The translations under genes and the position numbers were made by a program. 64,000 bases of DNA from Antedon mediterranea (lineage: Eukaryota; Echinodermata; Crinoidea; Comatulida; Antedonidae): NCBI RefSeq assembly GCF_964355755.1, contig NC_092676.1:4818288-4882287 (forward strand). Reading direction: 5' to 3'. The notes beneath the pieces are model-generated. The model ran no database searches. It was not told the DNA's origin and saw only the letters and a program-made list of their open reading frames with translations. Shown in pieces: positions 1 through 64,000 of the stretch (position 1 is the first letter of the stretch; each line of letters begins with the position of its first letter).

Positions 1-242
1 TCCAGCATATCTCTAAAATTTGGAAATAGAACATTTTGTAACTTTACCAGAATACAACCCTTTATCTGAAGATGTCGGCAGAGTTGCGCAGCGTAACATA
101 CGCATGATTTTATAAAATAGCGTAATTTTATAAAATGTTATGATTGACAAACATGGTCATCATAACATCATCATTTTTGTAATACTTAATTTGTACAGTT
201 TTACAACACAATATTATTGTTTTTTAATATTAAAATCGGTAG
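1..242. other. intron of ADGB (left edge)
   Basis: AT-rich sequence with no coding similarity, ending in a weak acceptor (GGTAG at 238-242) before the first recognisable ADGB exon. I see no other feature here. Confidence 0.6.
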
Positions 243-3200
243 GGATGTGTTCTTTGTGCAAGAACATCTTCTTCTGGTTCCTAAGCTGTACGCATCCATC
301 CCAACTTGCATGCTCAGAGTGATCAACAACGACACGGGTGAAGAGATACCAAGAGTCTTCCAAAGAGTCGCACCTTATGACTACAAGAAAAACAAGGTAA
401 TAAATAATATGTTTTCGTTTATTTAATCACTCTCTTGTTTACAAGACAAGCCAATTCTGGCTTATGAGTGAACAAATATATAAAATAACAATTAAAATAG
501 ACACAGATTAAATCAAATAAAATAACAACTTTAAACAGTCTTACAACACAACATCTTCCCAAGTAGAAGGGCGGAAAAGAAAAAAAAAATGTTAAAAACA
601 ATGGGAAAAGAAAAAAAAAAATGTTAAAAACAATGGGCGTAAAGGAGAGCAATTGATAAGCAAAGTTTGCAACTGTAGAACAGTGGTTGCCATGTACATG
701 TATATGTAATAAATAAACTTTTGTATGAAATTGTTTATATTCATCCTCAAATTAACTATGGAAAAATACTGACACAATTATAGCCTATCCAATGATTATT
801 GGGTGAATCTTGATGCTAATGACTAATTAATCAATTATTGAATTTTCTTTCTTAGCGTGGCTACACGTTTGTTGCTGAAGCACGAACTACCGATATGCCA
901 CTGGCAAATGGTCGATGGAGGATGCGTCTGATTGGCTCGCTTAATCCACTCCCTCAGCCAATGAGAGAAAACCTTAACAGCATGTTTAGTGTGAAGGAAA
1001 TCAAGGATTACTATGTACCAAACAAAGAGAATATTATTTTAAGGTATGATGTTACAGACCATAGACGCTACCGAGCTACAATTTAATACAATTTCTACCA
1101 CGATAACCAAAATAAAAAATGAGACTACAAAGTTAAGCAAGGTTGTTTTTCCAACCATATTTGGCTTGATTAATTTGCAATCATTGGATGAGAATTGAAT
1201 ATTTCCTTGTTGCAAATATAGCAACTTCTATCTAATGGTTGAATTTATAATGTCATAGCACCTTCTATTGGTTGGCTATGCTTTTCATGACCTCTCAGTT
1301 AACATCAGTTGGTACATTTTTGATTTTCTGGAATTAATGATATTTTTATCTCTGGGTTTACATTTTTAAGAAGATTTTTTGTATTTTGATCAAATTTTAA
1401 ATTGAAATTGTTGTATTTTTTCGTGTAAAGATACTCTGTGAAGCCATCAGAAGATCACATAGCCAGTATACAGATGAACACATCCAAACCAGATGTCTAC
1501 ATCAGTCTACGAGTGCTGGACAATGAGGAAGAGGTCGCAGTAACCACTGGTAAAGGTCATGCCGTCATTCCTGCATTCACGTTCTTCAGAGACCGAGAAC
1601 CTGGCGAGGATGAACGTCGATCCGGAAGTCGGTCATGTAAGGCTATTTATTCAAATTAAGCAAATTAAGCATAACTTCTCTTCTTTTTCTCTTTTATGTA
1701 ATCTAGTAATATTGCTCTTTTTCTACTGCAAAACAGTTTTCTTCCATTCCACTCCTTCAATAGTCCATTTTCTGAACATATTAGCAGTTCTTTTTTTCTT
1801 TTCCTTAGCTCTTAAACGAGGTGTAGGTAGCAGTTCAAGTCTGACATCAAAGAGAAGGCAGCCGTCTGCTGGCAGTGGCAGAGGATCTGTAAGTGTACAC
1901 TTAAAATGTAACATACCTTTTACACTGCAACAGTTCAACATGTTAGTATTTTACCCAATTGTTATTAACATTGTATAATGTTTCTTTGTCTTTAAAGAGA
2001 GCAAGTTCTGACAATGTGAACAAGCTTGATGAGGGTGGAGATGGCAGCGAAGCTGAGTTAATAAGGGTAGGTAACTTCTGCAGTAACAACATTTTGTTTA
2101 CTCTTTAAAGCTCTGTCTACACTATCAAACTAGTTTGACAAAAAAAAGTGTGCCCAAATATGATAGTGATATGCCCAAATATAGTAGTGATATGACATTA
2201 TCATGTCCATATATGGGCACATCACATTTTTTTGTCACATACTGAGTTACAGAGTTTAACCTATTTATGCAATATTGAGCCAGCTGGTAATCATACACTG
2301 TTTATGGCAGTGAAACAAACTAAAATCAGTAAAGTTATTGGAAGTAATTTAGTTACTGCAGTACATCTGATCCCTTAACCTGTTTTCTTAACAGCCCCAT
2401 AAATACATTATCCAAGCCAAAGTTTTGCATAAGAGCTGGCCGTTATCTGAGAGTAGTTGGGCGTTTGTACAAGTACTGAAAGAACTTGAGAAACAGGAAT
2501 TAAAAGGTAATAGTTTGATATTTGATAATCAACTTTAGTTAAAAAGTTCTTGTGTTTATCACTGTTTATTATTAAATTGTTCTTAATGTCCATGTTTTGC
2601 TCACACAATATTTAGTGTTAATTTATTATTATTTTATGTGAAATAAACTTGTATTCTAAAATTCTTCTAAAATTAACAAATTCTTACACCACAACTTAAA
2701 AGTTGAGGGCGCTGCATGACTACTACTTTTTGAATATTGCTCTGAAAAAGCTATTCTATCTGTTGACTTAGTTGTGTAGTGTAATCAAAATATTTGTCCC
2801 GTCATGGAAAACCATCTTTTACTGTTTTCATTATTGTAAAGTTTTTTCTTCACTAATTGACTATCTGTGTGTGCTTTTGAATATGTTGTAATACTAATAG
2901 TGCATAAACTTCAATTTTACCTAAAATCGATGCTTGTTTATCTATAAAGCTCTGTCTACACTATCAAACTAGTTTGACAAATTAGTGTGATGTGCCCAAA
3001 TATGGCAGTAATATGCCAAAATATGGTAGTGATATGACATCATCGTGTCCATATATGGCCACATCACATTTTTTTGTCACATAAAGTTTGATAGTGTAGA
3101 CAGAGTTTAAGAAAACAATGAAATAGAACAAAGAGAGTTGAACGAAATTAAACATTTATTTATAAATTAATTTTTTTATTCATCCTAAAACTATTTCCTT

Positions 3201-6200
3201 GTTTTTCAGAGGAATCAAATATACTTAAATTTTATTTTAAACATGTGTTTTGTTTGCTGTGATTTGTTGTTTTTATTTCTGCATGCTTAGTTGATCGACC
3301 AATTATAAATGATGTACCAGATGAAGACATAAACAAAGCACAGGAATTAACGCTACCTTCTATTACGACAAGAAAAGGCAAATTTTAGAATAAAAAATCA
3401 ACCAATGACAGCTTATAAAACACTTCATTCAAAATAGATTTCTTCAGCTTTTTTGCAATAGCATCTTTATCATTCATTGCTCTTTATATTATATTTAACA
3501 AAAATAAGGCCTAAAGCTTGGTTCCCACTACACAACACGAGGACACAACGCAAGTGAGTTGACCAATGACAAACGACTGTTTGAATATTCCATCACTTGT
3601 GACTGGTCAACATTGCGTTACGTCCTTGTGTTGCGTCTGTAGGGGAACTAAGCTTTAAACAACTTATTTGTTTACTGCCAAATGTACCCTTGTTTTTTCT
3701 TAAAAACGTCATTTGCAGAAATAATAATAATTGCATAAGTTTTCCTAAATATTGTATATTTTCATACTTCTACAAATTGTTAGTAACCATTTGTCCATTC
3801 AAAATTTAAATTTGGCAGCACAGCAAACTAATTTTTTTTAGGCAAATATTCATCGGTGGGAGAGAATTAACTCTTAAGCGACTTTGGCTCTGGCTTATTT
3901 TAAAAAATTATTATTTAGTTTTTGAACTCATTCGTCCATTCAAAATTAAAATTTGGCAGCAAACTACATTTTTTTAGATTCTTTGGTGGTAGAAAATTAA
4001 CTTTTTAGCGACGTTGTCTGGAGCTTTGGCCAATGCAAAGAAAGAGGCCAAAACATGGTTTCTAATTGGAGGAAACATTCTAAAGGATAATGTTCAGTTG
4101 GGTCCACCCAAACTGTGGTCTTTGGTCTCTAATTAGAGGGAGTAACTAATAGTAAAAGATAGGGGAATCTCCAGTGCCCTGGTAGTGGTGGTCCTTAATT
4201 AGAGGGGTTCCTTAATTGGGATGAGACCTGTATAGACGTTTGATAAACATCTAATATTACACCACTTATAGTATGCAGTAACACACTTGTGTATTTTTAT
4301 AGTCTTACTTTAATGCTTATTGTTTCAGTCTGTTCTTTTTAATCACATAGATGGCTACAAATTACAATTAGTAATGCACATTAGTTTTAGTATCTTGCTT
4401 TTTATTTCAACACTTGAATAAAATAAAAACAAACACAGTATACTATAAAATCATTTACAATATTAAAATTAGTTGTGGCTATTACATAGTTAGTACACTG
4501 CACGTGGTTATTAGTTAAAGCACTTTTAGAATACACACATGAAATTTCACCTCACCAAATAATATAAATAAAACCATACAATGAAATATATGCTGGCTTT
4601 ACACAGGAATTGTCTGCACAGGTGTGGTCAACACATACAATGGCTTCCATCCTCCCCTAAGGTTCTCTCAGTGCCACACTCAATAGTTTGTCAACATTGT
4701 GGTAACCTCTACTCTTTCTGCACAGGTGTGGACAACACATACAACGGCTTCTATCTCTCCTAAGGTTCTCTCAGTGCCACACTCAGTAGTTTGTCCACAT
4801 TGTGGTAACACCTACTCCTTTTGCACAGGTGTGGACAACACATACAACGGCTTCCATCTCCCCTAAGGGTCTCTCAGTGCCTCTACTTTTTTGAGAAGTG
4901 AACTTTGTTCTATCAAGTGCACAAAGTGTGTTTGGTTGGTAGAAGGTAGGCTTTAATACATTGTTTTATTTTACTTTCAGCTGTCAAAGACAGGCCTAGC
5001 ACTCCAAAGAGTGATAAAGGCAGTTCTAGAACAGAGAAGAAGAAGGGAAAAGATAAAGGGAAAGAAAAGGATAAAGACAAGGAGAAAGGAAGCTCAAGAC
5101 CATCTTCTCAACAATTTGATGTTACCAAACCAAACTGGACATTAAGAATTGTGCTTGACCAGACTCCAACAGTCAGTGATGTTATAATACTTGATCTTTA
5201 AGAGACAACAAAATAACGACTATACCATTACATTTCTTTTGTATTTTCCGACTTCACTAAGCACTATTAACAACAAAATTCAACATCAATTTTTTAATTC
5301 ATTTTTCTCGCAGGAAGAGGTTGAAATAAAGAAGGACACAGAGCGGCAGGATCAGATCCGAGCGATGAAGCAAGCATGGGAAGCAGCAGAACCGGGAAGA
5401 GCTGCTAAGGCTAGAGCTGCCAGGGAGAAGTTCCTTAAGGAGAACATGATCAAAGTAGAAGAACCTGTTGATGCGGCCCCAGCTGCTGCTGCAGATGGTA
5501 TGTGGCAAAGATCTCATAAAACTCAAGCCCAAGGGGATTCAAGAGTTTGAAGGAACCCCTTTTTTCCTATAATACTTTTTCAAAATAGCAGGAGAAATGA
5601 TAGTAAATAGGCCTAAATATTGCGTTTACTGCCCCTCTTGAAGGAAAAAAAACCCTTGTAAAAATCCTAGTTGCAAGCTTGAAACTCTACTAGCATGTTT
5701 TCCTTAAAATGTGTGCAAGACCTTATTGCACAATGTGGTTTGTTTGTGAATATTAGAACTATGGGTGCCTGTGTGTGATAAATCAATCAAATCAAAGTCT
5801 AGTTAAGTTGTCTATAGTTGCTGTACTTCTAAATTGTACTGTAAAACATAATGCTAATTTTGTACCATTATTAGATTCTGAATTTGGATGAACTAAATGA
5901 AATAAGACGTATCCTTTCTTTTCAGGTGAAACAGATATAGCATCCACTGAGGTGGAGCAGATGCCGTCAGAAGCTATTCTGACAAATGAACCTCCACCCC
6001 CTCCTCCCCCAAAAGAGGTGTTGAAGACCGTTGACCTAACTCCTTATCAAAGGTACTGGTATAGACTTATATGCATTGTTTTCCCGATTTATTTTTGCAT
6101 CCAACTACAGTAATATTTTTTAGTGGTTTGTAATATTTAATATTTGCTTTCTCTGTTTAATCAGACCACCAAATTTTACTGGATCGCCAAGATTGAAAGA

Positions 6201-6645
6201 TGACGAGGAGGTTGCTAGGCAACAGGAGGAGAAGATGACCCAGATTCAGAAATATCGAACATTCCGTGAGGCACTTTGTCAAAGCCGGGAAGAGGACCGC
6301 ATACAAAGAAACAACGCAAAAGAGAAACAACTTTTAGAGTGTATACGACTTCAAGTAAGAAGAATTAAATTACGTTTTATTAAGTTTTTTTTTTCATTGT
6401 GAAGTTTTGCTTAATTTCTATCATTTTATCTCCAGACGGAATTGGACGAAAGACGACGAAAGTTGAATGAACCGAGAGAAGGTTATCGTCAAAAATTTCT
6501 TGATGCAGAACGCAAACGTCTTGAGGCCATTGCCGCTGAGGAAGCTGCTCTGAAAGCTGAAGCAGAGAAAAGATCGCCCTCTCCAAAAGGAAAAAAGAGT
6601 CCTAAAGGAAAGAAAAGCCCCAAAAAGAGTGGAAGGAAAAAATAA
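243..6645 (+). CDS. ADGB: androglobin, C-terminal portion (12 exons, 5' end outside window)
   Basis: Exons read as 243-396, 856-1043, 1431-1636, 1809-1888, 1998-2066, 2395-2506, 3291-3377, 4981-5180, 5314-5497, 5926-6052, 6165-6354 and 6436-6645. All join in phase and end at TAA, giving about 601 residues. Androglobin is a large chimeric protein with a calpain-like protease region, a permuted globin with an IQ motif and a long tail, expressed mainly in ciliated and germ cells. Only the region after the globin is here. Exons 1-3 encode a calpain-domain-III-like beta-sandwich (VFFVQEH, GYTFVAEART, ILRYSVKPSEDH). Exons 4-5 are a Ser/Gly-rich linker. Exon 8 has a Lys/Asp/Glu-rich low-complexity run followed by WTLRIVLDQ. 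Exon 9 holds the family's recognisable KKDTERQDQIRAMKQAWEAA helix. Exon 10 has a polyproline run. Exons 11-12 are charged coiled coil ending in a basic SPKGKK repeat. The exon 1 acceptor and exon 8 donor (GAT/GTTATA) are weak. The family call rests on recalled similarity. Confidence 0.92.
2105..2259 (+). mobile_element. MITE, family A, copy 1
   Basis: Short palindromic element with left end AAGCTCTGTCTACACTATCA and an internal GTGCCCAAATATG / CATATATGGGCACATCACA arrangement. The right end is worn to CAGAGTTTAA. I call this orientation + when AAACTAGTTTGAC follows the left end. TTAA at both edges suggests a TTAA or TA target. ADGB intron. Confidence 0.85.
2945..3110 (+). mobile_element. MITE, family A, copy 2
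   Basis: Nearly complete copy with both inverted ends intact: AAGCTCTGTCTACACTATCA on the left and TTTGATAGTGTAGACAGAG on the right. This is the best reference copy in the left part of the window. ADGB intron. Confidence 0.9.
3377..3380 (+). other. probable GC-AG splice donor in ADGB
   Basis: Exon 7 (3291-3377) reads in frame to AAAAG/GCAAAT and reaches a stop TAG about 10 bases later if not spliced. There is no GT donor in the right phase. Cutting before GC at 3378 leaves one base, which joins the exon starting at 4981 in the correct frame (GCT, Ala). GC donors are a known minor class and usually have a strong AG upstream, as here. A sequence error or a diverged GT is the alternative. Confidence 0.65.
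3514..3660. mobile_element. MITE, family C (ACGCAACG-type termini)
   Basis: Inverted ends (left GCTTGGTTCCCACTACAC, right GGGGAACTAAGCTTTAA) enclose a palindromic core with TTGACCAATGAC and its partner GACTGGTCAA. Related copies occur in the VTA1-receptor intergenic region. No coding capacity. Confidence 0.75.
4610..4885. repeat. tandem repeat, unit about 104 bases, 2.7 copies
   Basis: The string TGCACAGGTGTGG starts at 4614, 4719 and 4822, and each copy is followed by CAACACATACAA and CTCTCAGTGCC. The period is 103-105 bases. It lies in ADGB intron 7, just upstream of the exon at 4981. Confidence 0.85.
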
Positions 6646-6968
6646 ATAATAGTATTGGTGCTGTTTTAAACTTTGTATACACTATCATTTTGACCAAAAA
6701 AAAAGTGTGATGTGCCCAAATATAGTAGTGATATGACATCAATATGTCCATATATGGGCACATCACAATTTTTTGTCACACAAAGTGCAGACAAAGCTTT
6801 AGTTTTTGTTTATATTGTACTACAATTGAACCCCTGTTAAGGGCTCACCTTTGAGACACAAAAAAGTGTCTTTTTATAAGAGGGTTAGAGTTGGTGGCTC
6901 TCTACATGCTACCTTAGTCTCCATCTCACACATTGTGTACTGATGCACTTTAAACTGAGCCAAATAAA
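6641..6968 (+). terminator. candidate ADGB polyadenylation region
   Basis: AATAAA overlaps the stop codon (6641-6646) and occurs again at 6963-6968. A family A MITE (6665-6802) lies between them, so if the second signal is used the MITE is part of the 3' UTR. Signal choice is inference. Confidence 0.35.
6665..6802 (+). mobile_element. MITE, family A, copy 3
   Basis: Family core (AGTGTGATGTGCCCAAATATAG, CCATATATGGGCACATCACA) with degraded ends (TAAACTTTGTATACACTATCA, GCAGACAAAGCTTTA). It starts about 20 bases after the ADGB stop codon. Confidence 0.85.
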
Positions 6969-7888
6969 TTGTTAAAATACATATTTTAAAACATATTTAT
7001 TGTATATAATTCAGGTGTACACATATCTGATTGAATAACTTTAAAAAATGTGTCCTTTAAGATTTTAAAAATGCTTAAATATATCCGTCCATATTTATAA
7101 TTGTTTCACTAAGAATATAAATAATACAGTTGTGTACAGATTTGTGTGTTCCTAGTGTTGTTATGTTACCACGGTAACATAATGTCATAAGATTTATACC
7201 AAATATGAGTTTATTCCGTCCATATTTATTCAATATTAATATTGTATAATTATTATCTTAATATTTAAAGAAGTTTAAAAAATGCTATACTTTTCGTTTT
7301 ATTGTAAATATAAAATGTTGATATTTTGAGAAAAGGAAGCTAAATAAATATTGTTTGTATTGAAAACTGTTGGTGTTACTTTTATTCATTGCAAAAATAT
7401 TTTACATTACTATTTTGTATTGAATATTAATGAAATTACTTCATACAAATAATTATTATGAGTAATGCAATTTATACCATATATAGTAACATAATTAAGA
7501 AAACTTATCTTCAGCATGGACAAACATTTCTTTTTTATTTATCTAATTTACAAGATACAGAGATAACTTTATTGTCAAATAGTTATCAACGAAAGATTTG
7601 AAATTGGTTTTTCTCATGGCAACTTAATATATAAATAGAACAAAATCAGTAAAATGTTAAAACACAAAGTAAAATACACAGTACAGTAAAATATGTACAG
7701 AGAGGATAAATGTCGGCTGTGAAAAGTCTAAGTTTCTATTGATATTGTGGAATTTTATTTTTATATGCCCATGTTCCATACAGATATACCTAGTGAGCCA
7801 TTGGATAAACATTGTCTAAAAATGTAAGTATTTTTCGATGGCTGTGGGAGAGGGAATCCCTGGGCCTCGTTTTCGATTAAATTTAGAA
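6803..7888. other. intergenic ADGB-VTA1
   Basis: AT-rich and non-coding. Around 6825-6915 is a worn copy of the dispersed GTGTCC...TAAGAGGG repeat seen elsewhere in the window. No RNA gene or ORF recognised. Confidence 0.6.
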
Positions 7889-7896
7889 TGACGTCA
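7889..7896. promoter_or_regulatory. CRE/ATF palindrome TGACGTCA upstream of VTA1
   Basis: A perfect 8-base TGACGTCA lies 18 bases before the VTA1 ATG (7915). This is the consensus CREB/ATF site and is common near start sites of housekeeping genes. Its role here is inference. Confidence 0.5.
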
Positions 7897-7914
7897 TTCT
7901 CATGAGTTTTAAAG

Positions 7915-10900
7915 ATGGCGAGCGACTTGGACATAACTGTACCGGATTGTTATAAACAAGTTAGACCGTATATTCTAATCGCAAAGGAACATGACACAAG
8001 GGACCCGATTGTATCATATTATGGTATAGTATTTTGATACATTTCAGACGCCTTACAATCATACATTTTGTAATATTTGCTTTAGAAATCACACTTCAGT
8101 TAGGCCCAACTCACAGGACAGCAGCACAACCAACGACCGGAACGGGCACGGACGGCAACGCCCGGACCGGCTCACTGAGTCGTTATCGGTCTACACTATT
8201 TTATTATAGTACGTTAACAGGACCCTCTATTTATACGTAATCTATGGCCGGTAGTGCCTGGTAGTAGGTTCATGATATAAAATATATTCTTGCATTTTTT
8301 AAGTAACACTAACACAGTCAAATAAATTTAGAATTTTAGGTAGGGTAGGGAGGCCAACTACTACTAGGCCTAGGTCTAGAGTTTAATTCTACAGTCAAGT
8401 CAGTGATTTTAATTTGGTTTACTGCATGTGCCAAACAACAATTCGCGTCAACTGTGTTACGTAACGCGTTACTGATTAGTGCTTAAAAGCATTTTATGAT
8501 AAAACGCCAAAAATGGCCAAGTAGTATTTTAAATTATTTTATTTGTTTCCTTCAGCTAGACGTTATGCAATGGAAACAGCTATGCAAATGAAACAACCAA
8601 GATCTCCAGAAACCAAGGCATTTTTGTTTGGTCTGATGGATGTCTTAGAAAAGGTAACTGGGACAAAATGACCACTTGAAAAGTAATAGGTTGGGGGTGG
8701 CTGTTGATGTATTTTAAAGTACAGTACTTTATAATGCTCTCTATTTTCAGTGTAAGAAAACTATTCAAGACGCTGGAAATGATGAAGTCGTGTCAAGTGA
8801 CGTCGTAGGATCAGTTCATGTCGAGAATTACGCTATAAAAATATTTCTTTTTGCCGACAATGAGGACAGAGCCTCTAGGTTCAACAAGTGAGTAATAAAT
8901 ACTTTTACGTTTATGATAAATACCAAAGATTGAATTTAACACATTTTATAATTACCACAATTGACACATTTAATTTGATTAAAACACAGAAATTACATTA
9001 TATTAATAACATTCAGGCCCAGAGATAGAAGGTTTTATGGTTCACTTGAACCATATTGTTGAGCGACATTCACCATGTACAGTAGGTATACTCCACTCTT
9101 TGATGATTCCACATTCCTGGTTCAAGTATATGAAAGGCCACAAATAAATGTCATTATGGCATCAGCATTAATATAACAATAATAGCCCACTTCCATATCT
9201 AACTAGTCTGATAAATTCTTAATTGTTTCGTCAACCATGATTTTCACCTCCAACTAACGTTTTCAATCTTGCTGCTTAAATTTTGTTGTAGATTTTTCTA
9301 ATTGTTTGTTTTGATGTTTTTAATTAAAGGCATTTTCTAAAAAAATCCTCAATCCAGCTTTTTTGACTGAGCACTACAGATTTTTATTTGACTTAGTGAA
9401 TTGTTTTGAAATGTTTAAAGTGAAATAAAGATACCAAGATATATATTTCTGTAATTGAATTATTTATTAATAATTCATTTTCAGAAACACAGTCAAATCA
9501 TTTTACAAAGCAGGATTACTCTTTGATATTATGCAAACTTTTGGTGAATTATCAGATGAGGTAAGTTTAGCATAGCTCCTATCACTGAGAACAACCTGTG
9601 TGAATAAATATTTCTTTAAATTTGCCAAGATTTTTTCTAATGACAAATTACAACTCCACTCCCAAAGAATAAGACTTTGTTTATGTAGAGCATCTTGTAT
9701 ATGTTTGTCTCTTGTGAACATGATAGCCACCTTTAAGGATAGTGAATGAATTTGCTTATTTTTATCCTTGGCAATTTACCTAAATATATAAAAACACGAC
9801 AAAACAAAGGTGTCCCCTTTAGAAAGGATGTACATGTAGTGTAAAAACAATCAGTATCTCCCTTTGTTTTTTTTTTTATTTAGAAAATGTCCCCTTAATA
9901 GAGATGTCCCAAAGGAGGGGTTCCTCTATACTTTAATATGACTCAATAATAATAATAACTTTCTTTTAGTTGGCAACAAATAGGAAATATGCTAAATGGA
10001 AAGCAACTTACTTAAATAACTGTTTAAAGAAAGGAGAAACACCGCACCCAGGACCTTTGGATGAAGAGGGTGGAGGTAACGTATACAAACAAACCTATTC
10101 ACTATTTTACTTTATTATTTCCATTTTAATTGGCAAAATGAATTGACTATTGGATCTTTTGCTTATTTTATTTTGTATTTCAAATGAGATCCAGCCACTG
10201 ATACCAAAGATTGTATAGCGGCGCAAGATAGGTAACTGTTGCCAAGCTCCTATCTTATAACACTACGCGCCCAGTAAATCCATGGACGCCATTTGGGCGG
10301 ACAGAGGTTTATTATTGTGATTTAAATGTAAATGGTTTAAATTTTGCGGTCCGCCTCGAAGTATCTGTGGTTAACCATCTTGAGGATTGATTCATAGAAA
10401 AGGGAAGAAATTATGTAAACGAAGTAAAATAAAAGTTTCTTTGGGATCTGGACACTTTACGATTAAGTCTGTGTGTTTACATTGAAATGCCTGGTTAGAT
10501 AACTTCGTTCCTTGACCGAAACATCGTACGAAATTGCCTTGACAACGACTTTATTCCTGTTCAAATTTGTCTGCCGGAATGGCGTCCATGGATTACAAAC
10601 GTCTCACCCAGTTACCTATCTTGCGCCAGCCACTGATACCCACAACATTGTCATTTTTTAGTAATTTGCCTTTAGATTTACTGTTAATGGATAGTTAATT
10701 AATTTATGTTATTTTTTCAGTGGGTGCACCAGTATATTCACAACCTCCAAATACCCCAGCAGATGGTGTCGCACCGCCACCAGCTGGTTTTGCTCCCTCA
10801 ACACAAACATACCCTCCACCACAGCAACCAATGTACCCTCCCCCTCATCAACCTGGACCATCCTACCCTCCCCAAGCCCCATCTGCAAGTTACCCTCCAC

Positions 10901-11802
10901 CTGCCAGTAACTTAATGCCTCCTGGAGCTCACGCCCCGCCCACAACTCCTGAACAGTCGGGTGGACAGATTGGGATACCAGGACCCACGGACCAATCAAC
11001 TAGCGGTGGTGAGTAAAGTTAAGCTCTGTCTAAACTATCACAACTTGTTTGACAAAAAAAGTGTGATTTGCCCAAATATTGTAGTGATATGCCCAATATG
11101 GTATACAGTATCATGTCCTTATATGTGTACATCACATTTTTTTGTCACATAAAGTTTGATTGTTTAGACAATGCTTTAGACACTTATTAATTCAATAACA
11201 AATAAAGCGAAACAAATAAAGCGCTCAAAAACCGAGCTGACTACTTGTCAAAAATGCAGAAAGCAACAATAATATTTATATTTCAGCTCATACTGAAGAC
11301 ACAGATAACTTAATATTTGAATAAACTCTTGTGGTGATAATGACATCAATATATTATCAATTTTGTTTTAAATTGGCATGGCATGTTCTCTGTTGATATA
11401 CCTTTAAAAAAAATTCAGGACGATTACTTGAAAATTGCGAATTTTGTTATTATACTAAACGAAAAAACAAATATATCAAGAGAAAGTAATGATTATAATT
11501 GGCATATAGCCAAGAAATGAACAATTGGGGAATAGCACCCTAGTTCATACTGTACAAAGTGAAATACCTGAAAAGGTATAATATAAAATTATAAATCAAT
11601 ATTATGTTAAAATGCCTTTTTAACTAGTTTAAAGTACTGTGATGTATCTTTTTCTACAGTTCAACTTTCTATCTCTGACTTTGCCAAAGCGCAAAAGTTC
11701 TGCAAGTTTGCCGGGAGTGCTTTACAGTACGAAGACGTTCCAACAGCCGTTGAAAATTTAGAGAAAGCTCTACAATTATTAAAAACAGGAAAAGTAGATT
11801 AA
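7915..11802 (+). CDS. VTA1: vacuolar protein sorting-associated protein VTA1 / LIP5
   Basis: Seven exons: 7915-8023, 8556-8653, 8751-8887, 9485-9560, 9970-10075, 10721-11008 and 11660-11802. They total 957 coding bases (318 residues plus stop), close to the usual length of about 307. All introns are GT-AG and phases agree. VTA1 dimerises, binds and stimulates the Vps4 ATPase, and so promotes ESCRT-III disassembly at multivesicular bodies. Exons 1-5 encode the helical N-terminal tandem-MIT region (DCYKQVRPYI, ARRYAMETAMQ, VENYAIKIFLFADNEDRASR, FYKAGLLFDIM, RKYAKWKATYLNNCLKKGE). Exon 6 is a Pro/Tyr-rich linker with several YPPP and SYPP turns. Exon 7 encodes the C-terminal VSL dimer/Vps4-binding domain (FAKAQKFCKFAGSALQYED, VENLEKALQLL). 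The start is the first ATG, with the conserved DCYK region close behind. AATAAA follows at 11849-11854. Confidence 0.97.
8024..8555. other. VTA1 intron 1
   Basis: Contains a GC-richer patch (about 8100-8180, with GGAACGGGCACGGACGGCAA) that may be a repeat fragment or a regulatory stretch. Nothing definite is visible. Confidence 0.4.
8888..9484. other. VTA1 intron 3
   Basis: AT-rich intron. A stretch around 9015-9140 with inward-facing GGTTCACTTGAACC may belong to a repeat. No gene seen. Confidence 0.4.
10191..10640. mobile_element. foldback element flanked by a 15-base direct repeat
   Basis: GCGCAAGATAGGTAACTG (10221-10238) is matched by its reverse complement at 10609-10626, and ATCCATGGACGCCATT (near 10279) by its complement near 10580. 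The 15-base CCAGCCACTGATACC flanks the unit directly at 10191-10205 and 10626-10640, as a target-site duplication would. It lies in VTA1 intron 5 and has no coding capacity. Confidence 0.7.
11019..11178 (+). mobile_element. MITE, family A, copy 4
   Basis: Left end AAGCTCTGTCTAAACTATCA, with the family core, and right end AAGTTTGATTGTTTAGACAA. It begins about 11 bases after the VTA1 exon 6 donor. Confidence 0.85.
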
Positions 11803-11848
11803 AAGTGTAAATTATTAAGCAGAAAAATAATGTATATAGTTGTTATAA

Positions 11849-11854
11849 AATAAA
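11849..11854 (+). terminator. polyadenylation signal of VTA1
   Basis: AATAAA, 47 bases past the stop codon. Confidence 0.55.
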
Positions 11855-11947
11855 TATTGTTCATAGGTATAAGGAACCATGTACAAATTATTTTACTTGC
11901 TGCAGTTACTGCAGTAATTAGATTTTTTCATTGGAACAATGATTTTC

Positions 11948-12067
11948 AAGGCACGTAAATGCAAAGTAGTTTGACCAATGACAGTTTTGATAGTCCGTCG
12001 CTTGTGATTGGTCAAATTACTTTTGTTGCGCTTGCGTCCTTGCGTTGCGTCCTAGTGGGAACCAAGA
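11948..12067. mobile_element. MITE, family C (partial)
   Basis: Has TTTGACCAATGACAG / GATTGGTCAAATTAC as the inner palindrome and GCGTTGCGTCCTAGTGGGAACCAAG as the right end. The left end is worn. Confidence 0.7.
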
Positions 12068-12209
12068 TTTATATTTAACAAAAGCTTACAAGAATTAAAA
12101 TATAAAATTTTATATTAAAATATAACTGCCTTATGTATCTTTTACTCATTCACTAATTCAACTAAATATTATATTATTTTCATATTTTGGGATTTTGCGT
12201 GTAGAAAAA

Positions 12210-12395
12210 AAAGTAATTAGGGGGTAATCTTGGGCCCCTCTCCCTAAAAAAGTCCCCTGAATAACAGTGGCCCATGGAGTTATACCTCCATGTGAGTGGC
12301 CGTATGTGTAAAAAAACACAATACTTCTCTCGTTTTACGGACAAGTGTCCTAAAATATGAGTGTCCCAAAGTACTGTAGAAGGTTCTCCTGCAGT
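12210..12395. repeat. copy of the dispersed GTGTCCC repeat
   Basis: Contains AAGTCCCCTGAATAACAG, GACAAGTGTCC and GTGTCCCAAAGTACTGTAG, phrases shared with stretches near 9890, 16625, 19550, 36840 and 39900. Confidence 0.5.
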
Positions 12396-12639
12396 ATGCA
12401 TTTTTTTCTTCATTCATTCTAACAATAGCTTCTTTAACTGTAAATAAAGTTAAAATAATTTTTTGTTTAAAAAAAACGCGTCAAAGTTAAGATTGTTCAG
12501 ATTGCTCTACTCAGATTTTTAATCTAATTAGTCTAATTCCTGTGTCGTGCAATAAAACTTGTCGAAAATAAAATGTGGTGTAAAGTGCATTCAACTCATT
12601 ACTTGGTCGTTCGTTTACTTCACACATGCGTCCTTCTAA

Positions 12640-12991
12640 ACTTGGTTCCCACTAGCGACGCAACGTAACGCAATCTACGCAACGTAAGAAAATGCCCTTC
12701 CAATCATTGTGTTTTCCCCCGCCTGCGTGAAATCAAACCTGCGATTTTGCAGCACTATTGCGTCGTCGGTTCTCACTTGTGATTACGCAATACAGCACTT
12801 TACGTCAATACGTCGTTACGTTGCGCCTTGCGTGGGAACTATCGCTTAAAGCGTGGTACCCACTAGAACGCAGCGACGTATCGACGCAATAGTGCTTCAA
12901 ACATCGCAGGTTTGATTTCAAACACAATTATTGGAAGGGCATTTTGCGTAGGTTGCGTTACGTTGCGTCGCTAGTGAGAACCAAGCTTTAA
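12640..12991. mobile_element. two family C MITEs in inverted orientation
   Basis: 12640-12849 starts CTTGGTTCCCACTAGCGACG and ends in the inverse CGTGGGAACTATCGCTTAA. 12847-12991 starts GCGTGGTACCCACTAGAACG and ends GCGTCGCTAGTGAGAACCAA. The two share AATGCCCTTCCAAT and AAATCAAACCTGCGAT on opposite strands, so they form a large inverted pair. Non-coding. Confidence 0.75.
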
Positions 12992-13132
12992 CGGTGAGCG
13001 GAAAACCACGTAGCAATTGTCCCACGTAGAACCTGTATCTATTATCCTCAGAGCATGGACCTATAAATGAATTTATAGGTCCATGCTTAGAGGAAACCGC
13101 CCGTCCGCTCCGTGCTTTGTGTAAATGGTAAT

Positions 13133-13280
13133 AAAACGTGGTTCCCACTAGAGACGCAACGCAAGGACGTACGCGCAACGCAAGCGAGTTGACCAATGAC
13201 CGGCCACTGTTCCGTAACCCATCGCTGGTGATTGGTAAAATCCTTGCGTTGCGTCGCTCGAGGGAACCAAAGCTCAAGGA
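13133..13280. mobile_element. MITE, family C
   Basis: Ends CGTGGTTCCCACTAGAGACG and GCGTCGCTCGAGGGAACCAA surround GTTGACCAATGACC and GTGATTGGTAAAATCC. Same arrangement as 3514-3660. Confidence 0.8.
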
Positions 13281-14140
13281 ATAACATAGATTCTATATTT
13301 TAATTACCGTTACGTGTATATGAACATTATTGGAATGGATGGAACAACTTAACTTGACTTGAGAAAATCACCCCGTCCTTTTTTTTTAGCATACTAGTCC
13401 TATTGGTTCCATTCGGTGAACTAAAGATGAAATGTTCTTTATTTTGACTCGACTTAATTCGGCTCGTGAAAGTATTTAATCAGCTCTCACCTTATAGCAT
13501 TATTTGTACAATTGCATTATAATTATCATTCAATTCCGTAGTATTGCTCATCCATTCATTTTTACCATTCCTTATTAATTATAGAACTCCTCATTTGAAT
13601 AAAAAAAAAAACAGAACCAAAATATATTAATTATTCCGGCCCCATGTCTGAATTAAAGTTTCTTAATTTATTATATGTTATTGATAATTTTCGTTCCATA
13701 TGCGTTTTTTCAATTGAAAGAAATGAAAGAAAGAAATGAAAGAAATTGGTCATAGCTTAAATTAAAATTTTTTTTATAATTATTTTGGCGGAACATGCAA
13801 GCAGAATAAGCAGCAGAAGTATTTTTTTGTTATAATCGGGAGAACGGTCTATAATTGGCCGGCTAATCAATGAATGACGTCAATCAATATCTTTAGGCAA
13901 TTTTCAATTTCATCTTATAGTATCTTACAGTCATAAACGATTTTTTATATTTTCTTCGTTTTTAAAGATTTTAATTAACCAATAAAATATCATCCGTTTA
14001 CATAATAGATTATTATATTTATTTAAAAACATTTAATTAGGGCTACTAACTAGAGGGCGGACCTATTGGAAACAAAATCCCAACAATCGATCACATGTTG
14101 GTGGTGGTGGCCTTGACATTTAATATTATCACGTGTGTGA
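13281..14140. other. intergenic region upstream of the receptor gene
   Basis: AT-rich with a GAAAGAAAT purine run near 13715-13750. A second TGACGTCA is at 13875-13882 and an inverted CCAAT (ATTGG) near 14065. Probably includes the receptor promoter; no TATA box is obvious. Confidence 0.4.
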
Positions 14141-14147
14141 CATAATT

Positions 14148-14156
14148 TCACGTGAC
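14148..14156. promoter_or_regulatory. CLEAR-like E-box TCACGTGAC upstream of the receptor gene
   Basis: TCACGTGAC matches nine bases of the CLEAR consensus GTCACGTGAC, bound by TFEB/TFE3 at lysosomal genes. It is 28 bases upstream of the ATG at 14185. A second ACGTG core lies at 14131. The position suits lysosomal-programme control; binding is inference. Confidence 0.5.
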
Positions 14157-14184
14157 CATTTATCGAATTCTTTTTTTCATAACA

Positions 14185-15991
14185 ATGGCGTTTCGTCCGG
14201 AGGTAGTTCACGGAAATTGTTCATTAATATTGTTTTTATTCATTATTATTTGTTTAACAATTAATGAAACACATTCAACTACACAGTGCATGGCAGGAAA
14301 ATATGATCTGACGCCAATAAGTGCATGGTAAGCGAATATAAATTATCTAGGCCTGGATAGATAGCCTAGGTACTCAGCTGAAAAGTTTGGAGGTGAACGA
14401 AAGTGCTGCAGTAGCGGGTGAATCCAGTAGCGCCGATACAATAGGCTGATGCCTAGCTAAGCCTGCTCTTTGTTTTGGTTCGGAGGCCTAAGCCTAGTCT
14501 AGTGTATGTTTTGTGAATTAAAGAACTAGTAGGCTAACTACTAGGCCTACAATACATTAAAAGCGTTTGTTACACACTGTGTATCATCACTGTATTGTGT
14601 GTGTGACTGTGTACTACTACTAGTTATATTGTTATTTTAATAATTCTAGGTAGGTTTACAGTATTATAGGGGTAGTTAGGCCTATTATCATGATACCAAA
14701 AGGGTGTGTAGAAAGCGACGACCTCGAATTGAACGACCCCAACGACCTGGGCGACCTCGAATTGGACGACCTAGAATTGGACGACCCATAACACGAAACT
14801 GACGACCCCTATAGCCTAGCCGTGTGGTATAACATCCCGAAGCCGAACATAGCCAAAGATCTTTAAACCATACCTTATATAATACTCGCAAGCAAGCAAT
14901 TGATTGAAAAAATACAGAATATCGCCATTTCATACTGAATGTGTCGACACGAACAAACGAACAGATATGGAACGCCAAGAGTGCATCATTAAAACTGCAT
15001 TCGACATATTAAAAATAAATTAAAAAGAAAGAAATATTATACATTACATGGTTAAACCATGGACGTATAATTACATCTGGTCTTCTTATAACGAACACTA
15101 TAGGCCTACCAAGCAGCGTGTTGCGAACATGTGCATGGGGGGAGGGCCATAAGAAAAGCTTTACATTTCACACATGCATTGTATACGGTCAAACCTTCTC
15201 ACCCGCCGCTGAAAAAGGGGCCGTTTTGACCTGGTATTTCGTGTGCTAATCGGATCGAATGCAGTTTTAATGATGCACTCTTGGCGTTCCATATCTGTTC
15301 GTTTGTTCGTGTCGACACATTCAGTATGAAATGGCGATATTTCTGTATTTTTTCAATCAATTGCTTGCTTGCGAGTATTATATAAGGTATGGTTTAAAGA
15401 TATTTGGCTATGTTCGGCTTCGGGATGTTATACCACACTTAGGCCTAAGCTAGGCTAGGGTCGTCGGTTTCGTGTTATGGGTCGTCCAATTCTAGGTCGT
15501 CCAATTCGAGGTCGTTGGGGTCGTCCAATTCGAGGTCGTCGCTTTCTACACACCCGATACCAAAACCATACATAAGGGCTACGTTTATGAATCTTCATTG
15601 ACATTAGCATAAAACCACTAGCCTATTCCTAGTGTATTTTCCTGAAGCTTGTATGTATTTGTTGTAAATTGGCTTATTTTTGTTTCATTTCATTTTCAGG
15701 GATATTTGGCACCTAAAAACTAAGATTTCTGACAAACCGGTCCATTTCTCAATCAACCCATGCGGTAGCTTACCAAATGGCATATGTAGCAGTGAACACG
15801 TTTCAATCTGTATGAGTGATGACACAAATACTGCCACAGTAATAGGAAATTTTTCCGAAACATTAGAGCCAAAGACATTTGAGCATAAAGGAGGCTTTCG
15901 ATTGGATTTCCAAGGCGGCATTTGCCCATCAGCCTCAGGATCCAAGAGGTTCTACAACACCAGTATAAACTTCAAATGTGGTAATAGCCTT
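14185..15991 (+). CDS. IGF2R: receptor exons 1-2: signal peptide and repeat 1
   Basis: Exon 1 carries the signal peptide and the first Cys ([15 protein letters not shown]). Exon 2 encodes the rest of repeat 1, with [14 protein letters not shown], the Gly-rich [10 protein letters not shown] turn and the closing INFKCG strand. The sugar-binding Gln after the central Cys is replaced (SICMSDD), so this repeat should not bind mannose-6-phosphate, as in mammals. Confidence 0.93.
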
Positions 15992-18900
15992 GTAAGTATG
16001 GTTTATTCAAGGATTGATCATAGGCGGGTTCAAGGAGCATATGTTCCAACCCTCCCGATTTATTCGGGAGTCTCTCAAATTTTAACATCATCTCCCGGTC
16101 TCCTGAATTTCAAATATATCTCCTGGTTTCACACATGTTTCTATAAAATTCAGTATTATTGTATTAAAAAGGGCCATAGAAAATCAGTTTTCCCACAAAA
16201 GTTAATATTAAAAATTAATTTAATCATCACACATCGTACGTACCATCATCGTAAATGATACAATGAACAATTGATAGCATTGATAGATTGTATAGCGCCA
16301 CTTCTTAATAGTTGATAGTGCGATATTATACAACGCGAGCGTCGTGTGTCTACAATAAAAAGTTTTTAATTATAATTTACGCACTAGGTGCATATGTTGA
16401 ACATTGGTGGCGATAGACTTCACAGTCCTTAACTTTGGTGGCAGTATACTCTCCCGATTTTTAATTCATTTCGGTTGGAACATTTGAAGGAAGCCCATCC
16501 AGCCTGTGTACTTGAAGAAAATTTTTATAATCTACACACAAAAATTGGACACTTTATGCCATTTATGTAGGCCTTGGGAGGAGTTTGCTGTATACAGTGT
16601 TAAACCATTATGAAAGTATCCCCTTAATAGAGGTGTTTCCCGGCATTCTAAAGTAGAGGTGCTATTGTAACTGAATAATCTAGTTTCCTAAATGGTCTGT
16701 CTACATGGACAAGTCTAGAGAAAACTCAAATTGACCGCCTTTTTAAACTACAAAAACGTGCACTTCGGATTTGCGCGGGAGAATCATTTAGAGCCCATAC
16801 AAAATTACTTTTTAAAAGATTTAACGTTTTAAACATTTATGATTTAAATAAATTACAAGTTGCCTCATTTATGTACCGTTTATCTAACAATTTACTGCCT
16901 TCACATTTTAATGCTTTATTTACAAGAATTGACGAACGCCATTCCTATAAAACCCGATCCTCTGTTAACAATTATATCCTTGATAATTTAAATGTTAAGG
17001 CTCGACGATTTTCTATGTATTATTTTGGTCCCAAACTTTGGACTTCACTCTCAAATGAACTTAAACAGAAATCTTCCTTTTCTAGTTTTAAATCTAATTT
17101 CAAACACAAAATGGTGTCAGAATATGCTACATAAATTTTCGCCGATCTTTTATCCTTATTTATTTGGTGGTGATACATGGCATTAAATCCTTCACCCTGG
17201 TATTCAATAATCTCCGCTACATTGTATCGTTATACTTGTTATTATACCATATTTAATTATATTTCATATTGTACTCTAATTGTTATCATTATCCCTTTTA
17301 TCATATATTATATAATTGCCTGGTTTATCTTAACTTCTATAATTTAAATTTTTTTTTATTTCTTTATTTTATGTACTTTCACTATTATATATTTATATTT
17401 TAGTCTACTCTGTAGCAATGTTAGTATACTTAGGCATACGGGAGTCACGACTTAAAGTTCAGTGAACTTACTGTGACTTCCATCCACCCACATTTAATAT
17501 ATGTTATGTTATGTAAATGTAAATGATATATATATATATATATATAAGTGAGTGGAAAAAATAAATAAACGAAACGAAACGAAACGAAACGAAACACTAT
17601 CAAACTTTATGTGACAAAAAATGTGATGCGCCCTTATGATGTCATATCACTACTATGTTTGGGTATATCACTACCATATTTGAGTCAAACTAGTTTGATA
17701 GTGTAGACAGAGCTTTAGGTTAAAACTTTGAGGTTGGTGGTGTATGACAAACAAGCAATATTTTTTTACGTTATTTAAAGATTTAGATGTCCCACATAAT
17801 GCCTTTTTCATATCACGTAATAGTCACTTTGACCAAAACCTGGATCGAAAAAAAAAATGATTTACGTGAAAAAAATGTTATTTAAACCAAAAAATACCTA
17901 AATTTTCTGTTAGACAATTGTTTTTGGTTAAAATTAACTGTTTTGTTTGTCTTTTTACAGAAGTGAATAACTTAAAACTGCAAAATGGCCTATTCAAAGA
18001 ATGATTTTATTAATCTTCATTTTTCATGTTTTTGGGGGACAATACATCTTTAATAATGAATTTAATAATTTATTAAATATTATTACAGGGTTCACCCATA
18101 CTTTTAGAAAGTTCTGCGTGCAGTTTTTTCATTGAATGGCACACGACCGCTGCTTGCGATCGCGTCGATCATCAAGCGGTGAAGGAGAACAGGTGTTATC
18201 TTTATGACAACCAAAATAAGAAGCATGACTTCACGCCATTGGTGAAACAGTTTTCAGGGTACTTGGCAGTCTCCAATGGTGACTATGATTTCTACATTAA
18301 TGTTTGTAGAAATATACAGGCTGGTAAGTTCTTTGTACTGCAGTTACTGCAGTAACCTACATTTTTTACTCCATGTATGATTTTTGTTTGTTTGATTTTT
18401 ACTGTAGAAGTTTTATGAGTCAGTCTCTGCAATAAATAGTGTGTATGATTACTTAAAAAAAACTTTCTAAATAATTTCATAAATCGGGTTAAAAGAGTAA
18501 ACAGGTGGCTGTGAAAAAGTTAATTTATACTGAAGGCGTAATTAGAGTACCCCCTCTGCAGGTTAACAACAACCACAGTTGAGAGCCTATGTGATGAGCA
18601 CGAATAGTATACTGTACTAAAGCTTCAATATGCATATATTTAGGGTTTCACATCCTATCCGAAGGACAAGGCAATGATAGTAAAAAACATCTCTAAGAGG
18701 GTACAGGTCTTGAACTCTTTTGTCTCAGATTTAAGCCTGATTGCCTTTATGCCATATGGTGCTAAAGTATGTGACAAAAATATGTGATGTGTCCATATAT
18801 ATAGACATGATGTCATATCACTACCGTATTTGGGAATATCACTACCATATTTGGTCACATCATTGATAGTGTAGACAGAGCTTACAGTTCTTGAACCTTT

Positions 18901-21900
18901 AATATCTCATTTAAGTGTTAATTCCATTGTACCATTTTACTAGTTAACAAATTATATTAGGCATGGCCTTAAAGCTCTGTCTACACTATAAAACTTTATG
19001 TGACAAAAATATATATGAACATGATGATGTCATAGCACTACAATATGTGTGCATATCACTACTATATTTGGGCGCATTACAATTTTTGTCACATTAAGTT
19101 TGATAGTGTAGACCGAGCTTTAGTAATTACATTCATTAGAAGTATTTCTTGTTAGATGTATCTTGAAATAAAAAACAAATGTTTTCTAATTTGCAGAAGG
19201 GTCGACATCATCTTGTCCACAAGAGGCTGCTGCTTGTCGCATTGATAGTAGTGATGGTTCCGCGGCCAAAACAGCGTATAATATGGGCGCGCCGGTGGAT
19301 CGAGAGTTTGTTCGTCTCAATGATAATAAATTCTCACTTTACTATGAGCACGCAGAAACAAATATCCCAGGATGTAATAATCACAACCCGTCTACGACGA
19401 TTACATTCATATGCCCTAGAGAGGGGCCTAGAATTGGGGAGGTGAGCATTTTGTATGGCTTGATTTAGTTCAGTAGACCCAATAACGTGTGTTCCATGAA
19501 TAGTGTCGGCTGTTTTAAAACATATATTTTCCTCCTTTGTTAAATGTGGAAGTGTCCTTTAATATGGGTGTCCTCTGAATGTGGGTTTCCCAAAGAAGGA
19601 CTATACTGTATATGGGGTTAGAGGTCATAACATTTTAAAATCTACAGTATGCTATTAAAATTAGTTTCATTATTTTTTTGTTGTCAATTATGACATTATC
19701 ACATTATCAATCTATTTTAGTTTTGAGATAAATACTTTTTTATTATTTCAGAGTCGAGCACCAGTTGTGACGTCTGATTACAACTGCCAATTTCAAGTTG
19801 AATGGCAGACTGAGTATGCATGTGAAACGGAGATGCTGACGTCGCACACCTGTGTTCTAGACAGCGACAAATACGGGATTGACATTGACTTGGCTCCTCT
19901 TCAAAAAGCAGGTTAGTTTCTGTTTCAAAATGTTTCTTTCGACATCATTACTGCCGAGAGACATAATATCCCGAAAGTGTAAAATTAAAACGGTATTGAA
20001 AATGAAAACTGGCTTTCATGTTCGCAACTGGTCATCTATTCATAGAAAGTACTTATAATATAAGGCAGTCAATATATGCCGAAAATAAAATTGATTCACA
20101 CTTACAGATCATACTGAGTAATGTTTTAATTTTACAATCATTTGGGAAAAATAACTCTTCATTTAAACATACTAGCAAAATGTTAAGATATCTGTCGCGC
20201 CTTGTCTCTAGAATGCCCGCTTTGAATGAATGAAGTGACATGGCTTCTACATAAAGTTGGGTAATGAGTTCCTAAAGATATTTTATATAATTATTTAGAA
20301 AAATATATTACATTTTTAATAAAACGTTGAAGTAGGATATGACCAAGAAAGATTGGCAATTTTTAATTGGATAATAAACCAAATTGTGTCATGTTTAAAA
20401 TGTCAGCTTATTTCCAAGGACCTAAATGGCATGGAACAAGTTGATCCCCCCCTCCCATATAAATCCTGTGTGGTGTCCTGGGTGTGCTAACCATGAAGAT
20501 GTATCCTCATTTTTCATAATCCAAACACTGTTTTGAGCATAGTATAAAGCACTTTCTACACTATCAAACTTTATGTGACAAAAAATGTGATGTGCCCATG
20601 GACACGATGATGTCACATCACTACCATATTTGGGCATATCACCACCATATTTATTCACATCACTACCATTATTTGTTCACATCAATACCATATTAAGATT
20701 AATTCAGCATCTTATTCCTTCATTTTAAGCTGGTAGCAACTACCATGTGAAGACTACTGGATATGATTATTATGTGAATGTATGCGAAAATGCTTGTGAT
20801 AGTAAACCAGACGCAGGTGTCTGCCAGCTTGCTACACCTGATGTTGATGCTGTCGAGAAAAATGCTGGAAGCTTTGGCAACAACCTTCAAACACTGAGGT
20901 ATATGCAGACTTTAATTATATTAATATCCTGGATTTATATAGCGCCTAATGTTGTAAAACCTCTAAGCGCTGTACATAAACTAATACGAAAAAAGGAATT
21001 CCAACAATGGCAAAAAAAAAAAAAATCGTGGTAAGGGGATACGCCCTCGTAGCTAACCAGGGATTGGTCTAATTGAACCCCGGTCAGCACCAGTTATGTC
21101 TCGGTCATCCCGCTTATTTTCTCCAAAATATTTTTTACGTGATGATGTATAAATTTCTTTAATTTAGGCTCTACCACTAGGCAACTATAAGAACATGCAT
21201 TTTCACAAAACAGGTTCCGTCCTCGTATCTGGAAAGCTTAGCTTATATCCATATTTCACTATAAAATGCAGATGCCAGAGATTGTATTTAGCGTCCTCTG
21301 TAGTTTGATGTACTTTTTAAAACTTTTTATAGGGCCCTCTCTCTTGTTTGACTCTACTTTCTAAATTCTCACATCCAACAAACACTTTGGTATCTAATTG
21401 TGTGCAGAATATCATTTCCCTCAATATCTGCATAGTGTTGCATCACGTTATTATTAATTAGAAAAGTTCCTTGTTTTCCATTCCCAAGTAAATAAGCATG
21501 TAAATTAACTAAGTTTCTTTTATTTAGTTATGTAGATGGGGAGCTGTCTCTCACATACAAAGGAGGGAATAAGTGTTCAAGCGGATTTGAGAGAACATCT
21601 GTGATTACATTTAAATGCAATGTAACTGCAGGTTAGTGTTGTATGAGCAACAGTACATTAGACAATTACATATTTCAGCATCTGATTCCTTCAGAATACA
21701 GAAAAATCTTCTTTCCCTATTAAGGAGATACTTTCCTGTGAAAGACTGAAGCTCTGTCTACACTATCAAACTTTATGTGACAACAAAAAAAGTGATATCA
21801 TATCACTACCGTATTTGGGTATATCACCGCCATATTTAGGCACAGCACACTGTTTTTGTCTAGTTTGATAGTGTGAATATTGTTCACTTTCCTGTGAAAC

Positions 21901-24900
21901 AAACAATGCTTGTTAAATTTGTTAAAAACTTTCCTGTGAAACAAATGATGGTCAATATATTTGTTAAAACTATGTCTGCCCCTATTAAGTGGTCACTTTC
22001 TTTATTAAAACTATGTCTAACCCCCACGCAGCTACCACTCTAAAATAATATGTACTTTATGCTTTATAACGTTGTACTTCGTTTTTATATTTCGCTAGAT
22101 GTTGGCTCACCAACATTCATCACAGAGACTTCGTGCACGTACTTCTTTGAATGGCATACACGGTATGCCTGTCACGAGCACCCTACGTGTCAGGTTACCG
22201 TGGGAAAGAAACGATACGACCTTGGCTTACTTGATCAGGAAGGTAAAAATTGGGTCGCTCTGAACAGTGACGAGGTGGAGAGCGGTACGTTTATTCTGAA
22301 CGTGTGTGACAAAATTGTACGAGACGAGACGAAAAATGTGGGGTCAACAAAATGTGGAACAGAAGACTCTGCCTGCTATATTGGTAAAATAATTAATATT
22401 CAAATAACAGCTGATTCTCAATAATGTATTTTTGTCCTGTATCATAAGGAAATTTGTGATTCAGCATCACATGTGCATCCCATGTGATGATGGGACCCTA
22501 ACCAAACCATAACCATAGAATATGGTAAAATGATGCTTTAGGTAGTTTAATGGTTTAATGGTTTTAAATTTATATAGCACAAAATACAAATAGTCTCTAT
22601 GCGCTGTTTAGCACAAGTGTGAAAATGAAAATGTTGATGTAAAATAAACCACGAAAATAGCCTAAGAAAACCGAATAAATTGACCAAGACAACAGAAAAA
22701 AAATCTCACATCATCACACTATTTCACTAACTTGTCAAGACAAGCTAGCTATTTATTCACAAGTGTCATAGTGATGTGAGCATCTGACTGTCCTGCCTAA
22801 CAAACAATAAAATGTATAAGGTAGTGGCACTGATGTATTGACTGTCAAAAATCATGGTACTATGACTGAACCAGGATTTGAACCAAGGACCCTTGCATTA
22901 TTTCACTAAATGCTGTAATTATACTGAAACAATAATAATAGTTACTTCTTATATAGTGCATGTAAGCAGGCTATCTCCCCAAGACATAAATTGAAGTAAA
23001 ACAAGAAATGACAAAGTTGTTAGATAAATGACAAAGTTTGTTTAGAAAAGGAAATAAGTTTTTAATGTTTAGTAAATGATTTTACACACAAAAGTTTTTT
23101 TTTCTGAAGAGGGTTCTGATGTGAAGGACATTGGTGTGTTTAAATCATCACCTGTATTTGAGGACAATCATCTGACATTGAAATATACCAAAGGTGGACC
23201 ATGTGACAACAAGAAACAGATCTCAACTATCATTACTTTTTCCTGTAGCCCAGGTAATATTTGTTTGTTATTTCATATGCATCCAGCTGTGAGTAAAATT
23301 CCAATTACAGGATGGATAAACTATTTTATAATTTATTTTGCTTATAAATTAAGTCTCATTTGAGGCTTAGGAGGTGGAGTTGAAAAAGTTGTGAGTCACA
23401 ACCCTGGCACTAAGTCAGGATTGAACCCTGGACCTTGGGATTGGAAGGCAAGCATGTTAACCACCAAGCAACAGCTCCACTACAAATTAATGTCTTATTT
23501 CATTTATTGCTGTTTTTGTTTTTAAATATAAATGAAGTTTATAAACCCCTTCTTGAAACTTTAGAAAGTTCAGAAATTGGGCATGGATTTTCCAGAGTAT
23601 AATTTGTGATTAAACTGAGTATGTAGGTTTTTTAGATATGAGGTCAAAGGTTGAGGTTTGTTCATGCTCTCTAAAAGAAATATGCTGTTCTTTTAATACA
23701 ACTGTCCTAAAGCAGATTTTTTTCTGTCCTAAAGGTTTTTTCTACTATGTAAAATACATCCTGGGGAAGCATGCCCCCACACCTCCCCCTACATTTTGAA
23801 ATTCAATAGGATTATTATAATTAATTTAATTTCACAATTTGTAGGCCCGGATCCCCTTATTTGAAAATCTTCCACTATTTCCATTGGTTCTGTACAACAA
23901 AGTAAAAATGTAATTGTCTCCCAGGTCCCCTGATTATAATTTTTCTTTCAATTATGTTTTATTGTTCAACATGTACATTCTTTAAATTTTATTTGATTTA
24001 AGGTGACCTAGAGAGTGCTCCTGTTTTTACCCGTAAATCCAGTGACGGTTGTATGTATGAATTTGAATGGCGTACAGCAGCAGCCTGCCCTCAAGAAGAA
24101 GCGATAAAAAGTCACAGTTGTACAGCTTATGATGATGAAAGAGGTAATCTATTGTTTGAACCGATTTCTGTATCACCCATATCATGAGTTGATTGGGAAG
24201 AATATTTTCAACAAATGAAAATCTCCTCCCCATTCAACGAATATACAAGATATATTAATATATTTGTTTTATAACACCCATTGTTCTACCTAAAGCCGCT
24301 GTTACCATCTTTTATCACTGTGCCATTCAAAAAGTCAGAGTTTCAATGTCAATAGTCTGTGCACACTATAAGATGCCATTAAATAGAACCGTTAAATGGA
24401 ACGTTTACCATGCAATAGAACTAATAATGAATGGCACACATAGGGTGTATTATAATGTGGCATTATTTTTCAAATCTATTAATTCCAGGATCTCATTTTG
24501 ATAATAAAATATCGTCATTATGTTTATCGCAAATAGCTTGATTTCGCGAGGAACGTCATTTCACAATGCATGAGAAGAGTTTGGGAGCATATGTCACAAC
24601 ATGTCCGTACAAACAACAACTCATGTATGTACGCATAGTGATAGAAAGAGACCACAACCAGAGAGAGCCCAACAAACAATAAGAAGAATTGATGTCACAA
24701 AAGCGAAAGCTTAAGAAGACTCTAACAACAAATGAACAAATGAATGAATAGTGATGTTTGCTCCCATTCTCTTCCCACAATGCATCACACACACTATTTG
24801 CGATATGCACAAATCTCTAAGCGCAATCAGAACATTTGTCAATAGCAGTATATGATAATTCTGCTAAAATGTGTAGCAGTATACAGTACTTAAATCTTGA

Positions 24901-27900
24901 TTTCATTAGGTTTGATCTTTGACCTGACCCCGTTACAAGGTCAAGAGTATACAGCAAAAGTGAATAGCACTGAATATAACTACTATATTGGTGTTTGTGA
25001 ACGTCTTACACAATATTGTATTGGCAGTGATACTGGAGCTTGTCAATTTAAAAATGAAGAGTATGTATATTTTTAATTATTTATCTTATTTAAAAAAAAA
25101 TAAAAGTCATTTACAAAGGAAAATATCAATTTTAAACATCTTGATTTGAAATATATATATATTTTTAATGTAATAATTCAGTTTACAACTATAAAGCAAA
25201 TGTTTTTTTTTTGTTAGTTCATACAGTAGAATCCCTCTGAGCTCTGCTGGGGACACCCCTCACACCTATTAAGGGCCACCTTTCCATGCAATGGGCAAAA
25301 TATGTATTAATGCTACGGCCAACTCCTATTCAGAGATTGGATCTCGAAGATATCCCTTTGGGGCTATAACTCTACTTTTTCAATCCATAATTAATTGATT
25401 CCACGCTACACATCAATTATGTATACATTTAAAGAATATTTTTAAATTTTTTTTTAGTAAAACATCGCACATCACTGGTAAAATAAACTCTAATACTACG
25501 TTAGAATATTACAATGGTGTGTTGAAGTTGACATATTTCAATGGCGACCCTTATCATGCAGTAGATGGTGAACCGAGGGAGTATAGAAGGGTAAGCTACT
25601 GCAAGAAAAAATCAGTGTTCAATTTAGAAAGATTATTGTTAAGCCCTATTTAATAAAAATTCATTTACAAAGGAAAATATCAGTTTGAAACATCTTAATG
25701 TGAAAAGAATGTCAGAACAAGTGAGTGGCCGAGCGGTTAAGACAGTGAAACCGTAATTACGTAGCCATAACATCGGGTTCAAGGCTTACTCGCTTCATTG
25801 TTCTGATGGTAGAACAATTCTTCTCGGATAAGGACTATAAACCATAGGTCCAGTGTACACATCTGCCTCATGGTTCACTTTAAAGAAGATAGTACATCTT
25901 TCGAGACGAGTAGGGGGTTACCCCAGTGTACTAGTACACACACAGCCACTGATCATAACTGGGGCCTCTGGGAGACCAGTCTTTGACTGAAGAGGTTCGC
26001 TCAGTATAAATAAATAATAAACAATTATTTTTGGAAAAAATCATTTCAAAATTACACTTTTAATCAATCTCATTATTTTTGTTTATTTTATAAACCAGTT
26101 AATTTTAAATTTCTCTTTTTGTAGACTGAAATTGTGTTCATATGTGATCATAGCCAAGCTGATTCCTCTCCTGAATACGTATCGGAAAATAATCATTCTT
26201 ACTTTTTTGAATGGTCCACTATGTACGCCTGTCCTCAAAAACCAGTTGAGTGCATAGTCCGTAAAGGGAGTCAGCAATATGACTTATCAAGGTAAAGTAA
26301 CTTGGAAGGCAGACTTAAGCTCCTATCTGATCAGTGACGTAACAGCTCAAGAGCATATAGGGCCCCATGCGCACTTGTTCCCAGAGAAAGAAACACATTA
26401 AAATATGAAAAAGGCTAAAACAACGGCCGTGGCCTTCAGCGTTGGGGGCCACTTAAGGTTCCTAAACATGAGGGCTAATGTCTTTGTTACTCCCTGTATC
26501 CGAGATTAACAAGTCCTCTGAAATTACGATTATGTGTGCGCTAAAATATCTGGTCAAATTTATCTTGTAAGTAGACGCCTACCGCAAATTAAACAAATAC
26601 TTTATTCCAATTCAAGCTTCTTTGCTTGATTGGTGGTTAAAATATATTGATAAATTGGAAGGCAGACATAAACTTTTTTCTGAGATTGAGAGGCCCTCAG
26701 AAATATCGACAATATGTACACTAAAATGTCTAAATCAGCCTGTGAATTAGGGAAATACGTTACAACCAAAGTTGTTCCTCATGATTGGATAACATATTTC
26801 TCTTTTTCTTTTTAATTTGGTTAGCTTATCCGGTTCCGATGCACTTGATGATGACAATTGGTCAATTATTGATGACAGTATTGAAGGCCACCAGTATAAA
26901 TATTATTTACACGTGTGTAAGCCCCTAAAGCCTGTAGCTGGCTGTGATGTCATCGCATCATCTTGTATGACAGAGATTGTTGATGGTAAAGTAAGTACTG
27001 TATGTTGTTAAAACATACAAAATATTTGGGTGCCGTCCATAATATGACTCCGGTAAATTTGAATAAAGTGCCGCCTAGGACTTGTAGTAACTTGGCCGCC
27101 TAGGACTAGCATAACGTAGAGCGAGTGAGGACTTAAAAAACTGCTATTTATCAAAATTGACCTGGCATTTTAGTAATTTACTTTCAATAAATTATTTAGA
27201 ATTATTTATATTTAGGAATCATTCTTAATTCAATGCAAAATGTGCTAAATAGATCACAAACTACTCGTTTTGTAGTTACGAATATAACTGGTGACTGGTC
27301 GCTTTAAGAATATGAAATTGGGATCACCTCAAAAGTTTCACAAACGTGTGACGTATGCGTTTCCTTTATCGTATTCATAAGGTTGTGAAACCTCTCTATT
27401 AATAACCAAGGTTCAACTGAATGTTTACACTAGTACCCTTTTAGTTAAATTTACAGTTTTATGAAAGCGTTTTCTAATTTTCTCCTTATTAGGAAGTTCA
27501 AGTTCACGGTAATCTAGGCGTTTCCAAAACCTCTCCAGTAATTGAGAGCGTCGGTCATGTGAAACTTACCTACAGCAATGGAGATAGTTGTGACAATGGC
27601 AAAGTTTCAGAGACACGTATTCATTTCATATGTGAAAAAGGAGCCTTAGTAAGTGTTATTAAGCTCTGTCTACACTAGCAAACTTTATGTCACATGAAGA
27701 TGTCACATCACTACTATATTTCGGAATATCACTACCATATTTGGGCATCACACTTTTTTTGTCAAACTAGTTTGATAGTGTAGACAAAGCTTTAGGACTC
27801 TGACACGCTGTGGATGAATTATAATGATACTTTACATATATAAAATAATAATATATATAATAATGTAATGTACCTTCATGATTGTTTACCAATCATAATG

Positions 27901-30900
27901 TTCTTGTTTTCAATCCTGGATGTTTTGCCCAAGACTTACTTAAGCCTCACACAAAAGCATGAAATTTGTTTTCCTTCCTGTATTTCGTAAGCCATGCACT
28001 TGATGATTTTAGATGCGAGTTCAAATGTTACAAAAATCGCAAAATGATGTGTATTTATTTTGTGCAGGCTACAAGTCCAAGACTGCTCGAGAAGATTGAT
28101 GGATGTGATTATATCTTTGAGTGGAAGACAGAAGCTGCCTGCTCTATTGAGACCTCGTCTGGTAAGGACTGTACAGTACGAGATGTCAACTCTGGATACA
28201 TCTTCAACCTTAGCCCTCTCAAGCTAAAGGGAGCTTATTCCATCAGCAATCAATCAATCAGCAATGGTGACAGTATATTCAAGGTACAAACACAATTGAA
28301 TAATCATATTTCTTATGTAAGGGCGTGTGGCGCAGTGTGTTGGATGTTCGACTAGTGATCGTGAGATCGAGGTTCAAATCCAACTCTCGCCACATTGCTT
28401 GTATCCTTAGGCAAGATACTTTACTTATGTTTGCCTTTCTCCACCGAGGTGTATAAATGGGAACCTGGTTAGATCAAGACACAACTTTGTGCTGATTACT
28501 AGCTGCATTATGGGAGTATGTTTCCATAGGTCTTTGATCAAAAAAAATTACTGAGATAATAATGTTCAGCGCTTAGAGGTTTCACAACATTAGGTGCTAT
28601 ATAAATCCAGGATATCCAGTATACTATTTCTCCATTATTCTCAAAATAAATGTCACTGTCTAGAATCTTAATATAATTTAATATACTGTACAAAGTAAGG
28701 GACTATATTGCAATTATTCTAGTGCTATTTGTTTTAAGGTAAAAGATCATGTATACGGTAGTTTATACTACTGCAGGTACTGCAGTAAACTCTCTTTAAA
28801 CTTTTTAGGAGTATTGCATACTGTGTATTGCAGTGACTGCCTCATAAACTTGAAATAAACTTAAACTCATAATTATTGAGGTAAACAAATGTTGTTACTG
28901 CAGTAATTGCAGTATAGTAGTTTTGACATGGTCCCAAATTTAAGCACATTTAAGGGTAGACTTATAGGATTTGAGAAGCTGTTGATTGTATCAATAGAAT
29001 TTGCTGGCAAAAACAGATAGTTCCTCATCTTCTAAAGCTCTGTCACACTATCAAACTTTATGTGACAAAAAAATGCCCATTATGGACATGATGATGTCAT
29101 ATCACTACTATATTTGGGCATATCACTACCATATTTGGGCACATCACACTTTTGTTATCATACTAGTTTGCTAGTGTAGAATGAGCTTAAGTATCCCTGT
29201 TGCCAGTTGCAGCCAGTCATTTTCTTGTGTCTGTGATAGCAACTATATGACCAGTACCCAGGTTTATTTCCCTCATTCTTGTTTGAAAGATGCAGTGAGT
29301 ACACACTGAACTGATCGTCCTTGGAAAACATTTATTCTTCCATTGATACCATGGAATGAGTGCCTCAAACCCATTCTAATATTAAAATTACAGATTTACT
29401 GCACTAAACTATACTAAAGCTCTGTCTACACTATAAAACTGTATGCGACAAAAAAATGTTATGTGTCCATATATGGACATGATGATGTCATATCACTATT
29501 ATATTTGGGCATATCACTACCGTATTTGGGCACATCACACTTTTTTTGTCATTGTAGACAGAGCTTAAGTATCCCTGTTTGTTGTATCAATAGAACTTGC
29601 TGGGCAAAAACAGATAGTTGCTCCTCTTCTAAAGCTCATCACACTATCAAACTTTATGCGACAAAAAAATGTGATGTGCTCATATATGGACATAATGATG
29701 TCATATCACTACTGTATTTGGGCATATCACATCATATCACACTTTTTTTGTCAAACTAGTTTGATAGTGTGGACAGAGCTTAACAATTGTGATTATAATA
29801 TATTTCTTCCAGATTAACATATGTGGTGCTGTTCCAAGTGGTAATTGTAATGGTGTTACTGATGCTGGAGCGTGCCAAATAGATGGAAATAGTATTAAGG
29901 TCCTAGGTCGGACATCATCTAACCTTACCTTTACTGATGATGGCCATTTATCATTGGTTTATGATATGCCATTTGAAGCAGAAACTGGTATGAAAATAAT
30001 GTCTTCCTTTAAATTCATCTTTTCTTATATTATGTAATTTAATGACAAAAAGAGAGATCGACGTTTCGGTACCATCTCTCTTTTTGTCATTAAATTTTAT
30101 ATTGAAATTATATAGTAAACGTCTTTTAATTCTTATATTATGGTATCTTTATTTCAAACATATAAAAATACATTTGCAGCCAAAGGCTCAATTGCTGCAT
30201 CTTATTACAATAGAGTTACAATAAAATTGCGATATTTTATATCAAAATGACATCAAACGTTAACATTTATGTATAAAAAGACCATCAAATTCTATAAAAA
30301 AAAACCAACATAGAAAATATTATATAATCAAAACAATGTACAAATTACATCAAAGGTTCAATTTAAAACAACAAAAAACCATGAAAATAAAAAAATACAC
30401 AATCTGAGAAGGCAAAGAAAACCACAGTTTAAAGTAAAACTTTGACCCACGGGCCAGTTACTCCATCTCAGAGAATGAAATTTAAAAAATATTTATACAT
30501 AAAAATACTAAAAAATCATTTAAAATTACAATATAGTCTTTCGGATATTTACAAAAAAAAAAAAAATTGCTTACAATTTTACAGTTAAGAAAATACAAAT
30601 ATATAAAAAAAGATAGCCTCTGTGTCTGTCTGCAAGTAACTATTAAATGAAGGATGTTTTTATATAATAAATAACAAACGTAGCCCAAAGGAATAATTAG
30701 TCAATCTTTCTCATCCTGTTAAGCTATTTGGTGGCTAATTTCAAAAGTTCTAGTAATGGCCAAATAGAGCCTCTTTTGACCTTAAATTAAAGATTCATTT
30801 TTACTTTTAAAAGAGGAAACTTTATATATTACTTTTTTCATTGCATAACACAGCCTCTGTTTGATAAAGAACATACTACTTATTATGTAAAGTGCTTTAA

Positions 30901-33900
30901 AGTTAATAAACCTAGAGATGGATTATTTTAACTACTGGCTACTTCAACACCCTAATCTAGTTTAAAGCTCTGTCTACACTATCAAATTTTATATGACAAC
31001 AAAGTGTGATATATGGACATGATAATGTCATATCACTACCATATTTGAGCATATCACTACCATATTCGAGCATCACTACCATATTCAACAACATTATTTT
31101 ACAGGTAATCGTAATTCTACTGTGGAAATTACCTTCCTTTGTCGTCATGAAGTTTCTGGTAATCATCATGATTTGACGTTTCTGCGGAAAGACGACAACA
31201 AATGGCTCTTCAACTTTGAGACTCCTTACGCGTGTCTACCACAAGCCGTTGACTGCTTGATATCCGACAGTCATGGTAATGAGTACAACCTCACACCACT
31301 TTCCAAGGAAGATGGCAACTGGGAAGTGGTGGACACTAGAGATGAAAGCAGCGATTTGCGATATCATATCAATGTTTGTCGCCCTCTAAACAACGATAAT
31401 GGCTACAATTGCCCAGGTAATAAATCTATTGTTGGTGTTTTTTATATTTAAACGAACACAGTTAATCGATTTTATTAGATTTTAAATTTTTCATAAAAAT
31501 GTATTGATCAAATAAGGACTACTGTAAAGTTCAAAGGGCAAAGGTCAAGTACAACATCTTAAGTGTTACAATTTAAATTTGGTAGGTAGTGCCATTGGGT
31601 CATGCCAGACATCTACCAAAGGTGGTTTACCCCATAGTCTTGGATACAACCATCCATTTCTAAAAGTTAAAGGGCAAAGGTCAAGTGCTTTACCATCTTA
31701 ATTGTTTAAATTTGACACCCTTATTTGTAGGTGGTGCCATTGGGTCATGTCAGACATCTACCAAAGGTGGTTCACCGCGTAGTCTTGGATACATCCAGTC
31801 CATGCCGGAAGCAGCACCAGATGGCAGTATCAGTATACAGTACGAGAATGGAGATGTCTGCAAAGATGGCATTCGATACAGCACAAGAATTATTTTTGAA
31901 TGTTCTGATCGTCCAGTAAGTTTTTTTTTTTTATGTTATATTCAATAACATATTTCTTCATTTTTTTTCCTATTCTTTCCCATAAAGAAGGGGGCTATAC
32001 TGTCCATTTTAACACGGGCCAATCAGTGACACCCCTATCAAGGATACATTTTGATGAGTCCCTGTATTTTAAACTATTTGAATCCAAGAGAAACAGGTGT
32101 AGTACAGTAGAAAGAAATCTGCTCAAAAAAAAACACAAAAAAAACGCCACAAAATCAGTTGGTATAAATAATATCGCTAAATATTATTACATTTATAGAA
32201 GTTTTTGACTGAAATTCAGTTTGATAATAAGTATATCTAGATTTAAAATATAAACATTTAGAAATGATAATTTAATGTTACTTTTCTTCAATTTTGAAAT
32301 TTCTAACCAAGAAAATTTTTTTTAAATATTCTTTTAGGGATCACCAGTCTTGCAAGTTGTCAGCAATGGTTGTGAATATGTTTTTTCATGGCAAACTCCA
32401 GCAGCCTGTCCATTGAAGGTAATTGTGTTATATATTATTATTATTATATATTATTATTACATATTTAATTATTTGAAAAATGTGCTCGGTAATTATGAAT
32501 TAGGATAAAGAAAATGTGGTTAAAAAATATAAAGCTCTGTCTATACTATCAAACTAGTTTGACAAAAATGTGTGTGATGTGCCCAATAGTTTATGATGTC
32601 ATCGTGTCCATATATGAGCACATCATATTTTGTTGCCACAAATAGTGTAAACAGAGCTCTACGCATGTTTTTATGAGGGTATTGTGAGCCAATATATACT
32701 GTATACAGTATACATTTTTGCTGTTACTGTTTTGTGAGAGCTTATAAGAAAAGATGACTAACTTTATATAACATAAGATAACACTGGAGCTGAAGCTCTG
32801 TCCACACTATCAAACTAGTTTGACAACATAAGTTTTATTCAACTGTGTTTTACAAAGGTATCTCTAACAACTGTACTAAAAAATAGTATATTTTATAAAG
32901 CCTTGTCTACACTATCAAACTTAATGTGTCAAAAAATGTGATGAGCCCATTTATGCTGGTGATATTAGTAAATATGTGATGTGACATCATCATGTCCATA
33001 TATAAGGCACATCGTATTTTTTTTCTCACATGGAGTTTGATAGTGTAGACAAGGCTTTATAGTTGAAAATCAATTTGATTTATTTAATCATTATCAACGA
33101 AGATTTACAATATACCACAGAAAGAAAATAAAATAAACTGAATCGAATTTCTTTAATTTTGTTTAGACCGACACTGGATCTAACTGTGTAGTACAGGATC
33201 CTGAACTTGGGTTCCAGTTTAACCTCTCCTCACTCCACAACCCTAAAGATGACTACGTAGTTACGTCTGGAGAGTATGAGTACCGCATTAATCCTTGTGG
33301 CAACCTAGTGAACCCTTCTGGTAGTTGCAACAAGCCGGGAGTCGGAGCATGTCAGTCTAAAGACTCTGGGTCGGCAGCAGATTCATTCCAAAAAGTTGCA
33401 GGTAATCATTTTCTTTGTGATATACTGCAACCCTGTGTAAAGAATGGAACATTCCGCTATAATAATACAATTTTGTACTTAAATGTCTTTTTAAAAATAT
33501 TTTTCAAATAAAGTTATTGTTTATTCAGTTATATTGGTGCATTTTATAGTTAGTGGTCACTAGACTTTAACAAGATAACTATTTTAGATCGATTGTTTGT
33601 GAAATTATGTGTAGCTCACTTTCTTTCTTTGGAAAACCAGCCAGGGCCGTAGCCAGCATGAGGCAGAAGAGGTGCTTTAATTTTCACTACCAAGCCCAAT
33701 TCCCTAGCAGAGATCGTCATATTTCATATTAATGATTGTATTTAAAGCATCTTTGCCATGTCTGTTTTTAACCTCTCGCTATGGCATTGCCAGCTCAAGT
33801 GTGCACAGAATAGTTCACTATAACTACATATTACTATTTACAATTTGTTTATGTTTATAGGAATGGGAAATACAAAGTTAGTATATGAAGGCGGCCATTT

Positions 33901-36900
33901 TAAACTGAACTACACCGACGGAGAAGCATGTCATAAGAAAGTCTACAAAAGATCTACTGCTTTTATATTTTATTGTGATAAGCAGGTAAAAGGTGAGAAA
34001 GTTTGCCCTTTTATATTCTTCAAACCACACAACCTATGCTCATTTGTTTTGCTTCACAACCAGGTCATAGGTCATTGAGAGATCTTTGAAGACCATAAGT
34101 ATAGTCTGTACTGTACTACAGTAGCATATTTGGTTGATACCATGAATTCACTAGATGACTAAACTAGATGGTGCCCATCCATTGACCGGTGTAACCACTA
34201 GTGCCATTGAATGAACAACTCATGAATATGCATATGTTAATGAGCTACAGTATACTTATTTACCATTATTGAATTTTATGAATATGCACAATATGCTAAT
34301 TTATCAATCAGGAATATTCACAATATGTTAGTAAGCTATAATTATTTAACATTTATCATTAAACAATTTCATGAATATTCACAATATGTTAATGACCTAT
34401 ACTTATTTCAACTGTTCATTTACCATTAATCAATTTCATGAATATTCACAATATGTTAATGAGCTATACTTATTTCAACTGTTCATTTATTATTATTCAA
34501 TTTTATGAATATTCACCATATGTTAATGAGCTATACTTATTTCCACTTTTCATTTATCATTATTCAATTGAATATTTACAATATGTTAATAAGCTATATT
34601 TATTTTAACTTTTCATTTATTATTAATCAATTTCATGAGTATTCACAATATGTTAATGAGCTATACTTATTTTAACTTTTCATTTCATGAATATGCACAA
34701 TATTCAAGTGAGTATACCCATTTCATCTTTCCAATTATCATTGTACAATTATTGGACATCTGTAATTACAGGAGCGGGGGAACCAAAGTTCATCAACGAG
34801 ACAAGTGACTGCACATACGTGTTTGAGTGGGCCACGTCACTGGCTTGCCCACCGTTCGAACTAGTAGAATGTAGTTATCGTAACTCGCAAGGAACTCAGT
34901 TTGATTTGTCGTCTTTGACGCATACTAAAGATAACTATAAGGTCATGCCGTTTTATCAGACAACAGCGAAACCAGATATATTCTACATAAATATCTGTCG
35001 GCCTCTAGTACACTCTCATAATGTTGAAGGTATGAATATCAAATTATTGTAATAGTCATGGTCTACATTTAATGTTTTTTAAGTTTATATTTCTTTGGGT
35101 TCTAACAGAATAAAACTTGGCCTGTAAGTGAGAGGTTTCTGGTTCAAATCCTACCAGTGGGATAGAACTGCTAAAATGTATGCTATATATTTTAGCTGAG
35201 TAATATACATAGCAATTCTTATAATGTACTGTACATATGAAATTGCTATTCATCAATAGCCTCCTTTTAATCTAATCTTAAGCCTTGTCTAGACTAAAAA
35301 TTTATGTAACAAAAAAATGTGATGTGCCCATATATGGTACATGGTGATGTCATATCACTACCATATTTGGCCACATCACACTAGTTTAATATAGTGTAGA
35401 CATAGCTTTAAGCTTAGGTGAAAATTGATAAAGAAACATAAATGGAGCTTTAAGCCTCACTCACTGATTGGTGTTTACATGTTCTATATGATAGAGATTT
35501 TACTTTTATTTAAGCTAAATGTTTCTGTGCATTTATATGTTGCATTTAACTGTTTTCATAGGCTCAAAATGTGCTGGAAACTCGGCAGCGTGTTTACAAA
35601 CCGGCACAGCTGAAAACCCCACGTAAGTTGAAGAATTTGTGAAACAGCCTAGATAAAAAAAGCAGCAAACTCTCCTAAATCTTGATAATCATGAGCTAGC
35701 CCAAACTTGGGACCCATGGCTCATATACAGACACCCTCGGACTGACCAAAATTCAGACACCCATTGACTGACCAAAATCTGGACACGCATGTTCTGACCT
35801 AAACCCAACTGGAAGGTTTTCCAGAAAGTTCCTGTTTTTAAAAGGCATTTTACAAGTATTAATTAATGCTGGACCTGAATGATATGATTTAGAGAGTTTC
35901 AGTGTTAAGAGAATACAGTGGGAGAGTTTGGATCAAAATTGAATTATTTCATATATACACACATGTTTCAGGTAGCCTTATGCCTAAATCATTATTTTGT
36001 ATTTATTTGATTTAATTGAAACCAACAGCTATAATTATCGCCACTAATAGGTTTGATACAAAGAAAGCCAGGACTGTTTAAAGCACCTTGATTGGTCCTA
36101 ACATTGATCAAGGGCTTCTCTCGGCCTGTGTTCAAGTTGACCAGAGGAAAGGCATAAGCCAATACGTCTGAGGCAGATACTAGATGCAGGGGCTGCTATA
36201 AGAGTCAGCAGTGCTGATTTCAAATGCCTAAGCTCCATATACAGCACCCGATATTCCCAGATGATCTCCCATCCAAGCTCTAACCAGGCCCAACGTTGCT
36301 TAACTTCAGTGATCTGACGAGAACCGGTGTTTCAACGTGGTAAAGCGTGGTAAAACATAATGTATCACTTTTTTTGTTTAGATATGCTGATTTGGGGCAC
36401 ATTTCTGGGCCCCCTTCATGGATTAACAATCATCTAAGCCTAACATATGAGGGCGGCGATCCCTGTACATCAGTTGGTGAAACACTTCGTAAAAAAACAA
36501 CTATTGCATTTATTTGTGATAAGGATTCAGAGGTATGTGCTTTTTCGGTTTCATAAATACTTACCTGGATAAGTTGCCATGCCATTTAAAATAATAAAAA
36601 CACCCCTTTAAAATTTATGGGATCTACCACTATTTTGAATATATATATCAGTATTAAATAAGCTCAAAATCCAAAGGCAAATTACTGAAAAAAATGACAA
36701 TGCTGTTGGTATCAGTGGCTGAATCTCAATGGAGATACAAAATAAAATAAGCAAAATGCTAAATCAAAACGAATTATCAAATCATTACATGATCTTTATA
36801 GTAGATAATATAAATAGAACCCCCTTAATTGTCAAACCCCCCATTAAGGGGACACTTTTCAAATGAGGGAGGGAGTCATCAGACATGTTATTACATTAGG

Positions 36901-39900
36901 TTAACTACCTAACTACTGAAAAAAAGTCTTCCTGGTTTTTATGGAAGAATTTTGCCAAATTTTGTATTTGACCATATTAAGGGAAATTCATGTTTTTTTG
37001 TCTCGATTTCTGTTACAAATATTTGATTTATGTACAATTGACCAAAAATTATATTTAAAATTCATGCCTGTACCTGAGCTTTAATAGGGTTCTACTTTAA
37101 AGGAAAGTGTTATTACCTTTCTGAGACTGGATAGTAGTTCATTGTTGTCTTTTTTTTGCACAGGCTACAGGACCTGAATACGCCTATAGTGGATCGTCGT
37201 GTTTCTATCATTTCAACTGGTTCACTGAGCTTGCCTGTGGCTTGGATGAAGAGGTAGTTACCAATGACTGTACAGTTAATAACCCAGCTACAGGTATTCA
37301 ATGTCTATCATTTTTCATAATTACAAATATCCTTAAAAATTGCAGTAACTACATTTTGTTTAATACTCAAACTCTCAAATTATTTAGCAAGCTTTTATTC
37401 ACTCTTTAAACATGTTTATACATTTTTATGTTTATCATACATACTGTTTATTGCAGTGACTGCCTCATAAACTTTGACATTGAACATTGAAACAAAAATT
37501 GAATCATTACATGCATTGTTTCAGTATAAATGCAGTTACTGCAGTAACTGAAGTAGAATAATTTGAACCTTGCTTCTCTCCAATTTGAAATGTCTGAAAG
37601 CCATGTAAAATCGTCATTACAAATTGAAAGTAATGTACATTCTGCATATGTCCTTATTCAAAAATGTCTACAGTGTCATAGAGAGAGGTGACTTCAAACT
37701 CATGCAAATTTTTAAGCATCCATGATGAATGCCAAATCATTCACAGACAGACAGAGGTGATACAGTTGGCTGGTACTGTAGTTTTGTAACTATTTTTTGT
37801 TTTGTTTTTCAGGCTATCGATTTGATTTATCATCCTTAAACAAAGCTGGTGGATACTCTGTGTCTGGTGGTGGCTACATCTATAAACTAAACATCTGTGA
37901 AAAGCTTACAGGATCCGGTTGTACAGATGAAAATATAGGTAAAAACCTATGTACATACTTTTTAAAACTGTATTGTAAGTATAGTGTGAATGTGTGCTGG
38001 TCCATTTCGGCCCCTTTTTTGTGGACAGACGAACTAATGCCGCTTGGTGGTAGCTGTACGACAAAACAAATATGTTGTATTTCGACAACGTAATTCAGCC
38101 CAGTAAACTTCAGGTAGCATGTCATCCCCTCACATTTACATTTTTGTTTAGTTCCGTAGCTATGTAAAAGGGGTGCGGTTACGAGAAGGTAGCTCCTTGG
38201 TGGTGGCCATTGTTTATGCCCATTACCCCACATTAATTACTATTTTTGTAGAATCTCGTAGATATTCAATAATGTAATAGAAAGATTGATCTAGTGTGTA
38301 TCAATGTGAATGTGTGTCAAAAAGTTGTCGTGTTGAAATGTAACGAAGCATACTCTGCGATATTGTCAAAACCTAGTCTATTATTTGAATAAATCAATAA
38401 TCTTTTATTTCAACACCATAGAAAATACAAACAATACAAAAGAAAACAAAAGCATCAGCAAAATTCAAAAACTTAAAACACAATGCTCTCAGTATTATCA
38501 TCTGTGTAGAATAAAATACAAAAATCTTTTATAGCAAAAAAAAAAAAAGCCATATAAGATACAGACAGTAATACAAAAGCATCAGTAACATTCCAAGTAT
38601 TAAAAAAATTGTACTGTACTCATCATTCATTCACTCTACTCTACATCACTCACTCTCACTCAATCTTTTCATCTTAACGTGTCTTCCTTCTCTGTGCTTG
38701 ACATTAAAACTGCCCTTAAGATGTAACCTATAATTTATTACATTTATATTAATTATTATAATAATAATAACAATAATCACAATAACAATAATTACAATAA
38801 TTAAAAAAATAATAACTACTACAGTAGTAATGACTATAATTTTTATGTGTTTAAATTTTAAATGTAAATATGTATTATTATGTATGATGTATGATGTAGT
38901 ATGTTTAAGCGGATATTAGCCCTTGATGGCATTTGCAGCAATAAAGAAATTGAATTGAATCATCCATATAGAATATAGCTCTGAGCTCTTGGGATTTGTT
39001 TGGTCATATTCACAGGTGTGTGTCAACAAAAACCAGCTGGTGCAGGCACGCCACATTCTTACGACGCAGGCCACTTCAACAAACGTCTTTCATTCGACGA
39101 CGGCATTCTCATGTTGAATTACGAAGGCGGAAAGCCTTGCCATCGCGGACAGTTTAACAGAAGTTCGATCATAAACTTTGTATGTCCACACACGGACGGG
39201 GTCATAGGTCAGCCACAGTTTGTAGACGAATCTGAGGACTGTACGTACTATTTTTCATGGCATACGTCACTAGCATGTGAAAACCAGGTAAGAAAAACTT
39301 TTTTTAAAATTTCTTCTCGACTGCTGCATATCCTCAAATATAATGTATTTATAATTTTTTTACCCATTTCTACTGATAATATTTACTAAGTTTATATCAT
39401 CATTTATGTTGTCATTACACCATATGTTATATTAAATACAGATTTTAAATAAATCAATCAATAATAATAAATAGTTCCATTTCTGCTGTTAAAAAATATT
39501 ATAAATGCATTTAGAATACAAACCCTCACTTTGGATACTGGAGCTGCGACGTTCATGTTCCTCGCGTGGTTGCTGAGCATTTCGATTCGCATGAGTGCTC
39601 ATGAAAGCGTCATAGCTCATTTCCTGAGCTCTGATTGGTTGCGCAATATTTCGCTTTGCAAAAAGTAGAAACAATTCGAACTAGTAAATTTCGCTGAAGC
39701 GAAAAATCAAAGGAACTAGAATTCGTCGAAGAAGGAAGTATGACAGACAGAAACGCGAATACGCATGTGCATAGCATGACGCTTTCGATTCACGCGAACA
39801 AATTCGCCTAGTGGAAAATCGGCTTTAAGGGGACACTTTTCCATGAAACAAATGAAGGACAATATATTTAGCACTATGGCCACCAGAAAAGTACAGAAGA

Positions 39901-42900
39901 CAACTAGTACTTAGGGGACACTTTGTGGTTCCCAAAGTTGTCTCCTAATAGGGGTTCTACTTTAAAAAAAAATATACCATTTATTTTAGTACATCTGTTA
40001 GAGCTACCCTTGTAAAAAAAAGTTGAATAAATAAATAAATAAATAAATACTCTATGACTATATTAAGAATTGTTTAATCCAACAATTTTGGCACACATGG
40101 CGTTTCATACCTATACTTACTGGATACTAGATCTGGTTAAAAACAAAAATTGAAAAATGTCTTAACCTAAAAGATGGGGTATAAATATTACTTATATTTA
40201 AAAAACGATTACTGAAAAAGATTGTTTAGATACAAGTTGTAAATGTAGTTTATTTTCCTAGATTTCTTGCAAGGCAACGAACGGTGACACCACCATTGAC
40301 CTTTCACCTTTAGTCAACGAGCAAGGATATTATCTGTCAAGAAACATGGATCCATATCAAAGATTATCTGCGATATATTTGAATCCATGTCGACCTTTGA
40401 ACCCTATACCTGGAACCAGATGTCCACCAAGTGCAGCTGGCTGTGTAGTTGCAGAAGGGAAATCCCCATTTGTAAGTGTTTTATATTATATGCAAAATAT
40501 TTTACATATTCGTATCCCACCTGTCTATACAAATTCTATTAAAACAGATTACTTTAGTACTAAACATTGTTGATCTGAGTGCAACACACTTATAATATGT
40601 GAAACATATATTTTATAAGAAAAAATCTCAATCGATATCAAAGCAATCATAACCTTGTTAAAACAAGGCCATATACATGGCTTCAGTTGCATGCTCAAGT
40701 TAGTGTTTACCGACGAACCGACCGACATAGTGAGCTAAATTTCATTATCGTTGTGAAAAGTGTACAAGACTGTCTCTGTCCACAAAAGTTTGTGCGCAGT
40801 CTATTAGATGAGCATACAGTGTGTACTGTGGCGATGTGACTGCCGCGACAATGTATATTATTTTGTGCTTGATATGTGTGGTGATGATTAGCAAATAAAT
40901 TGCTTGCATACTTCATAAACTGTTTTATACTTTTAATAAACCACTTAATTTCACGTACTTGTAAATATTTCAGAGCATTGGTAAACTGAGCAGTCCACCA
41001 GTTCTGTATGACAATGGCACCGTGACGTTAACTTACACCAATGGCAGCAAATGTGATGAAAATAAAAACTACACCACCATCATTCAGTTCTCCTGTAAAC
41101 CTGGTACCTCAGAAGTGAGTAGCTCTATTTGGAGTTCAACTATACTGTTGATTCTAGAAGGAAATTATGTTCAATTTTATTCTCATTAAAACAATGTAAC
41201 ATACAAAATACTGAACTTTGTGTATTGAAAAATTACATACTAACAATATATTATATATACAGTATAAAAAATAAATAAATCTATAATCAAATTACTGAAT
41301 AAAATGACAATGCTGTGGATATCATCGGGTGGATCTCAATGAAGATGCAAAATAAAATTAAAGCAAAAAGCTAAATAAAAATGATAAAGTAAAACAGCCA
41401 GAAAAAGTTGCAGAGCTTTCAGGCAACACTTGCCCTTCATTGGTGCAGTCGACCAATTTAAAAAAAAATAAAAACATATAAATATAAACAATAAAAACTT
41501 TATACCCGGAGCAACCCTTAAAAGCTCTGTAAGCTCAAACTTTATGTAACAAAAAAATGTGATGTGCCCATATATGGACACAATGATGTCATATCACTAC
41601 CCTATATAGGCACATCACTACCATATTGGGGCACATCACACTTTTTTTGTCAAACTAGTTTGATAGTGTAGACAGAGCTTAAGTCCTAACTACATCAACT
41701 TTTTAAAATTGTGTTTACAGGGAATTCCAGAGTTAACCAGTGTATATGATTGTACCTATCGTTTCATCTGGATGACTAATCGGGTGTGTCCGCCATCTAA
41801 ATCTGACCCAATAACGACTGACTGCAAATTCATGGCTGCAAACTTGGATTATACGTTCGATTTGACTCCTCTCTCGTCGAAAGTAGAAGAGGTGGGTATA
41901 TTGAATATCAGAACAAGCAGAACATCATGAACTTTTTTTACCATTTAATATGTTATCACTATAAACATCAACAACATCAATCATATCACCATTATCTAAC
42001 ACTATCATCACCATTATGTTATCACTATCATCACCATTATTTTATCATTATCATCAACATCAGTATCACTATCTAACACTATCATCACCATTTGTTATCA
42101 CTATCATCAACATCAGTATCACCATTATCTAACACTATCATCACCATTATGTTATCATTTTCATCAACATCAATATTATCATTATGTATCCGCATCAACA
42201 CCAGCATCCTATTATATATTGTTATCATCTAAACCATTATAGGCAATTCAATAGATTATTGTAAAGTCTATTGCATACTTATTTATCTTAATGATTTCAT
42301 GTAGTTACCTGAAGGATACTCTATACATGTCTGCCAGTCTGTATCTTCGGAGTGTGATGGAGCTGTGTGCCAAAAAGGGACATCACTTGGTAGTGCTAAA
42401 AGTCAGGAGTTCTCTTATAATGGTCATAACTTAAAGGTCGTGTATAGTAATGGAGATAGTTGTCCGCATGGTAAGTTCTAAAGGCACTTAGACTTTGTAA
42501 CTAACATTTGAATGGCAGTAAAACAATAGGGAGGTTTGTAAACTTCCGAATACGATAACGAAAAAGAATACGCCATACATTTGTTGAACTTTTGAGCTGA
42601 TCCCTCTTTCATATTTGTAAAGGGTATGAATATTAGCAGTCATATTCCAGGGTTCAATCCTGATCGAGTGTCAGAATTCAATCTTAATCGAAGGTCAGAA
42701 GTCAATCCTGATCGAGTGTCAGAATTCAATCCTGATCGAGTGTCAGAATTCAATCCTGATCTAGTGCCAGGCTTCAATCCTGACCTAGTGCCAGGCTTTA
42801 ATCCTGACCTAATGCTAGGGTTCAGTCCTGACCTAGTACCAGAGTTCAGTCCTGATCCAGTGCCAGACTTCAATCCTGACCTAGTGCCAGGCCTCAATCC

Positions 42901-45900
42901 TGACCTAGTGCCAGAGTTCATGAGTCCTGACCTAGTGCCAGGCTTCAATCCTGACCTAGTGCCAGAGTTCAGTATTGACCTAGTGCCAGAGTTCATGAGT
43001 CCTGACTTAGTGCCAGGCTTCAATCCTGACCACCACTGTTTTTACCCCACTTTCTAAGCCTCAAATAAGATTTAGTTTTAAAGCACGATATAGTTTATCA
43101 ATCTAGCAATTCTCCAGTTATGTGCTGCTGTTGGATGTGTATAAAATTAAACGCCAAAAATATTAAGCTAGTAATGTTATACAGATTTAAAGAAGAAATA
43201 ATTAAAATTAAGTATAAAAGTTTCTATAATTTTGTAATTTTTTTTAAAGGCGATGGAAAAAGACGATCAGAAATTATATTTGAATGTGATGAATCACAGG
43301 AACGAGGCAAACCTCAGCTAGTTACTGTGAGTTGATCTTAACCTAACTAGTTAGTACACTGTCTATTTTTTATGACAAAGGAGATAACTATAAATAGATA
43401 GGAAAAGAAAGACATATGTGTTGACCTTAAAATAGAAATAGGGTAGTTACAAAAAAACACATAGTGTGTTGACCATAGATTATAAAACTCTGGAACATTT
43501 TCATGTTTGTCATGATTTTAATTTTTTGAGGAATTCTCAATATTTACAGATTATGGCAATTAAACACATGTTTGTATCCACCTTGTTTAGTCTGCCAAAA
43601 AATGGCAAGCAATAACCAAATTACCAAAATAACCAGTTGAATATTTTGTCAATACAAATGTTAAAAATAGAATTTCAATCAATCAATTTGATTGAAATAT
43701 TTCTTTTCTTGAGAAATTGGGTTTACTTCGTAACCACTTATTTTTTATCATGACCACACACTGAACATGCAAAAATATTTAGAAATATAATTTAATATAA
43801 GTGTTTGACATTATTCATTAAAAACACATCCATCTTGTAACTTTAAAGCTACACTATCAAACTTGATGTGACAAAAAAATGATGATGTCATAGTACTACC
43901 ATATTTGGGAATATCACTACCATATTGACACATCACATTTTTTAGGTCAAACTAGTCTGATAGTGTAGACAGAGCATTATTAATAACTTAATCATCTTTG
44001 TTTTTTTTTTGTTACAGTCCGATGATGAAGCTTGTTTTTATTCCTTCATTTGGAAAAGTAACTTTGTGTGTCCTCCTATGCATCAACCATGTCATGTGGC
44101 CAATGGGAATAAATTATATGACTTGCATTCTTTATCACGACTAACGAGTAGTTGGGAAGTAAAAAGCAATAAAAAGAAAATGTTAGTTTTTTGAATCCCT
44201 GTCAATATCAAACTTTATGTGACAAAAAAATGTGTGATGTGCCCCTATATGGACATGATGATCTCTACCATATTTGGGCACATCACGCTTTTTTTTTTTC
44301 AAACTAGTTTGAGTGTAGACATAGAGTAAGGTATCATGTCAAAGTTACTCTACTGCAGTTACTGCAGTAACATATGATTTTAATTTATTTCAATTTATGT
44401 AGTTGCTACAAGAAACAGTGTGTATGAATACCTTTAAGAAGCAACTTGCTAAATAATCGTATAAACGGGTTTAAAAGTGAACAAAATGTAGTTACTGCAG
44501 TATCTGTAGTAGAATAATTTGTTATCATATTTTTGCTAAACTTTGTGTAGTTCTTAGATTTTTTAAATACTACAATATACTGACAGTTACTCTCATATTT
44601 CTGAAGAAGTGATATTTGAAATTTCTCTCTGGCTATTTACTTTCCGTTTTTATTAATAGCTTTTTCTAATTTTCTTAGGATTTGTATAGTTAAATAATAT
44701 ATTTATGTATCATGTACAATTAGAATAACTGTATCCTTATATAAAAGCATGCTGTTTCTAATTTTAAAAATAGTTCCTTCATGTCTTGAAGAATTTAAGG
44801 CTAGGCAAACATTAAAGCAGGCTGCAGCTGTGGATGTGATGAGATGTTCGCACACAATATGAGAGGTTCATGATACCTTTCATAATTTCGCCCTAACCCT
44901 ACCTTATGATCCAAATTTTCCCTGTTTGCATTAGTCTGTTTTGGATGTAGTTATCACCACAATTAATAACACTTTGGGAGAAATTGAAAGATGTTTGTTT
45001 ATTGATTAGAATATTATCTGTATCAAGTGTAGTTTTATGATCAGTCATCTAAGATATCTGTGTTTCATGACAAGTTCAAACCAGTTGTGCAATGTGCAGC
45101 CAAGGTTTTTTTTAGCAGTATATAGACCTCTCTTGTTTTATGAAAGACTTAGGTGGTTTGAATTTGGATATTATAATGTTATGACGTTAAAAAGCTGATA
45201 TTTTTTACATTCTTTAAGAAAAAAAACTTGTCTGTATCAAGTGCAGTTTTATGATCAATCATCTAAGATACTTGCATCTGTGTTTCATGACTTCAAACCC
45301 GTTGTGCAGCCAAGGTTTTTTTTAGCAGTATAGACTACCTCGCTTGTTTTATGAAAGATTTAGGTTGTTGTTTAAAAGGTTTGAATGAGTACTTTATTGG
45401 ATATGATAATGTTAAGATGTTAAAAAGCTGGTATTTTTTTACATTCTTTAAGAAAATGAGTTGAATGAGTCAACATTTTTTAATTGACGACCACCCACTC
45501 ATTCAGACCTCATTGTCGATGCTTTGTATGCATTAATATTTTATAATTTACTGTTGTTCTGTCATTATTTAGTTTTTATGTAAACATTTGTACAGCCATA
45601 ATGAATGGACCAAAGGGCTGTGACGAGTCTGCTGCAGTATGCTCGGAAGATGGCAATGTAGTGGAGATCCTAGGAAAGGAGTACACACAAATATTGATTA
45701 CAGGTAATGACCCATAGCAGGGTTCTCTTGTATTACGGAACATCCATATATGGAAACAGAGATACAGTAAATAATACGAAAGTACACACAAAATACACCA
45801 AAATAATTTTGCCTGAAATTATGTGAAACTCATTGGAAAAAGACCAAAAGTATGAAAAAATTAAAGCCCCACACCACAAAAAAAACCCTCAGACCACACC

Positions 45901-48900
45901 CCCCCCCCCCCTAAAAAAAAAAGAAAGCACAGAGGAAAGATTCCCAAAAGGCTACCAACCTAATCCCTTTCTAGTAGCTAGTAGGTCTCCTATTGCGTTG
46001 ATTGGAGAATATTTAGAAAATAATGTAATAAAAAAACGTTTTGGTAAACCAATTGTTAAGTACTTACTTGCTACCTGTCTGTCATTTGCGTGACCAAGGC
46101 TACTAAAAATAGCCGAAACATAGCAAGTATGTACTTGAAAATTGGTTTACCAAAAAGTTAAAATTTATTTATAAAATATTAATGTAAAACCAGATAAAAT
46201 TTTTCAAGAAAAACAATGTCCTTAAAAATTGAGTAAAAATACAACTTTAGAAAATATTAAATTACAATCAATACTAATAAAATTTGATTGCAATATCATT
46301 GAAAAATAGATGTTTATATACAATAAATAGATTAAGTAAAAAATCTTGAAAGAAATTTTGATTTGTAAGTTGTAATATTTCCCTCTGTATATTATTTTAT
46401 AGATGCTGATACTAATAGTCTACAGATGGACTTCAAAGAAGGGAAAAGTACAGAATGTTCAGGAAAAAACGTTGACACAGCAATAACTTTTACTTGCGGT
46501 AAAAAGATTGGTACACCAGATTTTACAGGGTATGCTGGTTTTTTTTCATACAATAGAAGGCCAGGGGACACTGTAGGGACCCAACAAAGTTTCCCCCTGA
46601 ATAGGGCGGACATAAGACACCTATTCAGCAAATTTTTTTTTTCATACAATAGACGGCCAGGAGACACTGTAGGGACCCAACAAAGTTTCCCCCTGAATAG
46701 GGCGGACATAAGACACCTATTCAGCAAATTTTTTTGTTCATACAATAGACGGCCAGGAGACACTGTAGGGACCCAACAAAGTTTCCCCCTGAATAGGGCG
46801 GACATAAGACACCTATTCAGCAAATTTTTTTGTTCATACAATAGACGGCCAGGAGACACTGTAGGGACCCAACAAAGTTTCCCCCTGAATAGGGCGGACA
46901 TAAGACACCTATTCAGCAAATTTTTTTTTTCATACAATAGACGGCCAGGAGACACTGTAGGGACCCAACAAAGTTTCCCCCTGAATAGGGCGGACATAAG
47001 ACACCTATTCAGCAAATTTTTTTTTTCATACAATAGACGGCCAGGGGACACTGTAGGGACCCAACAAAGTTTCCCCCTGAATAGGGCGGACATAAGACAC
47101 CTATTCAGCAAATTTTTTTGTTCATACAATAGACGGCCAGGGGACACTGTAGGGACCCAACAAAGTTTCCCCCTGAATAGGGCGGACATAAGACACCTAT
47201 TTAGCAAATTTTTTTTTTCATACAATAGACGGCCAGGAGACACTTTAGGGACCCAACAAAGTTTCCCCCTGAATAGGGCGGACATAAGACACCTATTCAG
47301 CAAATTTTTTTTTTCATACAATAGACGGCCAGGGGACACTGTAGGGACCCAACAAAGTTTCCCCCTGAATAGGGCGGACATAAGACACCTATTCAGCAAA
47401 TTTTTTTTTTCATACAATAGACAGCCAGGAGACACTGTAGGGACCCAACAAAGTTTCCCCCTGAATAGGGCGGACATAAGACACCTATTCAGCAAATTTT
47501 TTTGTTCATACAATAGACGGCCAGGAGACACTGTAGGGACCCAACAAAGTTTCCCCCTGAATAGAGCGGACATAAGACACCTATTCAGCAAATTTTTTTG
47601 TTCATACAATAGACGGCCAGGGGACACTGTAGGGACCCAACAAAGTTTCCCCCTGAATAGGGCGGACATAAGACACCTATTCAGCAAATTTTTTTGTTCA
47701 TACAATAGACGGCCAGGAGACACTGTAGGGATCCAACAAAGTTTCCCCCTGAATAGGGCGGACATAAGACACCTATTCAGCAAATTTTTTTTTTCATACA
47801 ATAGACGGCCAGGAGACACTGTAGGGACCCAACAAAGTTTCCCCCTGAATAGGGCGGACATAAGACACCTATTCAGCAAATTTTTTTTTTCATACAATAG
47901 ACGGCCAGGAGACACTGTAGGGACGCAACAAAGTTTCCCCCTGAATAGGGCGGACATAAGACACCTATTCAGCAAATTTTTTTTTTCATACAATAGACGG
48001 CCAGGAGACACTGTAGGGACCCAACAAAGTTTCCCCCTGAATAGGGCGGACATAAGACACCTATTCAGCAAATTTTTTTTTTCATACAATAGACGGCCAG
48101 GAGACACTGTAGGGACCCAACAAAGTTTCCCCCTGAATAGGGCGGACATAAGACACCTATTCAGCAAATTTTTTTTTTCATACAATAGACGGCCAGGAGA
48201 CACTGTAGGGACCCAACAAAGTTTCCCCCTGAATAGGGCGGACATAAGACACCTATTCAGCAAATTTTTTTTTTCATACAATAGACGGCCAGGAGACACT
48301 GTAGGGACCCAACAAAGTTTCCCCCTGAATAGGGCGGACATAAGACACCTATTCAGCAAATTTTTTTTTTCATACAATAGACGGCCAGGAGACACTGTAG
48401 GGACCCAACAAAGTTTTTCCTCTGAATAGGGCGGACATAAGACACCTATTCAGCAAATTTTTTTTTTCATACAATAGATGGCCAGGAGACACTGTAGGGA
48501 CCCAACAAAGTTTCCCCCTGAATAGGGCGGACATAAGACACCTATTCAGCAAATTTTTTTTTTCATACAATAGACGGCCAGGGGACACTGTAGGGACCCA
48601 ACAAAGTTTCCCCCTGAATAGGGCGGACATAAGACACCTATTCAGCAAATTTTTTTTTTCATACAATAGACGGCCAGGAGACACTGTAGGGACCCAACAA
48701 AGTTTCCCCCTGAATAGGGCGGACATAAGACACCTATTCAGCAAATTTTTTTGTTCATACAATAGACGGCCAGGAGACACTGTAGGGACCCAACAAAGTT
48801 TCCCCCTGAATAGGGCGGACATAAGACACCTATTCAGCAAATTTTTTTGTTCATACAATAGACGGCCAGGAGACACTGTAGGGACCCAACAAAGTTTCCC

Positions 48901-51900
48901 CCTGAATAGGGCGGACATAAGACACCTATTCAGCAAATTTTTTTTTTCATACAATAGACGGCCAGGAGACACTGTAGGGACCCAACAAAGTTTCCCCCTG
49001 AATAGGGCGGACATAAGACACCTATTCAGCAAATTTTTTTTTTCATACAATAGACGGCCAGGAGACACTGTAGGGACCCAACAAAGTTTCCCCCTGAATA
49101 GGGCGGACATAAGACACCTATTCAGCAAATTTTTTTTTTCATACAATAGACGGCCAGGGGACACTGTAGGGACCCAACAAAGTTTCCCCCTGAATAGGGC
49201 GGACATAAGACACCTATTCAGCAAATTTTTTTTTTCATACAATAGACGGCCAGGAGACACTGTAGGGACCCAACAAAGTTTCCCCCTGAATAGGGCGGAC
49301 ATAAGACACCTATTCAGCAAATTTTTTTTTTCATACAATAGACGGCCAGGAGACACTGTAGGGACGCAACAAAGTTTCCCCCTGAATAGGGCGGACATAA
49401 GACACCTATTCAGCAAATTTTTTTTTTCATACAATAGACGGCCAGGGGACACTGTAGGGACGCAACAAAGTTTCCCCCTGAATAGGGCGGACATAAGACA
49501 CCTATTCAGCAAATTTTTTTTTTCATACAATAGACGGCCAGGGGACACTGTAGGGACCCAACAAAGTTTCCCCCTGAATAGGGCGGACATAAGACACCTA
49601 TTCAGCAAATTTTTTTTTTCATACAATAGACGGCCAGGGGACACTGTAGGGACCCAACAAAGTTTCCCCCTGAATAGGGCGGACATAAGACACCTATTCA
49701 GCAAATTTTTTTGTTCATACAATAGACGGCCAGGAGACACTGTAGGGACCCAACAAAGTTTCCCCCTGAATAGGGCGGACATAAGACACCTATTCAGCAA
49801 ATTTTTTTGTTCATACAATAGACGGCCAGGGGACACTGTAGGGACCCAACAAAGTTTCCCCCTGAATAGGGCGGACATAAGACACCTATTCAGCAAATTT
49901 TTTTTTTCATACAATAGACGGCCAGGAGACACTGTAGGGACCCAACAAAGTTTCCCCCTGAATAGGGCGGACATAAGACACCTATTCAGCAAATTTTTTT
50001 GTTCATACAATAGACGGCCAGGGGACACTGTAGGGACGCAACAAAGTTTCCCCCTGAATAGGGCGGACATAAGACACCTATTCAGCAAATTTTTTTGTTC
50101 ATACAATAGACGGCCAGGAGACACTGTAGGGACCCAACAAAGTTTCCCCCTGAATAGGGCGGACATAAGACACCTATTCAGCAAATTTTTTTTTTCATAC
50201 AATAGACGGCCAGGAGACACTGTAGGGACCCAACAAAGTTTCCCCCTGAATAGGGCGGACATAAGACACCTATTCAGCAAATTTTTTTTTTCATACAATA
50301 GACGGCCAGGGGACACTGTAGGGACGCAACAAAGTTTCCCCCTGAATAGGGCGGACATAAGACACCTATTCAGCAAATTTTTTTTTTCATACAATAGACG
50401 GCCAGGAGACACTGTAGGGACGCAACAAAGTTTCCCCCTGAATAGGGCGGACATAAGACACCTATTCAGCAAATTTTTTTTTTCATACAATAGACGGCCA
50501 GGAGACACTGTAGGGACCCAACAAAGTTTCCCCCTGAATAGGGCGGACATAAGACACCTATTCAGCAAATTTTTTTTTTCATACAATAGACGGCCAGGGG
50601 ACACTGTAGGGACGCAACAAAGTTTCCCCCTGAATAGGGCGGACATAAGACACCTATTCAGCAAATTTTTTTTTTCATACAATAGACGGCCAGGAGACAC
50701 TGTAGGGACCCAACAAAGTTTCCCCCTGAATAGGGCGGACATAAGACACCTATTCAGCAAATTTTTTTTTTCATACAATAGACGGCCAGGGGACACTGTA
50801 GGGACGCAACAAAGTTTCCCCCTGAATAGGGCGGACATAAGACACCTATTCAGCAAATTTTTTTTTTCATACAATAGACGGCCAGGAGACACTGTAGGGA
50901 CCCAACAAAGTTTCCCCCTGAATAGGGCGGACATAAGACACCTATTCAGCAAATTTTTTTTTTCATACAATAGACGGCCAGGAGACACTGTAGGGACCCA
51001 ACAAAGTTTCCCCCTGAATAGGGCGGACATAAGACACCTATTCAGCAAATTTTTTTGTTCATACAATAGACGGCCAGGAGACACTGTAGGGACCCAACAA
51101 AGTTTCCCCCTGAATAGGGCGGACATAAGACACCTATTCAGCAAATTTTTTTGTTCATACAATAGACGGCCAGGAGACACTGTAGGGACCCAACAAAGTT
51201 TCCCCCTGAATAGGGCGGACATAAGACACCTATTCAGCAAATTTTTTTGTTCATACAATAGACGGCCAGGAGACACTGTAGGGACCCAACAAAGTTTCCC
51301 CCTGAATAGGGCGGACATAAGACACCTATTCAGCAAATTTTTTTTTTCATACAATAGACGGCCAGGAGACACTGTAGGGACGCAACAAAGTTTCCCCCTG
51401 AATAGGGCGGACATAAGAAGCAAATTTAGTTACTTTTAATGAATGCTCACTTATCTCTAATTTCCAAATGCCTAAAATTATAAGTTGTTTTCCCACATTG
51501 TACCATATAAAAAATGTAGTAAAAAATAGTAACAAAATTTGTTTAATTTAAGCAAATATATATATATTCATTGTGGAAAGACGAACAGGCGCCTTTTGGT
51601 GGCAGCAGTCGACATGAAGGGACCCTTAGGGGAGAATAAAGTGGTGCTATGTGTGTCGTCCTCACTTGTGCACAATTTAGCCCAGTAGGCTGTAAAGTCG
51701 CATGTTATTCCCCTAGTTAAATTTACAGTACATTCATGTTTTTCTCTTTCAGACTCTCTGAAAATGGAGCTAATTGTGTTTACAATTTTAAGTGGCAGAC
51801 AAGAGTAGCGTGTCCAGAGGAAATGTAAGTTTATCTATAGTACTAGTAATATTTTAAATAAAAGTCCTCCAATATTTGCTACCATTTCCGTGTTCCAGAG

Positions 51901-54130
51901 TTTAAATCATTTCCAATAAAAAAACAACCTTAGTTCCAACCATATTTGATTCATTTTAAGTAAATTTTCTTTTGGATGATCCAAAGTCGAATAAAATTCG
52001 TAAACTTACGTTTTTTACTCAAGCTTTCGCTGGTCAACGACGCAGCTTAATCATGAGTGAGTCTCTGTGACTTGGACTTGTTACCATTAGATCTCGTATA
52101 TGGTATAGCGTCTTCTATAGATCGTTCAGGTTTTCCCAAATGGGATTGTCGGGGCCTCCTCTTTAGTATAGTTGTTGTACAATTTTGGGAGTTCCAAACC
52201 GCCGTCGTCTCTGTTCATAGTGTAATTACCATGTTTTCTTATTTTTATTGATTCTTTTATTTTCCTGTCTTTCCATGATGATTCTGTGCCTAGTATTTTT
52301 ACGTTCCAATTTGGTAAATGAGTGTGAGTGGTCATGTGATCGGTGATGGCTGAGTTGTGAACAATTTCTGAAGCTGAATTTCTGGCTGAACATGTTAGGA
52401 TCCCTGTACAATGTGAAGTGACATCTGCTTTGTGTTCTTTTCTCCTATATATGCTTTTTCGCAGTTGTTACAATTTGATTCACTCGTACAGAAACCTGTA
52501 TTAATATAATATACAAATAATGAATGTTTATGTTTATGAGTGCAATGATAGAAAATAAAACATTTCATCTTTCATCAAATAACATTATTTGTACCATTAC
52601 ACAAATATAAAACAGTATTTGTTTAATAACACATACTTTTAATGACCATGGCCTAAACCATTTCGTGGAGAACAATTATAGACAGTGTACACTACTTGAT
52701 TTGTACGTGTTCAGTCAACAGTCTTGCATCGCACATGGTTTCTCATTGTGAGGTATTTTCGTGATTAATCGTACGATCAAAACGGTACTGGGTATGATCA
52801 ACTAGCGTTCTTGTTCCCACCTAATCATCCATTCATAGAAGTTCTGATGAAGAAGTCAATCTATGGCGACAATAGAATGGACCCGAGACCTGGCTATCTT
52901 CGACTTTTAAATAATAGAAAGTTTTGAAATATATTTTAGGATAGTAATGAATGAACACAAATAATGAAATTGCACTGACTCTATTTTACGAAATTTCACA
53001 CAGTAATACTCCAAGTGACCCACAATCCTCCAATCAAATGACAAGAATCTACTAAGGTGTGCTATAAAAGGTTTATTAAAGCGTCATATTTGGTTCTGTG
53101 TTTCTAAAGGTAATTAAAACCAACAATATTTTATTTTATTTTATTTAGAGCTACAGTTGAAGGGAAAAATTGGAAGTTTACTGATCCAGAAACAAATAAA
53201 GATATTGATATACATGAATTAAAATCAAAGTAAGTACTATGGTTATATATTTATTAATTTGCCTTTAAAGCATAATATAATAATTAAAAAAAAAAATTTA
53301 ACACCATCATCTCGACCAAATGAAAAGGATATAGTTATAGTTATACAAATAATGAATGTTTATAAGGACAATGGTACGAATAATGAATGTTTATAAGGAC
53401 AATGGTACGAATAATGAATGTTTATAAGGACAATGGTACGAATAATGAATGTTTATAAGGACAATGGTACGAATAATGAATGTTTATAAGGACAATGGTA
53501 CGAATAATGAATGTTTATAAGGACAATGGTACGAATAATGAATGTTTATAAGGACAATGGTACGAATAATTTCATGAGGTGAAAGGTGTAAGGTTATATT
53601 TTCACGGGGAAAACAATTGCACAAATATAAAACTTTCATTATTGGTTTTAAAACACACCAACTTTTAATGAGAGTATAACGGTAGTTTTAACTACTTTTA
53701 ATATAACTGTGCTTTCTCTCAGGTGTCAGATACCATGGTGCCATCTCTAGTTTAAACCATCAAACTTTATGTGACAAAAAAAATGTGATGTGCCCAAATA
53801 TGGACATGATGATGTCATATCACTACCAAATTTTAGCATATCACTACAATATTTAGATACATCACACTTTGTTTGTCGAACTAGTTTAACAGAGTACATA
53901 ATACTGATATTGTTTATTACTAAAAAAAGGACTTTTTTAATGTGATAGGCAACATACAGCTGAAGAGAAACGAGGAGAAACAACGTATGAATATTACATC
54001 TCATTAGATGGAGATGTCAGGCTTCCTGAAGGAGAAGAAAAGGAGTGTAAAGGTGCTGCCATCTGTCAGACAAGTGGTACTTTTCAAAGGAACGTTGGTA
54101 GTAGCTCTACAAAGAAATTCTACATATCAG
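14185..54130 (+). CDS. IGF2R: cation-independent mannose-6-phosphate receptor (CI-MPR), 39 exons, 3' end outside window
   Basis: A type I receptor with a signal peptide ([10 protein letters not shown] then a hydrophobic [14 protein letters not shown]) and tandem CIMR/MRH repeats of about 145 residues, each with paired Cys, a DL(S/T)PL strand, an N(V/I)C strand, a GG/NGD..C turn and an F.C strand. It carries mannose-6-phosphate-tagged hydrolases from Golgi and cell surface to endosomes. Exons: 14185-14327, 15700-15991, 18089-18323, 19197-19441, 19752-19911, 20730-20898, 21528-21631, 22099-22383, 23110-23253, 24003-24143, 24910-25060, 25458-25590, 26125-26291, 26825-26990, 27493-27648, 28068-28283, 29813-29987, 31105-31416, 31731-31915, 32338-32418, 33167-33401, 33861-33992, 34772-35029, 35562-35622, 36382-36532, 37164-37293, 37813-37938, 39016-39287, 40262-40471, 40974-41114, 41721-41891, 42305-42470, 43250-43326, 44018-44181, 45573-45703, 46403-46529, 51753-51824, 53149-53229, 53949-54130. 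Every junction keeps phase. Total 6547 bases, about 2182 residues. Repeats 1-14 are complete; repeat 15 is cut by the window, and the membrane segment and tail are missing. Confidence 0.97.
14698..15560. mobile_element. large foldback element, arms about 305 bases
   Basis: Left arm about 14698-15004 is matched in reverse complement by about 15254-15560, with a spacer of about 250 bases. Matched landmarks include GTGTGTAGAAAGCGACGACC, GAACGCCAAGAGTGC and CGAATGCAGTTTTAATGATG in opposite order. The outer part of each arm has a short tandem motif of the type GGTCGTCCAATTCGA. It lies in receptor intron 1. The open frame at 14688-14978 (- strand) is arm sequence, not a gene. Confidence 0.85.
15992..16680. 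other. receptor intron 2, left part
   Basis: Contains repeated CTCCCG phrases (TCCCGATTTATTCGGGAG at about 16054, again near 16450) and a GTGTCCC-type repeat remnant near 16615-16670. No coding sequence. Confidence 0.4.
16690..17596 (+). mobile_element. non-LTR retrotransposon (LINE) 3' end
   Basis: The sequence translates to the end of a reverse-transcriptase ORF2: [28 protein letters not shown], the open stretch 16871-17134 ([37 protein letters not shown]) and a stop at 17134. This tail pattern is common in CR1/Jockey-like LINEs. A 3' UTR follows, ending in TA repeats (17529-17547) and a short tail of GAAAC units (17569-17594). 5'-truncated, as expected for LINE copies. It sits in receptor intron 2. 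Confidence 0.8.
17595..17717 (-). mobile_element. MITE, family A, copy 5
   Basis: Reversed copy: ACTATCAAACTTTATGTGAC on the left, GTTTGATAGTGTAGACAGAG on the right. It abuts the LINE tail, so one element probably inserted beside the other. Confidence 0.85.
17770..18060 (+). mobile_element. MITE, family B, copy 1
   Basis: Starts TTTAAAGATTTAGATGTCCC and ends GGGGGACAATACATCTTTAA, which are imperfect inverted termini. The core has CACTTTGACCAAAACCTGGA. Matches 57183-57541 (reverse) and 63690-64000. The right end lies about 30 bases before the exon 3 acceptor. Confidence 0.75.
18089..19441 (+). CDS. IGF2R: receptor exons 3-4: repeat 2
   Basis: Exon 3 gives [27 protein letters not shown] and DFYINVCRN. 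Exon 4 gives AACRIDSSD, the long linker and ITFICPREG. The Gln position is Arg and the Arg position is not conserved, so the repeat should be structural. Junction to exon 5 is in phase. Confidence 0.93.
18762..18884 (-). mobile_element. MITE, family A, copy 6
   Basis: Worn left end (TATGTGACAAAAATATGTGATG), central TGATGTCATATCACTACC, right end TTGATAGTGTAGACAGAGCTT. Confidence 0.8.
18969..19123 (-). mobile_element. MITE, family A, copy 7
   Basis: Both ends present: TTAAAGCTCTGTCTACACTA and AGTTTGATAGTGTAGACCGA. Confidence 0.87.
19500..19620. repeat. copy of the dispersed GTGTCC repeat
   Basis: GTGTCCTTTAATATGGGTGTCC followed by GGTTTCCCAAAGAAGGACTA is the same phrase order as near 9885-9935. 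Confidence 0.5.
19752..21631 (+). CDS. IGF2R: receptor exons 5-7: repeat 3 (sugar-binding set complete)
   Basis: Exon 5: [16 protein letters not shown] and IDIDLAPL. Exon 6: DYYVNVCEN then VCQLATP. Exon 7: [19 protein letters not shown] and ITFKC. The mannose-6-phosphate residues known from mammalian repeat 3 are all present: Gln in VCQ (codon 20824-20826), Arg in FERTS (21592-21594), and Glu and Tyr in TETSCTY of the next exon (22125-22127 and 22140-22142), with the same five-residue Glu-to-Tyr spacing as in human. A high-affinity site is expected. Confidence 0.94.
20544..20697 (-). mobile_element. MITE, family A, copy 8
   Basis: Left end TAAAGCACTTTCTACACTAT. The internal CATCACTACCATATT motif is repeated four times and the right terminus is lost. 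It ends about 30 bases before the exon 6 acceptor. Confidence 0.8.
20917..21125 (-). mobile_element. tRNA-derived SINE, reverse strand
   Basis: On the - strand the body ends with CAGCGCTTAGAGGTTTTACA and GCGCTATATAAATCCAGGAT, the same tail as the SINE at 28320-28620. Upstream lies a B-box-like GGGGTTCAATTAGACC. It starts about 20 bases after exon 6. Confidence 0.65.
21749..21876 (-). mobile_element. MITE, family A, copy 9
   Basis: Ends GAAGCTCTGTCTACACTATC and CTAGTTTGATAGTGTGAA, core TCATATCACTACCGTATTTG. Confidence 0.85.
22099..23253 (+). CDS. IGF2R: receptor exons 8-9: repeat 4
   Basis: Exon 8 encodes [35 protein letters not shown] and ACYIE, most of the repeat in one exon. Exon 9 (acceptor CTGAAG/AG) encodes [21 protein letters not shown] and IITFSCSPG. 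The Gln is Tyr and the Arg is absent, so no sugar site is expected. Confidence 0.93.
22384..23075. other. receptor intron 8 with SINE-like remnants
   Basis: TTTATATAGCACAAAATACAAATAG...GCGCTG (about 22570-22612) resembles the SINE tail seen at 20920 and 28570. On the - strand near 22870-22900, GGTTCAAATCCTGGTTC is B-box-like. Probably reverse-strand SINE pieces; boundaries unclear. Confidence 0.45.
23383..23483 (-). mobile_element. tRNA-derived SINE head, reverse strand
   Basis: On the - strand, an A-box-like TTGCTTGGTGGTTAACATG is followed by GGTCCAGGGTTCAATCCTGA (B box GGTTCAATCC) and TTAGTGCCAGGG. Spacing fits a tRNA-like Pol III promoter. The B-box part closely matches the unit of the minisatellite at 42648-43035. 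Confidence 0.65.
24003..25590 (+). CDS. IGF2R: receptor exons 10-12: repeat 5 (sugar-binding set complete)
   Basis: Exon 10: [20 protein letters not shown]. Exon 11: [16 protein letters not shown] and GACQFKNE. Exon 12: [14 protein letters not shown] and REYRR, continuing into exon 13 TEIVFIC. Gln (25044-25046), Arg (25585-25587), Glu (26185-26187) and Tyr (26200-26202) are present with human-like spacing. Two Cys usually found in the NGD turn and before the Tyr are missing (DPYHAV, ENNHSY), exactly as in human repeat 5, which prefers phosphodiester sugars. Confidence 0.93.
24144..24909. other. receptor intron 10, with an imperfect inverted repeat
   Basis: About 24525-24605 (ATCGCAAATAG, CACAATGCATGAGAAGAG, TTGGGAGCA) is matched in reverse by about 24753-24810 (TGCTCCCATTCTCTTCCCAC, AATGCAT, CTATTTGCGAT). 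This is probably a small foldback element about 285 bases long. Confidence 0.55.
25220..25345. repeat. copy of the dispersed GTGTCC-type repeat
   Basis: AGTAGAATCCCTCTGAGCTC, GGGGACACCCC and CCTATTAAGGGCCACC match the wording of the copies near 36815 and 39900. Confidence 0.5.
25720..26025 (+). mobile_element. tRNA-derived SINE
   Basis: Starts GAGTGGCCGAGCGGTTAAGA (A box of the Ser/Leu tRNA type) and has B box GGGTTCAAGGC at about 25774. A body of about 200 bases and a short AAATAAATAATAA tail follow. It lies in receptor intron 12, about 100 bases before exon 13. Confidence 0.8.
26125..27648 (+). CDS. IGF2R: receptor exons 13-15: repeat 6
   Basis: Exon 13: [10 protein letters not shown] closing repeat 5, then [18 protein letters not shown] and QQYDLS. 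Exon 14: YYLHVCKPL and [11 protein letters not shown]. Exon 15: [22 protein letters not shown] and RIHFICEKG. Gln is Met here, so no sugar site is expected. Confidence 0.93.
26292..26824. other. receptor intron 13
   Basis: Contains two diverged copies of one stretch (TTGGAAGGCAGAC at about 26312 and 26655). No gene or clear mobile element. Confidence 0.4.
27658..27794 (-). mobile_element. MITE, family A, copy 10
   Basis: Both ends present (TTAAGCTCTGTCTACACTAG, AGTTTGATAGTGTAGACAAA). It starts 9 bases after the exon 15 donor. Confidence 0.87.
28068..31155 (+). CDS. IGF2R: receptor exons 16-17 and first part of exon 18: repeat 7
   Basis: Exon 16: [26 protein letters not shown] and GDSIFK. 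Exon 17: [19 protein letters not shown] and LSLVYDMPF. Exon 18 opens with [15 protein letters not shown]. Gln is present, but Arg, Glu and Tyr are not aligned. The NGD-turn Cys and its partner are lost ([18 protein letters not shown]), as in human repeat 7. Confidence 0.92.
28320..28622 (+). mobile_element. tRNA-derived SINE
   Basis: A-box-like GTGGCGCAGTGTGTTGGATG, B box GAGGTTCAAATCCAACTC, then a body ending AGCGCTTAGAGGTTTCACA and GTGCTATATAAATCCAGGAT. The same tail is found reversed at 20917. It begins about 37 bases after exon 16. Confidence 0.8.
28745..28925. mobile_element. short inverted-repeat element with PstI-type palindromes (family D)
   Basis: Left end TACTACTGCAGGTACTGCAG, right end GTTACTGCAGTAATTGCAGT, roughly inverted copies of each other. 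Related elements are near 18336, 37345-37560 and 44350-44520. Confidence 0.6.
29035..29190 (-). mobile_element. MITE, family A, copy 11
   Basis: Ends AAAGCTCTGTCACACTATCA and CTAGTGTAGAATGAGCTTAA. Its left flank (about 28985-29034) is repeated before the copy at 29630. Confidence 0.85.
29415..29569 (-). mobile_element. MITE, family A, copy 12
   Basis: Left end intact (AAAGCTCTGTCTACACTATA). The right end is shortened (TGTCATTGTAGACAGAGCTT). Confidence 0.85.
29630..29783 (-). mobile_element. MITE, family A, copy 13
   Basis: Ends TAAAGCTCATCACACTATCA and GTTTGATAGTGTGGACAGAG. It ends about 30 bases before the exon 17 acceptor. Confidence 0.85.
30036..30096. repeat. perfect 23-base hairpin
   Basis: 30036-30058 and 30074-30096 are exact reverse complements (AATTTAATGACAAAAAGAGA...), separated by a 15-base spacer CGACGTTTCGGTACC. 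It lies 48 bases into receptor intron 17. Confidence 0.85.
30097..30960. other. receptor intron 17
   Basis: Very AT-rich. On the - strand, around 30140-30480, it resembles an untranslated 3' end of a retroelement (TTTATTTCAAACATATAAA on +), but I cannot assign it. No ORF. Confidence 0.35.
30961..31089 (-). mobile_element. MITE, family A, copy 14 (truncated)
   Basis: Left end AAAGCTCTGTCTACACTATC, core with three ATCACTACCATATT motifs, no right end. It stops 15 bases before exon 18, so the polypyrimidine region of that acceptor may derive from it. Confidence 0.82.
31105..31915 (+). CDS. IGF2R: receptor exons 18-19: repeat 8
   Basis: Exon 18 is the largest (312 bases) and joins the end of repeat 7 to repeat 8 without an intron: [38 protein letters not shown] and YHINVCRPL. 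Exon 19: [22 protein letters not shown] and RIIFECSD. Gln is present, but the Arg is at the wrong position, so no full sugar set. Confidence 0.93.
31530..31665 (+). pseudogene. decayed partial duplicate of receptor exon 19 and its upstream intron
   Basis: GCCATTGGGTCATGCCAGAC (31591) repeats the start of exon 19 (31736) at a distance of 145 bases. The match runs from intron sequence (AAAGGGCAAAGGTCAAGT) through the acceptor into about 65 bases of exon and then stops. The copy keeps a GGTAG acceptor and reads [17 protein letters not shown] in frame, but it lacks the rest of the exon and a matching donor. Confidence 0.8.
32338..33992 (+). CDS. IGF2R: receptor exons 20-22: repeat 9 (sugar-binding set complete)
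   Basis: Exon 20: [18 protein letters not shown]. Exon 21: [16 protein letters not shown] and GACQSKDSG. Exon 22: [20 protein letters not shown] and FIFYCDK, with donor AAAG/GTGAGA chosen over an earlier CAG/GTAAAA because only it keeps frame. Gln (33353-33355), Arg (33950-33952), Glu (34798-34800) and Tyr (34816-34818) are all present with the six-residue Glu-Tyr spacing of human repeat 9. This should be the second high-affinity site. Confidence 0.94.
32531..32660 (+). mobile_element. MITE, family A, copy 15
   Basis: Left end AAAGCTCTGTCTATACTATC followed by AAACTAGTTTGAC. Right end worn (AATAGTGTAAACAGAGCTC). + orientation. Confidence 0.83.
32793..32827 (+). mobile_element. MITE, family A, copy 16 (terminal fragment)
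   Basis: Only the left 35 bases remain: AGCTCTGTCCACACTATCAA then CTAGTTTGACAA. Confidence 0.75.
32895..33059 (+). mobile_element. MITE, family A, copy 17
   Basis: Complete with well-matched ends TAAAGCCTTGTCTACACTAT and ATAGTGTAGACAAGGCTTTA. Both ends carry the same change (CCTTG/CAAGG), so they have co-evolved or been corrected against each other. Confidence 0.88.
34215..34700. repeat. tandem repeat, unit about 66 bases, about 7 copies
   Basis: Each unit has ATGAATATTCACAATATGTT and AATGAGCTATACTTATTT; spacing between copies is 66-67 bases with drift toward the edges. It ends about 70 bases before exon 23. Confidence 0.85.
34772..36532 (+). CDS. IGF2R: receptor exons 23-25: repeat 10
   Basis: Exon 23: [28 protein letters not shown] and FYINICRPL. 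Exon 24 is only 61 bases ([14 protein letters not shown]). Exon 25: [23 protein letters not shown] and [10 protein letters not shown]. Gln is Leu, so no sugar site, as in mammals. Confidence 0.93.
35100..35170 (+). mobile_element. SINE fragment (B-box region)
   Basis: CTGGTTCAAATCCTACCAGT follows GTAAGTGAGAGGTTT, the layout of a tRNA-like 3' half. Too short to classify. Confidence 0.4.
35278..35411 (-). mobile_element. MITE, family A, copy 18
   Basis: Worn ends TTAAGCCTTGTCTAGACTAA and ATAGTGTAGACATAGCTTTA, core GATGTGCCCATATATGGTAC. Confidence 0.82.
36228..36346 (-). pseudogene. 5S rRNA-derived sequence (5S pseudogene or SINE3-type head)
   Basis: On the - strand the sequence contains 5S rRNA landmarks in order: CCACGTTGAAACACCGGTTC, TCACTGAAGTTAAGCAACGT, GGGCCTGGTTAGAGCTTGGA, TGGGAGA and GGGAATATCGGGTGCTGTA. 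It differs at several 5S positions and has an insertion before the terminal TAGGC, so it is not a functional 5S gene. About 170 bases downstream on the - strand (to about 36050) may be a SINE body. It lies in receptor intron 24, ending about 35 bases before exon 25. Confidence 0.8.
36672..36780. repeat. dispersed repeat E, copy 1
   Basis: CAAATTACTGAAAAAAATGA, ATGACAATGCTG and CTCAATGGAGATACAAAATA match 41287-41395 closely. Type unknown. Confidence 0.6.
37164..39213 (+). CDS. IGF2R: receptor exons 26-28a: repeat 11, with a complete mannose-6-phosphate set
   Basis: Exon 26: [20 protein letters not shown] and CTVNNPATG. Exon 27: [18 protein letters not shown] and YKLNICEKL. Exon 28: [38 protein letters not shown], then [17 protein letters not shown]. 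Gln (39024-39026), Arg (39159-39161, eight residues before the Cys as in repeats 3 and 9), Glu (39228-39230) and Tyr (39246-39248, six after Glu as in repeat 9) are all in register. In mammals this repeat binds IGF2 and lacks the set; the IGF2 contact Phe after the central Cys is Gln here. Confidence 0.93.
37345..37560. mobile_element. family D inverted-repeat element
   Basis: TTGCAGTAACTACATTTTG on the left and GCAGTTACTGCAGTAACTGA on the right, with TATTGCAGTGACTGCCTCAT inside, shared with 28745-28925. Confidence 0.5.
37995..38130. repeat. dispersed repeat F, copy 1
   Basis: GTGGACAGACGAAC, CTTGGTGGTAGC and AATTCAGCCCAGTA...AGCATGTCATCCCC recur in modified form at 51570-51720. Confidence 0.55.
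38380..38965. other. receptor intron 27, likely LINE 3' remnants
   Basis: The right end GCATTTGCAGCAATAAAGAAATTGAATTGAAT looks like a LINE 3' terminus on the + strand. The left end TAATCTTTTATTTCAACACC looks like a reversed one. Between them are AT-rich and ATAATAATAAC simple sequences. Confidence 0.45.
39016..41114 (+). CDS. IGF2R: receptor exons 28b-30: repeat 12
   Basis: Exon 28 continues into repeat 12 ([16 protein letters not shown]). Exon 29: [18 protein letters not shown] and [10 protein letters not shown]. Exon 30: [17 protein letters not shown] and IQFSCKPG. The Gln and Arg positions are Val and Tyr, so no sugar site. Confidence 0.93.
39825..39972. repeat. dispersed GTGTCC repeat, likely relative of the 96-base satellite unit
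   Basis: Reverse strand reads CTATTAGGAGACAACTTTGG, then GAACC, then AAAGTGTCCCC. The satellite unit read the same way gives CTATTCAGGGGGAAACTTTG, then GGGTCC, then CAGTGTC(C/T)CC. The shared order suggests common ancestry. Confidence 0.5.
40650..40740. repeat. dispersed repeat G, copy 1
   Basis: AAGGCCATATACATGGCTTC, CTCAAGTTAGTGTTTACCGA and CGACCGACATAGT recur in reverse complement at 60895-61016. Confidence 0.65.
41287..41395. repeat. dispersed repeat E, copy 2
   Basis: CAAATTACTGAATAAAATGA, ACAATGCTGTGGATATCA and CTCAATGAAGATGCAAAATA match copy 1 at 36672. Confidence 0.6.
41519..41682 (-). mobile_element. MITE, family A, copy 19
   Basis: Left end damaged (AAAAGCTCTGTAAGCTCAAA); right end perfect (GTTTGATAGTGTAGACAGAG). 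Confidence 0.86.
41721..43326 (+). CDS. IGF2R: receptor exons 31-33: repeat 13, no fibronectin type II insert
   Basis: Exon 31: [16 protein letters not shown] and YTFDLTPLS. Exon 32: [17 protein letters not shown] and [14 protein letters not shown]. Exon 33: [16 protein letters not shown]. Exons 32 and 33 join in phase directly across the point where vertebrate receptors carry the fibronectin type II module. Gln (AVCQ), Arg (GKRRSE, eight before Cys) and Tyr (EACFY) are present. The acidic residue sits as Asp five, or Glu four, residues before Tyr, so the set is nearly complete. Confidence 0.92.
41950..42215. repeat. imperfect ATC/CAT-rich simple repeat
   Basis: Repeated TATCATCACCATTATGTTAT and TATCATCAACATCAGTATCA phrases, with a drifting higher period of about 45-60 bases. 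Receptor intron 31. Confidence 0.75.
42648..43035 (+). repeat. 24-base minisatellite, about 16 copies, with B-box-like core
   Basis: Unit of the type TTCAATCCTGACCTAGTGCC plus AGGC; a few copies are 27 bases, with ATGAGTCC in place of CAATCC. Because 24 is a multiple of three, both strands stay open (NPDLVPGF on +), which explains the open frames here. The unit matches the B-box segment of the reverse-strand SINE at 23383-23483. It lies in receptor intron 32. Confidence 0.88.
43844..43979 (-). mobile_element. MITE, family A, copy 20
   Basis: Left TAAAGCTACACTATCAAACT (internal loss of CTGTCT), right GTCTGATAGTGTAGACAGAG. It ends about 38 bases before exon 34. Confidence 0.84.
44018..46529 (+). 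CDS. IGF2R: receptor exons 34-36: repeat 14
   Basis: Exon 34: [26 protein letters not shown] and WEVKSNKKK, donor AAAAT/GTTAGT. Exon 35: [22 protein letters not shown] and GKEYTQI. Exon 36: [22 protein letters not shown] and GTPDFTG, donor CAGG/GTATGC. Gln is Ser, so no sugar site. The exon 36 donor is followed within 8 bases by the 96-base satellite. Confidence 0.92.
44197..44330 (-). mobile_element. MITE, family A, copy 21
   Basis: Left terminus lost (starts at GTCAATATCAAACTTTATG); right GTTTGAGTGTAGACATAGAG. It begins 16 bases after the exon 34 donor. Confidence 0.83.
44350..44522. mobile_element. family D inverted-repeat element
   Basis: TACTGCAGTTACTGCAGTAA on the left and GTAGTTACTGCAGTATCTGT on the right. 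The inside resembles 18336-18520 (AGTGTGTATGA, TAAACGGGTTTAAAAG). Confidence 0.6.
45019..45455. repeat. tandem duplication, unit about 215 bases, two copies
   Basis: TGTATCAAGTGTAGTTTTATGATCAGTC at 45019 recurs at 45234. Both copies share CAGCCAAGGTTTTTTTTAGC, TGTTTTATGAAAGA and TTAAAAAGCTG. Receptor intron 34, no coding sense. Confidence 0.8.
46037..46157. repeat. long hairpin, arms about 36 bases
   Basis: TTTTGGTAAACCAATTGTTA...CTTACTTGCTA (46037-46073) pairs with TAGCAAGTATGTAC...AATTGGTTTACCAAAA (46122-46157) with few mismatches. The loop holds a GGCT...AGCCGAAAC mini-stem. It lies in receptor intron 35. Confidence 0.8.
46537..51418. repeat. 96-base satellite, about 51 tandem copies
   Basis: Near-identical units (for example CCAGG at 46561, 46657, 46753) of exactly 96 bases. 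Main variants are GGCCAGGAGACA versus GGCCAGGGGACA, GGGACCCAAC versus GGGACGCAAC, and a T-run versus T7GTTC. Because 96 is 32 codons and the unit lacks stops in one frame on each strand, open frames of 667 codons (+, from inside exon 36) and 667 and 1017 codons (-) appear. A one-base insertion at about 48415 resets the frame. The array fills most of receptor intron 36, starting 8 bases after the donor. Confidence 0.96.
51570..51720. repeat. dispersed repeat F, copy 2
   Basis: GTGGAAAGACGAACAGGCGCC, TTTGGTGGCAGC and ATTTAGCCCAGTAGGCTGT...GCATGTTATTCCCC match 37995-38130 at low identity. It lies 30 bases before exon 37. Confidence 0.5.
51753..54130 (+). CDS. IGF2R: receptor exons 37-39: repeat 15, incomplete
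   Basis: Exon 37: [20 protein letters not shown]. Exon 38: [20 protein letters not shown]. Exon 39: [27 protein letters not shown] and KKFYISG, ending CAG/GTAAGC in phase 1. The Gln of the sugar set is present (codon 54067-54069); Arg, Glu and Tyr would be in later exons. This aligns with the last repeat of human CI-MPR, so only the end of repeat 15, the membrane helix and the tail are missing. Confidence 0.92.
52020..52500 (-). mobile_element. Penelope-like element fragment (GIY-YIG endonuclease) with hammerhead-like tail
   Basis: On the - strand, [11 protein letters not shown] (about 52475-52440) is the Cys-pair plus YIG start of the Penelope-like endonuclease. After a frame shift it continues [29 protein letters not shown] and [17 protein letters not shown] (52335-52140). 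Downstream at 52057-52025 is ATGATTAA, GCTG-loop-CAGC, GAAA, resembling a hammerhead ribozyme core with CTGATGA worn to CATGATT. Frame-broken and 5'-truncated. Confidence 0.8.
53346..53575. repeat. 31-base minisatellite, about 7 copies
   Basis: Exact units AATAATGAATGTTTATAAGG plus ACAATGGTACG. A single diverged unit and similar flanking sequence (ACAAATATAAAAC, ACTTTTAATGA) occur about 830 bases upstream at 52513-52650, so the array probably grew from one copy of an older duplication. Confidence 0.9.
53752..53897 (-). mobile_element. MITE, family A, copy 22
   Basis: Left end shortened (TAAACCATCAAACTTTATG), core intact, right end worn (CTAGTTTAACAGAGTAC). It ends about 50 bases before exon 39. 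Confidence 0.84.
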
Positions 54131-54159
54131 GTAAGCTTTTTAATAAACCCTTAGATATA

Positions 54160-56425
54160 TTGCCCAGGTGCATGTAAGCCACATGCATATAAGCCCAGGT
54201 GCATGTAAGCCACATGCATATAAGCCCAGGTGCATGTAAGCCACATGCATATAAGCCCAGGAGCATGTAAGCCACATGCATATAGCCCAGGTGCATACAA
54301 GTCCAGGTGCATACAAGTCCAGGTGCATACAAGTCCAGGTGCATACAAGCCCAGGTGCATACAAGTCCAGGTGCATACAAGTCCAGGTGCATACAACCCC
54401 AGGTGCATACAAGCCCAGGTGCATACAAGCCCAGGTGCATACAAGCCCAGGTGCATACAAACGCAGGTGCATACAAGCCCAGGTGCATACAAGCCCAGGT
54501 GCATACAAGCCCAGGTGCATACAAACGCAGGTGCATACAAGCCCAGGTGCATACAAGCCCAGGTGCATACAAGCCCAGGTGCATACAAGCCCAGGTGCAT
54601 ACAGGCGCAGGTGCATACAAGCCCAGGTGCATACAAGCCCAGGTGCATACAAACGCAGGTGCATACAAGCCCAGGTGCATACAAGCGCAGGTGCATACAA
54701 GCCCAGGTGCGTACAAACGCAAGTGCGTACAAGCGCAGGTGCGTACAAGCCCTGGTGCGTACAAGCGCAGGTGCATACAAGCGCAGGTGCATACAAGCCC
54801 AGGTGCATACAAGTCCAGGTGCATACAAGCCCAAGTGCATACAAACGCAGGTGCATACAAGCCCAGGTGCATACAAGCCCAGGTGCATACAAGCCCAGGT
54901 GCATACAAGCCCAGGTGCATACAGGCGCAGGTGCATACAAGCCCAGGTGCATACAAGCCCAAGTGCATACAAACGCAGGTGCATACAAGCCCAGGTGCAT
55001 ACAAGCCCAGGTGCATACAGGCGCAGGTGCATACAAGCCCAGGTGCATACAAGCGCAGGTGCATACAAACGCAGGTGCATACAAACGCAGGTGCATACAA
55101 ACGCAGGTGCATACAAACGCAGGTGCATACAAGCGCAGGTGCATACAAGCCCAGGTGCGTACAAACGCAGGTGCGTACAAACGCAGGTGCGTACAGGCCC
55201 CGGTGCGTACAAGCGCAGGTGCGTACAAGCGCAGGTGCGTACAAGCGCAGGTGCGTACAAGCCCAGGTGCGTACAAGCCCAGGTGCGTACAAGAGCAGGT
55301 GCATACAAGCGCAGGTGCATACAAGCCCAGTTGCATACAAGCGCAGGTGCATACAGGCCCAGGTGCATACAAACGCAGGTGCATACAGGCCCAGGTGCAT
55401 ACAAGCCCAGGTGCATACAAGCCCAGGTGCATACAAGCCCAGGTGCATACAAACGCAGGTGCATACAGGCCCAGGTGCATACAAGCCCAGGTGCATACAA
55501 GCCCAGGTGCATACAAGCCCAGGTGCATACAAGCCCAGGTGCATACAAGCCTAGGTGCATACAAGCGCAGGGGCATACAAGCGCAGGTGCATACAAGCCC
55601 AGGTGCATACAAGCCCAGGTGCATACAAACGCAGGTGCATACAGGCCCAGGTGCATACAAGCGCAGGTGCATACAAGCGCAGGTGCATACAAACGCAGGT
55701 GCATACAAGCGCAGGTGCATACAAGCCCAGGTGCATACAAGCCCAGGTGCATACAAGCCCAGGTGCATACAAGCCCAGGTGCATACAAGCCCAGGTGCAT
55801 ACAAACGCAGGTGCATACAGGCCCAGGTGCATACAAGCCCAGGTGCATACAAACGCAGGTGCATACAGGCCCAGGTGCATACAGGCCCAGGTGCATACAA
55901 GCCCAGGTGCATACAAGCCCAGGTGCATACAAACGCAGGTGCATACAAGCGCAGGTGCATACAAGTCCAGGTGCATACAAGCCCAGGTGCATACAGGCCC
56001 AGGTGCATATATGCCCAGTTGCATATAAAACCTCATACATAAACCCAGGTATAAGCCCAGTTGCATATAAGCCCAGTTGCATATAAGCCCAGTTGCATAT
56101 ACGCCCAGGTACATATAAAAGCTCATACATAAACCCAGGTATAAGCCCAGTTGCATATAAGCCCAGGTGCTTTTAAGCCCAGGTGCATACAAGTCCAGGT
56201 GCATACAAGTCCAGGTGCATACAAGTCCAGGTGCATACAAGTCCAGGTGCATACAAGCCTAGGTGCATACAAGCGCAAGTGCATACAAGCCTAGGTGCAT
56301 ACAAGCACAGGAGCATACAAGCACAGGAGCATACAAGCCCAGGTGCATACAAGCACAGGAGCATATAAGCCTAGGTGCTTTTAAGCCCAGGTGCATACAA
56401 GCGCAGGTGCATACAAGCGCAGGTG
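54160..56425. repeat. 16-base minisatellite, about 140 copies
   Basis: Unit AGGTGCATACAAGCCC with common variants ending AGTCC, AGCGC, AACGC or AGGCC, and a GTGCGTAC subtype clustered at 54707-54770 and 55157-55285. The left edge (54165-54290) has a 31-base double unit (CATGTAAGCCACATGCATAT). Near 56010-56165 a mixed unit with CTCATACATAAACCCAGGTA occurs twice. Three units make 48 bases, so all frames stay open, giving artefact open frames of several hundred codons on both strands. It starts about 30 bases after exon 39. Confidence 0.95.
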
Positions 56426-56434
56426 TAAATTGTT

Positions 56435-57180
56435 AATTAGACCACAAACTCTTGGTTCTTGACCAAGTCAGTATAAAATTTAATTAATCAAGATTATTAT
56501 AATATAATTACAATTAACAGAAATGTGAGTGAAAAGGAATGAAATATCTATAATTTCAAATGATCGTATTAAGGATAAATTTATTTTAGATTTATGATAT
56601 TGATTTTTTTTTTTTAATTAAAAAGAAACAAAGATTGAACTATGTTGAACTTTAAAAGTTACAGTAAAAAAACCTGTAACATGGAGATCCAACAATCCAA
56701 CAACACATTTAACTGTTATTCTCGTAAATTGCTTGTTATGTTCTTGGTTTGAGGTTTAAGGCAAAAGAACAAAGGTATTGTGGTGGAAGGTGTTTCATCA
56801 TCTCACCTATGATTAACTTTAAAACAACAAGCTTGCACAAACTGGATTTTCTTGGCACCTGAATCATTTTCTAGAATGTCAAGCTCCTTCATCGAACATT
56901 CTAGAAAGTTGCATAATGTGACAGACCGGATATTAAGCAACACTGCATTGTAAATCTATTTCATTTATTTATTCTGTCTTTAAAGTATTGATTTCCACTT
57001 ATTACTTATTGATTGAGAAGTCGTTATCATGATTTGTTCAATTTAAAATATAATGTCTTTGTATTGATTTCCAAAGTGGTTTAGTAAATAAAGTTGAATT
57101 ATTGGACAATAATACAATGTATTCATCAAAGAAATTACAGTCAAAATCAAATCAATCAAAATTTGTTAAAACTAATAAAC
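56435..57180. other. receptor intron 39, AT-rich
   Basis: No exon, ORF or clear mobile element recognised. Confidence 0.5.
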
Positions 57181-57182
57181 TA

Positions 57183-57541
57183 TTTTTAGTAAACAATATT
57201 AAGGATGTATTTAATGTCCCCCAAAAACATGAAAAATAAAAATTACTTTAATCAGGTTATTTTGTAGTTCTAATAAGTTATAATCACTTCCGTAGAAAAA
57301 AACAAAAACAAAAAATGTTTTCACTTATAAAATGACATAATAAATGGTTAAATTCAAACAAAATTCCATTTACTGGCAGTCAATTTGACTATTTTTTGCT
57401 TAAAATTACAGTTTTTTCAGTTAAATATCTTTTTTTTTGGATCCAATTTTTGGTCAAAGTAGATAACTATTATGTGACATAAAATTGCATATTCCAAAAA
57501 AAAAAAAAAACAACTATTTTTCAGGGAGGTAAACATCTTTA
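57183..57541 (-). mobile_element. MITE, family B, copy 2
   Basis: Reverse copy of 17770-18060: starts TTAAGGATGTATTTAATGTC and ends GGGAGGTAAACATCTTTAA. Inside are TTTTGGTCAAAGTAGATAAC and TTCACTTATAAAATGACA. Confidence 0.78.
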
Positions 57542-58420
57542 AGTATTAACAGTTTATCTCCTCTTACCACATTAAATGACATAGTTGATGAATAAGTATA
57601 TCTTTCATCTCAAATAAATAAATAAACATTTATTTCTTTCATTCATATTTGAGTAAAAAAACATTATAATTTCTGATATTTTATAAATAAATATTTTTTT
57701 TTTTTTTTTAGAGATAAATACAGTAAATTATAATGTATAAAAAGATGATTCAGTTATATACAAAATGAAAGAGGCAAAAAAACCCAAGAAAGTATCGATC
57801 AATTGGAAACAAAAATCCAATTGAAACTTGTATGTTGGGAAGCCATGTAAGAAGATTATATACTTATATATATAAATGTAAACATCATCTCTCTACCACA
57901 TCCTTCCCTTTCCCAAACTTGTTACCAAATATAATTGTGCCATCGCTTTAATGATGGCCACCAACAATGACCGTTACTCTATTGGCTTCTTGACTCAAGA
58001 AAGAAAAAACATCACAAGACAGTTATGTACTTTCCCTTTCTGTAACAAAAATAGAAAAAGAATTCCTGTCATTGGCCAAGTTTTAAATGTGTTGGTTCAA
58101 CTCTATTGTTTATAGTTTTTAGTGTGGTGTTGCAATATTATTTGAACCACTGCCAACACTTGTCACTCACCTGTTAACAGTAAGAATGAGTACTGAGCTT
58201 TTAAATTAATCATAATTTAATATAGAAATGGAATAATATAATATATGTAGAAAGCTATAAATAAAAGTAAAATTATTTACTATAAAGTTTGGAATCTTAA
58301 TTGTAGAATCATGTTAAAAATGATAAAAAACATGATTTTAACGTTTATGATTAACAACAACATAAAAGACAAAATGTTGTTTACTGCAGTAAGTGCAGTA
58401 ATTTTGACATAGTTTCCAAC
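57542..58420. other. receptor intron 39, AT-rich
   Basis: AT-rich with A/T runs. TTTACTGCAGTAAGTGCAGT at about 58379 is a lone family D end. Confidence 0.45.
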
Positions 58421-58424
58421 ATGA

Positions 58425-59065
58425 TGGCAATATTTATAGTTTTTGTACTGTTTCTAGATGTTTTCAAAACTCAACATTATAGCAACATTTATATTAAAAT
58501 TGACTTGTTTCTAAATGTTGTCAAAGTTCGGAAACTCAATGTTATAGGAACATTTATAGTTTGGTTTTTTTTAATGTTTGGAAACTCAACATTATATAGC
58601 AATAATTAAATGTGTAGACTTTGTTGCCAAAATATGGAAAATTAATATTATAGCAACATTTATAGTTGTGTAGACTTGTTTCCAGATGTTGTCAAAGTTT
58701 GGAAGCTCAACATAATATATAGCAACATTTAGTTGTATAGATTTCTTTTTAGATGTTGCCAAAGTTTAAAAACTCAATATTATAGGAGTATTTTGTTGTG
58801 TAAGGCCTGTTTCTAGACGTTGCCAAAGTTTGGAAACTTCATATTATAGAAACATTTATAATTGTGTAGACCTGTTTCTAGATGTTGTTAAAGTTTGAAA
58901 ACGTTATATTATAGGAACATTTAGTTGAGTAAGGCATGTTTCTAGATGTTGTCAAAGTTTGAAAGCGTTATATTGTAGGAACATTTAGTTGAGTTGACCA
59001 ACAATATTTGACAGCTTCCAGATGAGTTTGAAGACTCAACACAGTTTCTAGATGTTTTAAAAGTT
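58425..59065. repeat. diverged tandem repeat, unit about 60-70 bases, about 9-10 copies
   Basis: Recurring phrases TTTCTAGATGTTGTCAAAGT, TTGGAAACTCAACATTATAG and GCAACATTTATAGTTGTGTA with variable spacing. Older than the other arrays, judging by divergence. Confidence 0.75.
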
Positions 59066-59756
59066 TGCAAACTTCATGTTGTACCAACAAGCTAATGTTC
59101 CTATTTGTAAACATTCCAGTTGTGCAACATACTGCTGTGTGTTTCTAGATAACTCTTTTAACATTTCAGAAATTATATCCACATAAATAAGCTTATCATG
59201 TATTTGGCTATTGGAATTGTATTCATGTTTGTTGAAGTTGAAAAAGTTTGGAAATACTCAAAACATTGCATAAGTTTTGCAGTGTTGTTAACATGTTCAT
59301 TATGTTATATATTGTTGTTGTAATAGATGTACTGGTTTGACCTTCTAATCGGTTTAATCACCTTGGCACACTGACAGAAAATCCTTTGCCAGGATTCTAA
59401 TAGATTTTCTAATTCCTTGCCAGAATAGATTATCACCTGCCTATCAGAATTATTTTTCGTAAACATTAAAAAAAAATGTTTAAACTTCTACAATATAATT
59501 ATGGAAACTTAAGTTTCAAATCAAATCATTTCTAACATAACTTTTCCCTCAACATTCGATTTAACCCCAAAAAATATGAAAGAAGGTCAATCTCCATAAA
59601 GTCATTCCCTTCAAATATAGTGTCCCAATAGTTGTGGTCAGGGACAAGTTATTTAGGAGCCATCCCTATGGTCAACTCAAATGATTCATGCTGTCAATCT
59701 GCCATGACAACAAAAAAATGTTGTATAATAGAAAACTTGATGAAATAATAACATTA
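59066..59756. other. receptor intron 39
   Basis: AT-rich, with no coding similarity before the LINE that follows. Confidence 0.45.
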
Positions 59757-60425
59757 TTATTACCCAATACAAATACTTAGGTACTATAATTGACAACAAA
59801 TTAAAATGGGAGTCAAACTCTCTCATGATTTCCAAGAAGGCATCTCAAAGGCTCTACTTTCTCAGAAAACTCAAGCAAATTAGAGTTGATAACACTATTT
59901 TAATTCTATTTTATCAAAGTATTATTCAAAGTATTTTATCTTTTAGCATTGGATGTTTTTATGGTAACTTTACTGAAAATGATAAGAAAAATATTGAGAG
60001 ACCACGTAAAATTGCACAACAAATTATTAAAGCTGATCTAACGCCTTGTTCATTTATCTATGAAAAGAGTATTCTAAAAAAAGTACACAATATTATGAAA
60101 GACCCCACTCATCCGTTACATTACTGTTATAACTTAAATAGATCAGGCATTAGGCTACGACCTCCAAGAGCAAATCTTTGTAGAACTAGAAAATCCTTCG
60201 TTGTAAATAGCATTCATATTTTTAATTCTAATGTAAGACGTTAATGCAATTTTTAATAGTTTTACATTTTTAACAGTATTTTTAACTTTTTATCTTGTAT
60301 TTTTAATCTGTTATAATACTGCACGTTTTTAAATTGTTGCAATAGTGTTGTTTTAATCTACCAAGCAAAGTGAATTTCCATTTTTATGGACAAATAAAAT
60401 TTCTTGAATCTTGAATCTTGAATTG
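59757..60425 (+). mobile_element. non-LTR retrotransposon (LINE) 3' end
   Basis: Encodes the end of a reverse transcriptase: QYKYLGTIIDNKLKWESN, then the open stretch 59825-60244 (ISKKASQRLYFLRKLK, ILILFYQSIIQSILSFS, RKIAQQIIKADLT) ending NSNVRR and a stop. A short 3' UTR ends in three TTGAATC repeats (about 60403-60422), the kind of tail seen in CR1/L2-type elements. 5'-truncated. Confidence 0.85.
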
Positions 60426-60894
60426 TATACAAATAATAAATAATAAACATCATTAAAATCCTCTTTAAAATATTTTTCTCTTTGCTTGAATTGTTTTTAT
60501 GTATTTTTAGTTAGTTTAGTTGTTCATGTCTTTATTTTTCAATATGTTCTGTTTTCTTACTTTCTTCGACCACACCACATATTGTGAGTGCCACTGATTA
60601 AAAGGTGCATGGTCAACAAATGAATAAATAATCAACAATCAACACCCATTTTGGCACAGATGGCTGTCCATACAACTAATGACTCATGGAGCAATGTTTT
60701 CTATCTTCCACTTATTCCACTCTATTTAAATGTGTTTTAATTTTGAGTGAATGATGTAGGTTGAATAGTTGAAGGCTTAGTCTAAACATGTCCCCTGATT
60801 ATTATATTACTTTTTCAAAGAAACCAAAAATTAATTTCTTTGAATTTTCAAGGTCATGATTAGTTAGCTTTGTACTCTCACTCCCATTTTTTTA
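60426..60894. other. receptor intron 39
   Basis: AT-rich sequence, no recognised feature. Confidence 0.45.
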
Positions 60895-61016
60895 GTCGCA
60901 TGCAACGTGACTCTACAGTTTACTATGTCGGTCGGTGAGTTAGTCGATCGGTTGGTCGATAAACACTAACTTGACCATGCGACTGCAGCCATGTATATGG
61001 CCTTGCTATGAATTAA
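60895..61016. repeat. dispersed repeat G, copy 2 (inverted relative to copy 1)
   Basis: ACTATGTCGGTCGG, GATAAACACTAACTTGACCA and CCATGTATATGGCCTTG are the reverse complement of the 40650-40740 copy. Confidence 0.65.
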
Positions 61017-63689
61017 ACACCACTGTAACTGTAGTGGTATCTGTTTATTCCCCTGTCCGTATCAAATGCTTGTACGCCAGCAAGAAATTAAATGAAAAAG
61101 GGGAAAAAGCTCCAACAAAATTTAAATCTTAGTCGGAACTTAATTATTTGCTTTTACAATATTTTTTTTGGGGGGATTTTGTATTTTTGGTTTATTTTAA
61201 TTCGATTAAAATATATCGCCCCATGAAAATAACATGTTTAGTATCACATTAAATATTTATTGATTTTGACAAAAAAATTGGATTGAGAAAAAAATGTACA
61301 TTATTAAACTGTAATGTAAAGAAAATAGAGAATATTAAAAAAAGATGTTTTTTTTTTACTTCTTACAATCTTGCAATTTTGAATAGTAAAACTACAAACA
61401 TGTTTATTTTATTCATTTATTTTTTCAAGTTTTAATATTTAATTATGAAAACTTAGTATTAATTTTACATTTAAAAAAAACCAATTTTATTTCACAATTT
61501 CATCTTATATGATTTAAACTCAAGGGTCAAACAGCTAAGTTTAGTCCATACCACAATTCAATGACCATTTGATGGTAGCTTTTTAAGTTCATTTATTTTC
61601 ATGTTTCTTCAATCATGTTAAGCTTTTTAAGCATCTTGTGAAGGACACAATGTCCCAACATTTCCTTTGTTTATTGATCTTTTTTAAACTTTAATTTTCT
61701 GATTAAGTTTATGTTAATACAAGTTCAAGTTAATTTTAATTTTGTTTGACTTTGTAGCATATTTACTAAATTAAGTTAATTCCATAATATATGGTAACAT
61801 TTTGGATGTGAGAATGCCATTTAAGTTATTTGAAAATTGTGTTGAAGGAAAAATGGCACATTAATAAAAAGATATTAAATTGTTAAATTCATGTCCCCGT
61901 CTTTTTGAAGCCGCATAACTTTTTTTACTATTACTATTTCTTTTTGATCACTCAAAACATAAAAATAAAGAAAGAAAATTTAAAAAAGAGTATTGAAAAA
62001 GCCTGTTTTTTGTTTTAAACAGCCTTTTTGTAGTTTTAAACAAACTTATAAAAAAAATACAACAGAAGCAATAATTTAAACAAAAACCTGTTGCCAGACA
62101 GACAATGTACTACCATACCAGTTTGATTTTGTGTTTTTAAATTTTTTTTAAATTCCAGGGGTGTTTTTTTCTTATCTATTTTTATTCATTCATTCATTCA
62201 TTCAACAAAAATCTTTTATTTCCCCCCTTTTTTCAAAGAATCACTCAATTTCAAAATTCAGTTCAACAGTCTGTGATTTGTACACAACTGGACTACCAAT
62301 CCTTTTTAGTAGTTCTGGACATGACATGTCTTTTTTTTTTGTCAACCAAACACAAGCAAGTATTTTCTGATCTTTTTATTAAAAGTCCACCATTTCTACT
62401 GCCCAAAAATTACATTATTAATTAAATTATCATTAAAGGTTATTTACTGTATGCTGCTGCAGAAACAGGATTTGAATAAAGGTGCAATGGTCATAAAGTA
62501 ATCATCTTTTCAACTTTGACCCTGTTTCTCAATTTAGGCCACCTGTTTCTTATTTAAACCCTTCCTTTCTCCACCACACATTAGGTGTTTTGCACTTTGG
62601 CTTGGTAACTGATATCCCAATACAACTAAAAGACCTGTAAAACAGTTAAATTACCATGTTGTAAAAGTTATCAATGATTTACTGGTAAAAATCATGTTTA
62701 ATATTAAGAAGTAGGTCTAGGCCACTTACACTTTGTTGATTTAGTACTTTTCTACCAAAAAATACAAATTGTGAAGGTTATATTTTCACATACAGATGCA
62801 TATTTAAATATTGAATTCTTCTGAATTTATTTTAAAAATAATATTATTTTTATATTGTTGCATTTCAAAAATTGTTTAAATCATATTTATTTTAACAAGA
62901 TTTGACCATTATGGAAATAACAAGTATATTAAGAGGGAATAAGTCACTGAATATTTTGCCAAATGTTGCCTTAATTAACGTTTAGTTGAAAAAAAACACA
63001 ATTTTTCTCATTTTTGTAGGAGAGGAGAAATGATAAAAACATTGTCTATCTGCCCTATACCATACTAACACCCTTTGGCACATTATTTTAACATACATGT
63101 GAACCCCATCTTCTATAAACAGCTACTACCCAGAAATATCAAAACCCTGATCCTTATAGTTTTAATTATAAATAAGTGGAATTAACCAATCTTTCCAGTC
63201 CTGAACCTTTTATCTCTTTTCGTTCATCAGAATATGCACACATAGAGGAAGTTTTTGACAATGAGTTTGTCCGTTTGTGAAGCGTGTGCATTGGCATACT
63301 GCTAAGAAAGGGACAAACCCTTGAGAGTTCTTCCCAATTATGACCTTTTAATGAGTTGACCTTGACTGAGTGATATTCTTGTAGAGCAGAGTTCATCAGA
63401 TTGAGTTCACTGTACAAACTACAAGGCAACCCTACTTATAATGGGAAGTTGTAACAAGTCAGTTAAGATTTGCTTCAAGATAAAATATTTCCTCAAAAAA
63501 ACTTGTTACTAGTAACTTTCAGTGATATGATATTTCCAGGGAAGAATGAAATTATATTGATTTCACTCTTCCTTGATATTTCTAATATTTTCTAAAATGT
63601 TTAATTGATTACCACTGTTACTAATTATATTAAATTTTTTTTATATAAATGCTTAATGTAGTAATGTTCTGTAGCACCATAAAATCTAT
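61017..63689. other. receptor intron 39, long AT-rich stretch
   Basis: No recognisable exon: nothing here completes repeat 15 or encodes a membrane helix next to splice sites. Simple ATTC repeats at about 62185-62203. The open frame at 63166-63429 (- strand) resembles nothing I know. Confidence 0.5.
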
Positions 63690-64000
63690 ATATTAAAGAT
63701 GTATTTTCTCCTGAAAAAATAATTTTTAAAATTTGTTTGTTGAATATGCCATTTTAATGTCACCTAATAGTTATCCACTTTGACCAAAACTTGAATTTAA
63801 AAAAAATGTATTTACCTAAAAAGCAATAAATAGTCAATTTGGATGTCAGCCAATGGGTTTTTGGTTGAATTTAACCATTTATTTTGTCATTTTATAAGTG
63901 AAAACTTATTTGCTCCGTTTTTTTTTATACGGAAGTTACTAACTTTATTAAAACTACAAAATGATCAAAGTCTGATTTTATTAATCTTTTTTATACACCT
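63690..64000 (+). mobile_element. MITE, family B, copy 3 (cut by window end)
   Basis: Starts TATTAAAGATGTATTTTCTC and shares CACTTTGACCAAAACTTGAA, TTTTATAAGTGAAAACTTAT and TACGGAAGTTACTAACTT with copy 2 read in reverse. Confidence 0.75.

Follow-up and report, generated by a model that had tools for sequence, protein, structure and literature searches.

The CI-MPR gene and the exons of repeat 11

The stretch of DNA analysed here (the window; 64,000 nucleotides, G000:C7:4818288-4882287) comes from the genome of Antedon mediterranea, which was searched as 354 Mb in 18 contigs. Its + strand carries a CI-MPR (IGF2R) gene with 15 CIMR repeats in order, each of about 145 residues, as is characteristic of the CI-MPR family. 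The exon chain was obtained by running a profile of mammalian repeats against stop-to-stop frames and joining the matches in frame by splice scoring with some inspection. The resulting model starts at repeat 1 and does not include the signal peptide at the 5' end. The window contains repeats 1 to 14 plus one modelled exon of repeat 15, the first; further exons of that repeat and the tail are found in the adjoining 10 kb downstream (L003). Pfam CIMR matches in the genome numbered at least 10, and all among the matches listed sat at this locus; the score of repeat 11 was 56.5 bits (cut-off, 22.5). In the gene model, the junctions joining 20898 to 21528 and 41891 to 42305 were not the top-scored splice choices, those of repeat 13 (43250-43326 and 44018) were placed by eye, and repeats 14 and 15 were assembled only roughly. 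The gene and the parts of repeat 11 are as follows.

15719-54130, + strand: CI-MPR (IGF2R) gene, the part in the window, repeats 1 to 14 plus the first repeat 15 exon modelled (HMM matches, splice chaining)
37164-37293, + strand: exon shared by two repeats; 37164-37241 finishes repeat 10, and 37242-37293 encodes the opening residues of repeat 11
37813-37938, + strand: second exon of repeat 11 (YRFDLSS...DENIG)
39016-39287, + strand: third exon of repeat 11, with Gln, Arg, Glu, and Tyr together
39024-39026, + strand: lectin-set Gln of repeat 11 (VCQ), in the D9 Gln column
39159-39161, + strand: lectin-set Arg of repeat 11 (FNRSS), in the D9 Arg column
39228-39230, + strand: lectin-set Glu of repeat 11 (VDESEDC), in the D9 Glu column
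39246-39248, + strand: lectin-set Tyr of repeat 11 (CTY), in the D9 Tyr column

The original prediction, that repeat 11 carries a complete mannose 6-phosphate (M6P) set, was borne out in the spliced translation: Gln (39024, VCQQ), Arg (39159), Glu (39228), and Tyr (39246) were found where claimed, with Arg eight residues ahead of the FVC Cys and a Glu-Tyr spacing of six. The range given for the repeat (37164-39248) was correct for the repeat 11 exons but not for 37164-37241, which is the end of repeat 10. At the junction joining 37938 to 39016, a donor at 37974 scored higher (7.5 versus 6.4), but 37938 was kept because it preserves the conserved spacing; since all four residues lie in exon 39016-39287, they are independent of this choice. 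Among the 13 modelled repeats, repeat 11 (37813-39287) was the only one with the Gln-to-Tyr columns within one exon; it has no intron immediately ahead of the conserved Pro strand, whereas 9 of the 13 have one.

Several features of the surrounding sequence are recorded here as separate observations. An open frame in L003, not joined to the gene by modelled splicing, ends in DDSDEELLPTI and a stop; this tail frame (L003:3938-4090) bears three acidic-dileucine motifs (ENELLQDV, DDELLGDV, and DEELLPTI), the type of sorting signal expected in the tail of a CI-MPR family member. The mammalian receptor tail has one main GGA motif, at its end. Between repeat 15 and the tail, L003 contains three hydrophobic stretches, none of which was placed in an exon. 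A 96-bp tandem repeat of about 51 copies (mostly 97 to 99% alike in the copies listed) occupies about 46500-51400 of the window and fills a repeat 14 intron, with a long open frame continuing from the exon. Some 125 tandem copies of a 16-bp unit occupy about 54160-56440, within the intron that follows the first repeat 15 exon modelled, and each of the three + frames has long open stretches there; a repeat 13 intron contains an open frame of FNPDLVPG-like repeats (42596-43054) that is probably another minisatellite.

The lectin residues across the repeats

The 15 window repeats were aligned by MAFFT with 12 mammalian rows (11 repeats, with D3 from cow and human), a comparison that covers one non-mammalian full-length receptor, that of the A. 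mediterranea genome, against mammalian rows. Repeat 11 had the Gln, Arg, Glu, and Tyr of P-type lectins in register, in the same columns as human D9 and window D9, in agreement with the geometry originally proposed from repeat 9; neither its Arg nor its Glu was displaced. The full set was found only in repeats 3, 5, 9, and 11 of the 15 window repeats, while the odd repeats 1, 7, 13, and 15 missed at least one residue. The other repeats of interest are listed below.

19827-22175, + strand: repeat 3 including introns; full set (Gln 20825, Arg 21592, Glu 22125, Tyr 22140)
24092-26235, + strand: repeat 5 including introns; full set (Gln 25044, Arg 25585, Glu 26185, Tyr 26200)
32413-34851, + strand: repeat 9 including introns; full set (Gln 33353, Arg 33950, Glu 34798, Tyr 34816)
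41793-44074, + strand: repeat 13 including introns; Gln 42371, Arg 43261, Tyr 44039, and Asp (44021) in the Glu column
53950-54130, + strand: first modelled exon of repeat 15 (5' edge uncertain); Gln (ICQTS)

In window repeats 3 and 5, Glu was one residue closer to Tyr than in repeats 9 and 11, as in mammalian D3, and human D5 had Glu at both possible positions. Repeats 13 and 15 each kept three of the four residues; the four columns of repeat 15 read Gln, Val, Glu, and Tyr, the last three of them encoded by downstream exons in L003. Repeat 13 (41793-44074) looks like a decayed lectin repeat, with Asp for Glu and the other three residues in register. On the mammalian side, the comparison agreed with the known retention of sets in repeats 3, 5, and 9 and partly in 15 (bovine D15 keeps Glu and Tyr), and it upheld the statement that mammalian repeat 11 lacks the set, human D11 having Phe, Tyr, Asp, and Leu in the four columns.

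The resemblance of repeat 11 to D9 extends beyond the four core residues, as a His directly after the loop-C Cys was present in window repeat 9, window repeat 11, and human D9 and in no other Cys-bearing row of the 27. The equivalent residue in D3, counted back from Arg391, is S386, which the available part of the source places in loop C, a loop that shifts upon binding. The sequon of D9 (N1312, placed by count), which is reported in the accessible text of PMC11735522 to be important for D9 activity, was absent from repeat 11.

We consider it probable (about 70%) that repeat 11 is an ancestral (phospho)mannose-binding repeat which probably still binds sugar in A. mediterranea. As in repeats 3, 5, and 9, the side chains of Gln, Arg, Glu, and Tyr would sit at the floor of the MRH barrel and grip the hydroxyls of mannose, which predicts four full carbohydrate sites in the receptor (3, 5, 9, and 11). 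We infer that the pocket folds and binds, and phosphomannose would be its presumed ligand; an identical quartet is also present in MRH proteins with unphosphorylated mannose as ligand. Structure prediction for the 91-residue repeat 11 exon alone with seven window fragments gave a mean pLDDT of 47 and a pTM of 0.32, with two short strands only. The missing sequon, together with the nearly intact repeat 13, in which Asp for Glu indicates that partial decay occurs in this gene, would also suit a repeat 11 that keeps the residues but no longer binds sugar, either through changed loops or because neighbouring repeats cover the site. We regard such a relic as unlikely in view of the retained loop-C His and of the presence of all four residues in register in repeat 11, while odd repeats 1, 7, 13, and 15 lack at least one of them.

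Correspondence with mammalian repeat 11 and origin of the set

Whether a sugar set in this repeat bears on the IGF2 site depends on window repeat 11 being the counterpart of mammalian repeat 11, and sequence comparison makes this the most likely assignment. Among the 15 window repeats, human D11 matched repeat 11 best (172 versus 134 for the next) and did so again when the pocket columns were masked (171 versus 133). For 9 of the 12 mammalian rows, the top-scoring window repeat carried the row's own number, the exceptions being D1, D7, and D10; human D7 also matched window repeat 11 best, by 100 to 99. Mammalian D6, D12, D13, and D15 were left out of this row comparison and of the trees described below. 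Window repeat 11 and human D11 also share the FSWHTxLACE end.

In the reverse direction, raw scores of window repeat 11 were 199 with human D3 (177 with cow D3), 192 with D5, 183 with D9, and 172 with D11, and phmmer against the cow receptor gave 63.0 bits for D9, 60.3 for D5, 55.4 for D3, and 53.2 for D11. With the pocket masked, D3 was ahead of D11 by 174 to 171. When rows and columns were centred, window and human D11 became each other's best match. The raw scores thus contain no clean reciprocal D11 match, a pattern expected if the window repeat has been conserved and its mammalian counterpart has diverged; the missing reciprocity fits the ancestral reading and, slightly, an old conversion.

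A 26-row tree built without the pocket columns (bovine D3 was dropped and human D3 stands for D3) paired window D11 with human D11 with support of 98/94. In an 18-row control tree, which leaves out W01, W02, W07, W14, MD1, MD2, MD7, and MD14, the pair was unstarred, although the path from window D11 remained shortest to human D11. The end branches of window and human D11 were 0.33 and 2.05, respectively, in the 26-row tree and 0.69 and 5.11 in the 18-row tree, a contrast that may be overstated because raw identities to the six lectin rows differ little (31 to 39% for window D11 and 27 to 36% for human D11).

Out of the 6,435 ways to pick 8 of the 15 repeats, the odd/even split had the highest within-group similarity, and it was again the best with the pocket columns masked; repeat 11 grouped with the odd-numbered, lectin-containing repeats even under masking. 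In the 26-row tree, the odd/even labels needed 4 changes (8.9 on average for shuffled labels), and a single clade of odd repeats was neither recovered nor rejected (AU P = 0.12). The receptor therefore looks like a series of multiplied pairs, each of one lectin-type and one non-lectin repeat, and this parity argues for loss of the set on the mammalian line. An earlier proposal by Brown et al., as cited in the available part of PMC6117607, has the odd repeats facing in one direction and binding ligands. Repeat 13 fits the loss reading as well, since adding the Arg and Glu of human D13, as seen in its aligned segment, to the three residues of window D13 (Gln, Arg, and Tyr) completes the set.

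We also considered that repeat 11 acquired the set in this lineage from repeat 9 or 3, whether through gene conversion or through a copied exon, in which case it would carry no information on the ancestor. Such a secondary gain would account for window repeats 9 and 11 being the top-scoring pair among the 15 repeats (268), for window repeat 11 scoring higher with mammalian D3, D5, and D9 than with D11, and for repeat 11 alone having the whole set in one exon, with no Arg-Glu intron. However, repeats 9 and 11 are only 39% identical in protein, the exon cut of repeat 11 is unlike that of repeats 3, 5, and 9, and the best match of human D11 to repeat 11 survives masking of the pocket. No sign of recent copying from repeat 9, 3, or 5 was seen in the longest shared DNA words (10, 11, and 10, respectively), which did not exceed the maxima of 100 shuffles (11, 11, and 13). 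A recent conversion is thus unsupported by identity, shared words, and exon cut alike, and we judge secondary gain in general to be improbable. Independent gain through point changes in a non-lectin repeat 11 is a mere possibility and hardly credible, as four matched residues are expected 5.5e-5 times over 11 repeats (5e-6 per repeat, from the residue frequencies of window repeats 1-13 and with Glu allowed at both positions known from lectin repeats; 1.1e-3 over 11 repeats if Tyr is taken as structural and given free), and the loop-C His would have to be added to these.

The predicted sugar tag, the timing of the proposed loss, and known systems

An ancestral repeat 11 that still binds phosphomannose presupposes a tag to bind, and the genome contains genes of the tagging pathway. 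One exon matched solved GNPTAB at 93 bits, and its contig holds additional Stealth matches; NAGPA (uncovering-enzyme)-like segments were present at two loci, one of which was checked against solved NAGPA; and CD-MPR exons were present on contig C3. Apart from the latter, a weaker Man-6-P_recep match with two stops was seen at G000:C1:36247829-36248023. Searches of the genome for insulin-family sequences, bantam, RAG1, mollusc haemocyanin, and COX1 gave no match; for all of these except COX1 no signal at all was obtained, and the outcome does not speak for an absence of the genes. From the presence of GNPTAB, the NAGPA-like loci, and CD-MPR, an M6P tag is plausible here. A. mediterranea would in this respect be unlike the fly, for which the accessible text of PMC4610224 describes the lack of GNPTG and of the uncovering enzyme and a receptor, LERP, without the M6P residues. 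The original proposal that repeat 11 was, or here still is, a sugar-binding repeat is consequently supported as far as sequence can test it, by the register of the residues, the grouping with odd repeats, the lack of a recent repeat 9 copy, and these pathway genes.

The further proposal, that IGF2 binding arose on a former lectin site, agrees with the residues in the four columns, which in human D11 are F1567, Y1606, D1630, and L1636. We take F1567, Y1606, and L1636 to contact IGF2; none of these hydrophobics was found in window repeat 11, which has Gln, Arg, and Tyr in their places. Human D11 numbering was counted from I1572 (PMC6684648). Along the line to mammals, repeat 11 would have lost the set, and the same positions would later have gained the IGF2-site hydrophobics.

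The order of these steps was approached with solved repeat 11 chains. As an indirect probe of each PDB chain, single residues were swapped in the query, and the bit-score change relative to the unchanged query was recorded. Eight chains of single-repeat length were taken as D11 (1e6f, 2cnj, 2l29, 2m68, 5iei, 2l2g, 2lla, and 2l21), only some of which are so named; 2l2g, 2lla, and 2l21 are presumably from opossum, echidna, and chicken, respectively. For the swaps Gln-Phe, Arg-Tyr, Tyr-Leu, and Glu-Asp, in this order, the score of 2kva, which we take to be a D5 chain and expected to carry the set, fell by 2.8, 2.9, 3.5, and 1.2, and that of human 1e6f rose by 3.2, 4.1, 2.3, and 1.4. Similar rises were obtained with 2cnj, 2l29, 2m68, and 5iei (3.2 to 3.5, 3.9 to 4.1, 2.2 to 2.3, and 1.3 to 1.4), with 2l2g (3.2, 3.7, 2.3, and 1.3), and with 2lla (3.8, 3.6, 2.2, and 0.5). 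The changes for 2l21 (1.1, 0.7, -0.1, and 1.0) followed neither pattern in the columns of Gln, Arg, and Tyr. No score-shift sign of retained Gln, Arg, or Tyr was seen in the eight D11 chains. Chain 2l21 seems to carry neither the lectin nor the IGF2 residue set, and loss of the lectin residues may therefore have preceded the arrival of the IGF2 residues. Provided that 2l21 comes from chicken, the scores suggest this order, and we infer a loss ahead of IGF2 binding.

How a sugar receptor gained a protein hormone ligand and a part in the mammalian imprinting conflict is a standing question, and the account given in the sources available begins with mammals. In the portions of the sources available, the IGF2 affinity of CI-MPR is described as a novelty of placental mammals (PMC6779898), invertebrate CI-M6PRs are stated not to bind invertebrate insulin-like peptides (PMC8805411), and an exon splice enhancer is said to have shaped the domain 11 CD loop in monotremes (Williams 2012, cited in PMC6684648). 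An extant receptor whose repeat 11 has a whole lectin set would supply the preceding state, in which, as the columns suggest, the growth-factor site was possibly built on an old sugar pocket; the order of loss and reuse becomes testable via single repeats, and the number of sugar sites assumed for non-mammalian receptors would change if the reading is true. What appears to be new is a sugar set in an unexpected repeat of a known receptor. The literature searched, with its thin coverage of the relevant journals, contained no description of lectin residues in repeat 11 outside mammals in the parts available, and its support for newness is weak. A broader scenario, for which the arguments seem to us evenly balanced, would have animal CI-MPR begin as pairs of a lectin and a non-lectin repeat, with every odd repeat (at least 3, 5, 9, 11, 13, and 15) once a sugar site; the mammalian growth-factor function would then rest on a lectin pocket put to new use in two stages, the sugar residues being lost first and IGF2 contacts gained at these positions afterwards, and in A. 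mediterranea repeat 11 would continue to serve as the fourth complete M6P site.

Compared with known systems, window repeat 11 shares the Gln, Arg, Glu, and Tyr columns with the P-type lectin repeats 9, 3, and 5 of mammalian CI-MPR. With mammalian D9 it further has in common the Glu-Tyr spacing of six and the loop-C His, and it differs from it in lacking the sequon; in gene structure it departs from window repeats 3, 5, and 9, in which Gln to Tyr is split over exons. The IGF2-binding repeat 11 of mammals occupies the same place in a 15-repeat receptor, with Phe, Tyr, Asp, and Leu in the human protein in place of the Gln, Arg, Glu, and Tyr of the window. For repeat 15, the fourth reported sugar site of mammals, bovine and window D15 both keep Glu and Tyr, the columns that the bovine comparison covers, and window D15 has Val in the Arg column. 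Mammalian repeat 13 has an FN2 insert, which aids IGF2 binding; three FN2-like letter patterns had no match in the six unspliced frames of the window and L003, and the modelled window repeat 13 is 133 residues long. Drosophila LERP is likewise an invertebrate CI-MPR ortholog with an acidic-dileucine tail, and in the available text of PMC4610224 it is described as having five repeats in which the M6P residues are not conserved, whereas the A. mediterranea gene has 15 repeats with four full sets.
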